From Deltaproteobacteria bacterium (GTDB lineage: Bacteria > Desulfobacterota > GWC2-55-46 > UBA9637), in the NCBI GenBank assembly GCA_016219285.1, contig JACRNJ010000027.1:1-50434 (forward strand): a stretch of DNA of 50,434 bases. Direction: 5' to 3'. This document shows, one piece after another, positions 1 through 50,434 of this stretch (position 1 is the stretch's first letter; every line of letters begins with the position of its first letter). A program made the position numbers and the translations under genes. The notes under the pieces are model-generated. The model was given only the letters and a program-made list of their open reading frames with translations, did not search any database and was not told where the DNA came from.

Positions 1-111
1 AAGGCTGAACTCAAAAATACGGTTAAACGCGTAATGAGGAGATTGCAGAAAATGCCGCATATTGTTAAAAGTTTCTTCCATGCCCCTTCCTGTGCATATG
101 CAATTTTATGA
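1..111 (+). CDS. C-terminal fragment of a truncated ORF running in from the left edge (possibly a transposase tail)
   Basis: Frame 1 is open from base 1 to TGA at 109-111: KAELKNTVKRVMRRLQKMPHIVKSFFHAPSCAYAIL. The basic, compact C-terminus next to a truncated traW suggests an IS element; inference only. Confidence 0.3.
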   Translation, partial: KAELKNTVKRVMRRLQKMPHIVKSFFHAPSCAYAIL

Positions 112-127
112 GGCTTTGTCATGTTAG

Positions 128-628
128 TTCTTAGTAACTAAGTACAAAAACCAAATAGCGGGAAAAGTAAAGTCTTATAAACCGCATAATCTGGCAACTC
201 TCAAAAGGGCAACAGAAGACAGAATCTTTGATGTGGATATGATCTATACTCTTGATTTTGATATTCCTGACGGAAAAGGAGGAATTTTATACCCAAAGGG
301 TTTTACATTTAATCCCCTTGATTATGTTCCTTTTAATAAAACCATTGTGGTGATAAACGGCGCCAACGAAGATGAAATAAAATGGTTTGTAGAATCAAAA
401 TATTATACAGAAAAGGGGACTAACATAACTCTCCTTATAACAGACGGAGAGTGGATAAGTCTTTCTGACAGACTTAAGATAGCTGTATTTTACCTGACAA
501 CCCAGATATCCAACAGGTTCAGACTAAACAGCACACCATCTGTCATAAAAAGGAATGAGAGTAAAATGGAGGTAATTGAGTTTGATGTTAAAAAAAATGA
601 TAATGTCGAGAAAAGTAGCGGCAGCTAG
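128..628 (+). pseudogene. traW: TraW-like conjugal transfer protein, N-terminally truncated
   Basis: The reading frame is open from 128, upstream of the listed ORF start at 233. It contains the TraW-like '...ILYPKGFTFNPLDYVPF...' motif. No proper N-terminus; the frame begins right after the fragment at the left edge. Confidence 0.55.
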
Positions 629-1583
629 CTTACTTGTTTTTGTTGTTTTACTGCCTTTAAAGCAAGTTTGGGCAGTATGCCCGACAGCAGGAGCAAACAT
701 GTTGGACTTGGCTGTGTGGGATTCCATATACCCGTTATATGTTGCCGGCGTCAAAATTGCACCCGGCACGGATGGAGTTTCTACCAATATTTATTCAAAT
801 GACCCTATTTGCACATGCCCCGCATATCCAGTTAACCGCGTAGGCTTTACTATAGGCTTTTGGGAACCGGCCAGATTAATAGAAACCGTCAAAGACCCTG
901 GATGTTTTTTGTCGGTTGGGATCTCCTCGTCGTTCGGCTCAGGTCCCCCCACACTAGCCGGTACTACCGATTCTGCTGCTACAGGACACCCTTTCACTTT
1001 TGCTCAGGCACACTATTATATATTCCCCGTATGGTCAATGTTGGAAATAATAACTGATAGCGTATGTTTCGAAAGCAGCGGCTTTGATTTGGCTTATATT
1101 ACAGAAGTAGATGCAATGTGGCAGGATGACAGCCTTGCGGCTATATTAACCCCGGAGAACGTTCTTTTTGCAAACCCAATAGCAACCCTTGCGTGTATTG
1201 CAGACAGTATCGGCAGCGCAGCCGGCATGTCTTTTAGCCCGTTCTGGTGTATGGGCTCGTGGGGTAGCGCATACCCCCTGACTGGTTCTATAGGCACGTC
1301 AAACGTATTAAATGCTAATGCGGGTCTTGCTGCAAGAATGCTATATAAACTTTCAAGAGAGCTTCTTGTCTGCGACACTAATGTGTATGAATGTAGCTGC
1401 ATCCCGACGCCAATCTGGATAAAGGGCAATTATAAGATGCATATATCTTATCCCATAAAAGATTATATAGCCCGTTCTATAGGAACAACAGGACTATTAT
1501 GGAATATAGGTAAAAACCCTCCAATAGGAGGAGAGAATTTCATATGGACACTTTACAGAATCAGGAATTGCTGCGCATTTTGA
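597..1583 (+). CDS. traU: TraU family conjugal transfer protein
   Basis: Signal peptide followed by CPTAGANMLDLAVWDSIYPLYVAGVKI...CTCP...VGFTIGFWEPARLIE, a Cys-rich periplasmic TraU pattern; F-type order. Confidence 0.85.
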   Translation: MIMSRKVAAASLLVFVVLLPLKQVWAVCPTAGANMLDLAVWDSIYPLYVAGVKIAPGTDGVSTNIYSNDPICTCPAYPVNRVGFTIGFWEPARLIETVKDPGCFLSVGISSSFGSGPPTLAGTTDSAATGHPFTFAQAHYYIFPVWSMLEIITDSVCFESSGFDLAYITEVDAMWQDDSLAAILTPENVLFANPIATLACIADSIGSAAGMSFSPFWCMGSWGSAYPLTGSIGTSNVLNANAGLAARMLYKLSRELLVCDTNVYECSCIPTPIWIKGNYKMHISYPIKDYIARSIGTTGLLWNIGKNPPIGGENFIWTLYRIRNCCAF

Positions 1584-1600
1584 ACAGAGGAGTTACGCTC

Positions 1601-2431
1601 ATGACCACTTTTTATAATTACTTGCTTTTTGGGGTATTATCCCTATTGTTTACAACTGTAGCAGGGAGCATAATATTCACATATTCTATTGCCTCCGCTG
1701 AAGAAATAGAAGCGGGAGGAAGAAAAATAGACAGGAAGGCTATTACCCATAATCCCGAAATAATGGAAAAGGCAAAACAGGCTATCCCTAAAGATATGAG
1801 CAAGAAAGTTCAGGATGAAATCAACAGACTTACGGGAAAAGGCGGCATATTCTCCGGCGCAAAGGAGATAGAAGAGTTTCAGAAAAAAAAGATTATAAAA
1901 GACAAACAAGAGGGAAACGAAGGTAATGAAGATTTAGACACTGTGGAAGGTAAAAAGATTCTGGCTGAAGGTGAAAGGGTTTATATATTCATTTCTTCTT
2001 CTGTCCCTATAGCGACGCTTCGAAACTATGCATCTGCTATGAACATACTACAAGAAGAAAATATTACGATGGTAATGCGGGGTTTTGTTGACGGTATGAA
2101 AAAGATGCATCCCACCCTCGATTTTGTAAGAAAGATTATAGTTGTTAATGATAAAGAGTGTAAACAAGAAAAATGTGAAACATATAAAGCTAATATTATG
2201 ATTGAACCCCGCCTTTTCAGCCGGTTCAACATAGATAATGTGCCGGCGATTGTTTATGACAGGGGAGCGGCGGCAGATAATTATGATATTACCCCTGTGG
2301 ACGATAGTTACTATGTGGTTTACGGAGATACGTCTATTGATGGAGCAATAGAAATAATAAATAAAGAAGCAAAAACTGATTCGCTTCCCCATCTCATAAA
2401 GAAGATTAGGGGAAGCTTTTATCTTGAATAA
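1601..2431 (+). CDS. trbC: TrbC-type F pilus assembly protein
   Basis: Signal peptide, then 'VYIFISSSVPIATLRNYASAMN...MVMRGFVDGMKK' and 'RFNIDNVPAIVYD', typical of TrbC/TraW-C thioredoxin-like proteins. ATG at 1601 follows the traU stop. Confidence 0.75.
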   Translation: MTTFYNYLLFGVLSLLFTTVAGSIIFTYSIASAEEIEAGGRKIDRKAITHNPEIMEKAKQAIPKDMSKKVQDEINRLTGKGGIFSGAKEIEEFQKKKIIKDKQEGNEGNEDLDTVEGKKILAEGERVYIFISSSVPIATLRNYASAMNILQEENITMVMRGFVDGMKKMHPTLDFVRKIIVVNDKECKQEKCETYKANIMIEPRLFSRFNIDNVPAIVYDRGAAADNYDITPVDDSYYVVYGDTSIDGAIEIINKEAKTDSLPHLIKKIRGSFYLE

Positions 2432-2565
2432 CTGGATAAGACCCAAACTAAAAAATAAGGAGGCCAAATTCGTGACTCTTTTGGAACGTGTGTTAAACAA
2501 AATTGATCGTGTTTTGGGATTATGGTCCGGAAAGCTCGGGTTCAGCAAAAGGGTGGGGGGTAATT

Positions 2566-3084
2566 ATGCGCACAGAAGACACTATTTCCACAGCTTCACG
2601 GCTAGAGAAATACAAAGAGAAGCTCAAAAAATACAAACCTATGATAGCACTGCTTGCCTTTTCGCTTATTGTAGGGCTTATTGCCCAAATGGTAGTCTTT
2701 GCATCCACACAATCCCTTGATTACAGGTTCTTTTTCAAACTCTCGCCTGTATCTGCTAAAAAGGGGGATTATATTATGTTCCGTTTAAATAAGGATAAGT
2801 ACCACGGCAATGCCATGCTGTCTAAACAAATTGCCTGCGCGCCTGAAGATATGCTGACTGTTATAGACAGAGAATATTTTTGCAATGGGGTAAATATCGG
2901 CAAAGCAAAGGAATACTCCCTGAAGGGCGAAAAACTTAATAACTTTATTTATAACGGGAAAATACCCAAAGGAATGTTTTTCGTAGAGGGCAGCGGCGAA
3001 CATTTTAAGGATAGTTACGACTCCAGATATTTTGGGTTTGTTGAATTGAACAGGATTGCGGGCAGATTGTTGCCGATATTCTAA
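2566..3084 (+). CDS. S26-family signal peptidase of conjugative type (plasmid TraF/LepB-like)
   Basis: One N-terminal TM helix, '[15 protein letters not shown]', '[13 protein letters not shown]' and '[27 protein letters not shown]'. RBS-like gggtgggggg precedes ATG 2566. Confidence 0.65.
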
Positions 3085-3127
3085 GTTTGCTGAGCAAATA
3101 ACAAAGGACCGAGGTGAAAAGGTAAGC

Positions 3128-4399
3128 ATGCAAGACAACAAACTTATAAAAGATATAAAGACAGCCAACCCAGATATCATTAAAAGAAAAATTGAGAGGT
3201 GGGGTAACGCTTTTTCTCAAAAATTATGGCCTTTTGTTAAAGAGCATTACTGGCATTCCAAAGCCTCTGTTAATGTTTTCAGGGTTGTGGGCACTCAACA
3301 CCCGGACTACGCAGGTTTTACGTGGATTGAATTCCTTGAAAAGGGCAAAAGGATGGGGCTAAATCTCAAACTTCAAGAGGAAAACCCCGGATACTATTAC
3401 GAGACCGGAAATAAGGAACCCGTCATGTATTATAACAGCATAGATGGCGGAGATTTATATGTGGGAGGAGATGATGGCAACCACAGGACCTGTATTGCAA
3501 GGGCGGTCTTTTATCTTAAGGGTGACAGCGTCTTGCATGGGGTTACTGTTAACGATTACAGGATAGATTGGAGATTGAAGGGCATTTATGACCAGTTTTT
3601 GCAAATAATTGGAGAAAAGAAATTGCCTTATTTTGCAGAACCTCAATCGGAAGTAGTTTCAAGAGACGATTCGGGAGGTTGGATGCTGGAAAAATACAAA
3701 ACCACTTTTAAAGTTAAAGGTTTTAAAAGGGGGAAGAATTCAATCCTTGATGGTGAAGAAATCGGCGGTTTTTTGGAGAGTGTGAAAAACACAGGTGCAT
3801 TTAAAAACAAAATATTCGGTTTTTTTAAAAAAAGTTCAATTATCGCTCTTTTTACCATGTTTCTTGCATCCCTTTGCCATGCAGGAGATTTGCCTGCAAA
3901 CCTGTTTAACGCATCGGCAGGGGCAGACAAGAAAGTTTCATCTGAAGATAAAAAAGACCAAAGCGCTAATAGCTATCATAAAGGTAAGGCCAGCGGCTGG
4001 TATTGGTATCAAGACCCAATAGAAGAAAGTAAAGAAGAAGAAAAAAAAGAAGAAGAAAAGGCGCAAGCACAGCCAAATTATATAAATAAGCCCGATCCGT
4101 GGTTGATGACTGCAGATGAACTGAAAAAGTTTATAGAGGATACAAAGAAGGACGCCGTAGCAACCCCCACTCCTGACAATCTGCTTAATTATATTGCCGC
4201 ACAGGATGTGGCAAGGAAAAAGGCTGCTGCGTTTGCCGCCTCGTACATGCTTGTAATGCAGATGCACCCTGAATATTCAACAGTGTCATATAATCCAAGT
4301 ACAAATACACCAGCGACGCTTTATATAAAGTCAAAAACGATGAAATTGAGCAAATCATCGCCTCATCAAGGGAAGATTTTGCCCTTGCATACTTTATAA
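3128..4399 (+). pseudogene. traF: Novel N-terminal domain (ParB-like 'DGNHRT' motif) fused to TraF-type pilus assembly protein; disrupted by frameshift
   Basis: N-terminal ~215 aa contains 'GGDDGNHRTCIARA'; then an internal signal peptide 'SSIIALFTMFLASLCHAGDLP' and the TraF hallmark 'GWYWYQDP'. The thioredoxin-like C-terminus continues in another frame (see next feature). Confidence 0.6.
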
Positions 4400-4761
4400 G
4401 ACCTACATGTGAGTTCTGTCAGGCTCAAACCGGAATACTTAAGTATTTTATTAATAAATACGGGTGGGACATCAAACCGGTAAATATAGAAGAAGAACCG
4501 CAGGCCGGTTACAGGTTTAACATAACTATAGTGCCTACGCTTTTGCTCGTATATAAAAACACCGGTGACTTTATGCCTATATCGACAGGTGTTACAAGTG
4601 TCGATATGTTAGAGGAATCTCTCTATAGGGCAATCAGATACATGCGGGGCGAAACGACACCGTCTCAGTTCTTGACCCGGGGATATAATTTGGGCAGTGC
4701 TCTTGACCCTGAAACCAAAAATACAGCAATTGTTCCAATGTTCCAAAATATTGAGAGATAG
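4297..4761 (+). pseudogene. traF: C-terminal part of TraF (thioredoxin-like) in the shifted frame
   Basis: Frame-1 translation KYKYTSDALYKVKNDEIEQIIASSREDFALAYFIRPTCEFCQAQTGILKYF...VPTLLLVYKNTGD, with a C-x2-C thioredoxin-like motif; no start codon of its own at the junction. Confidence 0.65.
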
Positions 4762-4788
4762 TTTTAAATAGGCTAAAAACCGGAGGGG

Positions 4789-6192
4789 TTGATGAAAAAA
4801 ACACTTATTCCTACATTATTTTTACTTCTTTCTTGTTTTGTGCCTTTGCTTTTTGGCGGCACATCATATGCCGGTAACTGGGTGGATGATTGGTTTCAAC
4901 AAGCCACTTACTCTGGCCCACAATCTTTTGAAGGCCAAAAAAGAGGATATTGGACAGGCGGAAATATGTCTATAAGATATAACCCCTCAACCGACTTCCC
5001 TTTTACTGTTTCTCTTCCTAAACTTAAGGCCGGCTGCGGGGGAATAGATGTGTTTATGGGGGGTTTTAGTTTTCTTAATATGGATAAACTTGGTGATAAA
5101 TTCCAGAGCATAATGACCGGCGCTGCCACATATGCTTTTGACCTGGCTCTGGAAACTGTGTGTCCTCAATGCTCTAAAATATATAAAGACCTGGAGAATA
5201 TAGCAAACAAGCTGAACAGCATCCAATTAAACGATTGTAAGGCGTCTAAGGCTATAGTTGTGGCTGCTAAAAGTGAAATTGTCGGATTATGGAAGGGTGA
5301 AGGTTCCGGCCAGGCAGTAACAGAACTCAGTAAATATTCCCAGGAAGCAGGCTTAAGTACCCTGTATAGTGATGCTAAAAAAAATACAGAGACTAACCCT
5401 CAGCAGGCAGCAAACGACCTTAAAAACAGCGTTACAGGCGGTAACGCCAATATTGAAACACTTGTGTATGGGCAGGGATCACTTTTAGGGAAAATCGGCA
5501 TTAAATACAATCTAGATACACGATGGATAAACCTCGCGAGAGGGTATATTGGAGATATATTAGTAAAAGAAGAAAATAACCCCATGTCAACCGAAGAAAT
5601 AATAGCGTGCCCTAGAAATACCCCTGAAGCTTTTATGGACTTTGTAAATAATAATGTCTATTTACAAACATGCTCATCAGCTAACTGCACATGCTCACAG
5701 GATACCTCACTTCTAACCTCATATATTTCAGATAATCTTGATAGGGTTAACGCCGCCGCGGTAAACAAAACTCCTCTTTCACAAGAGACACAGGCTTTTA
5801 TACAAAGGGCGCCTGCGCCGGTATATATAAATATTATGAACTTTCTGTCTATAAATGACGCACAATCCGTGGAGGATTTAAAACAGAACTTAACAGTCAT
5901 GTACTCTATAAAACAGCTTCAGGACTTATATGTAAATATAGGAAAGGCTGTAGATAAATATGAAGCAGCTGTAAAGGCGCAAGATGTAGAAGGGAATGTC
6001 TTTACAGTACAACATCTTGAGTTTATGGAAAAAATGCTTGCACGTATCAAAGAGCAGAATAAATTCCTCTCTAATAAACTTGATAGCGAGAAACAGCTTT
6101 ATATACAAGTTGTAGAATTACGCATTAAACAGATGGAGAATACTTTCGAGCCTGGGAAACTAAAGATTTTAGGTAATGTTATTAACAAATAA
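4789..6192 (+). CDS. traH: TraH conjugal transfer pilus assembly protein
   Basis: 'LPKLKAGCGGIDVFMGGFSFLNMDKLGDKFQSIMTGAATYAFDLALETVCPQCSKI' is the TraH family pattern. Confidence 0.88.
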   Translation: MMKKTLIPTLFLLLSCFVPLLFGGTSYAGNWVDDWFQQATYSGPQSFEGQKRGYWTGGNMSIRYNPSTDFPFTVSLPKLKAGCGGIDVFMGGFSFLNMDKLGDKFQSIMTGAATYAFDLALETVCPQCSKIYKDLENIANKLNSIQLNDCKASKAIVVAAKSEIVGLWKGEGSGQAVTELSKYSQEAGLSTLYSDAKKNTETNPQQAANDLKNSVTGGNANIETLVYGQGSLLGKIGIKYNLDTRWINLARGYIGDILVKEENNPMSTEEIIACPRNTPEAFMDFVNNNVYLQTCSSANCTCSQDTSLLTSYISDNLDRVNAAAVNKTPLSQETQAFIQRAPAPVYINIMNFLSINDAQSVEDLKQNLTVMYSIKQLQDLYVNIGKAVDKYEAAVKAQDVEGNVFTVQHLEFMEKMLARIKEQNKFLSNKLDSEKQLYIQVVELRIKQMENTFEPGKLKILGNVINK

Positions 6193-6239
6193 CTGCAAGT
6201 GTCATCTAACAGGTTGCGGAAAAAGGCCAAATTGAACCC

Positions 6240-6325
6240 AAAAGTTGTCATTCCCGCGAAAGCGGGAATCCATAACATATTGATTTTACAAAGACTGGAT
6301 TCCCGATAAAAACCTCGGGACAGAA
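6240..6325. repeat. Dispersed palindromic intergenic repeat (cattcccgcgaaagcgggaatcc ... ggattcccg)
   Basis: Hairpin CCCGCgaaaGCGGG plus a second gattcccg/cgaggtttttatcggg segment between traH and the next ORF. Confidence 0.6.
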
Positions 6326-6354
6326 AAAGAGTTTTTCAGCAGCCTGCTAATAAT

Positions 6355-6870
6355 ATGAACCAGGAAAAACTTCAAAAACTTCTCAGAATTAAGTCCAGAA
6401 CTGCGCTTATCTTTAAACTCATTTCCGCGTTTGTGAAATTTATCTTCGCGGTGTCGGGGATTTTATCCTCTATTTTTATAATATCAATACTACTGCCGGA
6501 TCTGCTGTCGGGTAGGGCGGCTTTACTGAACCTTAAATTTATTTTTGGCTTTCTTTTGGTTTGTTTTGCTGCTGCATACTTCTTATTTCGTTGGGGATGG
6601 GAAGATTTTAAAAAATACAGAGTTGATTGGAGTTTATTCTCAACAACCCAGTTGCTGCCTGTGGAACCGCTTAATAAAACAAATCCAACAAGAATGGCCG
6701 GTAATAAAAGCTTTATAGTATCCCTACTGGACAAAGGGTCGCTAAGCACAAAGCTGGGAGGTAATAGTCTTGCTCTTGCGTTTTTTTCTTTTGTTTGCCT
6801 TCTTTGGTTTGAGCTTGTGAATAAAATTCGTCAAAAAACAAAAAAAGAAAGGGAAATGTCTATCAAATAA
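6355..6870 (+). CDS. Small membrane protein of the tra module
   Basis: 171 aa with several hydrophobic segments, between traH and traG. Confidence 0.5.
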   Translation: MNQEKLQKLLRIKSRTALIFKLISAFVKFIFAVSGILSSIFIISILLPDLLSGRAALLNLKFIFGFLLVCFAAAYFLFRWGWEDFKKYRVDWSLFSTTQLLPVEPLNKTNPTRMAGNKSFIVSLLDKGSLSTKLGGNSLALAFFSFVCLLWFELVNKIRQKTKKEREMSIK

Positions 6871-6880
6871 GGTTATAGAT

Positions 6881-9571
6881 TTGAATACATGGGACTTCTA
6901 TACATACGGCGGTTTTGACATTATTGTAACGGCTTTAAACAGCATTGCTTTAATGTTCAGCGACAACAACTTCACCGGCCTCTATTGGGCATTTGCCGCC
7001 TTTACACTCCTTATATATTTTACTGCCACATGGACAAAGGCCTTATTCGGAGGGATTGCCATGGGTATTATCGAATGGGGGAAAACATTTTTCCTTGCGA
7101 TAATACTGTGGGTAGGACTAATCGCTCCCGTGGGAACCCTTATAGTATATGATGCCCAGACAAACAAGATGCAGTCTATAGGAAATCTGCCGATAGGCGT
7201 TGTGGTTGTGGCGGGTATTACCAATATGGTACAGCGGGGTTTTGTAGATATTGTTGAAACCGCTACTGCCCCGCTTGTATCTTACAAAGACGGCTCAGGA
7301 GGAAAGGGTCTTGATATGTTTTCAAAACTCTATAACTTTGTCTCTAACGACATGATATGGCCTGACCAATATAATAAAGCATCTTTGGATAGGTATATAA
7401 ATGATTGCTTGTTTTTTTATATGGCAACCGGAAATATAAGCGCAAATGATTTTCTAAAGAGTTCAAACCTTTTTAGTGATGTTCTTTCTCAGGGCCAAAG
7501 CGAGGGCGTCTATACAGTCTATTATGCCGGCGACACTGTGACTAACCGTGCAGGCGTCACGATGACATGTACTGCCTCTTATACTGCCCTTCAGGGTATG
7601 CTTACTACCGCATACTTTACTTCTATCCTTCAAGGACAATTCTGCCCTAAAACAGGGTATTCAAGGGATGATCCTCAACAAGTTACACAGTGTGTGGATA
7701 CATTCACCAACCATCTTGATAAAATGGCGGGATACGTAAACGACGGCGCCCAGAGTATTTTACAGATGTATATAGCCCAATATGTAAACAACTATGTAAA
7801 GTCAGGCGACACCTCAGCTATAGCAAATTTTGTAGCAGCCAGGGAAACAGGATCAGGTATGATGGGTGTTGGTTTTATAGCTAATGATTTTGTGCCTATA
7901 TTTATCAATGTGATGACAGCTATCGCTATACTTAGCACACCATTGCTCTTTCTCTTCTTTGCTACAAACGCCTTACAGGCGCTCTCATATTATGTCGGCA
8001 CATTTTTGTGGCTTCTCATATGGGCGGTAGCAGATGCTATGCTTCATTACTTTGCCATGAATTATGCTTATAATTTTTACGCTGCCATGAGGGATAACCC
8101 TATGGCATACGTATCCTTGTTTACTTTTGATACTGGCGCCTCTAAGCTGTTGGCGCTTTTAGGCGGAATACGTGTGCTTGGCATGATGCTTGCCGGAAGT
8201 ATTGCCTTTGGAATATTAAAATTTGGCGGTGAGTCTTTCTCCAGGATGGCATCCTCTTTAGAGGGTAAAGTAGACAGCGCCGGTTCTCATGCAGGCAAGG
8301 TTGCACTCAAACCCGAAGAACAGGGGGCATATTATGATAGTTTTTACAGCGGTATAGGAAGGAGGGAGGCAATAAATAATTCCAATCCGCATGACATAAT
8401 GTCCGAGGCGTGGGCAGGCCGTATAAGAGACATCAATAGTGTAAAAGCCGGTATGGGGGCTAGCGGGTTAAACCCCCAAGATTATGGCGCTTTTATCGGT
8501 GGAATACAAGGCGCAAAAAATTACGGCGCTGACTTAGACCAGTATCTGGAGGCTTCACAGTTGGGTCTTGTCGAAGATTCTAATAAAGACGGTAAATTTG
8601 ATGATTTGGAAGTAGCCAGTGGTATCCGGGACTTGGAACAATTTCACAAAAGCGGCAATACGTTAACCTGGGGGATGGCAGATAAAATGAACCGGAAGTC
8701 TGGTACAGATGCGTTCCGTGAGGGGCAAAAAATTACTTACGGTAAAGATCCTCAAACCGGAGCAATACGCAACATAAGCGCAGAAGAGAATGCAACCGGC
8801 GTCGAAGTTAATGGCAAAGCTATGGAAGGAGCATATGCTGTAAAAAAGACCGGTTCTATAGGTCCTGACGGCAAAACAACCTGGTCTGACACTCATATTA
8901 CCGGCAGCGACCAGCATGGCAGCCAGGATTTTCATATAAACCCCAATACGGGCAGACAGTCAGGCGGTGTAATGGTAGACAATGCCGGAAGACATGAGGT
9001 AAAGGGACAGGAGACAATACATGCTGCCGTAAGTGATGGGTTGACAAGCGTTGCGAAGACAAACACAGCAACAGGAGACTTTTTGGAAAACCATATAACC
9101 GGCACAAAAGACGGGTTGCCATATAATGTCCATACAAATAAACCTGGTCTCGGTACTAATAAAGACGATATTATCTTTGGCGAATGGGGAGAAAAGAATG
9201 AATATGGTGGAACAAGCGACATTAAAATGGATAGTGGCGGCAATGTCACTGAGACAATGACACTGGGTAAGGACGGCATTGATAAATTTGCAAAAGATGC
9301 AAACAACGGTAAACTCGGCCACGGAATAACAGGAGATTATGTGGCTAAAGAACTTGCCCCTCGTATTAAGCAAGGCGAGGGGGTTGAAATTGTAACACAG
9401 AAAAACAAAAACGGCGATGTAGTTGGAAATAAGATTAAACATGGAAGCGGTGTTGACCACTATGATAATGTCAATAAAAAATGGGGTAAAGACCTTGAGA
9501 ATTGGAACGGCAAGTATGGCGGCCTGGATATACTAGGGCGGAGAAATATAAGGAGCAGGGCAATGATGTAA
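6881..9571 (+). pseudogene. traG: TraG N-terminal-domain mating-pair stabilisation protein, 5' part (frameshifted)
   Basis: TTG start; 'YTYGGFDIIVTALNSIALMF...LYWAFAAFTLLIYFTATWTKALFG', a multi-TM TraG_N pattern. Coding continues into ORF 9502-10776 in a different frame. Confidence 0.75.
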
Positions 9572-10776
9572 ACATCCAAGGGCATATGAGCAAAGGGGAC
9601 AAAACATATAATAGTATGTTGGAACAAGCAACTAAAAACAAAGACACTAACTTTGCACAACAGCTAATGAATATGGATGCAAATAAACCTATACAGTATA
9701 CAATCGACGGAGACTTATCCCGTCCCTCCAATATATCGGTGTCACAGGGGAGCAAGGCCTCAAAGATGGATGTGGGTGAAGAGAAAAAGGGTATGTTTGG
9801 AGATTTGGGCAATAAAGTTACTGGCCACAACTATAACGCCATCCACGAAGCCTCTGATGGGAAAAGATATAGGATTATAGGGGAAGTAGCCACTATCGGA
9901 GAAAAAGGTAAAGACGCTATAAGCTATACTAATTTCAAAAATAGCACTGCTCAGGAGGTGGACAAGGATGGGAAACCAATAGGCGAAAAATATGCTGCCA
10001 GCGTTTTAATACAGGATGGGAAGATTGTAAACTTACATGGCGAGAGTGGGATGAATAAGCAGGCGATGGATATGGATAAGAGTATAACTGACCATATGAA
10101 TGTCCAAAAAGGTGGTGGAACAGAATTGACTATGGTTACACCGGATGGTCTTACAACAGGGTATCTGGCGCATGATGATGTAACTGGCGGTCCAGTATTG
10201 GTGGCAGGTGATAAACGATATGGCGTTGGAGAGCATATGGTTACGCAGAATGAGGATGGTTCGCTGATGTATAGAGATGTCACCACAGATCCGAAAACAG
10301 GGAAGGTGGTAGCGGGTAAGAACTCTTCAATATTGGTAAGTGAGATGGCGATGACAAATCCGCATGATAACAGAACTTATCATGTTAAGATGCTTACGGA
10401 TACAAATACCGGCAATCAATTGGCTATTGATGCAGAATCAGGCACTTTTTGGAAAAGGACACAGGGCGAGCAGAAGAAAGATAAAGATGGCAAAATTGTG
10501 AATGACATGCACATCACAGAATACCGTGGTTATGAACAAAGAGGCGGTGTGCTTTCAACAATAGCTGAAAGAGTAATACCAGGGGGCGGCAGAGTGGTGG
10601 GGGATGTGATACAAGGGGTAAATGAAGCAAATCCAATTTCATCCCTCTTTAAGAAAGGAGGAACAGAAGGTAAAAATACCCAAAATGTCCCAACAACTGG
10701 CAGAGAATTAGATAAACAACAAAAAGAATGGGGGGAATATTTTGAAAAAAGTAAAGGATGGAAACCTGCAAAGTAG
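9540..10776 (+). pseudogene. traG: TraG C-terminal part in the shifted frame
   Basis: RAEKYKEQGNDVNIQGHMSKGDKTYNSMLEQ... has the same Gly/Asp/Lys-rich composition as the end of the preceding ORF and overlaps it. Confidence 0.6.
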
Positions 10777-10780
10777 AAGC

Positions 10781-11107
10781 TTAATCGTCATCATTATGAT
10801 ATATGTTGCCTGGGAATATATCTCTCATTCCGTAGTTAGATATATCAGGAACAGGGGGTATATATTCTCCTTGTATTCTGGACATAATTATAAAAGTAAT
10901 GAAAACTGAAACAGCCATTCCAAAAGCCACCTTTATATATCCCATATATCCTATTCCCAGTATGCTTCCAAAAATAATAAACAGGCTCGTCCACGGTCTT
11001 TTAACCATAAAATCGCATACCTTCTCAATGGGTGTTAAAATTACAAGGATTGCCTTTTTTAATCCGGGTGCCTTTTTAGGTTCTATCGGCCTGTATTGTC
11101 TTTCCAT
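10781..11107 (-). CDS. Small two-TM membrane protein
   Basis: Likely start MERQYRPIEPKKAPGLKK (inside ORF 10781-11239), with hydrophobic segments 'WTSLFIIFGSILGIGYMGYI' and 'VAFGMAVSVFITFIIM'. Confidence 0.45.
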   Translation of the reverse strand: MERQYRPIEPKKAPGLKKAILVILTPIEKVCDFMVKRPWTSLFIIFGSILGIGYMGYIKVAFGMAVSVFITFIIMSRIQGEYIPPVPDISNYGMRDIFPGNIYHNDDD

Positions 11108-11557
11108 CGCTCCCTCCTTTAACAGGGGTTTATGCTTCTTTGTTAAAATCATACACTTGATTTTTATTTTGTCAAGAGGAAAAAGTTCAGGGTAATGCAA
11201 AAAAATGTAAAAAACAAAAATGTAAAAAAATATTGACATGTTTTAATATATCTGCTATTTTAAAATAACCTTTCGGACTTTAAGACGCCTCATATTGATA
11301 ACATTTTTATATCTCATCATTATACAAGCCGAATGACATTATCCTTAATAACTCCATAAATAGGTTGAAAATCACAAATACGACATCTGCTGCTTGAAAT
11401 ATATCCTAACCCAGAAATATTGCTCATCACAGGCAAACTACACAAATGGTAATATATCTTACCGCTAAATCAAATGTGTTTTTAGAAAAGGTAAGCGGTG
11501 AATGTTTTCCCAACAGCTAACAGTGTGCTGCTTACCATCATAAAAGAGGAGTAGCTT

Positions 11558-12811
11558 ATGAATCTCAAAGAACTCAAAGAAAAAAAGATTGGCGATCTTA
11601 CAGCGCTTGCCAAACAATATAATATAGATGGCGCCGCAAGCATGAGAAAGCAGGATATTATCTTCGCGCTGCTTCAGTCGCAATCAGAGCAGAACGGCCT
11701 TATCTATAGCGAAGGTGTTCTGGAAACCCTGCCTGACGGATTTGGTTTTTTAAGGGCGCCTGACTATAACTATCTTCCAGGGCCTGATGATATATACATA
11801 TCTCCGTCGCAGATACGAAGATTTAACCTCAGGACCGGCGATATTGTATCTGGCCAGATAAGGCCGCCCAAAGAAGGTGAGAGATACTTTGCCCTTTTGA
11901 AGGTGGAGAAGGTAAATTATGAAGACCCTGAGATAGCCAGGGACAAAATACTTTTTGACAACCTCACTCCATTATATCCTCAGGAAAAAATAAAGCTTGA
12001 ACTACCTGGAAAGAAAACGGATCTCTCTATGAGGATAATGGATCTCTTTACGCCGGTTGGCATGGGACAAAGGGGGCTTATTGTATCGCCGCCAAGGGCT
12101 GGTAAAACAGTTCTTCTTCAGAAGCTTGCCAACAGCATAACAACAAACCATCCAGATATTGTTCTTATTGTGCTGCTTATTGATGAGCGGCCTGAAGAGG
12201 TTACTGATATGCAGCGTTCTGTTAAGGGGGAGGTGATAAGCTCCACCTTTGACGAGCCAGCCCAAAGGCATATCCAGGTTGCAGAAATGGTCATAGAAAA
12301 AGCCAAAAGACTGGTGGAACATCAGAGAGATGTTGTTATCCTCCTTGACTCTATCACAAGGCTTGCCAGGGCATATAATACGGTTGTGCCGCCAAGCGGC
12401 AAGGTGCTTTCAGGCGGCGTAGACTCCAATGCACTGCATAAGCCGAAAAGATTTTTTGGAGCCGCAAGAAATGTTGAAGAAGGCGGAAGCCTTACCATCA
12501 TGGCAACAGCATTGATTGAAACAGGCAGCCGTATGGATGAGGTTATCTTTGAAGAGTTTAAAGGCACAGGCAATATGGAAATAGTCCTTGACAGGAAATT
12601 ATCTGAAAGGCGTATCTTCCCGGCTATAGATATTAACAGGTCAGGCACCAGGAAGGAAGACCTTCTGCTTACCAAAGAAGAGCTTAATCGTATCTGGATA
12701 CTCCGCAAGGTACTCCAACCGCTTAATCCAGTAGAGAGTATGGAGTTTCTGTTGGATAAGATACAGAGTACGGATACAAACAAAGATTTTCTCAAGTCAA
12801 TGAGTAAGTAG
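11558..12811 (+). CDS. rho: Transcription termination factor Rho
   Basis: '[35 protein letters not shown]', '[19 protein letters not shown]' and '[13 protein letters not shown]' are Rho hallmarks. Confidence 0.98.
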
Positions 12812-12824
12812 ATAAGAAACAGTT

Positions 12825-12895
12825 ATGAGTTGGGAGTTCGGAGTTGGGAGTAAAAGATTAGCTACGAACTATAAACTCCGAACTGTAGCTTGGAG
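12825..12895. repeat. Self-complementary word repeat (GAGTTcGGAGTTgGGAGT ... AAACTCCGAACT)
   Basis: gagttgggagttcggagttgggagt ... gaactataaactccgaactgtagc between rho and the AbrB-like gene. Confidence 0.55.
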
Positions 12896-12905
12896 GTGTT
12901 AAAGA

Positions 12906-13106
12906 ATGAAAGCAAAGATTGTTAAGATAGCACATGGTAAAGAAGGGGTGGTTCTGCCAGACGATTATATGAGATATCTTGAATTAATACCAGGCGCAGA
13001 GGTTGAAATGGCTATTGATAAGAAAAAAAAATGGATAATCATCAGGCCGTTGCATGGCGAAGATTTTATGGAACACTTTAAAAGCACCATGGAAACAATG
13101 GCGTAA
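12906..13106 (+). CDS. AbrB/SpoVT-like small DNA-binding protein
   Basis: 66 aa: MKAKIVKIAHGKEGVVLPDDYMRYLELIPGAEVEMAIDKKKKWIIIRPL, swapped-hairpin AbrB-like pattern. Confidence 0.65.
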   Translation: MKAKIVKIAHGKEGVVLPDDYMRYLELIPGAEVEMAIDKKKKWIIIRPLHGEDFMEHFKSTMETMA

Positions 13107-13226
13107 TACGGTGTCGTTTGGTTGCAAAATAAGTTATCTGCCTTAAGTTTACTACTGACCGCTGAAAGCTAATTTCATTTCTCCCTCTGCAATTTTCATC
13201 TTACAGTTTTAAATTCAGCATAAAAA

Positions 13227-13310
13227 TGGTGCCGAAGGGGGGATTCGAACCCCCATGGGTCGCCCCACTAGCACCTCAAGCTAGCGTGTCTGCCATTCCA
13301 CCACTTCGGC
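13227..13310 (-). tRNA. tRNA-Leu (anticodon GAG)
   Basis: Reverse complement GCCGAAGTGGTGGAATGGCAGACACGCTAGCTTGAGGTGCTAGTGGGG...GGGTTCGAATCCCCCCTTCGGCACCA: acceptor stem, TTCGAAT T-loop, variable arm, encoded CCA. Confidence 0.95.
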
Positions 13311-13319
13311 TTTTTTGAA

Positions 13320-13341
13320 AGACACGGTTAAAACCGTGTCT
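13320..13341. repeat. Perfect hairpin AGACACGGTT-aa-AACCGTGTCT
   Basis: 10-bp inverted repeat between secG and tRNA-Leu. Confidence 0.6.
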
Positions 13342-13370
13342 GCATATAAGAAGAGAAAATAAATTATAGT

Positions 13371-13721
13371 CTATTTAGATGTTGCGCCTGATGTGTCCTG
13401 TGGCACAGGTGACAATGGCGCCGGTTGTATGAGTGGTTGAGACTCGTGTTTTGTTGTTGCCGGCGTGTCCTTCATAATAGAGCTTGTTGTTCTGTTGACA
13501 GCCATGTAAGTAAGATAGAGGGATGTCATCATAAAGGCAATGGCGCATCCAGCTGTAATCTTGCTTAAAAATGTAGTTGGCCCTGCGCTTCCGAAAAGGG
13601 TTTGGCTCGATGAGCCGCCCAGTGATGCTCCTATGCTTGCCCCCTTTCCAGCCTGAAGCAAAACCACGATAACCAGAAAGATGCTTACAAGGATATGAAC
13701 GATGATTACTGCTGTGTACAT
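13371..13721 (-). CDS. secG: Preprotein translocase subunit SecG
   Basis: 'VHILVSIFLVIVVLLQAGKGASIGASLGGSSSQTLFGSAGPTTFLSKIT'. Confidence 0.95.
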   Translation of the reverse strand: MYTAVIIVHILVSIFLVIVVLLQAGKGASIGASLGGSSSQTLFGSAGPTTFLSKITAGCAIAFMMTSLYLTYMAVNRTTSSIMKDTPATTKHESQPLIQPAPLSPVPQDTSGATSK

Positions 13722-13907
13722 TTTATTTGCTACCTCCGTTTTTAATTTCTAATTTTTAAATCCTAATTTCTATTAATAATGTCAAATGTCAGAAATAAAA
13801 ACATTGGAAATTAATTTGTTGGACATTTCATTAGAAATTAGACATTAGGATTTAGGAATTATATTGAGCGCGTTCAACCTAAATACAAAGAACACTAGTT
13901 TTGGATT

Positions 13908-14666
13908 TTAAGTTTTCTCAAATCGTACAATCCGCGCAAATTCTTCGGCGGAAAGACTTGCTCCGCCTACCAATACGCCGTCTATATTTGGCTGCGCCAT
14001 GATGTCGTCAATGTTATTTGCCTTGACGCTTCCGCCATAGATGAGCCTTGTTTCTTTAACTGCCTCAAGGTTAAACATATCATATAATAGTTCCCGAATT
14101 CCATTATGAATATCTTCTGCCTGCTCAGGTTTAGCTGTTTTGCCAGTGCCGATTGCCCATATTGGTTCATATGCTACCACTACATCTTTCATATGGCCGT
14201 GGCTGACATTTTTTAATCCTTCTGCCACCTGTTTCCTGATAATTGAAATAGCCTTCCCGGATTCTCTCTGCTCTAACGATTCTCCAACGCATAGTATAGG
14301 TTTTAAGCCCTCTTTTAGCGAGGCCAGAAGCTTTTTATTTACATTCTCATCTGTTTCATGAAAATGCTGCCTTCTTTCAGAGTGGCCTATTATAACATAA
14401 TGGCAGCCAACATCTTTCAGCATCTCCGGCGATAGCTCACCTGTGTAAGCGCCGTTTTTTTCCCAGAATACATCCTGACCGCATAATTGTATAGGAGTTT
14501 CTGCAAGAAGATAATTTATATGGTGCAGCGCGGTAAATGGCGGAGCCACAACCACTTCTACATCGTGTACCCCTTTTATGGCATCTCTAATCTTCAAAAC
14601 CAGAGATGCGGCCTGGTTGATGGTCATGTGCATCTTCCAGTTTCCTGCTATAAGAGGAGTGGCCAT
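13908..14666 (-). CDS. tpiA: Triosephosphate isomerase
   Basis: 'LIAGNWKMHMT', 'VIIGHSERRQ', 'YEPIWAIGTGKTA', 'YGGSVKANN'. Confidence 0.98.
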   Translation of the reverse strand: MATPLIAGNWKMHMTINQAASLVLKIRDAIKGVHDVEVVVAPPFTALHHINYLLAETPIQLCGQDVFWEKNGAYTGELSPEMLKDVGCHYVIIGHSERRQHFHETDENVNKKLLASLKEGLKPILCVGESLEQRESGKAISIIRKQVAEGLKNVSHGHMKDVVVAYEPIWAIGTGKTAKPEQAEDIHNGIRELLYDMFNLEAVKETRLIYGGSVKANNIDDIMAQPNIDGVLVGGASLSAEEFARIVRFEKT

Positions 14667-14670
14667 ATAA

Positions 14671-14741
14671 CAATTTACGATTTAAGAATTACGATCTGCG
14701 ATTTAAAATCTTAAATCTAAAATCGTAAATCTAAAATCTCA
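14671..14741. repeat. ATTTACGATT-type AT-rich imperfect palindromic repeat
   Basis: ttacgatttaagaattacgatctgcgatttaaaatcttaaatctaaaatcgtaaatctaaaatc; the same words recur near 20.9, 30.7, 31.5, 44.2 and 44.8 kb. Confidence 0.65.
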
Positions 14742-15965
14742 GACTGCCTTTGCAATCCTACGATTTTTCTTATAATAATGTCTTAATGCCGCTATCCCAG
14801 GCAGATCCTTGCCCTCCAACAGCTCCAAAAATGCGCCGCCGCCTGTTGAAAGATACGACATCTTTGCGTATTCGCCTGCCCTGTGAATGGCCACATCTGT
14901 ATCGCCGCCGCCGACAATGGTAAGGGCATAGGTATTGGCAACATTGGTAACCATCTGGAATGTGCCCCTGCTGAACGCATCCATCTCAAATACGCCCATA
15001 GGGCCATTCCATATGATTGTCTTTGCATTTTGTATTGCCTCGCCGAAAAGCGTTGTCGTTGCAGGGCCTATATCCAGAGCCATCCAGCCTTTTGGTATCT
15101 CCTGATATGTTACAACCTTTGTTTCTGCCGACGGATCAAATCTGTCAGCAACCACAAAATCAACAGGAAGGTATAGTTTGATATTTTTTTGGCGAGCCTT
15201 TGCCATGACAGTTTTTGCGCTGCTGAGAGCAGAATCGTCCACAAATGATTTGCCAACCTCATAATCAAGCGCCTTGAAAAATGTTAACGCCATACCGCCG
15301 CCGACAATAAGCTTATCAACCTTTTCGCACAGGGTTGATAACACCTCTATCTTGTCAGATACCTTTTTCCCGCCTACAATGGCAACTAAAGGCCTTATGG
15401 GATTTTCCATTGCCTTTTTGAAATAGGTAAGCTCTTTTTTCATTAAGAATCCGGCGCCGCAGAGCTTCACATACTTTGTAACTGCCACATTTGAGGCATG
15501 GGCGCGATGAGCGGTTGCAAAGGCATCGTTTATGTAAACATCAGCAAGAACCGCCATGTTTTTTCCAAACTCATCATCATTCTTCTCTTCCTCAGGGTGA
15601 AATCTTAAATTTTCCAATAATACAACATCACCCGGCTTCATGTTGGCTGCAATCTTTTCTACGTCAGGCCCAATACAGTCAGGCGCAATGGCAACATCCT
15701 TTTCCAGAAGTCTGCCAAGCCTCTTTGCCACCGGAGCAAGGCTCATTTCAGAAACCCTTTTCCCCTTTGGTCTGCCAAGGTGTGATGCGAGAATAACCTT
15801 TGAACCTTCATCTAATGCATAATTGATTGTTGGGAGCACCGCCCTTATCCGTGTGTCTTCGGTAATGTTCCCCTTATCATCCAGCGGCACATTAAAATCA
15901 ACGCGGATTAAGACCTTTTTCCCCTTTATGTCAAGGTCATCTATGTATATTAAATCTAAATCCAC
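14739..15965 (-). CDS. pgk: Phosphoglycerate kinase
   Basis: '[27 protein letters not shown]', '[11 protein letters not shown]', 'GGGDTDVAI', '[14 protein letters not shown]'. Likely GTG start at 15965 with ggagg upstream; the longer ORF reads into a repeat. Confidence 0.97.
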
Positions 15966-15984
15966 GGAATGCCTCCAGGAATAC

Positions 15985-16064
15985 AGATGCAAGAAGCAAG
16001 ATGTCAGAAGCAAGAAAAACTCGCTTCTTGTTTCTGGCTTCAAGTTTCTTGCCTCTTGCGTCTC
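15985..16064. repeat. GCAAG-word palindromic repeat between pgk and gap
   Basis: gatgcaagaagcaagatgtcagaagcaagaaaaactcgcttcttgtttctggcttcaagtttcttgcctcttgcgtctc. Confidence 0.6.
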
Positions 16065-17773
<1,709 letters not shown>

Positions 17774-17916
17774 TCACTTTTGCCTTAATAGTAGCCTCAT
17801 TATCAATACTCAAAGAAAGGCAAAAAGTCAAGAGAAAACAGCCTAAAAGCCTACGAGCTTACAAGTCTAAAAATTTTTACTTGCAGGCTAACTACTTGTA
17901 GACCATTAGGCTGCCA

Positions 17917-18747
17917 TTACTTTATCAATATCCCTGCGTATCCTACCACATGCGCGTAATCGCCGCTTGTATCGCCTGAGGTTGCATAATCAATCAGTTC
18001 TGCCTTCTTTGCCCCGAGTTCTTTTGTTGCCACAAGGGCTATTGTGGCGGGTATTATGCCGCACATGCTTATGTTTTCTTGAGATACTGTTTCAATAAGG
18101 GCTTTTGGGTTTAATGCAAGGATTTTATCTATTGCCTTCTTATCCTTCTTTTTTGTTACAGCATCCGACTCATAATGATTCATGTCTGAGCTTACCGCGA
18201 TTAAAACATGGTCTTTCCCCGATAGAGACATTCGGGGACAAGTGTATTTACGGATTACATTTGCAACAGCCTTGCCCAAATCTTCACATCCCTCATAATC
18301 CATATACATGATAGTTACAGGGACAATGGATGCATTCGGATTAAAGTGATGGATAAACGGCAACTGCACTTCCAACGAATGTTCTCTGATATGCGCTGTT
18401 GAATCGTCTGAAAATAAGTGAGATTCTTCAAGCAGGAGATGAGCCAGTTCCTGATTTATATTTATTCTGCCAAAGGGCATTTCCCATTCACCATGAGGCA
18501 TTATTGCCGCCCTTTCGCCCAGCCCTGTATGATTAGGGCCAAGAAGAATGATATTGTCCGGTATTTTTACTCTGGAATATACGGAGCCGGCAACATTTCC
18601 GGAATATATATAACCTGCATGAGGCGCAATTATTGCCAGGGCATCTTCCTTAATAGCCGTTTCTTTTACCATCAACTCCACGGTTTTTTTAAGCGCCGCA
18701 GGCTCGCCCGGATAAAACTGATATGCTACCGCAGGTTTTCTAATCAC
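17917..18747 (-). CDS. MEMO1 family / AmmeMemoRadiSam system protein B
   Basis: 'IAPHAGYIYSGNVAGSVYSRV', 'ILLGPNHTGLGERAAIMPHGEWEMPFG', 'SSDMNHYES'. Confidence 0.93.
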   Translation of the reverse strand: MIRKPAVAYQFYPGEPAALKKTVELMVKETAIKEDALAIIAPHAGYIYSGNVAGSVYSRVKIPDNIILLGPNHTGLGERAAIMPHGEWEMPFGRININQELAHLLLEESHLFSDDSTAHIREHSLEVQLPFIHHFNPNASIVPVTIMYMDYEGCEDLGKAVANVIRKYTCPRMSLSGKDHVLIAVSSDMNHYESDAVTKKKDKKAIDKILALNPKALIETVSQENISMCGIIPATIALVATKELGAKKAELIDYATSGDTSGDYAHVVGYAGILIK

Positions 18748-18903
18748 AATCTCTCCGTAATTGCGAAGTTGTTAAATTTTATCAAAAAGATGCCGCAATG
18801 TCTATGCCTCAAATGATGCCTCAAATGAGGCTCTACAATCCCTTTGCAACAAAACTTGTTTTATGCTAATTTCATAACATTTGTATTCGGAGGTTTTTGA
18901 AAC

Positions 18904-19656
18904 ATGTCAGGTCATTCAAGATGGGCAAATATCAAACATAAGAAGGCAAAAAGCGACGTCAAGAAAGGAAAGGTTTTTACAAAGCTCATCAAAGAGGTGA
19001 TTGTCGCGGCAAAGATGGGCGGCGGCGACCCTGACGGCAATCCACGGCTTAGGGCGGCAGTAGATAAGGCAAAGGCCAGCAATGTGCCGTCAGACAACAT
19101 AGACCGGGCAATAAAAAAAGGCGCAGGTGAGATGGATGGGATTAATTATGAAGAGCATGTGTACGAAGGTTATGGCCCGGGAGGCATAGCTGTTCTTGTT
19201 TCAGTTACAACCGATAATAAAAACAGAACAGCCAGTGATGTGAGACACATATTTACCAAAGGTGGAGGAAGACTAGGTGAGAGCGGTTCGGTTGCGTGGA
19301 TGTTTGAAAAAAAGGGCATGTTTACATTTGATATGGATTCTGTGAGCGAAGATAAACTTATGGATGTTGCCGTAGACGCCGGGGCAGAGGATATAATAAC
19401 AAATAATGAGGATAAGGTGTTTGAGGTTTACAGCGCAGCAAGCGATTTTCACAAGGTGAAAGAGGTGTTTGATTCAAAGGGGCTTAAATACACATTGGCT
19501 GAAATCAGCATGATACCTAAGAATACAATCAGGGTAGAGGGCAAAACAGCGGAACATGTATTGAGGCTTATGGAAGAACTGGAAGAGCAGGATGATGTTC
19601 AGGATGTTTATGCCAACTTTGATATACCAAAAGAAGAGATGGAGAAAGTAGCATAA
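18904..19656 (+). CDS. yebC: YebC/PmpR family regulatory protein
   Basis: '[28 protein letters not shown]...[35 protein letters not shown]'. Confidence 0.97.
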
Positions 19657-19664
19657 CTACAGTT

Positions 19665-19742
19665 TCAAGATGCAAGACTCAGGTTGTAAGATTTAAGTTT
19701 TTACTTATAACCTGCAACTTTCAACTTACAACTTGCAACTTA
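19665..19742. repeat. GCAAGTTGCAAG-type self-complementary repeat
   Basis: agtttcaagatgcaagactcaggttgtaagatttaagtttttacttataacctgcaactttcaacttacaacttgcaactt between yebC and ruvC. Confidence 0.65.
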
Positions 19743-19756
19743 ATTTGGGAGGTCTT

Positions 19757-20299
19757 TTGAGGGTTCTCGGCATTGACCCTGGTTCGCATATTACAGGGTA
19801 TGGCATAGTGGATAGTGACAAAGGAAAGTTGGTACATATCTGTGACGGCAGCATTGTGACCGGCTCAAAAAACCATATTGCCTTAAAGCTTAATTCAATT
19901 TTTGATGCAATCCATAAAGTTGTTAACGAGTTTAAGCCGGATAGTGTTGCTGTTGAAGATATATTTTATGCAAAGAACGCCCGCAGCGCCATTATGCTTG
20001 GTCATGCCAGAGGTGTAGCAATATTATCTGTTGCTCAGCACGGATTGTCTGTATCTGCATATAGCCCTATGAAGATAAAGCAGGCTGTCGTTGGTTATGG
20101 CAATGCCACAAAGGAGCAGGTGCAGAAAATGGTGAAGGCTCTTTTAAAAATGAACTCAATGCCAAAACCAGATGCCTCTGATGCGCTGGCGGCGGCGATA
20201 TGCCATATACACCATAATAACAATTGCAAGTTGCAAGTTGCAAGTTATAAGAAGCAAGAAATTAGAAGCAAGAAGCAAGAAAAAAATCTTGCATCTTGA
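19757..20299 (+). CDS. ruvC: Crossover junction endodeoxyribonuclease RuvC
   Basis: 'LRVLGIDPGSHITGYGIVD', 'VEDIFYAKNARSAIMLGHARG', 'DASDALAAAICH'. TTG start after gggaggtc. C-terminal ~25 aa are encoded by a GCAAG repeat. Confidence 0.96.
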   Translation: MRVLGIDPGSHITGYGIVDSDKGKLVHICDGSIVTGSKNHIALKLNSIFDAIHKVVNEFKPDSVAVEDIFYAKNARSAIMLGHARGVAILSVAQHGLSVSAYSPMKIKQAVVGYGNATKEQVQKMVKALLKMNSMPKPDASDALAAAICHIHHNNNCKLQVASYKKQEIRSKKQEKNLAS

Positions 20300-20316
20300 C
20301 TCTTGCATCTTACCTC
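20221..20316. repeat. GCAAG-word repeat overlapping the ruvC 3' end
   Basis: caattgcaagttgcaagttgcaagttataagaagcaagaaattagaagcaagaagcaagaaaaaaatcttgcatcttgactcttgcatcttacc. Confidence 0.7.
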
Positions 20317-20325
20317 TGTTTTTTT

Positions 20326-20928
20326 ATGATAGCCCACGTAAAAGGTAAAATAATCCACAAATCGCCGGAATCTGTCATAATTGATGTTGCAGGTGTCGGT
20401 TATGAGGTGCATATCCCTCTTTCTACTTACTATAAGTTGCCTGAAATGGAGGAATATGTAAGCCTCAATACCTATACCCACATCAGGGAAGATGCCATGC
20501 AGTTGTACGGTTTTTTTACACAGAGAGAGAAAGAGATATTTCAACTGCTCATAGCCGTTTCAGGCGTTGGACCAAGGCTGGCAAGAAATATCCTTTCAGG
20601 CATACCGGCGGATGACCTTGCATCAGCTATATCTTCGGCAGATATAGCAAGGCTTAAGGCCATTCCCGGAATAGGCGGAAAGACAGCAGAAAGGCTGGTT
20701 GTTGAACTGAAGGATAAGATGACAGCCGTATCGGGGGTCAGAGGTCAGGGGTCGGGGGTCAGGGGCGACGATGGCATGTCAAGAGATGTTTATTCTGCTC
20801 TTGTAAATCTTGGCTATAAAGGCCCTGTGGCAGACAGGGCAATAGAAAAGGCCAGGAAGACCAATGCAGAAGCAGCAACATTTGAGATATTACTAAAAGA
20901 ATCGCTTAAGGTTTTGGCGCATGGGTAA
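20326..20928 (+). CDS. ruvA: Holliday junction branch migration protein RuvA
   Basis: 'MIAHVKGKIIHKSPESVIIDVAGVGYEVHIPLSTY', 'SGVGPRLARNILS', 'IPGIGGKTAERLVVELKDKM'. Linker carries a repeat-encoded GVRGQGSGVRG. Confidence 0.96.
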   Translation: MIAHVKGKIIHKSPESVIIDVAGVGYEVHIPLSTYYKLPEMEEYVSLNTYTHIREDAMQLYGFFTQREKEIFQLLIAVSGVGPRLARNILSGIPADDLASAISSADIARLKAIPGIGGKTAERLVVELKDKMTAVSGVRGQGSGVRGDDGMSRDVYSALVNLGYKGPVADRAIEKARKTNAEAATFEILLKESLKVLAHG

Positions 20929-20932
20929 ATAT

Positions 20933-21003
20933 CAGATTTTAGATTTACGATTTTAGATTTGAGATTTTTAAATCGTAATTCGTAAATCGTAATTCATAAA
21001 TCT
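20933..21003. repeat. ATTTACGATT-type repeat between ruvA and ruvB
   Basis: gattttagatttacgattttagatttgagatttttaaatcgtaattcgtaaatcgtaattcataaatc. Confidence 0.7.
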
Positions 21004-21005
21004 TT

Positions 21006-22034
21006 ATGGATAACAGAGAAATCACACCAATAGTATTAGAAGATGAAAAGACCTTTGATGCTCAACTTCGGCCTAAATTTTTAAAAGACTACATAGGTCA
21101 AAGCGCAGCAAAGGAAAATCTTAAAATCTTTATAGATGCTGCAAAGGGGAGGGGCGAGGCGCTTGACCATGTGCTTTTCTATGGCCCGCCTGGTTTAGGA
21201 AAGACAACCCTTGCGTATATAATATCCAATGAGCTGAATGTCCATATAAAGACCACATCTGGTCCTGTTATAGAAAGGGCCGGCGACCTTGCAGCAATAC
21301 TTACCAACCTTGAAGAGCATGATGTTCTTTTTATTGATGAAATACACAGACTGAGCAGTGTTGTTGAAGAGATACTCTATCCTGCGATGGAGGATTATCA
21401 TATAGACATCATCATAGGCCAGGGTCCGTCTGCAAGGAGCGTTAAGCTGGACATACCAAGATTTACGCTTATCGGCGCTACGACAAGGGCCGGGCTTTTA
21501 ACATCGCCCCTTCGTGACAGGTTTGGAATTATCTCAAGGCTGGATTTTTATTCCTATGCTGAACTCAAGACCATTATTACAAGGTCAGCAGGAATCTTAA
21601 ATATAAAAACAGATGAAAGCGGCGCAGAAGAAATTGCACGACGTTCACGCGGCACGCCAAGGATTGCAAACAGACTGCTCAAACGGGTAAGGGATTTCGC
21701 CCAGGTAAAGGCAGATGGCATTATAACAGGGAATGTAGCTGATGAGGCATTGAAGATGCTGGAGATAGATAAAAAAGGTTTTGATAAGATGGACAGGCAG
21801 ATTCTTTTGTCTATTATTGATAAATATAGCGGCGGACCTGTTGGTATAGAATCCCTTGCAGCCGCTTTGCATGAAGAAAAGGATGCGCTTGAGGATGTAT
21901 ATGAGCCATATCTTATACAGGAGGGCTTTATACAGAGGACGTCAAGGGGCAGGGTTGCAACAAAACTGGCATACGAGCACCTTGGAAGGGCTTATCAAGA
22001 AGGCCAGAATAATCAGCAGAAAGGTTTGTTTTAG
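21006..22034 (+). CDS. ruvB: Holliday junction ATPase RuvB
   Basis: '[27 protein letters not shown]', '[22 protein letters not shown]', 'FIDEIHRLS', '[20 protein letters not shown]'. Confidence 0.98.
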
Positions 22035-22035
22035 G

Positions 22036-22110
22036 CAGCATAGAAAGTTGCAAGTTGAAAGATGCAAGATTCAAGTTTTTACTTGCAGCTTGTGACTTGC
22101 ATCTTGAAAC
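22036..22110. repeat. GCAAGTTG-type repeat between ruvB and queH
   Basis: gaaagttgcaagttgaaagatgcaagattcaagtttttacttgcagcttgtgacttgcatcttgaaacttt. Confidence 0.7.
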
Positions 22111-22118
22111 TTTAATTT

Positions 22119-22649
22119 ATGAAACTCCTTATCCATATCTGCTGCGGCCCGTGCGCCGTCTATCCGCTGAAAAGAATCTTTGACGGAAAGATGGAAGTAT
22201 GGGGATTTTTCTTTAACCCCAATATCCATCCTTACACAGAATATCAAAAAAGACTTGGGGCAGTAAAAATACTTGCGGATAAAATGGATGTTAAGATGAT
22301 TTACAGGGACGAGTACGGCCTTGAAGAATTTTTAAAAAATACCATTAATAACATTGACGCAAGATGCAACTACTGCTACTCATCCAGGCTTGAGGCAACC
22401 GTACAGGCTGCAAAGGAAAACCATTTTGACTATTTTTCATCATCCCTTCTTTACAGCAAGCGCCAAGACCATGAATTAATCAGAGGTATAGGAAAAGGTA
22501 TAGGAGAGAGATTCGGCGTGCCATTTTACTATGATGATTTTCGCATCGGCTGGAAACAAGGCATTAAAGAATCAAAAGACATGGGGCTTTACCGCCAGCA
22601 GTATTGCGGGTGCATATTCAGCGAAAGGGAACGATATTTAGCTAAATGA
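22119..22649 (+). CDS. queH: Epoxyqueuosine reductase QueH
   Basis: 'LLIHICCGPCAVYPL', 'GFFFNPNIHPYTEYQKRL', 'RCNYCYSSRLEATVQAAKENHFDYFSSSLLYSK', 'YRQQYCGCIFSE'. Confidence 0.95.
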   Translation: MKLLIHICCGPCAVYPLKRIFDGKMEVWGFFFNPNIHPYTEYQKRLGAVKILADKMDVKMIYRDEYGLEEFLKNTINNIDARCNYCYSSRLEATVQAAKENHFDYFSSSLLYSKRQDHELIRGIGKGIGERFGVPFYYDDFRIGWKQGIKESKDMGLYRQQYCGCIFSERERYLAK

Positions 22650-22654
22650 TTCCT

Positions 22655-23869
22655 ATGCGCAATATTACAATAGAAATCCTTAAAAATCATGCGGTGGCGG
22701 AACAGCGAGTTGAAATTGTAGAGAGAAAGGGTGTCGGCCATCCTGATTATATCTGCGATGCAATCATGGAAAATATTTCAGTTGCATTGAGTCAGGAGTA
22801 TCTGAAAAGATTCGGTGATATACTGCACCACAATATTGACAAGGGGCTTCTTGTTGCAGGGCAGGTGGAAAGGAAATTTGGCGGAGGCAGGGTTATAAAA
22901 CCGATGGAACTCATCATCGGAGACAGAGCAACTTTCAAAATCGGCGATAAGAATATTGATGTGGAAGGCATAGCAATTGAAACTGCAAAAAAGTGGTTTC
23001 AGAAAAACTTGCGATTTGTGGATGCGGAAAGGCATGTAAAATACCGTGTGGTGCTGGCGCAGGGTTCAGAGGAACTTACCGATATTTTCAAAAGAAAGGG
23101 AAAACTTAAAGGCGCCAATGATACATCCGCCGCTGTTGGATATGCTCCGTTTACTCCAACGGAGGATGCGGTTTATGAGGTTGAGAGGCTTTTAAACTCC
23201 AAAAGAATTAAAGATGCCCTTCCTGAAACCGGGGAGGATGTGAAGGTTATGGGGCTGCGCAGGGGGAGGATGCTGGATTTAACTGTTGCTATGCCTCTGA
23301 TTTCAAGATATGTGAAAGATGAGCGGGATTATTTTTTAAAAAGAGGAAGGATAAGAGGAATCATCGGCAGGATAGCAGAAGATAAATTCTACTCTGATTT
23401 TGACGGCATAAATGTTCGCCTCAACACCCTTGATAAAAAAGCGCAGGGGCTCGGCGGCATCTATCTATCGCTTCTCGGCACATCCGCAGAGGATGCGGAT
23501 TCTGGACAGGTAGGGAGAGGCAACAGGGTAAACGGCGTTATATCGCTCAACAGACCAATGGGCACCGAGGCCGCTGCCGGCAAAAACCCTGTGAGTCATG
23601 TGGGAAAGATTTATAATATCCTTGCGCACAAGCTGGCAAAGGATATATATGATAATATTGAAGGTGTAAAAGAGGTTTATGTATGGCTCTTAAGCGAAAT
23701 AGGCGCAAGGATTGACAAACCCCATCTTGCATCCGCGCAGATTATTTTAAAAAATGGCATTGATAAAAGATATGTCAATAAAAAGGCAGAAGAGATAATA
23801 GATGATGGTCTCTCAAATATAGGTAAATTTTGTACTGAGCTTGCTGATGGAAAATATCCGGTTTGTTAA
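22655..23869 (+). CDS. Archaeal-type S-adenosylmethionine synthetase (AdoMet_Synthase family, not MetK type)
   Basis: '[54 protein letters not shown]', '[13 protein letters not shown]', '[21 protein letters not shown]', '[13 protein letters not shown]'. Confidence 0.95.
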
Positions 23870-23908
23870 AGGCAAGAAGTTTCATATCATAATAATAGGG
23901 AGTCGCCA

Positions 23909-24274
23909 ATGACTAATAGGGAAAAGGCAAGGCAGGAAAGACTCAGGAAGGCGCTTATTGAAAAAAAACGTAAGATGTGGAATGAGCTCAGAAATGAAAT
24001 TTTCAATAAACTCGGCAATGAATACAACAAGCAGTTTGACATGCCGCAGGATTTGGAGGATCAAGCGCTCATTGATGTTATTGAGGATGTGGGCCTGGCG
24101 ATTGCTGATATAAGACGTCAGGAACTTACAAGCATGGATGAGACAATAAGGAAACTTGAGCATGGAACTTATGGCGTGTGCGAAGAGTGCGGAGAAAATA
24201 TAAGTGAGAGGCGGCTTAAGGTCATGCCTTTTACAATGTACTGCGTAAAGTGTCAAAAGAAAACTGAAGGATAG
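23909..24274 (+). CDS. DksA/TraR C4-type zinc finger protein
   Basis: 'DMSMDETIRKLEHG'-type region reading 'GTYGVCEECGENISERRLKVMPFTMYCVKCQ', i.e. CxxC...CxxC of the TraR/DksA family. Confidence 0.88.
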   Translation: MTNREKARQERLRKALIEKKRKMWNELRNEIFNKLGNEYNKQFDMPQDLEDQALIDVIEDVGLAIADIRRQELTSMDETIRKLEHGTYGVCEECGENISERRLKVMPFTMYCVKCQKKTEG

Positions 24275-24289
24275 AGTGGAGGCTGCGGT

Positions 24290-26488
24290 ATGGAAATAAA
24301 GTTGGGCGATATTCTGATAAAAAAAAGTCTTATTACCCGCGATCAGCTTAGAGATGTTTTGATAGCCCAACAGGGAGGAGATGAGAATCTGGGGCTTAAG
24401 CGTGGAGAGAAGCTTGGCAGAGTTCTCCTTGCAAAAGGGCATATTGCCCCTATGGAGTTGGTGAGAATTTTATGTGAGCAAAAAGGGAATATAGATTTTC
24501 TCCTTATAGGCCGCTATCTTGTTGAACCGATGTTGGTTGCGTCAATTGCTGAGAGGGTGGCAGAAAGGTTTAATATCCTCCCTCTGGTATCTATGGATAA
24601 AGATACAATAATAGTAGCCTCCAACATGGTAATTCCAGCTGATGAACATAATGAGATGGAAAACATTATAAGAAAGAAGATAGAGGTAGTGATAGTTGAT
24701 GATAAAAACTTTTCTGATAATATAAAGCTGTGTTACAGCACATTCAAAAAAAGGGGGGTGGGCAGTGTCAGGATTGGCGAGATTCTTGTTAGGGATAAAT
24801 ATCTTTCATATGAAGAACTTGAGGCAGCCCTGCGGGAAAGCGCAAAGACACAGAGATTGCTGGGTAAGGTTCTTATAGAGAATGGGAAGGTAAACAAAGA
24901 AGATTTTTTTCAGATACTTTCTACGCAGAGAAAGCTCCCCCTTGTGTCAGCCTACGATATACTTCCTATACTTGATAAAAACCTTGTAAAAAGCATACCA
25001 AAGGCTTTTTTTTTACGTAATTTAACAGTCCCTTATCTTAAAGAAGGGAACAAGCTCTATACCGTTACTGCCGAGCCTGCCGTAGACCTGGATGAGTTTA
25101 GAAAGGCTATGAAGTGTAAGGAGGTAGATATAAAACTTGCAACATATTCTGATATAGAGATGATATTAAGGACAATATATGACGACACCGAGATGCATGT
25201 AATAGAGGAAAGAAAGGTTAAAGAAGATGAGCTTAAAGATGCGCCCATTGAAGATGAATTGTCTCCTATCACGGCAGAGGATATAGGAACACTGTCTGAA
25301 AAACTTCAGAAAATAAGCAACCACCTCCTTTGGGAGGCTATAAAGATGCGCGCCAGCGATATTCATATAGAAAATTATGAAAAGAATACAGCGGTAAGAT
25401 TTAGGATTGATGGGACATTGTATGATATAAAACATCTTCAGATTAACAGAAACAACGCAGGCGGGATAGTTAATGTTATAAAGGTGCAGTCAAATTTGGA
25501 TATATCGGAAAGGAGGCTGCCGCAGGGCGGTAGGTTCAGAAAAAAGACAATGGATGGCGGTATATATGACTTTAGGGTTCAAAGCCAGCCTACACTTCAT
25601 GGTGAGAATCTTGTATTGAGAGTATTGAATCAAACCAGCGCTTTTCTTGCTTTAGATGAGATAGGGTTTTCATCTGACGTTAAAGTCAAGTATGAAAAAT
25701 TGATAAAAAATCCTTCCGGTTTGATATTGATAACAGGCCCTACAGGCAGCGGGAAGACAACCACCCTGTATTCAACATTAAGCATCTTAAGCAAAGGGCT
25801 GGGTAAAAAGGTAGTCACAATAGAAGACCCGGTGGAATATTCCCTTGAGAGGGTGCAGCAATCGCAGGTCAAAGATGATATAGGCTATACCTTTGCCCAA
25901 GCTGTCAGGGCATTTCTGAGACAAGACCCGGATATTATGCTAATTGGCGAAATAAGGGACCACGAAACAGCTATAGAGGCTATGAGGGCAAGTCAGACCG
26001 GGCATCTCGTTTTTTCAACCCTTCATACCAATAATACCATTGAATCTGTCCAACGCCTGATAGATCTGGATATAAATCCCAGTACCCTTGCTTCTGAATT
26101 ATTGCTTATTATATCCCAGAGGCTTGCCAAGAAAATTTGTCCTGATTGTAAAAAAGAATATAGACCCAGCAAAGAACTTCTTGACAGTTTTTACCCCTAC
26201 GGTGTTCCTTCAGGTCTTGTATTTTATCAAGGCGCAGGCTGCAAAGATTGCGGTTTCACAGGGTACAAGGGCAGAATCGCAATAATGGAGTTTTGGTTTA
26301 TAGATACGGAAAGCAAACGTCTTATAATAGAAAAGGCTGATTTCAACGAAATGCTTGCCAGTAGTCTGAAGAGTGGAATGGTTCCCATAATAAAAGATGC
26401 CCTTATGAAGGTTGAGGCAGGCATAATACCTCTTGATGAGATTCCCAATATAGTGCCATATTTCCAGATAATAAACTGGAAGGATTAG
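24290..26488 (+). CDS. GspE/PilB-type secretion/pilus ATPase
   Basis: 'KLGDILIKKSLITRDQLRDVLIAQQ' (N-terminal MshEN-like), Walker A 'GPTGSGKTTTLYSTLS', 'LRQDPDIMLIGEIRDHETAIEAMRASQTGHLVFSTLHTN', 'CPDCKKEY' zinc motif. Confidence 0.95.
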   Translation: MEIKLGDILIKKSLITRDQLRDVLIAQQGGDENLGLKRGEKLGRVLLAKGHIAPMELVRILCEQKGNIDFLLIGRYLVEPMLVASIAERVAERFNILPLVSMDKDTIIVASNMVIPADEHNEMENIIRKKIEVVIVDDKNFSDNIKLCYSTFKKRGVGSVRIGEILVRDKYLSYEELEAALRESAKTQRLLGKVLIENGKVNKEDFFQILSTQRKLPLVSAYDILPILDKNLVKSIPKAFFLRNLTVPYLKEGNKLYTVTAEPAVDLDEFRKAMKCKEVDIKLATYSDIEMILRTIYDDTEMHVIEERKVKEDELKDAPIEDELSPITAEDIGTLSEKLQKISNHLLWEAIKMRASDIHIENYEKNTAVRFRIDGTLYDIKHLQINRNNAGGIVNVIKVQSNLDISERRLPQGGRFRKKTMDGGIYDFRVQSQPTLHGENLVLRVLNQTSAFLALDEIGFSSDVKVKYEKLIKNPSGLILITGPTGSGKTTTLYSTLSILSKGLGKKVVTIEDPVEYSLERVQQSQVKDDIGYTFAQAVRAFLRQDPDIMLIGEIRDHETAIEAMRASQTGHLVFSTLHTNNTIESVQRLIDLDINPSTLASELLLIISQRLAKKICPDCKKEYRPSKELLDSFYPYGVPSGLVFYQGAGCKDCGFTGYKGRIAIMEFWFIDTESKRLIIEKADFNEMLASSLKSGMVPIIKDALMKVEAGIIPLDEIPNIVPYFQIINWKD

Positions 26489-26541
26489 GGTTCGCGTTTT
26501 ATTGCAGAGGAGAAAGAAGTTATATCCATATAAAAATGTAG

Positions 26542-26764
26542 ATGCAGTCTTTTCAACCCGCCTATATCCGCCTGTATGAGACAGGGGAGCTTTCCAAAAG
26601 AACCGACACACCGAACAGAATGCTTGAGGGCTGCCATCTCTGCCCGAGGAATTGCAAAGGAGGCGCTAAAAGAGATGCACAGGCAGGTCGGCGATTTGGC
26701 AATTGATAAAAGGGGAATAGCACAGACTACATCGGTTTCCTCCCTAAACCTGATATTTCTATAG
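26542..26764 (+). pseudogene. Radical SAM (PflX/COG1313-like) pseudogene with internal deletion
   Basis: Frame 1: QSFQPAYIRLYETGELSKRTDTPNRMLEGCHLCPRNCK. It then switches to frame 2: EALKEMHRQVGDLAIDKRGIAQ, which belongs far downstream in such proteins. Confidence 0.6.
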
Positions 26765-26929
26765 AAGATGTTATTTCCTCATTACAGCGGCCTCAATTTT
26801 TCTTGCCCGCAACGGTTACACCTTGATTGCGGCAAATAAGGAGTTGGAGCGGTTTACTTCTACTGTGGCTGCTGAAAATAGAGAGTTGAGAGAACTCTCA
26901 TCCTGGTTTAAGAAACACTCCAGATTATA

Positions 26930-27367
26930 ATGAAGACAGAGCGTCAAATCTCATCAGGCGGTGTTATCTATCGCGCAGTAAACGGTAAAGCCGAAGTTGC
27001 CCTCATTGCCGTAAAAGAGGGCAAAGTCTGGTGTCTTCCCAAGGGTTTGAGGGAAAACGGCGAGAGTATTGCCAGAACAGCGCACAGAGAAGTTAAAGAA
27101 GAAACAGGACTGGACGGCAAGATTATAAAACTGATTGACCATATTCAATATTTTTATGCGCATAAAGAAGAGAGGGAGACAAAACGGTTTTTCAAAATTG
27201 TCTACTTTTTTCTCATGGAATATACTCAAGGGGATATGAAAAATCATGACAGCGAAGTTAATGACTGCCAATGGTTTCCAATTGATGATGCAATAAAGAT
27301 GGTTTAATATAAAGATGAAAAAGAGATTTTAAAAGAGGCAAAAAAGATGATTGCAGCGCAACGGTAA
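26930..27367 (+). pseudogene. NUDIX hydrolase with an in-frame TAA at 27305-27307
   Basis: NUDIX box 'GLRENGESIARTAHREVKEETGLDG'. Reading through the stop gives YKDEKEILKEAKKMIAAQR* in the same frame. Confidence 0.7.
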
Positions 27368-27562
27368 CTATATATATAAAGGAGTGGAATGTCGCATATG
27401 CTTAACCCGAAAAATAAAAATCGAATGTATTTTTTGGGTTTAGGTATGTCCTGATGCCTTTTGAGAAATTGAAATATGTTGCAAGTTAGAGATAAATACA
27501 TTAAAATACTCTCTAAAATAAGCCATCAAAATTGGATACAAACAGAGTCTAAATACTCACAC

Positions 27563-27590
27563 TGGGGACAGATTTCAAATCTGTCCCCAA
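27563..27590. repeat. Perfect hairpin: GGGGACAGATTT-caAATCTGTCCCC
   Basis: ctggggacagatttcaaatctgtccccaa upstream of the membrane complex operon. Confidence 0.6.
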
Positions 27591-27700
27591 GTATGCTCCG
27601 TTTTGTCCAGCCAGCTTTGCACCCGAAAAAGAAAACCCAAATGCATTTTTCAGGTTGAAAACTTATGAAGAATATTTTAAAAATTTGAGGCGGTAAAAAA

Positions 27701-29782
27701 GTGACCTTTTCACCAGTCGGCGCGGCCTCTTCTTCTGTACTGTTGTTTTTCCTGTTAGCGGCAGCGGCTCTATTATTAAAACGCAACCAGCGCCTCTTAA
27801 TTACTGCTGGTTTTTCACTGGCAGCAGTTGCTTCACTGCTTGCAGTTGCAGCAGGGGGCTTAGTTGTCTGGAGCGGCCTTATCCATAAGCTCATCCTACC
27901 CATAGGTCTGCCTGACCTTCCCTTTCATTTAAGACTTGACCCATTATCAGGTTTTTTCCTCACCGTTATCGGCCTGCTCGGTTTTTTTGTATCTATCTAC
28001 TCAATAGGTTATTGCAGAGGATTCTTAGGCAAGAGATCTGTCACATATCTTGTAATATTCTACGCTCTGTTTATGGCAGGCATGTTGTTGGTGGTTGTGG
28101 CGGATGATGCATTCTTTTTCATAATCTCGTGGGAGATTATGGCAGCTGCCTCTTATTTCCTGGTGATGTTTGAAGACGAACATGCTGAAAACAGGAAAGC
28201 CGCCTTTTTGTATCTGGTGGTTGCCCACATCGGGGCTATTGCCATCCTTCTATCCTTCGGTGTTATGGCTGGTTTTGCCGCAGGAGTTGAAGAAGGCTTT
28301 AATGGTTACACCTTCGATGCCATGCGCGAGGCAAAGTTTCCAACAGGATGGGCAACATTAGCCTTTCTTCTTGCATTTTTTGGATTTGCCGCAAAGGCAG
28401 GCGTGATACCTTTACATGTGTGGCTTCCAGAGGCGCACCCTGTTGCGCCTTCCAATGTATCTGCATTAATGAGCGGGGTTATGCTCAAGACCGCTATCTA
28501 CGGCATAATACGAATTGCATTTGACCTTATCCATGTATTTCCGTGGTGGTGGGGGGCTATGGTGCTGGTGCTGGGGGTGATTACTGCTGTCATGGGGATA
28601 CTCTATGCTGTCATGCAGCAAGACCTTAAACGATTGCTTGCATATTCATCCGTGGAAAATATTGGGGTCATCATTATTGGCATTGGCCTTGCCATGATAT
28701 TTACTTCGTTTAAGCTGCCAGTTCTCGCAGCCCTTGCCTTAATAGCCGGGCTTTATCACACTTTGAATCACGCAATGTTCAAAGGGTTTTTATTCATGGG
28801 CGCAGGGGCAGTTCTTCATGCAACACAAGAGCGCAATATGGAAAAGATGGGAGGGCTTATTCACAAAATGCCGTGGACTGCCGCCCTGTTTCTTGTAGGT
28901 TGTATCTCCATCTCAGCCCTGCCGCCTTTCAACGGTTTTGTCTCAGAATGGCTTACATTTCAGGCATTTCTGTTTACCCCTGCGCTGCCTAACGCATTGC
29001 TGAAGCTGCTTATACCGCTTGGCGCAGCCCTTCTTGCACTGGCGGCCGCATTAGCTGCCGCATGTTTTGTCAAGGCATATGGTGTAACATTTTTAGGCCA
29101 CTGGCGGGGACACAACCCCCTAAATCCCCCTTTGTTAAGGGGGACTAAGGGGGTTGTAGAGGTTGATTGGTTCATGCGTTTGGGAATGATTTTGACAGCA
29201 TTTTCGTGTCTTGCCCTCGGGGTTCTGCCAACGGTTGTAATAGGCTGGATGGATACCATATCTGAGCAGATGGTTGGGACAAAGATTGCCGCTTCTGCCG
29301 GAGCATTTGGCTGGGTGTGGCTTACGCCTGTCAGCCATGAAAGGGCATCTTACTCAGGACCCATTGTCTTTTTAGGCATTCTTGCAGTTGTATGCGCAAC
29401 CTATCTGTTATTGCATGTCCGCCGTACTGCTATCCACAGAGCGCCAATATGGGACTGCGGTTTTGAAAAACTGACCGGCAGAATGCAGTATACCGCCACA
29501 TCGTTTTCCATGCCCATCCGCAGGATATTTGGATTTCTTTTCAACATTAAGGAGCAGGTAAGAATAACCCCCCCTGTCCCCCCCTGTAATAAAGGGGGGG
29601 TAGGGGGGTTGCATTATCACCTCCGAGTAAGAGATAGATTCTGGGGCTGGATTTATGAACCAATATCCGATGTTAGTTTCTGGGTTGCGCGCAAGGTTGG
29701 AATGCTTCAGCAGGGGAAAATACATATTTACCTTATATATTCTTTTGTAACGATTATCATACTCTTGATGTTTTTCAGATGA
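27701..29782 (+). CDS. Hydrogenase-4 subunit B-like / NuoL-family proton-translocating subunit (Ehr/Hyf type)
   Basis: 'LRLDPLSGFFLTVIGLLGFFVSIYSIGYCRG', 'SWEIMAAASYFLVMFE', 'GVIPLHVWLPEAHPVAPSNVSALMSGVMLKTAIYG', 'LAYSSVENIGVI'. Confidence 0.92.
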   Translation: MTFSPVGAASSSVLLFFLLAAAALLLKRNQRLLITAGFSLAAVASLLAVAAGGLVVWSGLIHKLILPIGLPDLPFHLRLDPLSGFFLTVIGLLGFFVSIYSIGYCRGFLGKRSVTYLVIFYALFMAGMLLVVVADDAFFFIISWEIMAAASYFLVMFEDEHAENRKAAFLYLVVAHIGAIAILLSFGVMAGFAAGVEEGFNGYTFDAMREAKFPTGWATLAFLLAFFGFAAKAGVIPLHVWLPEAHPVAPSNVSALMSGVMLKTAIYGIIRIAFDLIHVFPWWWGAMVLVLGVITAVMGILYAVMQQDLKRLLAYSSVENIGVIIIGIGLAMIFTSFKLPVLAALALIAGLYHTLNHAMFKGFLFMGAGAVLHATQERNMEKMGGLIHKMPWTAALFLVGCISISALPPFNGFVSEWLTFQAFLFTPALPNALLKLLIPLGAALLALAAALAAACFVKAYGVTFLGHWRGHNPLNPPLLRGTKGVVEVDWFMRLGMILTAFSCLALGVLPTVVIGWMDTISEQMVGTKIAASAGAFGWVWLTPVSHERASYSGPIVFLGILAVVCATYLLLHVRRTAIHRAPIWDCGFEKLTGRMQYTATSFSMPIRRIFGFLFNIKEQVRITPPVPPCNKGGVGGLHYHLRVRDRFWGWIYEPISDVSFWVARKVGMLQQGKIHIYLIYSFVTIIILLMFFR

Positions 29783-30720
29783 TTTATCCAATCGTAATAG
29801 AAATATTGCAGACCCTAATCCTCCTTGCGGCTGCCCCAGCATTTATCGGCTGGATAAGGATGGTAAAATGCTGGTTTCAAGGCCGCACATCTCCAGGCAT
29901 TTTTCAGCCTTACAGGGATATTGCAAAACTCTTTTCAAAAGATGTTGTGTTGGCTGAAAATGCATCCTGGATATTCCGCTTTACCCCTTACCTTGTGTTT
30001 GGAGCTACGGTGCTCATGGCAGGAATTATCCCGATACTTTCCGTTGACCTGCCTTTTTCGGCCACAGCAGATGTTATTGCACTGGTAGCTCTTTTTGCCA
30101 TCGCAAGATTTTTTACAGCGCTGGCAGGCATGGATATTGGTACTGCCTTTGGTGGTATGGGTTCAAGCAGAGAGATGACAATTGCGTCACTTGCCGAGCC
30201 AGCCATGCTTATGGCAATTTTTACTGTATCGTTAGTAAGCCAATCTACCTCTCTGTCTCAAATGGTGCAAGTGGTTGCCCACGGCCAATTCATTCTGAGG
30301 CCGTCTCTTGCATTCGCGCTTTTGGCATTCATACTGATTACTTTGGCTGAGACGGGAAGGGTGCCTGTAGATAATCCGGCCACTCATCTGGAGCTTACGA
30401 TGATACATGAGGCAATGATACTGGAATATTCAGGCAGGCACCTTGCGCTCATTGAATGGGCGGGGATGATGAAGCTCTTTATATTTGCTGTCTTGGGAAT
30501 AGCATTGTTTCTGCCATGGGGTGTTGCAGCTACAGGCGTTCTGACCGGCATACCTGCAGCATTTTTATTTTTAATAGTAAAGCTTGGTTTTATAGGTATC
30601 GTCCTTGTATTGATAGAAACAGGCCTGGCAAAGATGCGCATATTCCGCGTGCCTGAATTTCTCGGAAGTGCATTCCTGTTTGCAACCCTGGGGATGCTTT
30701 CTTATTTTATGTTGGAATAA
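29779..30720 (+). CDS. HyfC/HycD (NuoH-like) membrane subunit
   Basis: 'GWIRMVKCWFQGRTSPGIFQPYRDIAKLFSKDVVLAENASWIFRFTPYLVFGA', 'AETGRVPVDNPATHLELTMIHEAMILEYSGRHLALIEW'. Confidence 0.93.
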   Translation: MIYPIVIEILQTLILLAAAPAFIGWIRMVKCWFQGRTSPGIFQPYRDIAKLFSKDVVLAENASWIFRFTPYLVFGATVLMAGIIPILSVDLPFSATADVIALVALFAIARFFTALAGMDIGTAFGGMGSSREMTIASLAEPAMLMAIFTVSLVSQSTSLSQMVQVVAHGQFILRPSLAFALLAFILITLAETGRVPVDNPATHLELTMIHEAMILEYSGRHLALIEWAGMMKLFIFAVLGIALFLPWGVAATGVLTGIPAAFLFLIVKLGFIGIVLVLIETGLAKMRIFRVPEFLGSAFLFATLGMLSYFMLE

Positions 30721-30721
30721 T

Positions 30722-30793
30722 CTGGATTTTAGATTGCAGATTTACGATTTTAGATTTTAAATCGTAAATCCCAAATCGTAAATCGTAAATATT
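30722..30793. repeat. ATTTACGATT-type repeat
   Basis: tggattttagattgcagatttacgattttagattttaaatcgtaaatcccaaatcgtaaatcgtaaat. Confidence 0.7.
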
Positions 30794-31453
30794 ATGAACC
30801 TTGCCGCCCAAATAAACAGCCTGCTTGCAGCGCTTATTCTCCTTACAGCCTTTGGCCTTCTTGTGCAGAAGAGGATGTATGGACTTCTGCATATATTTGC
30901 GTGGCAAGGGTTATTCCTTTCCGTAAGCACGGCTGTAGTAGGTTATGCGGCAGGGACGCATCATCTTTATATATCGTCTGTTCTGACTTTGCTCCTTAAA
31001 GTCATTCTCTTGCCGTATATACTTCATGTGCTTATACAGCGATTGCAGATACACAAAGAAATAGAAACTGTTGTAAATGTGCCGACAACCATGCTGATTG
31101 GCATTGCACTGGTGATATTTTCATACCATCTGACTGCGCCAATCCGCGAGCTCTCTACCCTTGTAACCCGTTCTACGCTTGCGGTTGCGCTGGCAACAGT
31201 TATGATAGGACTTTTGATGATGATTACCCGGCGGCACGCAGTAACCCAGATAATAGGGTTTCTTGCAATGGAGAATGGATTGTTCTTTGCCGCTACCAGC
31301 GCAACATACGGAATGCCGCTTGTCGTGGAGCTTGGTGTAGCTTTGGATATCCTGATAGCTGCATTTATCTTCGGTATATTCTTCTTCCACATCCGCACCA
31401 CATTTGACAGTCTTGATGTGAAACAGATGGCAAAGCTTAAGGAGGAGGACTGA
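30794..31453 (+). CDS. HyfE-like membrane subunit (NuoK-like C-terminus)
   Basis: 'LTAFGLLVQKRMYGLLHIFAWQGLFLSVSTAVVGY', 'RRHAVTQIIGFLAMENGLFFAATSATYGMPLVVELGVALDILIAAFIFGIFFFHI'. Confidence 0.9.
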   Translation: MNLAAQINSLLAALILLTAFGLLVQKRMYGLLHIFAWQGLFLSVSTAVVGYAAGTHHLYISSVLTLLLKVILLPYILHVLIQRLQIHKEIETVVNVPTTMLIGIALVIFSYHLTAPIRELSTLVTRSTLAVALATVMIGLLMMITRRHAVTQIIGFLAMENGLFFAATSATYGMPLVVELGVALDILIAAFIFGIFFFHIRTTFDSLDVKQMAKLKEED

Positions 31454-31454
31454 A

Positions 31455-31530
31455 TAAAATTTTAGATTTACGATTTCAGATTTTGGATTTAAATTCTTAA
31501 AATCGTAATTCGTAAATCGTAATTCGTAAA
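31455..31530. repeat. ATTTACGATT-type repeat
   Basis: aaaattttagatttacgatttcagattttggatttaaattcttaaaatcgtaattcgtaaatcgtaattcgtaaat. Confidence 0.7.
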
Positions 31531-31535
31531 TTCAT

Positions 31536-32984
31536 ATGACGCTTTTAATTCTGCTCAGCATATCATTGCTATCAGCAATTACCCTTGCCTTTGTGGGCGA
31601 CAGGAAGATTGCCACTGAGATAAATATACTTGGGTCTGCGGCTACATTTTTTGCAGGGGTTGGACTTGCAGTTCAGGTTTATATGCAGGGCCCGATGCTG
31701 GCTGCCGGAAAGTTCTTTTTTGTTGATGCCTTTAATGTATATCTTGCGGTGCTCACCTCTTTTGTCTCCATGACAACAGCCATCTTCAGCAGAAGATATA
31801 TGCGTCGTGAAAGAGAGCATGGCCGTGTAGGACACTGGGGCATGCGTTTCTATCATGCCATGTTTCAGCTATTTATCTTTGCCATGCTTCTGGCGCTCTT
31901 AACCAATAATATCGGCGTGTTGTGGATAGCAATGGAGCTTGCCACTTTATCCACTGTCTTGCTGGTTTCCCTTTATCGCACCCCTACAGCAATTGAGGCG
32001 GCATGGAAATATTTTATACTATGTGGCGTTGGAATTGCATTAGCGCTATTTGGAACAGTGCTTCTCTATTTTGCAGCAGAAAGGGTTTTGGGCGAAGGCG
32101 GTGAAGCGCTTCTCTGGACAAACCTGAATCAGGTAAAAAGCCTGCTTGAGCCAACTGTTTTGTCGCTTGCCTTTGTATTTTTAATGGTTGGTTACGGCAC
32201 AAAGGTCGGGCTTGTTCCTCTTCACAACTGGCTTCCTGATGCTCACAGCGAAGGCCCTACACCGATATCCGCCGTGCTTTCAGGACTGCTCTTAAATATT
32301 GCGCTCTATGCGCTGGTTAGATGCAAGGTTCTTGTTGATGGAGCTACAGGCACACACCAGGCAGGCTATATAATGATGGGATTTGGTCTTCTTTCTATTC
32401 TGGTTGCCGCCTTTTCCATCTTGAGACAGAAGGATATAAAAAGGATGTTTGCGTATTCATCCATTGAACATATGGGCATAGCAACCTTTGCATTCGGCCT
32501 GGGCGGGCCAATAGCCACATTCGGAGCGCTACTGCACATGTTGGTTCACAGCCTGACCAAGTCGGCAATATTTTTTACCGTGGGGCATGCATCCCAGATG
32601 AATGAAACGCAGGAGATGAGCAAGATAAAGGGGCTTATCAAAGGAAACCCTCTTGTTGGTTGGGGGCTTATGTTCGGTGTTATGGCAATTGTGGGAATGC
32701 CCCCCTTTGGTGTTTTTGTGAGCGAGTTTTTAATACTGACCGCAACAATAAAGAATGCGCCGCTCTTAACACCTCTGCTCTTGGTAGGGCTTGTCGTTGC
32801 ATTTGCAGCGCTTTTTAGAAGGGTTCAACCAATGGTAGCCGGTGAGATTCCGGCAAACCAGCAGTTTTTAAAAGTCGCCCATATACCGGTAATTTTGCAC
32901 ATGGTATTGGTGCTTATTATCGGTCTATATATGCCAAATTTTCTGGCAGAATGGTTTCACACTGCGGCTGGGTTGTTGAAGTGA
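31536..32984 (+). CDS. HyfF-like / NuoN/M-family proton-translocating subunit
   Basis: 'LWIAMELATLSTVLLVSLYRTPTAIEAAWKYFILCGVGIALALFG', 'KVGLVPLHNWLPDAHSEGPTPISAVLSGLLLNIALYALVR', 'FAYSSIEHMGIATFAFGLG'. Confidence 0.93.
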   Translation: MTLLILLSISLLSAITLAFVGDRKIATEINILGSAATFFAGVGLAVQVYMQGPMLAAGKFFFVDAFNVYLAVLTSFVSMTTAIFSRRYMRREREHGRVGHWGMRFYHAMFQLFIFAMLLALLTNNIGVLWIAMELATLSTVLLVSLYRTPTAIEAAWKYFILCGVGIALALFGTVLLYFAAERVLGEGGEALLWTNLNQVKSLLEPTVLSLAFVFLMVGYGTKVGLVPLHNWLPDAHSEGPTPISAVLSGLLLNIALYALVRCKVLVDGATGTHQAGYIMMGFGLLSILVAAFSILRQKDIKRMFAYSSIEHMGIATFAFGLGGPIATFGALLHMLVHSLTKSAIFFTVGHASQMNETQEMSKIKGLIKGNPLVGWGLMFGVMAIVGMPPFGVFVSEFLILTATIKNAPLLTPLLLVGLVVAFAALFRRVQPMVAGEIPANQQFLKVAHIPVILHMVLVLIIGLYMPNFLAEWFHTAAGLLK

Positions 32985-32987
32985 GTG

Positions 32988-33167
32988 TGTTCACGCTCAC
33001 AATGCCCACCTGCTGTGTTATCGCTGCGGCTTCTGCGCTCAAGATATCTGTAGTTTGCCCATTTATGGGCGTATCCCCGCTTAAAGCCTGCGGGGACAGG
33101 TTTAAAAACGCCGATAAATCGGTAAACTACAACCGCCTTGCATCTGGACGATTTTTGAACGTGAACA
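32988..33167. repeat. Composite repeat element (TGTTCACG...CGTGAACA ends; internal GTAGTTTGCCCATTTATGGGCG...CGCCGATAAATCGGTAAACTAC)
   Basis: Inverted ends and nested hairpins between the hyfF-like and hyfG-like genes; inner motif also near 35.67 and 35.93 kb. Confidence 0.6.
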
Positions 33168-33284
33168 TATAGATTCAAAATGAAGAAAAAAGACAGATAG
33201 AAAATAAACTTATCAAAAAACATCTTGAATATAGCAAGCAGGGTGGGCTGAGCCCGCCTTCAATACTAAACCAAGTTTCGATAT

Positions 33285-34895
33285 ATGACTATACTTCAAA
33301 ACATTGTAATTTCTATACTTGAAGAAGTCGCAATACAGGATGCTAACCAATATCCTGCAAATGTGCCAACATATCAAATCCCCCGTGAGAGGTTTGCAGA
33401 AATTGCCAAGGTGATGAAGACCGCCGGGGCGAGGCTTGTGGCAGAATGGGCGACGGATGAAACATTACACCCCCACCATCCCCTCCCACATCAAGGGGGA
33501 GGGGGTAGGGGGATGGGCTTCGGCATCTATGCCTGCTATGCAAAAGATTCGGAATATCTGATTATCAAAACCTACACCCCACTTGAAGACCCAACATTCC
33601 CAAGCCTTGTAAAAAAATTTGTGCCTGCATATCGGTTTGAAAGGCAGATGAAAAGCCTCATGGGCGTTGTGCCTGTAGGACATCCTGATCCCAGGCCGTG
33701 GATAAAGCATGAAGATTGGCCGGAAGATGCGTATCCATTAAGAAAATCATTTGATGCATCAAAGCCAATACCGAGAGTTGCAGGCGAATACCGGTTTATA
33801 AAGGCAGAGGGCGAAGGGGTTTATGAGATACCTGTCGGCCCTGTTCATGCAGGAATCATTGAGCCTGGGCATTTCAGATTTCAGGCGGTCGGAGAGGATA
33901 TAATCAATCTGGAAGAAAAGCTCGGCTATGTGCATAAAGGCATAGAAAAAAGATTTGAAACTCTTTCATGGGAAGATGGCGCAAAGCTGGCCGGCAGAGT
34001 ATCTGGCGACACTACGGTTGCCCATGCCCTTGCCTATTGCCGTGCAGTTGAGACAATGACAGAATGCACCCCCCCTGAAAGGGCGTTGTGGCTTCGGGCA
34101 TTGATGCTTGAAAGGGAACGTATTGCAAATCATCTTGGAGACATTGGGGCAATCTGCAATGATGTGGCATTTGCTTTTCTTCTATATCAATTCTCAATTC
34201 TCAAGGAAAAACTCCTCCGCACAAACTTAAAACTCTTTGCCCACAGGCTTATGATGGATAAGATTATACTGGGTGGAGTAGCTGTTGATATTAGCCCGGA
34301 TGCTAAAAATGGAATATTGACAGAAATGGACTGGCTGGTAAATGAATTTGAAAGACTTGTTATCATCTATGATGAAAACCCGTCCCTTGAAGACAGGGTA
34401 AGGGATGCCGGAATTCTTTCACCCGATACCGCTAAAGGGCTTTGCGTTGTTGGGTTTGTGGCAAGGGCAAGCTGGCAACCCATTGACTGCCGTCTGCAGA
34501 ATCCATTTCCGCCATACGACATCATTGTTCCAAGGGTAGCTGTTCTTAAGTCGGGAGATGTTCATGCCCGTGTATGGGTTCGTATTGAGGAGATAAGAGA
34601 ATCTATTCGTATTATCCGTGAGATACTGAATAGCTTGCCTGAAGGTGAAATTGCATGTAAATTTATTCTTCCATCACCAGACATTGCAGGCTTTGCGGTT
34701 GTTGAAGGCTGGCGTGGTGAAGTAGTCTACTGGCTTCAGTCAGGGCCAAGAGGGGAGATAAATCGCTGTATGATAAGAGATCCGTCCAGTGTCAACTGGA
34801 TTGCGCTGGAACAGGCAATACATGGGAATATCGTTCCTGATTTTCCGCTTTGCAATAAGAGTTTTAATCAATCATATTCGGGGAATGATTTATGA
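33285..34895 (+). CDS. HyfG/HycE (NuoCD-like) large subunit lacking NiFe-binding cysteines (Ehr type)
   Basis: 'GPVHAGIIEPGHFRFQAVGEDIINLEEKLGYVHKGIEKRFE', then 'AGRVSGDTTVAHALAYCRAVE' where hydrogenases have RVCGxC; C-terminal 'IRDPSSVNWIALEQAI' instead of DPCxxC. Confidence 0.9.
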   Translation: MTILQNIVISILEEVAIQDANQYPANVPTYQIPRERFAEIAKVMKTAGARLVAEWATDETLHPHHPLPHQGGGGRGMGFGIYACYAKDSEYLIIKTYTPLEDPTFPSLVKKFVPAYRFERQMKSLMGVVPVGHPDPRPWIKHEDWPEDAYPLRKSFDASKPIPRVAGEYRFIKAEGEGVYEIPVGPVHAGIIEPGHFRFQAVGEDIINLEEKLGYVHKGIEKRFETLSWEDGAKLAGRVSGDTTVAHALAYCRAVETMTECTPPERALWLRALMLERERIANHLGDIGAICNDVAFAFLLYQFSILKEKLLRTNLKLFAHRLMMDKIILGGVAVDISPDAKNGILTEMDWLVNEFERLVIIYDENPSLEDRVRDAGILSPDTAKGLCVVGFVARASWQPIDCRLQNPFPPYDIIVPRVAVLKSGDVHARVWVRIEEIRESIRIIREILNSLPEGEIACKFILPSPDIAGFAVVEGWRGEVVYWLQSGPRGEINRCMIRDPSSVNWIALEQAIHGNIVPDFPLCNKSFNQSYSGNDL

Positions 34896-34955
34896 AGTTT
34901 CAAGTTTCAGGATGCAAGATTCAAGTTTTTACCTGCAACTTGTAACTTGCAACTC
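34893..34955. repeat. GCAAGTTG-type repeat
   Basis: atgaagtttcaagtttcaggatgcaagattcaagtttttacctgcaacttgtaacttgcaact. Confidence 0.65.
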
Positions 34956-34993
34956 CTATCCAAATGTTGGAAGAAATTAATTCAAGGTAAATT

Positions 34994-35503
34994 ATGTTAA
35001 GAATCTTACACCAGATATTCAGGACCGGCATTGTTACCGAACCGCTCCCTTCGGCAATAGAGGCTGAGATAGAAGAAGTTGGTGCAAGGCTTGAAGAGGC
35101 CATCAAAAGGCGTTTTCGCAGAAGTCTTACCATAAGACAGGTTGATGCAGGTTCGTGCAATGCCTGTGAACTGGAAATCCATGCCATAAACAATCCCGTC
35201 TACAATAGCGAGAGATTCGGCATACACTTTACCGCCTCTCCAAGATTTGCGGATATGCTTTTGGTTACAGGGCCTGTTTCAAGAAACATGGAAATAGCGC
35301 TGTGCAGGACTTACAATGCCACACCTTGTCCAAAGCTTGTAGTCGCGGTTGGCGACTGTGGGTGTAGTGGCGGCATATTTGGAGAAAGTTATGCTTCATT
35401 AGGGGGTGTCGATAAGGTAATACCTGTAGATGTATATATAAAAGGATGTCCGCCTACGCCCGTTGTTATGCTGCAAGGTATACTCAAGGCCGTTGGGAAA
35501 TGA
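34994..35503 (+). CDS. HyfI/NuoB-like small FeS subunit
   Basis: 'DAGSCNACELEIHAINNPVYNSERFGIHFTASPRFADMLLVTGPVSRNMEIAL', 'VGDCGCSGGIFGESYAS', 'VYIKGCPPTPVVMLQGIL'; the FeS ligands are retained. Confidence 0.94.
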   Translation: MLRILHQIFRTGIVTEPLPSAIEAEIEEVGARLEEAIKRRFRRSLTIRQVDAGSCNACELEIHAINNPVYNSERFGIHFTASPRFADMLLVTGPVSRNMEIALCRTYNATPCPKLVVAVGDCGCSGGIFGESYASLGGVDKVIPVDVYIKGCPPTPVVMLQGILKAVGK

Positions 35504-35532
35504 TAAGAAGTGTAGTAACCGGCCAAAGACAA

Positions 35533-35613
35533 GCCCTTGACAAATTATCTCCTTTGCCTTTAACAAAGGAATTTCGTGTTTTGCTTCAGCAAAACGCATA
35601 ATTTGTCAAGGGC
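35533..35613. repeat. Three-stem palindromic element (16-bp outer stem GCCCTTGACAAATTAT/ATAATTTGTCAAGGGC)
   Basis: Outer 16-bp perfect inverted repeat enclosing TCCTTTG...CAAAGGA and GTTTTGCTtcAGCAAAAC hairpins. Confidence 0.7.
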
Positions 35614-35667
35614 AAGGGGAAGCGGATGCCCTATGGGCGCGGACAAAACGGAGCATACTGTTTTAAG

Positions 35668-36100
35668 TATAGTAGCCTGCCCATTTATGGGCGCTTTTAA
35701 AATACGCCGATAAATCGGCAGACTACAGTATTTGGCCAAAGATTGTGTTTGCCAGAAAAGGCAACTGCATTTGGGTTGACATAATTTAGGGCTCTATCCT
35801 AATTATTATCCCCTTCGGGGATTGGGAGAAAAACCCTCGCCTTCAGGCGAAGACTTTAGTTCAATCATCCTATAAAAGAAGCACACCCTCCCTTTATAGT
35901 CAGCGACATAAATTTGTAGTCTGCCGATTTATCGGCTATTTTAAAATACGCCCATGGGGAACCCAACAGAAGGTTGGGTCTGGCAAACTACGTCTACTTA
36001 TTTTTATCGTTCACTGTAGTCCCCTCCCTTCAAGGGAGGGGATATTTCTTTTAATTTCCCTCTCCCCTTGAGGGAGAGGGTTAGGGTGAGGGGTAAAGCT
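35668..36100. repeat. Dense mosaic of palindromic repeats
   Basis: Includes GTAG(C)CTGCCCATTTATGGGCG...CGCCGATAAATCGGCAGACTAC (~35668-35727), a related copy (~35933-35990), ccccttcgggg, and cccctcccttcaagggagggg / ccctctccccttgagggagaggg. Confidence 0.6.
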
Positions 36101-36418
36101 GTTGTATTGCTTTAGTCGGCTTACAGCCGAATTCTAAGCTGCCGCCTTCAGGCTGGGGAAAACCTTGAGGCTGTATGGGAAAAAGCAGGTGTCTCCATTT
36201 TTGGGGGATAAGGGGGACACACATCCTAATTCTGGGAAATAGGGTCATTGACCATTAAACAGGAAGGATTTAAAAAATGATTGGCCCAATAATCCGCTAA
36301 GAGAAACGCCGTGAACACCGCCGGTCTAAATCGTGATAAATTATTGTTAAGGATTTATAAAAAGGATTTATAAAAAACTTGCTTACCTAATTGAAAAGGT
36401 TTAAAATTTCAAATTCAT

Positions 36419-39334
36419 ATGGACAAAATAATCATCAAAGGCGCTAAAGAGCACAATCTGAAAAACATTGACCTGGAAATCCCAAGGGATAAGTTTGTTG
36501 TAATTACAGGTGTGAGCGGTTCTGGCAAATCATCGCTTGCCTTTGACACCATCTATGCAGAGGGGCAGAGGCGGTATGTGGAGAGCCTTTCTGCGTATGC
36601 AAGGCAGTTCCTTGAGCAGATGGAAAAGCCTGATGTGGAAAATATTGAAGGGCTTTCGCCCGCCATATCTATTGAGCAAAAAACCACCAGCAAGAATCCC
36701 CGCTCAACCGTCGGCACCGTTACCGAGATTTATGACTATCTCAGGCTTTTGTTCGCAAGGGTCGGCAGGCCCTATTGCTATAAATGCGGGAAAGAGATTT
36801 CAGCCCAGACCATTCAGCAGATGGTGGACAGGGTTATGGAGCTTCCGCAGGATACAAAGATAATCCTCTCCTCGCCCATCGTAAGAGGCAGAAAGGGTGA
36901 ATATAAAAAGGAACTGGAACAGTTACGGAAAGACGGTTACACAAAGGTAAAGATAGATGGAGAGATGAAGGATTTGAACGAAGAGATTGCGCTGGACAAA
37001 AAAAAGAAACACACCATAGATGTTGTCATAGACAGGCTGGTAATAAAGCCGGGAATCGTAAAACGGCTTGCCGATTCATTTGAAGTTGCAACGAAGTTGT
37101 CGGAAGGGATTGCCAAGGTGGAGATTGTTATGGAGCAAGCCAACCGTGTTGGCGTAAAGATGGCGACATGGTTGCCCTTGTCCAAAGACGGCAACACGGT
37201 TGCCTCAGTCCAAAAGGAGATTTTATTTAACGAAAAACTTGCCTGTGTTGATTGCGGCATAAGCTACCCAGAATTAACTCCGGCCATGTTTTCCTTCAAC
37301 AGCCCGCACGGCGCCTGCGCTGAGTGCAACGGGCTCGGCGGGAAACTCTATTTTGACCCTGACCTGGTTGTGCCGAATAAAGAGATTTCCTTGCGGGAAG
37401 GGGCCATAGCGCCATGGGGAAGAAAATCTTCCATCTATTTTCATCAGATGATTGATGCGCTTTCACGGTATTTCAAGTTTGATATTTATACGGCCTTTAA
37501 GGATTTGCCTAAGAAAATTCAGGATGTTTTGCTTTATGGCTCAGGCGATGAGGATGTGGAATTTTACTATGAAAAAGGAGACCGCCGCCATTACTATAAA
37601 AAACCTTTTGAAGGCGTTTTAAAAAATCTTGAGAGAAGGTATCACGAAACAGATTCATTTGATATAAGAGAGGACATGGCACAGTATATGAACATACAGC
37701 CGTGCCCTGTGTGCAACGGCTCACGGCTTAAAAGGGAGGCAATGTTTGTAAAGATTGACGACCATTCTATATATGATGTAACTCAAATGTCAATAAAGGA
37801 GAGTTTCAGATTTTTTAAAGGACTGAAACTGGGAAAAACAGAGCAGGAGATTGCGCGAAGGGTTTTTAAAGAGATAGAGGAGAGGCTCGGATTCCTGATA
37901 AATGTGGGGCTTGATTATCTTACCCTGGAAAGGTCTTCTGCAACACTTTCCGGCGGAGAGGGGCAGCGCATAAGGCTTGCAACACAGATAGGCTCAAGCC
38001 TCGTCGGTGTCCTGTATATACTAGATGAGCCGTCTATCGGCCTGCATCAAAGGGATAACAAGAGGCTGGTTGATGCATTAAAAAGGCTCAGGGACATCGG
38101 CAATACTGTCTTGGTTGTTGAGCACGATGAGGAGACCATCTTATCTGCGGATTATGTAATTGACATGGGGCCTGGCGCAGGCGAGGGCGGAGGAAGGGTT
38201 ATTGCAACAGGCACGGCAGATGAGATTATGAACAATAAGCAATCCCTGACAGGCAGATATTTGAGCAGGGAGATGGAAATTCCTGTGCCTTCCAACAGGA
38301 GGAAAGCCGATGGGAGGTTTCTGACCATAAAAGGCGCCAAGGCAAATAATCTTAAATCCATAACAGCAAAGATTCCGATTGGTCTTATAACATGCGTAAC
38401 CGGTGTTTCAGGCTCAGGTAAGAGCACGTTGGTTGTGGATACATTATATAAGGCCCTTGCCCAGAGGTTGTATCACTCAAAGGAAAGGGCAGGCGAGGTT
38501 GAGAATATCCTTGGCCTTGAGTTCATAGATAAGGTCATTGATATTGACCAGTCTCCTATTGGAAGAACCCCGCGCTCAAATCCTGCCACCTATACCGGAC
38601 TTTTTACGCCCATAAGAGATTTGTTTTCGCAACTGCCGGAGGCAAAGATGCGCGGCTACAAACCAGGCAGGTTCAGTTTCAATGTAAAGGGTGGAAGATG
38701 CGAGGCATGTGAAGGAGATGGTCTTATAAAGGTTGAGATGCACTTTCTTCCCGATGTTTATGTTACCTGTGAAATCTGTAACGGCAAGAGATATAATCGC
38801 GAGACACTGGATATTAAATATAAGGGCAAGAATATCTCAGGTATTCTTGATATGGCGGTTACAGAGGCGCTGATTTTTTTTGAGAACATACCCATGGTAA
38901 AGGATAAGCTTAAAACACTTAATCAAGTCGGTCTTGGCTACATAAGGCTTGGCCAGCCTGCTACAACCCTTTCCGGCGGCGAGGCCCAAAGAATAAAGCT
39001 CGCAAAGGAACTTTCAAAGAGGGCGACCGGCAGGACAATCTATATCCTTGATGAGCCGACCACCGGCCTGCATTTTGCTGATATACAGAAGCTCCTTGAT
39101 GTATTGCAGGAATTGAGGGCTGCCGGCAATACCATTGTAATAATTGAGCACAATCTGGATGTGTTAAAGACCGCCGATTATATCATTGACCTCGGCCCTG
39201 AAGGCGGAGACGAAGGCGGCAGGGTTATTGCAACCGGCACACCCGAAGAGGTATCGCTGGTAAAAGAATCATATACCGGGCAGTTTTTAAAGAATATTCT
39301 GGGGCAAAACAGTGTAGGGGCGGCGGTGGTGTAA
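36419..39334 (+). CDS. uvrA: Excinuclease ABC subunit A
   Basis: '[65 protein letters not shown]', duplicated ABC signatures 'LSGGE', zinc-finger CxxC motifs. Confidence 0.98.
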
Positions 39335-39335
39335 T

Positions 39336-40712
39336 ATGAAGCATATCAAAAAACATACACTCCTTATTGTCGAAGATGATGATGTCATGCGGAAGACTTT
39401 GGAAGAGGTCTTTGTAAAGAGGGGGTTCCATGCCCATTCGGTAGGATGTGGAATGGATGCGATAAAATTTGTCAAAAAACAGGGTGTAGACATTGTCTTA
39501 CTGGATATAAGGCTGCCTGATGTGGATGGTATTGCTGTGCTGAAACATATACTGGCAATTGATGATTCAATATTTGTTATTGTGATGACAGCATATCCTG
39601 ATGTCAAGATTGCAATATCTGCAATAAAGGCGGGGGCCTATGATTTTATCAATAAACCATTTGAACTTGAGGAATTAAAACTCCTTGCTGACAAGGCTGT
39701 TGAGACACAGCGGCTCATGAGCGAGGTTCAACGTCTTCGCCATAAGACAGGCGATGAGTGTCTGCCGGAAATGATTGGAGATAGTCTTGCCTTTAGCAAG
39801 GTGAAAGAATTTATCTTAATAGTAGCAAAGACGCCCAAGACACCTGTTCTTATTCAGGGTGAAACAGGCACAGGAAAGGAGCTTGTTGCCAATGCCATTC
39901 ACTGCAGAAGCAATCGTGCAGATATGCCGCTCATCAAGATAAATTGCAGCGCCATAGCTGATAATCTTATGGAGGCGGAATTGTTTGGTTATGAAAAGGG
40001 CGCATTCACGGATGCAAAGGAGACCAAAAAAGGGCTTCTGGAACTGGCGGACGGCGGAACAATATTTTTTGATGAGATTGGCGATATGAGCATAGGACTC
40101 CAGCCAAAACTTTTAAGGGTATTGGAGAACCATAGTTTCAGGAGAGTCGGCGGTATAAGGGATATAAAAGTGGATGTAAGGGTTGTGGCGGCTACCAATA
40201 AGGACTTGCAATCAATGGTCAGGAAAAAAGAATTTCGCGACGACCTCTATTACAGGCTTAAAGTCATGGTTATACACATACCTCCTCTTAGGGAGAGGGA
40301 GGGTGATATAATGCCGCTTGCAGAGCACTTTATACAGCTCAACAACAAGGATTTAGGCAAAGACATTGAAGTGGTCTCGCCTGAGTGCCGGGATATTCTC
40401 TTGCAATATTCGTGGCCTGGAAATGTTAGGGAGCTTAAAAATATTATAGAAAGGGCTGCAATACTTGCCAATTCCAATGAAATACTATCTGAATATCTGC
40501 CTCGCGAGCTTGTTGAGGATATTACAGCCTTTATGCCGGCTATTAATAAAATCAATTCTATTAATGCGACCCTTGAGCAAGTAGAAAAGGCTCATATCCT
40601 GCATGTTTTGAACAGCGTCAATGGCAATATATCTCAGGCATCAAGGATCCTCGGCATCGCCCGCCAGCACCTCAGGAAAAAATTAAAGAAGTATTCTATT
40701 GAAAATAGTTGA
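39336..40712 (+). CDS. Sigma54-dependent response regulator (NtrC family: receiver + AAA + Fis HTH)
   Basis: Receiver 'LLIVEDDDVMRKTLEE...DIVLLDIRLPDVDGIAVLKHI', 'GETGTGKELVANAIH', 'GYEKGAFTDAKETKKGLLELADGGTIFFDEIGDM', C-terminal 'GNISQASRILGIARQHLRKKLKKY'. Confidence 0.96.
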   Translation: MKHIKKHTLLIVEDDDVMRKTLEEVFVKRGFHAHSVGCGMDAIKFVKKQGVDIVLLDIRLPDVDGIAVLKHILAIDDSIFVIVMTAYPDVKIAISAIKAGAYDFINKPFELEELKLLADKAVETQRLMSEVQRLRHKTGDECLPEMIGDSLAFSKVKEFILIVAKTPKTPVLIQGETGTGKELVANAIHCRSNRADMPLIKINCSAIADNLMEAELFGYEKGAFTDAKETKKGLLELADGGTIFFDEIGDMSIGLQPKLLRVLENHSFRRVGGIRDIKVDVRVVAATNKDLQSMVRKKEFRDDLYYRLKVMVIHIPPLREREGDIMPLAEHFIQLNNKDLGKDIEVVSPECRDILLQYSWPGNVRELKNIIERAAILANSNEILSEYLPRELVEDITAFMPAINKINSINATLEQVEKAHILHVLNSVNGNISQASRILGIARQHLRKKLKKYSIENS

Positions 40713-40774
40713 AGCAGGAACTAGGAGAGAGAAAATTCCTAATTCCTTACACCATTCACCTGATTTTTAGCCCC

Positions 40775-40814
40775 TGATACCAATAGTTCCACCACTCCGA
40801 TACCAATAGTATCA
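40775..40814 (+). promoter_or_regulatory. Candidate paired activator binding sites (GATACCAATAGTATC)
   Basis: TGATACCAATAGTtcCa (40775-) and GATACcaataGTATC (40799-40813), 23 bp apart; the second is a perfect GATAC-N5-GTATC palindrome. Confidence 0.55.
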
Positions 40815-40875
40815 CTAATTCCTCCAGTCTTTTTCTCCAGTTTGCCAAGCCATTGAAAATCAAGACAATTTTTTT

Positions 40876-40891
40876 TGGCATACCTATTGCA
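40876..40891 (+). promoter_or_regulatory. Sigma54 (-24/-12) promoter
   Basis: TGGCATACCTATTGCA: GG-N10-GC spacing matching the RpoN consensus TGGCAC-N5-TTGC, ~55 bp upstream of the GTG at 40947 and downstream of an NtrC-family gene. Confidence 0.75.
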
Positions 40892-40946
40892 ATATTCTAT
40901 ATAAAGCAACTAAATAAAACAATCTTTACAAAGGAGGTAATTTTAG

Positions 40947-41717
40947 GTGAAACGGGCAACAATGATAGCAATAGCAGCTGTATTTACCTTCGGGCTTCTT
41001 ATCAGCCATGCAGGCACAGCTGATGCTGCCTACAAGGAGGGGGCAGTATCAAACGGTGGGGGCATAAAAGGAAAGGTTACATTCAAAGGTTCTTTGCCTG
41101 TTGATGCGGTAGAAAAGATTACCATAACCAAGAACACGGATGTCTGTGGAACAGGGACAAGAGAGGTTGTATGGGTGGATGTTAAAGGGAATTCCTTGCG
41201 CGGGGCATTCGTATTTATTGACGGCATCACAGAGGGCAAGGCATGGTCTGCTCCTGAAGGCGGCAAATATCTGATAGACCAAAAGGGTTGCCGGTTCCGT
41301 CCGTGGACGCAGGTGGTAAAGCCGGGAAATATAACCATTAGAAACAGCGACAATGGTGTTCTTCATAACATTAATACCAGGGAAATGATTGGCGTTGAAA
41401 GCGGGAGCACCGTTAAAAAGGTTATATTTAATTTTGGACAGCCTGACCTTGGCGATATTGAAAAGGAACTTAAGCCGCGCAGGTCGCCATACATTAGCAT
41501 CAATTGCGAGGCCCATAATTTTATGTTTGGTTTTATGATGGTGACTGAACACCCATATGCAGAGGTCGTAGGCGAGGATGGTTCATTTGCCATAAAGGAT
41601 GTGCCTCCCGGAACTTATACGGTGAAGGCATGGCACCCAAGATTTGGTTTAAAAGAGGGCAAGGTTACAGTATCTGCAAAAGGTATAGCAGAAGTAAATT
41701 TTGAGTTTTCAAAGTGA
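40947..41717 (+). CDS. Secreted cupredoxin-like / carboxypeptidase-regulatory-like domain protein
   Basis: Signal peptide; 'TQVVKPGNITIRNSDNGVLHNINTRE' and 'INCEAHNFMFGFMMV' (His, Cys-x2-His-x2-Met pattern) followed by 'DGSFAIKDVPPGTYTVKAWHPRFG'. Confidence 0.65.
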   Translation: MKRATMIAIAAVFTFGLLISHAGTADAAYKEGAVSNGGGIKGKVTFKGSLPVDAVEKITITKNTDVCGTGTREVVWVDVKGNSLRGAFVFIDGITEGKAWSAPEGGKYLIDQKGCRFRPWTQVVKPGNITIRNSDNGVLHNINTREMIGVESGSTVKKVIFNFGQPDLGDIEKELKPRRSPYISINCEAHNFMFGFMMVTEHPYAEVVGEDGSFAIKDVPPGTYTVKAWHPRFGLKEGKVTVSAKGIAEVNFEFSK

Positions 41718-41721
41718 AGAT

Positions 41722-41806
41722 GATTACACAGATTATAAAAGCAGATTACACTGATTCAGACAAAGATATTAATCTGTGTAATCGTTTTTAAAAAATCTGT
41801 GTAATC
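41722..41806 (+). repeat. Inverted repeat GATTACACAGATTA/TAATCTGTGTAATC with an extra third arm
   Basis: Arms at 41722-41735 and 41770-41783 (14 bp perfect, followed by GTTTTT) and a further copy AATCTGTGTAATC at 41794-41806. Confidence 0.7.
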
Positions 41807-41831
41807 AATTTATTAAGGAGGTGAAATTTTT

Positions 41832-42971
41832 ATGAAGAAAGGTTTAATTCTGATGGCGGTTTTAGCTATGTTTCAGTTGGCAGTTGTAGCAGCTAATGCA
41901 GCTGATTATCCTGACATAGGTCCGTTGCCTGAACAGAAGTTTGATGCAAAGAAAGCAGAATTGGGCAAGACGTTGTTTTTTGACGCCAGACTATCCGGGG
42001 ATGCAGCCATAAGTTGCGCTACATGTCATAACTCAGAAAATGGATTCACGACCAGCATGCCACTTTCTGACGCATATCCCGGTTCAAAACATTGGCGGAA
42101 TGCGCCGACCCTGATCAATATTGTCTATAAAGCAAAGACATACGGTTGGGATGGCAGGTTGGACGATTTAGATGATATGCTGAGGGACATGATTACAGAC
42201 TCCATGAATATGAATATGGATATGCAGATTATGCAGGAAAGGCTGAAGCAAGACCCGAAGGTTGTAGCGGCGACACTTGAGGCGTATGGAACCACCGGAT
42301 GGGGCAAAGGGGGACTGGGCACATCTATAAAGGGCGAGATGACACATTATGTGGCAAGGAACGCGCTTGTAGAATTCCTTAAAACGCTTACATCCAAGAA
42401 TGTCCCGTTTGACCAGGGCAATCTTTCAGCAGCGGCAAAGCAAGGCATGGATTTGTTCAAAGGCAAGGCCGGATGTATACAGTGTCATAACGGCGTGTAT
42501 TTTTCTGACAATAAGCCCCATAATACAGGGGTTGCTGAAAACCCTGAGGTCTTTAAAGACCCGCAGAGGCATTTTACCTATGTTGCATTTATGATGTTTA
42601 TGGGTGTTGACAACAGGATGAACTGGAGAAGGGATGTGGGCTATTACAGCATATCAAAAGACAGGAAGGATGTGGGCAAGTTTATTACTCCGACCTTAAG
42701 GGAGCTTAAATATACAGCCCCATATATGCATAACGGTATGCTCGCCACATTAGATGATGTAATTGAGTTCTACAATCAGGGCGGCGGAGAGGACAGACCC
42801 GGATTAAAAGATGCGGCAATGAAACCGTTGAATCTTACCAGCGCTGAAAAGGGCGCGCTTAAGGAATTTCTGTTGAGTTTAAGCGGCGACGCAGTTTCTA
42901 TTCCAATGCCTCCTAAGGGCGGCAAGATTGAATATCAGCCTTTACCAAATTGGAAGGAGGTGAGGAATTGA
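41832..42971 (+). CDS. Diheme cytochrome c peroxidase/MauG-like protein (IdrP-like)
   Basis: Signal peptide; CATCH and CIQCH heme motifs; 'LGKTLFFDARLSGDAAISCATCHNSENGFTT', 'FITPTLRELKYTAPYMHNGMLATLDDVIEFYNQGGG'. Confidence 0.92.
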   Translation: MKKGLILMAVLAMFQLAVVAANAADYPDIGPLPEQKFDAKKAELGKTLFFDARLSGDAAISCATCHNSENGFTTSMPLSDAYPGSKHWRNAPTLINIVYKAKTYGWDGRLDDLDDMLRDMITDSMNMNMDMQIMQERLKQDPKVVAATLEAYGTTGWGKGGLGTSIKGEMTHYVARNALVEFLKTLTSKNVPFDQGNLSAAAKQGMDLFKGKAGCIQCHNGVYFSDNKPHNTGVAENPEVFKDPQRHFTYVAFMMFMGVDNRMNWRRDVGYYSISKDRKDVGKFITPTLRELKYTAPYMHNGMLATLDDVIEFYNQGGGEDRPGLKDAAMKPLNLTSAEKGALKEFLLSLSGDAVSIPMPPKGGKIEYQPLPNWKEVRN

Positions 42972-44152
42972 TGAAAATGCAAAATGTAAAAATAAGGCAT
43001 TTAATTCTTTTGATAACTTTAATGTTTATTGCAATGGGTGGCATTGCCATGGCAGAGGGCGACCCTGACTATGACGCGCCTCTGGCTGCGCTTCCTATGA
43101 ATCCGCCGATACCGACCGACAATCCTTCAGGCACAAATGTATATCCATCCAAGATGGATGCGAAGCAGGAGCTTGGCTACCTGTTATTCTTTGACCCAAA
43201 GCTTAGCGGAGACGCCAGCATAAGCTGCGCCGACTGCCATGACCCAAAGATGGGATGGAGTTTTTCAGATGCGATAAGCAGAGGTTATCCAGGGACAGTG
43301 CATTGGAGAAATTCACAAACCGCAGTAAACTCAGGCTATCTGAATAAAATCTTCTGGGAGGGAGGCACAACAAGCCTTGAGTCTCAGGCCCCGGCGGCCG
43401 CAGGCGGCGGAGTGGCAGGGAACGGCTCTCCTGACATGATGGAATCAAGGATGAGGTTTACGCCTGAATATGTAAAGAGCTTTAAAGAGGTCTTTGGCTT
43501 AGAATGGCCAAGCATGGACCAAGCGTGGGATGCCATAGCAGCGTTTGAGAGATGGCTCTCCCAGCCGAATACCCCGTTTGACAAGTTTATGAGAGGGGAT
43601 AAAAGCGCAATCTCTGAAAAGGCAAAAAAGGGTAAGATGTTGTTTGAGGGTAAGGCAAACTGCATAGAATGTCACAACGGTCCGATGTTAACAGACGAAA
43701 AATTTTATGACATCGGTGTTCCGGACCCTTCAGAGTTTGTCGAAAACGGGGTCCAGCAGGTGACATTCAGATTCCAGAATTATGCAAAGGGTTCTCATGA
43801 AGAAAGCTATCGCACAGCCAAGTCCGACCTTGGTATTTACTTCAAGCAGAAGAGGGCTGAGGACAGGGGTAAGTTCAGGATAGCCCCTTTAAGATACCTT
43901 AAATATACAGCGCCTTACATGCACAACGGGACTCTTTTGACCCTTGAAGAGGTCATTGACTTCTATAACGACGGCGGTGGTGTGGATAGGTGGGGAAATA
44001 AGTCCAAGATACTGAAGAAGCTTAATCTGACAAAGGAAGAGAAGGCTGAACTTATAGAGTTTCTCAATACATTGAGCGGCGAAGAAATAAGACTGCCTGT
44101 GCCAAAGGTGCCTGATTATGCGCCTATGGCTGATTGGCAGCCAAAGAAATAA
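42971..44152 (+). CDS. Second diheme cytochrome c peroxidase/MauG-like protein (IdrP-like)
   Basis: ATG overlaps the preceding stop by 1 nt; CADCH and CIECH; 'LGYLLFFDPKLSGDASISCADCHDPKMGWSF', 'LRYLKYTAPYMHNGTLLTLEEVIDFYNDGGG'. Confidence 0.92.
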   Translation: MKMQNVKIRHLILLITLMFIAMGGIAMAEGDPDYDAPLAALPMNPPIPTDNPSGTNVYPSKMDAKQELGYLLFFDPKLSGDASISCADCHDPKMGWSFSDAISRGYPGTVHWRNSQTAVNSGYLNKIFWEGGTTSLESQAPAAAGGGVAGNGSPDMMESRMRFTPEYVKSFKEVFGLEWPSMDQAWDAIAAFERWLSQPNTPFDKFMRGDKSAISEKAKKGKMLFEGKANCIECHNGPMLTDEKFYDIGVPDPSEFVENGVQQVTFRFQNYAKGSHEESYRTAKSDLGIYFKQKRAEDRGKFRIAPLRYLKYTAPYMHNGTLLTLEEVIDFYNDGGGVDRWGNKSKILKKLNLTKEEKAELIEFLNTLSGEEIRLPVPKVPDYAPMADWQPKK

Positions 44153-44220
44153 AATTTACGAATTACGATTTACGAATTACGATTTAAAAATCTAAAATCT
44201 AAAATCGTAAATCTAATAAT
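44153..44220. repeat. ATTTACGATT-type repeat
   Basis: aatttacgaattacgatttacgaattacgatttaaaaatctaaaatctaaaatcgtaaatct. Confidence 0.7.
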
Positions 44221-44236
44221 AGGGAGGTGAATCTTA

Positions 44237-44782
44237 ATGGCTAATGAAGATAAAGAAAAAGGATGTTTAACCAACTGCCTGACCACCCGCCGCCAGTTCC
44301 TTTCTATAAGCGGAGGCGCTATAGCTACTGCGACTATTCTTCTCTCCGGCATACCTGGTTTCGGAACAAAAAAGGTTGAGGCGGTTGTCTCAAAATATCC
44401 GAGACAGAAAATCGGGAAGTTGAGCGCATTAAAACAGGATGCACCTGTGAGCTTTGCCTATCCGTCAAAAGACATCAATAATATGCTGGTGAAATTAGGG
44501 GTCCCGGCAGGCGGAGGTATTGGGCCAAATATGGATGTTGTTGCCTTTAATCCTGTATGCACGCATATGGGCGGACCTTTGGCAAAGGCATACAATGCCA
44601 AACACAAGATATTAGGCCAGTGCCCGTTCCATCAGTCAACATTTGACCTGACGCGGCACGGCATGATTGTCTGCGGCCATGCAACTGAGAGCCTTCCACA
44701 GATACAGCTTGAGGTAGAAGGGGATGACATATATGCCACAGGTGTTATTGGGTTGGTATTTGGGAGAAGCAGCAATATATAA
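44237..44782 (+). CDS. TAT-exported Rieske [2Fe-2S] subunit (IdrB/AioB family)
   Basis: TAT motif 'TRRQFLSISGG'; Rieske ligands 'NPVCTHMGGPL' and 'GQCPFHQSTFDLTRHGMIVCGHATESLPQIQLEVEGDDIYATGV'. Confidence 0.92.
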   Translation: MANEDKEKGCLTNCLTTRRQFLSISGGAIATATILLSGIPGFGTKKVEAVVSKYPRQKIGKLSALKQDAPVSFAYPSKDINNMLVKLGVPAGGGIGPNMDVVAFNPVCTHMGGPLAKAYNAKHKILGQCPFHQSTFDLTRHGMIVCGHATESLPQIQLEVEGDDIYATGVIGLVFGRSSNI

Positions 44783-44889
44783 TTTACGAATTACGATTTA
44801 CGAATTACGATTTAAAAATCTAAAATCGTAAACTCTTGACAGGCAAAGGCAATATGCCTGTCAAGGGTAAATCTAAAATCGTAAATACA
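44780..44889. repeat. ATTTACGATT-type repeat interrupted by a CTTGACAGGCA...TGCCTGTCAAG hairpin
   Basis: Hairpin arms 44835-44845 and 44855-44865 nested within cgatttaaaaatctaaaatcgtaaa / gtaaatctaaaatcgtaaat. Confidence 0.7.
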
Positions 44890-44906
44890 AAAAGGAGGTG
44901 TAATCA

Positions 44907-47666
44907 ATGGCAACACCATATTATATACCAGAAGATAGAGTGCCTCTTCCGCCGTCTGACGCAGAGGTGTTTACCACATGCTGCGACTACTGCATTGTAG
45001 CGTGCGGCTACAAGGTCTATCGCTGGCCTTTAGGTCAGGAAGGCGGAGTAAAGGCAAATGAAAACGCATTTAAAAAGAATTTCCCTGTAGGACCTCTTGG
45101 GAGATGGGTCAGTCCTAATCAGCACAATATTGTAATAGCAAACGGCAAGCCGCACCATGTTGTTGTTGTCCCGGACGAGAATGTAGAGGCAGTGAACCTT
45201 ACAGGCGACGGCAGTATAAGAGGTGGATGTATTGCGCAGAAGGTATATAACCCGAATAAGCCGACAAGGGACAGGCTGCAGAGGCCTATGGTAAGGGTAT
45301 TTGATACGCTTATGCCTGTGAGCTGGGATTTTGCCCTGGATATTGCGGCAGAGGTGTCAAAATATGTAATCAAGAATCACAGCGAAAATGCGTGGGCATG
45401 CAAGACCAACTCCTATCAGTACATGGAAAACCTGTATGCTATAACAAGATTTGCCCTGAAGGACATCAATACACCGGCATTTGCATGGCACGACCAGCCA
45501 ATAGTTGGCGAAGAGTCAGCAGGCATTGCCTATGCAGGCTTTCAGACATTTGGACCGGGCTACTGGGACAGGAAAAACGCAGATGTGCTTTTCATCTCAG
45601 GAACAGACCCGTTTGAGACAAAGACCATACTCTGGAATGAATGGATTATGCCTGGCATAAAGAAGGGAATGAAGACAATCTTTGTGCTTCCAAGGAGGAC
45701 TGCAGGCGCCGCATTTGCAGAGGCAAACGGAGGATTATACCTTGATGTCATTCCTGGCACAGATTCTATTCTTTACAATGCGATCGCCAGAATCATTCTT
45801 GAGAACAACGGTCAGGATATGGAGTTTATCAAGAACTGGACATCCAACTTTGTAGGCGAGCAATGGGAAACAGAATCAGGATTTGGAAGAGGCACAAGAA
45901 ATACCCACTGGCAGTGGATAACCACATGGGGAAAGCTTGCGGCAAAGGGTTTTGAGGAATTCAAGAAGTGGGTCCTTGACCAGAAGGAATTTGAAATCAA
46001 TAAGGCATCTGAGATAACAGGCGTGTCTGTTGAGAAAATCAAAAAGGCAGCAGAGATGCTCTCTAATGCGGATGGAAAAAAGAAAATCTCCTTTGCCTAT
46101 GAGAAGGGAAATTACTGGTCAAACAACTATCTCAATACCGCATCCCTCGGCTCTCTGGCTCTGATTACAGGCTGCGGCAACAGGCCAGGCAGAATGCTGG
46201 GCAGGCTTGGCGGACATCAGAGGGGCGGCGTTGGCGGAGGAAACTATCCTGGCAACAAGTCTGCTGATAAGTTTGGAGGCAGGAGAAGGCTCACCATGGA
46301 TGTAGACAGGTGGCTTGAGTCAGGACATGTGAGATTTGCATGGGTAGTAGGAACAACATGGGTCTCAGCAATGAGCGGCTCCCAGTCGCTGATGGATACA
46401 TTTAACCGGTTAGTAAAGCAGAACCCCAATCAGGTGATGAGTCTTGTAAAAGAGGATATCATTGAGACCCTTAAAAAGAGGATTGACAGCGGCGGCACTG
46501 TGGTAGTGAATCAGGACATCTATCTCAGAGACCCGATTGGCGCAAAGTATGCCGATATTGTCCTTCCTGTTGCCACATGGGGAGAGGAAAACTTTCTCCG
46601 CGCCAATGGCGAAAGAAGAATAAGGCTTTATGAGAAGTTTTATGATGCGCCTGGCGAGGCAAAGCCTGACTGGTGGATTGTGGCAAAATGGGCGAAGAAG
46701 ATGGGCTTTGAGGGGTATGACTGGAAGGATTCAAATGATGTTGCAACAGAGATGTCCAGATTCACCAGAGGTCGTCAGGACAATAACTTTGATGCCCTTA
46801 ACTGGATAGCAAAGAAAAAAGGGATGAAAGTTCATGACCTCATCCGCAAATTCGGCACAACAGGATTCCAGACACCGGCTATTGTTGTTGATGAGAATTA
46901 CAAATATGACAGGCCTGGCGCTGAATACACAATGCCGAAGAATATGCGTGATTCCGCCGACCTGAAGGCCGACGGCCTCAAGGTAATCGGTGTTGCAAGG
47001 CTTCAGGATTCTGAATGGAAGCTGCCGGATGCCCACTTTGGAGGCAGGTATATTGACCCCAAGACTCTGACAGCCTTCAACACCCAGTCAGGCAAGGCAA
47101 ACTGGCTAAAGAGCCCGTGGGATGTCTATTCAGACTTCCACGAATGGGTCAAGCCTAAGGATGATGAGCTTTGGGTGACAAATGGAAGGGTGAACGAGGT
47201 ATGGCAGTCAGGCTTTGATGATATGGAGAGAAGGCCGTATATTACACAGCGTTTCCCTGAGCAGTTTATAGAAATACACCCTGACGATGCAAAGGCGAGG
47301 GGGATAGAAAGCGGGGATATGGTGATAGCGTCCAGCGACAGGGTTGCGGTTTGGACTACGCAAAAGATGGGGACAAACGCCCTGGATACAAAATTCAGCG
47401 CGTTGATGAAGGCAGGACATATAAAAATGACAAAGGCAAGCATAAGCGCTGTGGCAATAGTAACGGCTGCTGTGAAAAAGGGCGTGGCATTTATGTACTT
47501 CCTGCACCCGACCCAGCCGTCAAATTCGCTTGCCTCCAGGGTTGTGGACCCGCTTACCAATCAATACAGATATAAAGTTGGCGTAGGCAGGGTAAAGAAG
47601 ATTGGCGAATCTCCATATAAGCACGACTTCCGCACCATGACCTTTAAAGATAGGGATATCGTTTAA
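44907..47666 (+). CDS. Molybdopterin oxidoreductase catalytic subunit, arsenite oxidase/iodate reductase family (IdrA/AioA-like)
   Basis: 'VFTTCCDYCIVACGYKVYRWP' FeS motif; 'NSYQYMENLYAITRFALKDINTPAFAWHDQPIVGEE', 'NRPGRMLGRLGGHQRGGVGGGNYPG', 'LRDPIGAKYADIVLPVATWGEENFLRANGERRIRLYEKF'. Confidence 0.92.
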   Translation: MATPYYIPEDRVPLPPSDAEVFTTCCDYCIVACGYKVYRWPLGQEGGVKANENAFKKNFPVGPLGRWVSPNQHNIVIANGKPHHVVVVPDENVEAVNLTGDGSIRGGCIAQKVYNPNKPTRDRLQRPMVRVFDTLMPVSWDFALDIAAEVSKYVIKNHSENAWACKTNSYQYMENLYAITRFALKDINTPAFAWHDQPIVGEESAGIAYAGFQTFGPGYWDRKNADVLFISGTDPFETKTILWNEWIMPGIKKGMKTIFVLPRRTAGAAFAEANGGLYLDVIPGTDSILYNAIARIILENNGQDMEFIKNWTSNFVGEQWETESGFGRGTRNTHWQWITTWGKLAAKGFEEFKKWVLDQKEFEINKASEITGVSVEKIKKAAEMLSNADGKKKISFAYEKGNYWSNNYLNTASLGSLALITGCGNRPGRMLGRLGGHQRGGVGGGNYPGNKSADKFGGRRRLTMDVDRWLESGHVRFAWVVGTTWVSAMSGSQSLMDTFNRLVKQNPNQVMSLVKEDIIETLKKRIDSGGTVVVNQDIYLRDPIGAKYADIVLPVATWGEENFLRANGERRIRLYEKFYDAPGEAKPDWWIVAKWAKKMGFEGYDWKDSNDVATEMSRFTRGRQDNNFDALNWIAKKKGMKVHDLIRKFGTTGFQTPAIVVDENYKYDRPGAEYTMPKNMRDSADLKADGLKVIGVARLQDSEWKLPDAHFGGRYIDPKTLTAFNTQSGKANWLKSPWDVYSDFHEWVKPKDDELWVTNGRVNEVWQSGFDDMERRPYITQRFPEQFIEIHPDDAKARGIESGDMVIASSDRVAVWTTQKMGTNALDTKFSALMKAGHIKMTKASISAVAIVTAAVKKGVAFMYFLHPTQPSNSLASRVVDPLTNQYRYKVGVGRVKKIGESPYKHDFRTMTFKDRDIV

Positions 47667-47688
47667 TATAGGATTTAGGTGAGCAATG

Positions 47689-47724
47689 AGCGGGCAGAAT
47701 ACTAAAAATCTGCCCGCTTTTTAC
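47689..47724 (+). terminator. Rho-independent terminator
   Basis: AGCGGGCAGA-atactaaaaa-TCTGCCCGCT followed by TTTTTA, just after the molybdopterin subunit gene. Confidence 0.85.
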
Positions 47725-47740
47725 TCAGTGAGAGGCTAAA

Positions 47741-49663
47741 ATGATGAAGACAACCGCTGCTATAGTTGATATTACCGGCACATCCGCTTGTATGCATGAA
47801 TCTTATAACAAAGAAATTGTTGCAGAGGCCATTGTTGCAGTTATGGGAAACCATGACGCTTGTATCAGATGTTCTGCCGCAAAGGCCTTGGGTAATATCA
47901 AGGCAAAAGAGGCGGTGAAACACCTTATGAAATATTTAAAAGATTCCGATCCGGATGTAAGAAGCGATGCGGCTTCGGCCCTGGGCAAAATAGGCGATAG
48001 AGGGTCTGTTGCGTCGCTTATTCACTCTTTGGAAGATGAAGATGGGATTGTAAGAATCTCTGCTATTAAGGCTTTGGCAGATATAGGAGATATCCTTGCT
48101 GTAGAGCCGCTTATTCAATCTATGAATTCTCATTTTAGCTTTCCTGTGATTTTGGGAGAGTTGTCGGGCGATTATCAATGGGAGATAAGAGAAAGGGCGG
48201 CAGAGACGTTAGGCAGGATAAAAGACCAGAGGGCAGTTCAGGCGTTGATAGAGATTTTGAAGGACGAGGATGCAGACATAATGCTCGGAACTATATTCCA
48301 ATCTCTGGTTCAGCAAGGAGACAGAAAAGGTATTGATGTAGTAGCTTCATATCTGAAACATGAAGATATATCTGTTCGTAGAAAGGCGAGCAGGGCATTT
48401 ATCTGCGCACATGATAATACAGCGCTAGACTATCTTAAGGAAGCGCTTGTAGATGAAGACGCCACAGTCAAATGCAATGCCATAGAGGCCATTGGGAATA
48501 TAGGCAGCGAAAAGGAGAGTCTTCTCTTTGTCTTATTGCTAAAAGATGAAGATGTTGATGTCAGAAAAACTGCTGCTAAGGTAATGGTCAAAATAGACGG
48601 CAAAAAGGCGGCAAAACATATTCTGCCGCTTTTGCATGATGTGAGCAGCGATGTAAGAAGAGTGGCTGTGGAATTGCTCGGCAATATGGGAAACGCAGAA
48701 TACATTGAACCTGTTATCAATATGTTAAAAGATAGCGCAAATGAAGTATGCGACGCAGCGATTACATTGGCAGGAAGGCTTAAAGATTCAAGGGCAGTTA
48801 ATCTCCTGATAACAATACTCAAGGATAAAGAAAAAGACAAAATGCTGCGAAGCAAGGCAATCCTGGCATTGGCAGATATTGGACAAGCAGATGGCTTGAA
48901 TGCTGTTTTGGGAATCATGACGAATCGGCAAGAGGATTTGTATCTCAGACAGATGGTGTTTAAATCTTTAAAGAGGTTTGATAAACGGATGGTTGTTGAT
49001 AATATCTCAAAACCAGGAAACACTGGTAATGAATTTGTGCAACTGGAACTGGCAAGAAGTTTGCGTGATTTTAACGATGCTAAATCAGAAGCCATGCTTT
49101 TTGAATTAATGAACAGTGAAAACGAGGCTGTTAAAAAAGAGGCAGCCTTATCTCTTTGCTATAGAGGAAATGGGGCCGCCTTGGATGTCTTAGCTCCAAT
49201 GATTGCAGGTGAAGATATCTATGTCATTGAAGAGGTATGCAATACAATTAAAAATGTAAAAAGCGAAAAGGTTCTGAAGCTGTTTATGAATTTGCTGGAG
49301 AGCGAGAATGCAGCAGCAAGATACAGCGCTGTAAAGGCTATGGGTTATACATTAAATAAAGGCGCTGTGCCGGCAGTTATTGGCTTGTTAAAGGACGATA
49401 ATAAAGATGTCCGGAGAGAGGCGGTGGTTGCCATTGGCAGGCTATGTGATAAAAGAGGATTAGCGCCGCTCGTTTCGGCGCTTTACGATTATGAAAGGTT
49501 TAATGATATGCGCAAAGAGATTGCTATATCTTGTAAGAATATAGCTGCGGCAGCAGCCATAAAACTTATTGTAGATACATTAGATGATAAATCAAAAAAT
49601 GATTGCCACTGGATTGCAATAGAGGCGCTGTCAGAAATTTATGGTATGCAGGAGGAGGCATGA
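47741..49663 (+). CDS. HEAT-repeat (PBS lyase-type) protein
   Basis: Repeated ~31-aa units such as 'LMKYLKDSDPDVRSDAASALGKIGDRGSVASLIHSLEDEDGIVRISAIKALADIGD'. Confidence 0.9.
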   Translation: MMKTTAAIVDITGTSACMHESYNKEIVAEAIVAVMGNHDACIRCSAAKALGNIKAKEAVKHLMKYLKDSDPDVRSDAASALGKIGDRGSVASLIHSLEDEDGIVRISAIKALADIGDILAVEPLIQSMNSHFSFPVILGELSGDYQWEIRERAAETLGRIKDQRAVQALIEILKDEDADIMLGTIFQSLVQQGDRKGIDVVASYLKHEDISVRRKASRAFICAHDNTALDYLKEALVDEDATVKCNAIEAIGNIGSEKESLLFVLLLKDEDVDVRKTAAKVMVKIDGKKAAKHILPLLHDVSSDVRRVAVELLGNMGNAEYIEPVINMLKDSANEVCDAAITLAGRLKDSRAVNLLITILKDKEKDKMLRSKAILALADIGQADGLNAVLGIMTNRQEDLYLRQMVFKSLKRFDKRMVVDNISKPGNTGNEFVQLELARSLRDFNDAKSEAMLFELMNSENEAVKKEAALSLCYRGNGAALDVLAPMIAGEDIYVIEEVCNTIKNVKSEKVLKLFMNLLESENAAARYSAVKAMGYTLNKGAVPAVIGLLKDDNKDVRREAVVAIGRLCDKRGLAPLVSALYDYERFNDMRKEIAISCKNIAAAAAIKLIVDTLDDKSKNDCHWIAIEALSEIYGMQEEA

Positions 49664-50202
49664 CATTGACATGGCAGAAGAGATTGATTTTTTGCGTAGT
49701 CTTTATTTTTTTTATGGGCGGGTTGATAGGACATGCTGGCGAGAACAAGAAAATAGGCATGGATGTTGCCAAGGGCAAAGAGATATTTCATGAAAGATGC
49801 GCTGCATGTCACGGCGCTGATGGCAATGCCCTTCTTCCCAATGCGCCCAGTTTTGCAAAAGGCGAAAGGATGGAGAAAACGGATAGCGAACTCTTAAAGA
49901 CAATTAAACATGGAAAGGAAATGATGCCGCCATGGGAAGGGGTTATTTCCGATGAAGAACAGCTTAACACATTAAATTATGTCAGGGTCATTGTCGGAGA
50001 CAAGGTCTTTGATGATAAATGTGTTAAGTGCCATGAAAAAATACCCGGCATACCCCCCGATGTCCCTGATAATAAGGCATTGAAGGATTACAGCGGTACA
50101 ATTAAGATATGCAAGGCCTGCGAGATTGAGAAAGAGCTTAGCCGTGATGAGCAGATAGAGGTCATCAAATTCATCAGGTATCTCGGGACATTAAAAAAGT
50201 AA
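49660..50202 (+). CDS. Secreted diheme cytochrome c
   Basis: ATG 49660 with ggaggaggc RBS, overlapping the upstream stop; signal peptide; CAACH and CVKCH motifs. Confidence 0.88.
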   Translation: MTLTWQKRLIFCVVFIFFMGGLIGHAGENKKIGMDVAKGKEIFHERCAACHGADGNALLPNAPSFAKGERMEKTDSELLKTIKHGKEMMPPWEGVISDEEQLNTLNYVRVIVGDKVFDDKCVKCHEKIPGIPPDVPDNKALKDYSGTIKICKACEIEKELSRDEQIEVIKFIRYLGTLKK

Positions 50203-50222
50203 AAACGTTGGAGGTATAAAAG

Positions 50223-50434
50223 ATGTTTTTTAAGCGGAGTAAATTTTTAAAGATTAGCGGGGCTGGACTTCTATGGATTTTCTTGCTTGCTATCCCTGCC
50301 TTTGCCCTTGAGGCCAATGAATATCGGCAGATTGGGGGCATTGAGTCGAGGAAGCTGGTGTGGTTTTTAGCGCAGTTGCACCTCTATTTTGGTGCATTTG
50401 TTTTAGGAGTTCCGCTCTTTGCCGTGATTATAGA
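50223..50434 (+). CDS. Membrane protein, 5' part (cytochrome bd-like subunit?), truncated by window edge
   Basis: MFFKRSKFLKISGAGLLWIFLLAIPAFALEANEYRQIGGIESRKLVWFLAQLHLYFGAFVLGVPLFAVII; open to the window end. Confidence 0.5.
   Translation, partial: MFFKRSKFLKISGAGLLWIFLLAIPAFALEANEYRQIGGIESRKLVWFLAQLHLYFGAFVLGVPLFAVII

Follow-up and report, generated by a model that had tools for sequence, protein, structure and literature searches.

Organization and genomic context of the idr locus

The window, that is, the whole stretch of 50,434 nucleotides analysed (contig JACRNJ010000027.1 of assembly GCA_016219285.1, from an uncultured Deltaproteobacteria bacterium of groundwater), carries uvrA (36419-39334) and, downstream of it and all on the forward strand, a gene for a sigma-54-dependent response regulator of the AtoC/NtrC type (39336..40712, 458 aa), a sigma-54 (-24/-12) promoter (40876..40891), and genes for a periplasmic type-1 copper protein (40947..41717, 256 aa), two diheme proteins of the MauG/CcpA family (41832..42971, 379 aa, and 42950..44152), a TAT-exported Rieske [2Fe-2S] small subunit, IdrB (44237..44782, 181 aa), and an IdrA-type molybdopterin catalytic subunit (44907..47666, 919 aa). 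They are followed by genes for a HEAT-repeat protein (47741..49663, 640 aa; HEAT_2, 273 bits), a periplasmic diheme c-type cytochrome (49660..50202, 180 aa; Cytochrome_CBB3 and Cytochrom_C domains, two CxxCH motifs) and a cytochrome bd-like membrane protein (50223..50434), of which the contig end leaves the N-terminus. All ORFs of 40947-47666 were recovered as earlier described, and the matches to PF03150, TIGR02694 and TIGR02693 bear out the preliminary description of two diheme MauG/CcpA-type genes, a TAT-Rieske gene and an Aio/Idr-family molybdoenzyme gene in one orientation (41832-47666). The functional unit exceeds the region to which the cluster had been assigned, as it starts at about 39336 and runs past the contig end at 50434.

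The order of these four genes (P-P-B-A), which had been regarded as deviant, is the characteristic P2-P1-B-A order of idr operons (PMC10989891; also PMC8801600), and a novel gene order was therefore rejected. The same order was found in the homologous loci with enough flanking sequence, including an Azonexus plasmid and locus L135, the latter with an atoC-type regulator upstream. Paired diheme genes accompany the homologues of the 919-aa protein in nearly all loci with enough flank. None of the AioA loci examined has such a pair, as had been expected of arsenite oxidase loci, and published neighbourhoods of the idrA clade all contain idrABP1P2, whereas those of aioA are without the peroxidases (PMC8692401).

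Close relatives (81-90%) were groundwater MAGs of several phyla. Distribution of idr is patchy, and one relative shows an empty site: in G090, the sole genome of the same genus sampled, a cation-efflux gene lies downstream of uvrA instead of the idr cluster. In G016 and G397 the cluster is placed on another contig. The adjacency to uvrA pointed out previously holds insofar as uvrA is located upstream, but the response regulator lies in between; since relatives have the cluster in other places, the uvrA neighbour is incidental, and a meaningful linkage was rejected. A search of the host genome for chlorite dismutase (Cld) found none, and an involvement of Cld was likewise rejected.

Regulation

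The regulator encoded at 39336..40712 contains the Pfam domains Response_reg, Sigma54_activat and HTH_8, and its best NCBIfam model is AtoC. A regulator gene occupies the equivalent place at Azonexus NCP973 (L089), as does atoC in Azoarcus DN11 (PMC10149662), and regulators with 54-68% identity were found at L009-L011 and L014. The promoter, TGGCATACCTATTGCA, is located about 55 bp upstream of the operon's first gene and is the sole match with at most one mismatch in a -24/-12 scan of the 50 kb window. A sigma-54 site was present at 13 of the 16 idr loci with a linked regulator and at 5 of the 65 that lack it (Fisher 1e-8, with no correction for phylogeny). Regulator and promoter together appear, from their sequences, to mirror the control found in verified iodate respirers.

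Paired diheme proteins

Both diheme proteins match PF03150 (CCP_MauG; E 1e-36 for 41832-42971 and E 2e-38 for 42950-44152) and possess two CxxCH motifs each, CATCH/CIQCH in the first and CADCH/CIECH in the second. The first has a signal-peptide-like N-terminus and occupies the position of the published IdrP2; the second occupies that of IdrP1, and its true start is probably the ATG at 42971. An AlphaFold model of the first protein was set aside as too poor (pLDDT 60.8). Fold family and two c-hemes are common to the pair and to bCcP, MauG and MbnH, but the curated MauG/MbnH cut-offs of TIGR03791 and TIGR04039 were not reached (178-192 bits vs 444 and 166-183 vs 363, respectively).

At the sites on which the function of bacterial cytochrome c peroxidases (bCcP) depends (Pseudomonas aeruginosa numbering), both proteins have Tyr in place of His71 and of Met275, and Glu114 is replaced by Asn in the first and by Ala in the second. 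Among two sets of IdrP sequences checked (n=82 and 87), Tyr replaces His71 in 82/82 and 87/87 and Met275 in 82/82 and 86/87, and Glu is absent among the residues listed for position 114. The MbnH sequence used for comparison likewise has Tyr instead of the axial Met ligand; what sets the pair apart from bCcP, MauG and MbnH is Tyr at the His71 position and the lack of Glu at 114. Because His71, Glu114 and, with one exception, Met275 are replaced in the IdrP sequences checked, the label "peroxidase" is doubtful for both proteins, and of the two diheme peroxidases initially described the MauG/CcpA family assignment stands while the enzymatic function does not follow from the residues. An ordinary H2O2 peroxidase role, which both published mechanisms assume for IdrP1/IdrP2, seems unlikely, and PMC11445184 describes the role of these proteins as unclear; a MauG/MbnH-like redox role would fit the residues better, for example the handling of reactive iodine species or electron relay in the Idr complex.

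Rieske and catalytic subunits

IdrB (44237-44782) scored 135 bits against TIGR02694 (cut-off 96), and its TAT motif (TTRRQFL) and CTH-x18-CPFH motif, with the spacing reported for DN11 IdrB, agree with its earlier identification as a TAT-Rieske protein; Rieske disulfide cysteines were not found in IdrB. The catalytic subunit (44907-47666) scored 403 bits against TIGR02693 (cut-off 359), and no signal peptide is visible at its N-terminus (MATPYYIPEDRV). Its [3Fe-4S] motif, CX2CX3CX69S, is near the published CX2CX3CX70S of IdrA, and both subunits conform to the published motifs, which for IdrB are CxH-x18-CxxH and a TAT signal (PMC10149662).

In trees of 41 and 90 IdrA-type sequences against 6 AioA sequences, with close relatives standing in for the named strains of verified IdrAs, the 919-aa protein fell within the IdrA clade, which was split from AioA with an SH-aLRT of 100. 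Its identity is about 54-57% to the IdrA groups and about 31% to AioA, and an IdrA-type residue is present at 9/9 fixed positions that discriminate IdrA from AioA. On tree and discriminating residues an AioA identity was rejected, and the locus is a true, though divergent, representative of the idr gene cluster. The best tree joins the window clade to the marine group; in an AU test of its placement relative to two experimentally anchored IdrA groups, the alternative was not rejected (p_AU 0.375).

Among the IdrAs, Glu at the position of AioA Glu203 is confined to the window clade; other IdrAs vary there (Asp or Ser). By virtue of this Glu the 919-aa protein possesses, uniquely among IdrAs, all four residues of the AioA arsenite site (His195, Glu203, Arg433 and His437), which correspond to His195, Glu203, Arg419 and His423 in A. 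faecalis AioA numbering. The clade also has an insert of about 30 aa, partly common to a Nitrospirae sequence. This Glu, the insert and the depth of the clade, with about 54% identity to verified-type IdrA, could point to reduction of another oxyanion (e.g. bromate, chlorate, selenate or nitrate) on an Idr scaffold; we consider this unlikely, as the entire idr operon, its order and its regulation are conserved, and the position of the Glu already varies in other IdrAs.

Copper protein and putative downstream electron-transfer module

The product of 40947-41717 is composed of a cupredoxin domain and a C-terminal CarboxypepD_reg/EMC7-like beta-sandwich. Its type-1 Cu ligands His140, Cys187, His190 and Met193 are invariant in 26/26 homologues near idr loci, and its AlphaFold model (pLDDT 90.7) retrieved pseudoazurin, plastocyanin and amicyanin in Foldseek (prob 1.00). 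Ligands and predicted fold indicate a true type-1 copper protein, in line with the cupredoxin-like gene noted in front of the cluster, which is no peculiarity of this locus but recurs in 25 of 101 idr loci. Across idr loci, the data are suggestive of the copper gene and c551 being alternatives.

Many idr loci with the copper gene continue after idrA with genes for a HEAT protein, a bd-like membrane protein and c-type and heme-b cytochromes. An ORF for a HEAT protein of 660-790 aa is found directly 3' of idrA at 33 of the 83 loci with enough flank, the repeats weakening the match, and the module is linked to the copper gene (9/12 vs 0/49, Fisher 1e-8). The window contains the copper protein, the diheme c cytochrome and, up to the contig end, 70 N-terminal residues of the bd-like protein, and relatives have the full set of bd-like protein, EB_dh/NxrC-type cytochrome, c-cytochromes and cupredoxin. 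The diheme cytochrome (49660..50202) is 48% identical to the gene at the same place in L010, and the product of 50223..50434 matches the 717-aa bd-like protein encoded there with 70% identity across 54 aa; PF01654 covers only the N-terminal part of this L010 protein. A second such module, without idr, is present in the same genome, so the module is not Idr-specific.

A corresponding set is encoded next to NXR in Nitrospina, Nitrospira and the anammox bacteria, including Kuenenia (PMC3578206): cupredoxin, mono- and diheme c cytochromes and an EB_dh/NxrC-type heme-b protein are shared with the idr module, and the bd-like protein is in both cases CydA-like only in its N-terminal part, while the one set is attached to NXR and the other to an Idr enzyme. 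This relatedness is judged from shared families and domains, plus a PDB match of the EB_dh cytochrome to NXR subunit C, rather than from a phylogeny. Two distinct sets of electron-transfer partners occur with idr operons, and one of the two is NXR-like.

The likeness to the NXR set (PMC3578206) would suit an Idr-family enzyme acting mainly as an oxidase of iodide or partly reduced iodine species. Its electrons would then pass over the copper protein and the cytochromes to a terminal acceptor oxidase, or return to quinone via the bd-like protein, the route suggested for nitrite oxidoreductase. AioA, the nearest characterised relative, is an oxidase, and the host genome, as sampled, has cytochrome b genes and a COX1-type gene adjoining genes of CtaB and SCO type. 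Such a function is nevertheless rather improbable: the idr-bearing organisms tested in the cited studies reduce iodate (PMC8692401, PMC10149662, PMC11445184), the potential gap is small (IO3-/I- +0.72 V vs O2 +0.82 V; PMC8801600), sigma-54 two-component control is as in iodate-inducible operons, and the module is found without idr too. Quite improbable as well is the broader proposal that Idr clusters with type-1 Cu, HEAT and bd-like proteins, NxrC-type heme b and c cytochromes constitute reversible or iodide-oxidising, NXR-like respiratory systems; if true, the enzymatic oxidation of iodide to iodate in groundwater and sea water would have a candidate gene.

Predicted function and significance

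Overall, the locus is probably best explained as an idr (iodate reductase) operon that is complete and horizontally mobile and belongs to a lineage associated with groundwater; its enzyme is most likely, as predicted from its sequence, a periplasmic iodate reductase. Phylogeny, synteny, diagnostic residues and regulation favour the divergent iodate reductase in an Idr-type cluster proposed at the outset, and neither of the two outcomes named there as refuting it, a catalytic subunit inside AioA or homologous loci devoid of paired peroxidases, was observed. The empty site in the same-genus genome, the COX1-type and cytochrome b genes of the host and its lack of Cld also speak for this reading. 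With the idrABP1P2 systems of Pseudomonas sp. SCT, Denitromonas iodatirespirans IR-12, Azoarcus DN11 and Aromatoleum TC-10 the window shares the gene set, the P-P-B-A order, the cofactor motifs, TAT only on B, signal-peptide-like N-termini on the diheme proteins, a linked AtoC-type sigma-54 regulator and a patchy horizontal distribution; in Denitromonas, iodate growth is abolished by idrA knockout (PMC8692401, PMC11445184). It differs from them in the lower identity of its IdrA, the Glu at the AioA-Glu203 position, the type-1 copper gene in front, the absence of a sensor kinase gene directly upstream, and the HEAT, diheme c and bd-like/cytochrome module downstream, where the known systems have c551 and moaA. 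Against an iodate reductase speak the alternative placement relative to the anchored IdrA groups, which the AU test did not reject, the Glu that completes the AioA arsenite site, the likeness of the module to that of NXR, in which electrons flow away from the enzyme (PMC3578206), and the second module without idr in the same genome. An arsenite oxidase, as an AioBA variant with accessory diheme proteins, is very improbable, for although the enzyme shares with AioBA the superfamily branch, above-cut-off TIGR02693/02694 scores, [3Fe-4S] ligands, Rieske subunit, H/E/R/H substrate-site residues and a cupredoxin-type partner (azurin in AioBA), it belongs to a separate, fully supported clade, differs in identity and in all nine discriminating residues, has the paired diheme genes, and is without ars/aio genes recognised by Pfam/NCBIfam domain matches among the neighbours examined.

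As an iodate reductase, the system may operate as follows. A two-component system would detect iodate and, through its sigma-54 activator (39336-40712), turn on the promoter at 40876, and IdrA, with its Mo-bisPGD and [3Fe-4S] cluster, would be exported together with the TAT-carrying IdrB. In the periplasm IdrA would convert iodate to hypoiodous acid with four electrons, and the hypoiodous acid would then disproportionate or be reduced further. Electrons would pass from the quinol pool through the bd-like/heme-b/cytochrome c module to the type-1 copper protein, the diheme cytochrome or both, and from there to the IdrB Rieske centre; in verified iodate respirers a bc1-to-c551 route has been proposed, which the module would replace.

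These results leave no sequence basis for IdrP1/IdrP2 as ordinary H2O2 peroxidases, and they add a groundwater idr lineage extending across several phyla to a process, iodate reduction, that governs iodine mobility in aquifers (including that of 129I) and supplies the sea-surface iodide pool.

Gene content and order of the idr cluster

The idr cluster is located on the forward strand (41832-47666), where two diheme MauG/CcpA-type genes are followed by idrB and idrA and preceded by a copper protein gene (40947-41717). The components named in the preliminary description were confirmed by Pfam and NCBIfam: the adjacent diheme genes belong to CCP_MauG and encode two CxxCH motifs each, the Rieske protein is of the arsenite-oxidase type with a TAT signal, and the 919-aa catalytic subunit is an Aio/Idr large subunit. 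These CxxCH pairs, the IdrA motif CX2CX3CX69-70S, and the CxH-x18-CxxH motif and TAT signal of IdrB agree with those published for Azoarcus DN11 Idr (PMC10149662). Named by the gene order in the literature (idrP2, P1, B, A), the first diheme gene encodes IdrP2 and the second IdrP1. The same order, and with it the pair of diheme genes, was recovered at homologous loci having enough flank, among them the one on a plasmid of Azonexus hydrophilus NCP973; the AioA loci fetched carried no such pair, as had been anticipated for arsenite oxidase loci. The order, previously presented as a feature of this cluster, is thus present but not peculiar to it, the two diheme genes being described as always standing before idrAB and their order as characteristic (PMC8801600, PMC10989891, PMC8692401).

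Placement of the catalytic subunit

The large subunit shares 50-60% identity with IdrA groups versus approximately 28-31% with AioA (arsenite oxidase). The phylogeny proposed as a check (trees of 96 and 47 sequences) placed it inside a clade of IdrA-type proteins with a support of 100, which a long branch separates from AioA. It is IdrA-type at all nine discriminating positions (S169, Y170, D196, F215, D234, Y403, R439, D550 and R565), defined as fixed in 98-99 of 99 IdrAs and fixed to another residue in 7/7 AioAs. Its closest relatives (81-90% identical) come from MAGs of groundwater origin that carry the labels Deltaproteobacteria, Nitrosomonadales and Nitrospiria; a position of this lineage within the betaproteobacterial (respiring) and marine IdrA group and one just outside it are both compatible with the data (AU p 0.375). 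Among the IdrAs compared, only the window clade has Glu at the position of the arsenite-site Glu203 of AioA, which is Asp in betaproteobacterial and Ser in most marine IdrAs; this clade therefore combines the complete His/Glu/Arg/His active-site set of AioA with an otherwise IdrA-type background. An insert of about 30 aa (46880-46980, IdrA residues ~658-690) is peculiar to the clade and partly found in a marine Nitrospirae IdrA (L028).

Two further arrangements were observed. At locus L006 (2-802), an IdrA-type gene (L106, G035:C195) is followed by a NarH-like gene with, by eye, several [4Fe-4S]-type cysteine clusters, another pairing of Idr with type-II DMSO-reductase parts. One betaproteobacterial genome (G531) carries two different idrA-type loci (L110 and L111); the copper gene is present at just one of them.

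Regulation and probable horizontal transfer

An AtoC-type sigma-54 activator gene is located upstream of the operon, as in Azoarcus DN11 (PMC10149662) and Azonexus. Between them lies a sigma-54 promoter (40876-40891), the sole near-perfect site in the window. Across 81 idr loci, such a promoter was found at 13 of 16 with a linked regulator versus 5 of 65 without (Fisher 1e-8, ignoring kinship). At another idr locus (L009) a sensor kinase gene precedes the regulator gene; in the window no sensor kinase does so, and uvrA directly adjoins the regulator.

The reported neighbour uvrA is present, separated from the cluster by this regulator gene; in two idr-carrying relatives, idr shows no linkage to uvrA. 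In G090, a genome of the same genus, the enzyme is absent and a cation-efflux gene comes after uvrA. Of 395 genomes sampled from the phylum, just 4 carry the enzyme. This patchy presence, the changed surroundings of uvrA and the high identity between phyla support idr being a cassette that moves horizontally, as already proposed for idr generally (PMC8692401).

Elsewhere in the window, F-type conjugation genes (TraU, TrbC, TraF-type peptidase S26, TraF, TraH and TraG_N; 576-9571), adjoining rho and glycolysis genes, possibly represent an integrative conjugative element or its remnant. A hydrogenase-4/complex-I-like membrane complex is encoded at 27701-35503. Judged by eye, its 49-kDa-type subunit (33285-34895) appears to be without the usual cysteine motifs for NiFe; the complex may be hydrogenase-related (Ehr-like).

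Copper protein and downstream respiratory module

The cupredoxin-like nature of the leading gene was borne out by a confidently predicted cupredoxin fold and by His140, Cys187, His190 and Met193, invariant in 26/26 homologues near idr loci. Present at 25 of 101 idr loci, this gene either immediately precedes the two diheme genes or lies downstream of idrA. The genes that come after idrA in relatives encode a HEAT protein, then a bd-like membrane protein (700-760 aa), two c-type cytochromes and a heme-b cytochrome, whose EB_dh/DMSO-reductase-II-gamma domain matches subunit C of nitrite oxidoreductase (NXR) and ethylbenzene dehydrogenase gamma. In the window, the contig end truncates the bd-like protein after 70 residues; the copper gene is present, as are genes for the HEAT protein and a diheme cytochrome. 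Given enough flank, the module accompanies the copper gene at 9/12 loci versus 0/49 (Fisher 1e-8), an association involving at least five changes on the tree; idr loci of the verified betaproteobacterial type often have a small c551-like cytochrome instead. The idr papers searched for these terms yielded no mention of the copper gene or of the bd-like module. A second bd-like, c, c and EB_dh-cytochrome module in the same genome (L163, G000:C32:2345-7603) has no idr cluster beside it, so that the module is a general respiratory part that idr recruited.

Matching parts have been described together next to NXR in Nitrospina, Nitrospira and Kuenenia (PMC3578206). The authors of that work question whether the bd-like protein acts as an ordinary oxidase and raise an alternative complex III as a possible role. 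This NXR-like wiring would suit an Idr enzyme of the window type working as an oxidase, a reading that we consider improbable and that is of interest because the oxidation of iodide by organisms is an acknowledged gap (PMC8300602). The system is most likely a periplasmic iodate reductase under sigma-54 control, its substrate and direction being those that we infer from family membership; the copper protein and cytochromes would carry electrons from the bd-like module to this reductase.

The paired diheme proteins

In bacterial diheme cytochrome c peroxidases (bCcP), His71 and Glu114 have roles in activation and peroxide cleavage. Alignment to solved bCcPs showed His71 replaced by Tyr in 82/82 first and all 87 second diheme proteins, and no Glu among the residues listed for either protein at position 114, a region in which the alignment to MbnH is uncertain. 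Met275 is replaced by Tyr in 168 of 169, matching the MbnH row of the alignment. Azonexus and the DN11-like locus (L135) show the same replacements. Since His71 and Glu114 are replaced, we infer that the sequences of the IdrP proteins do not support an ordinary H2O2-peroxidase role; that role is an assumption in both published models.
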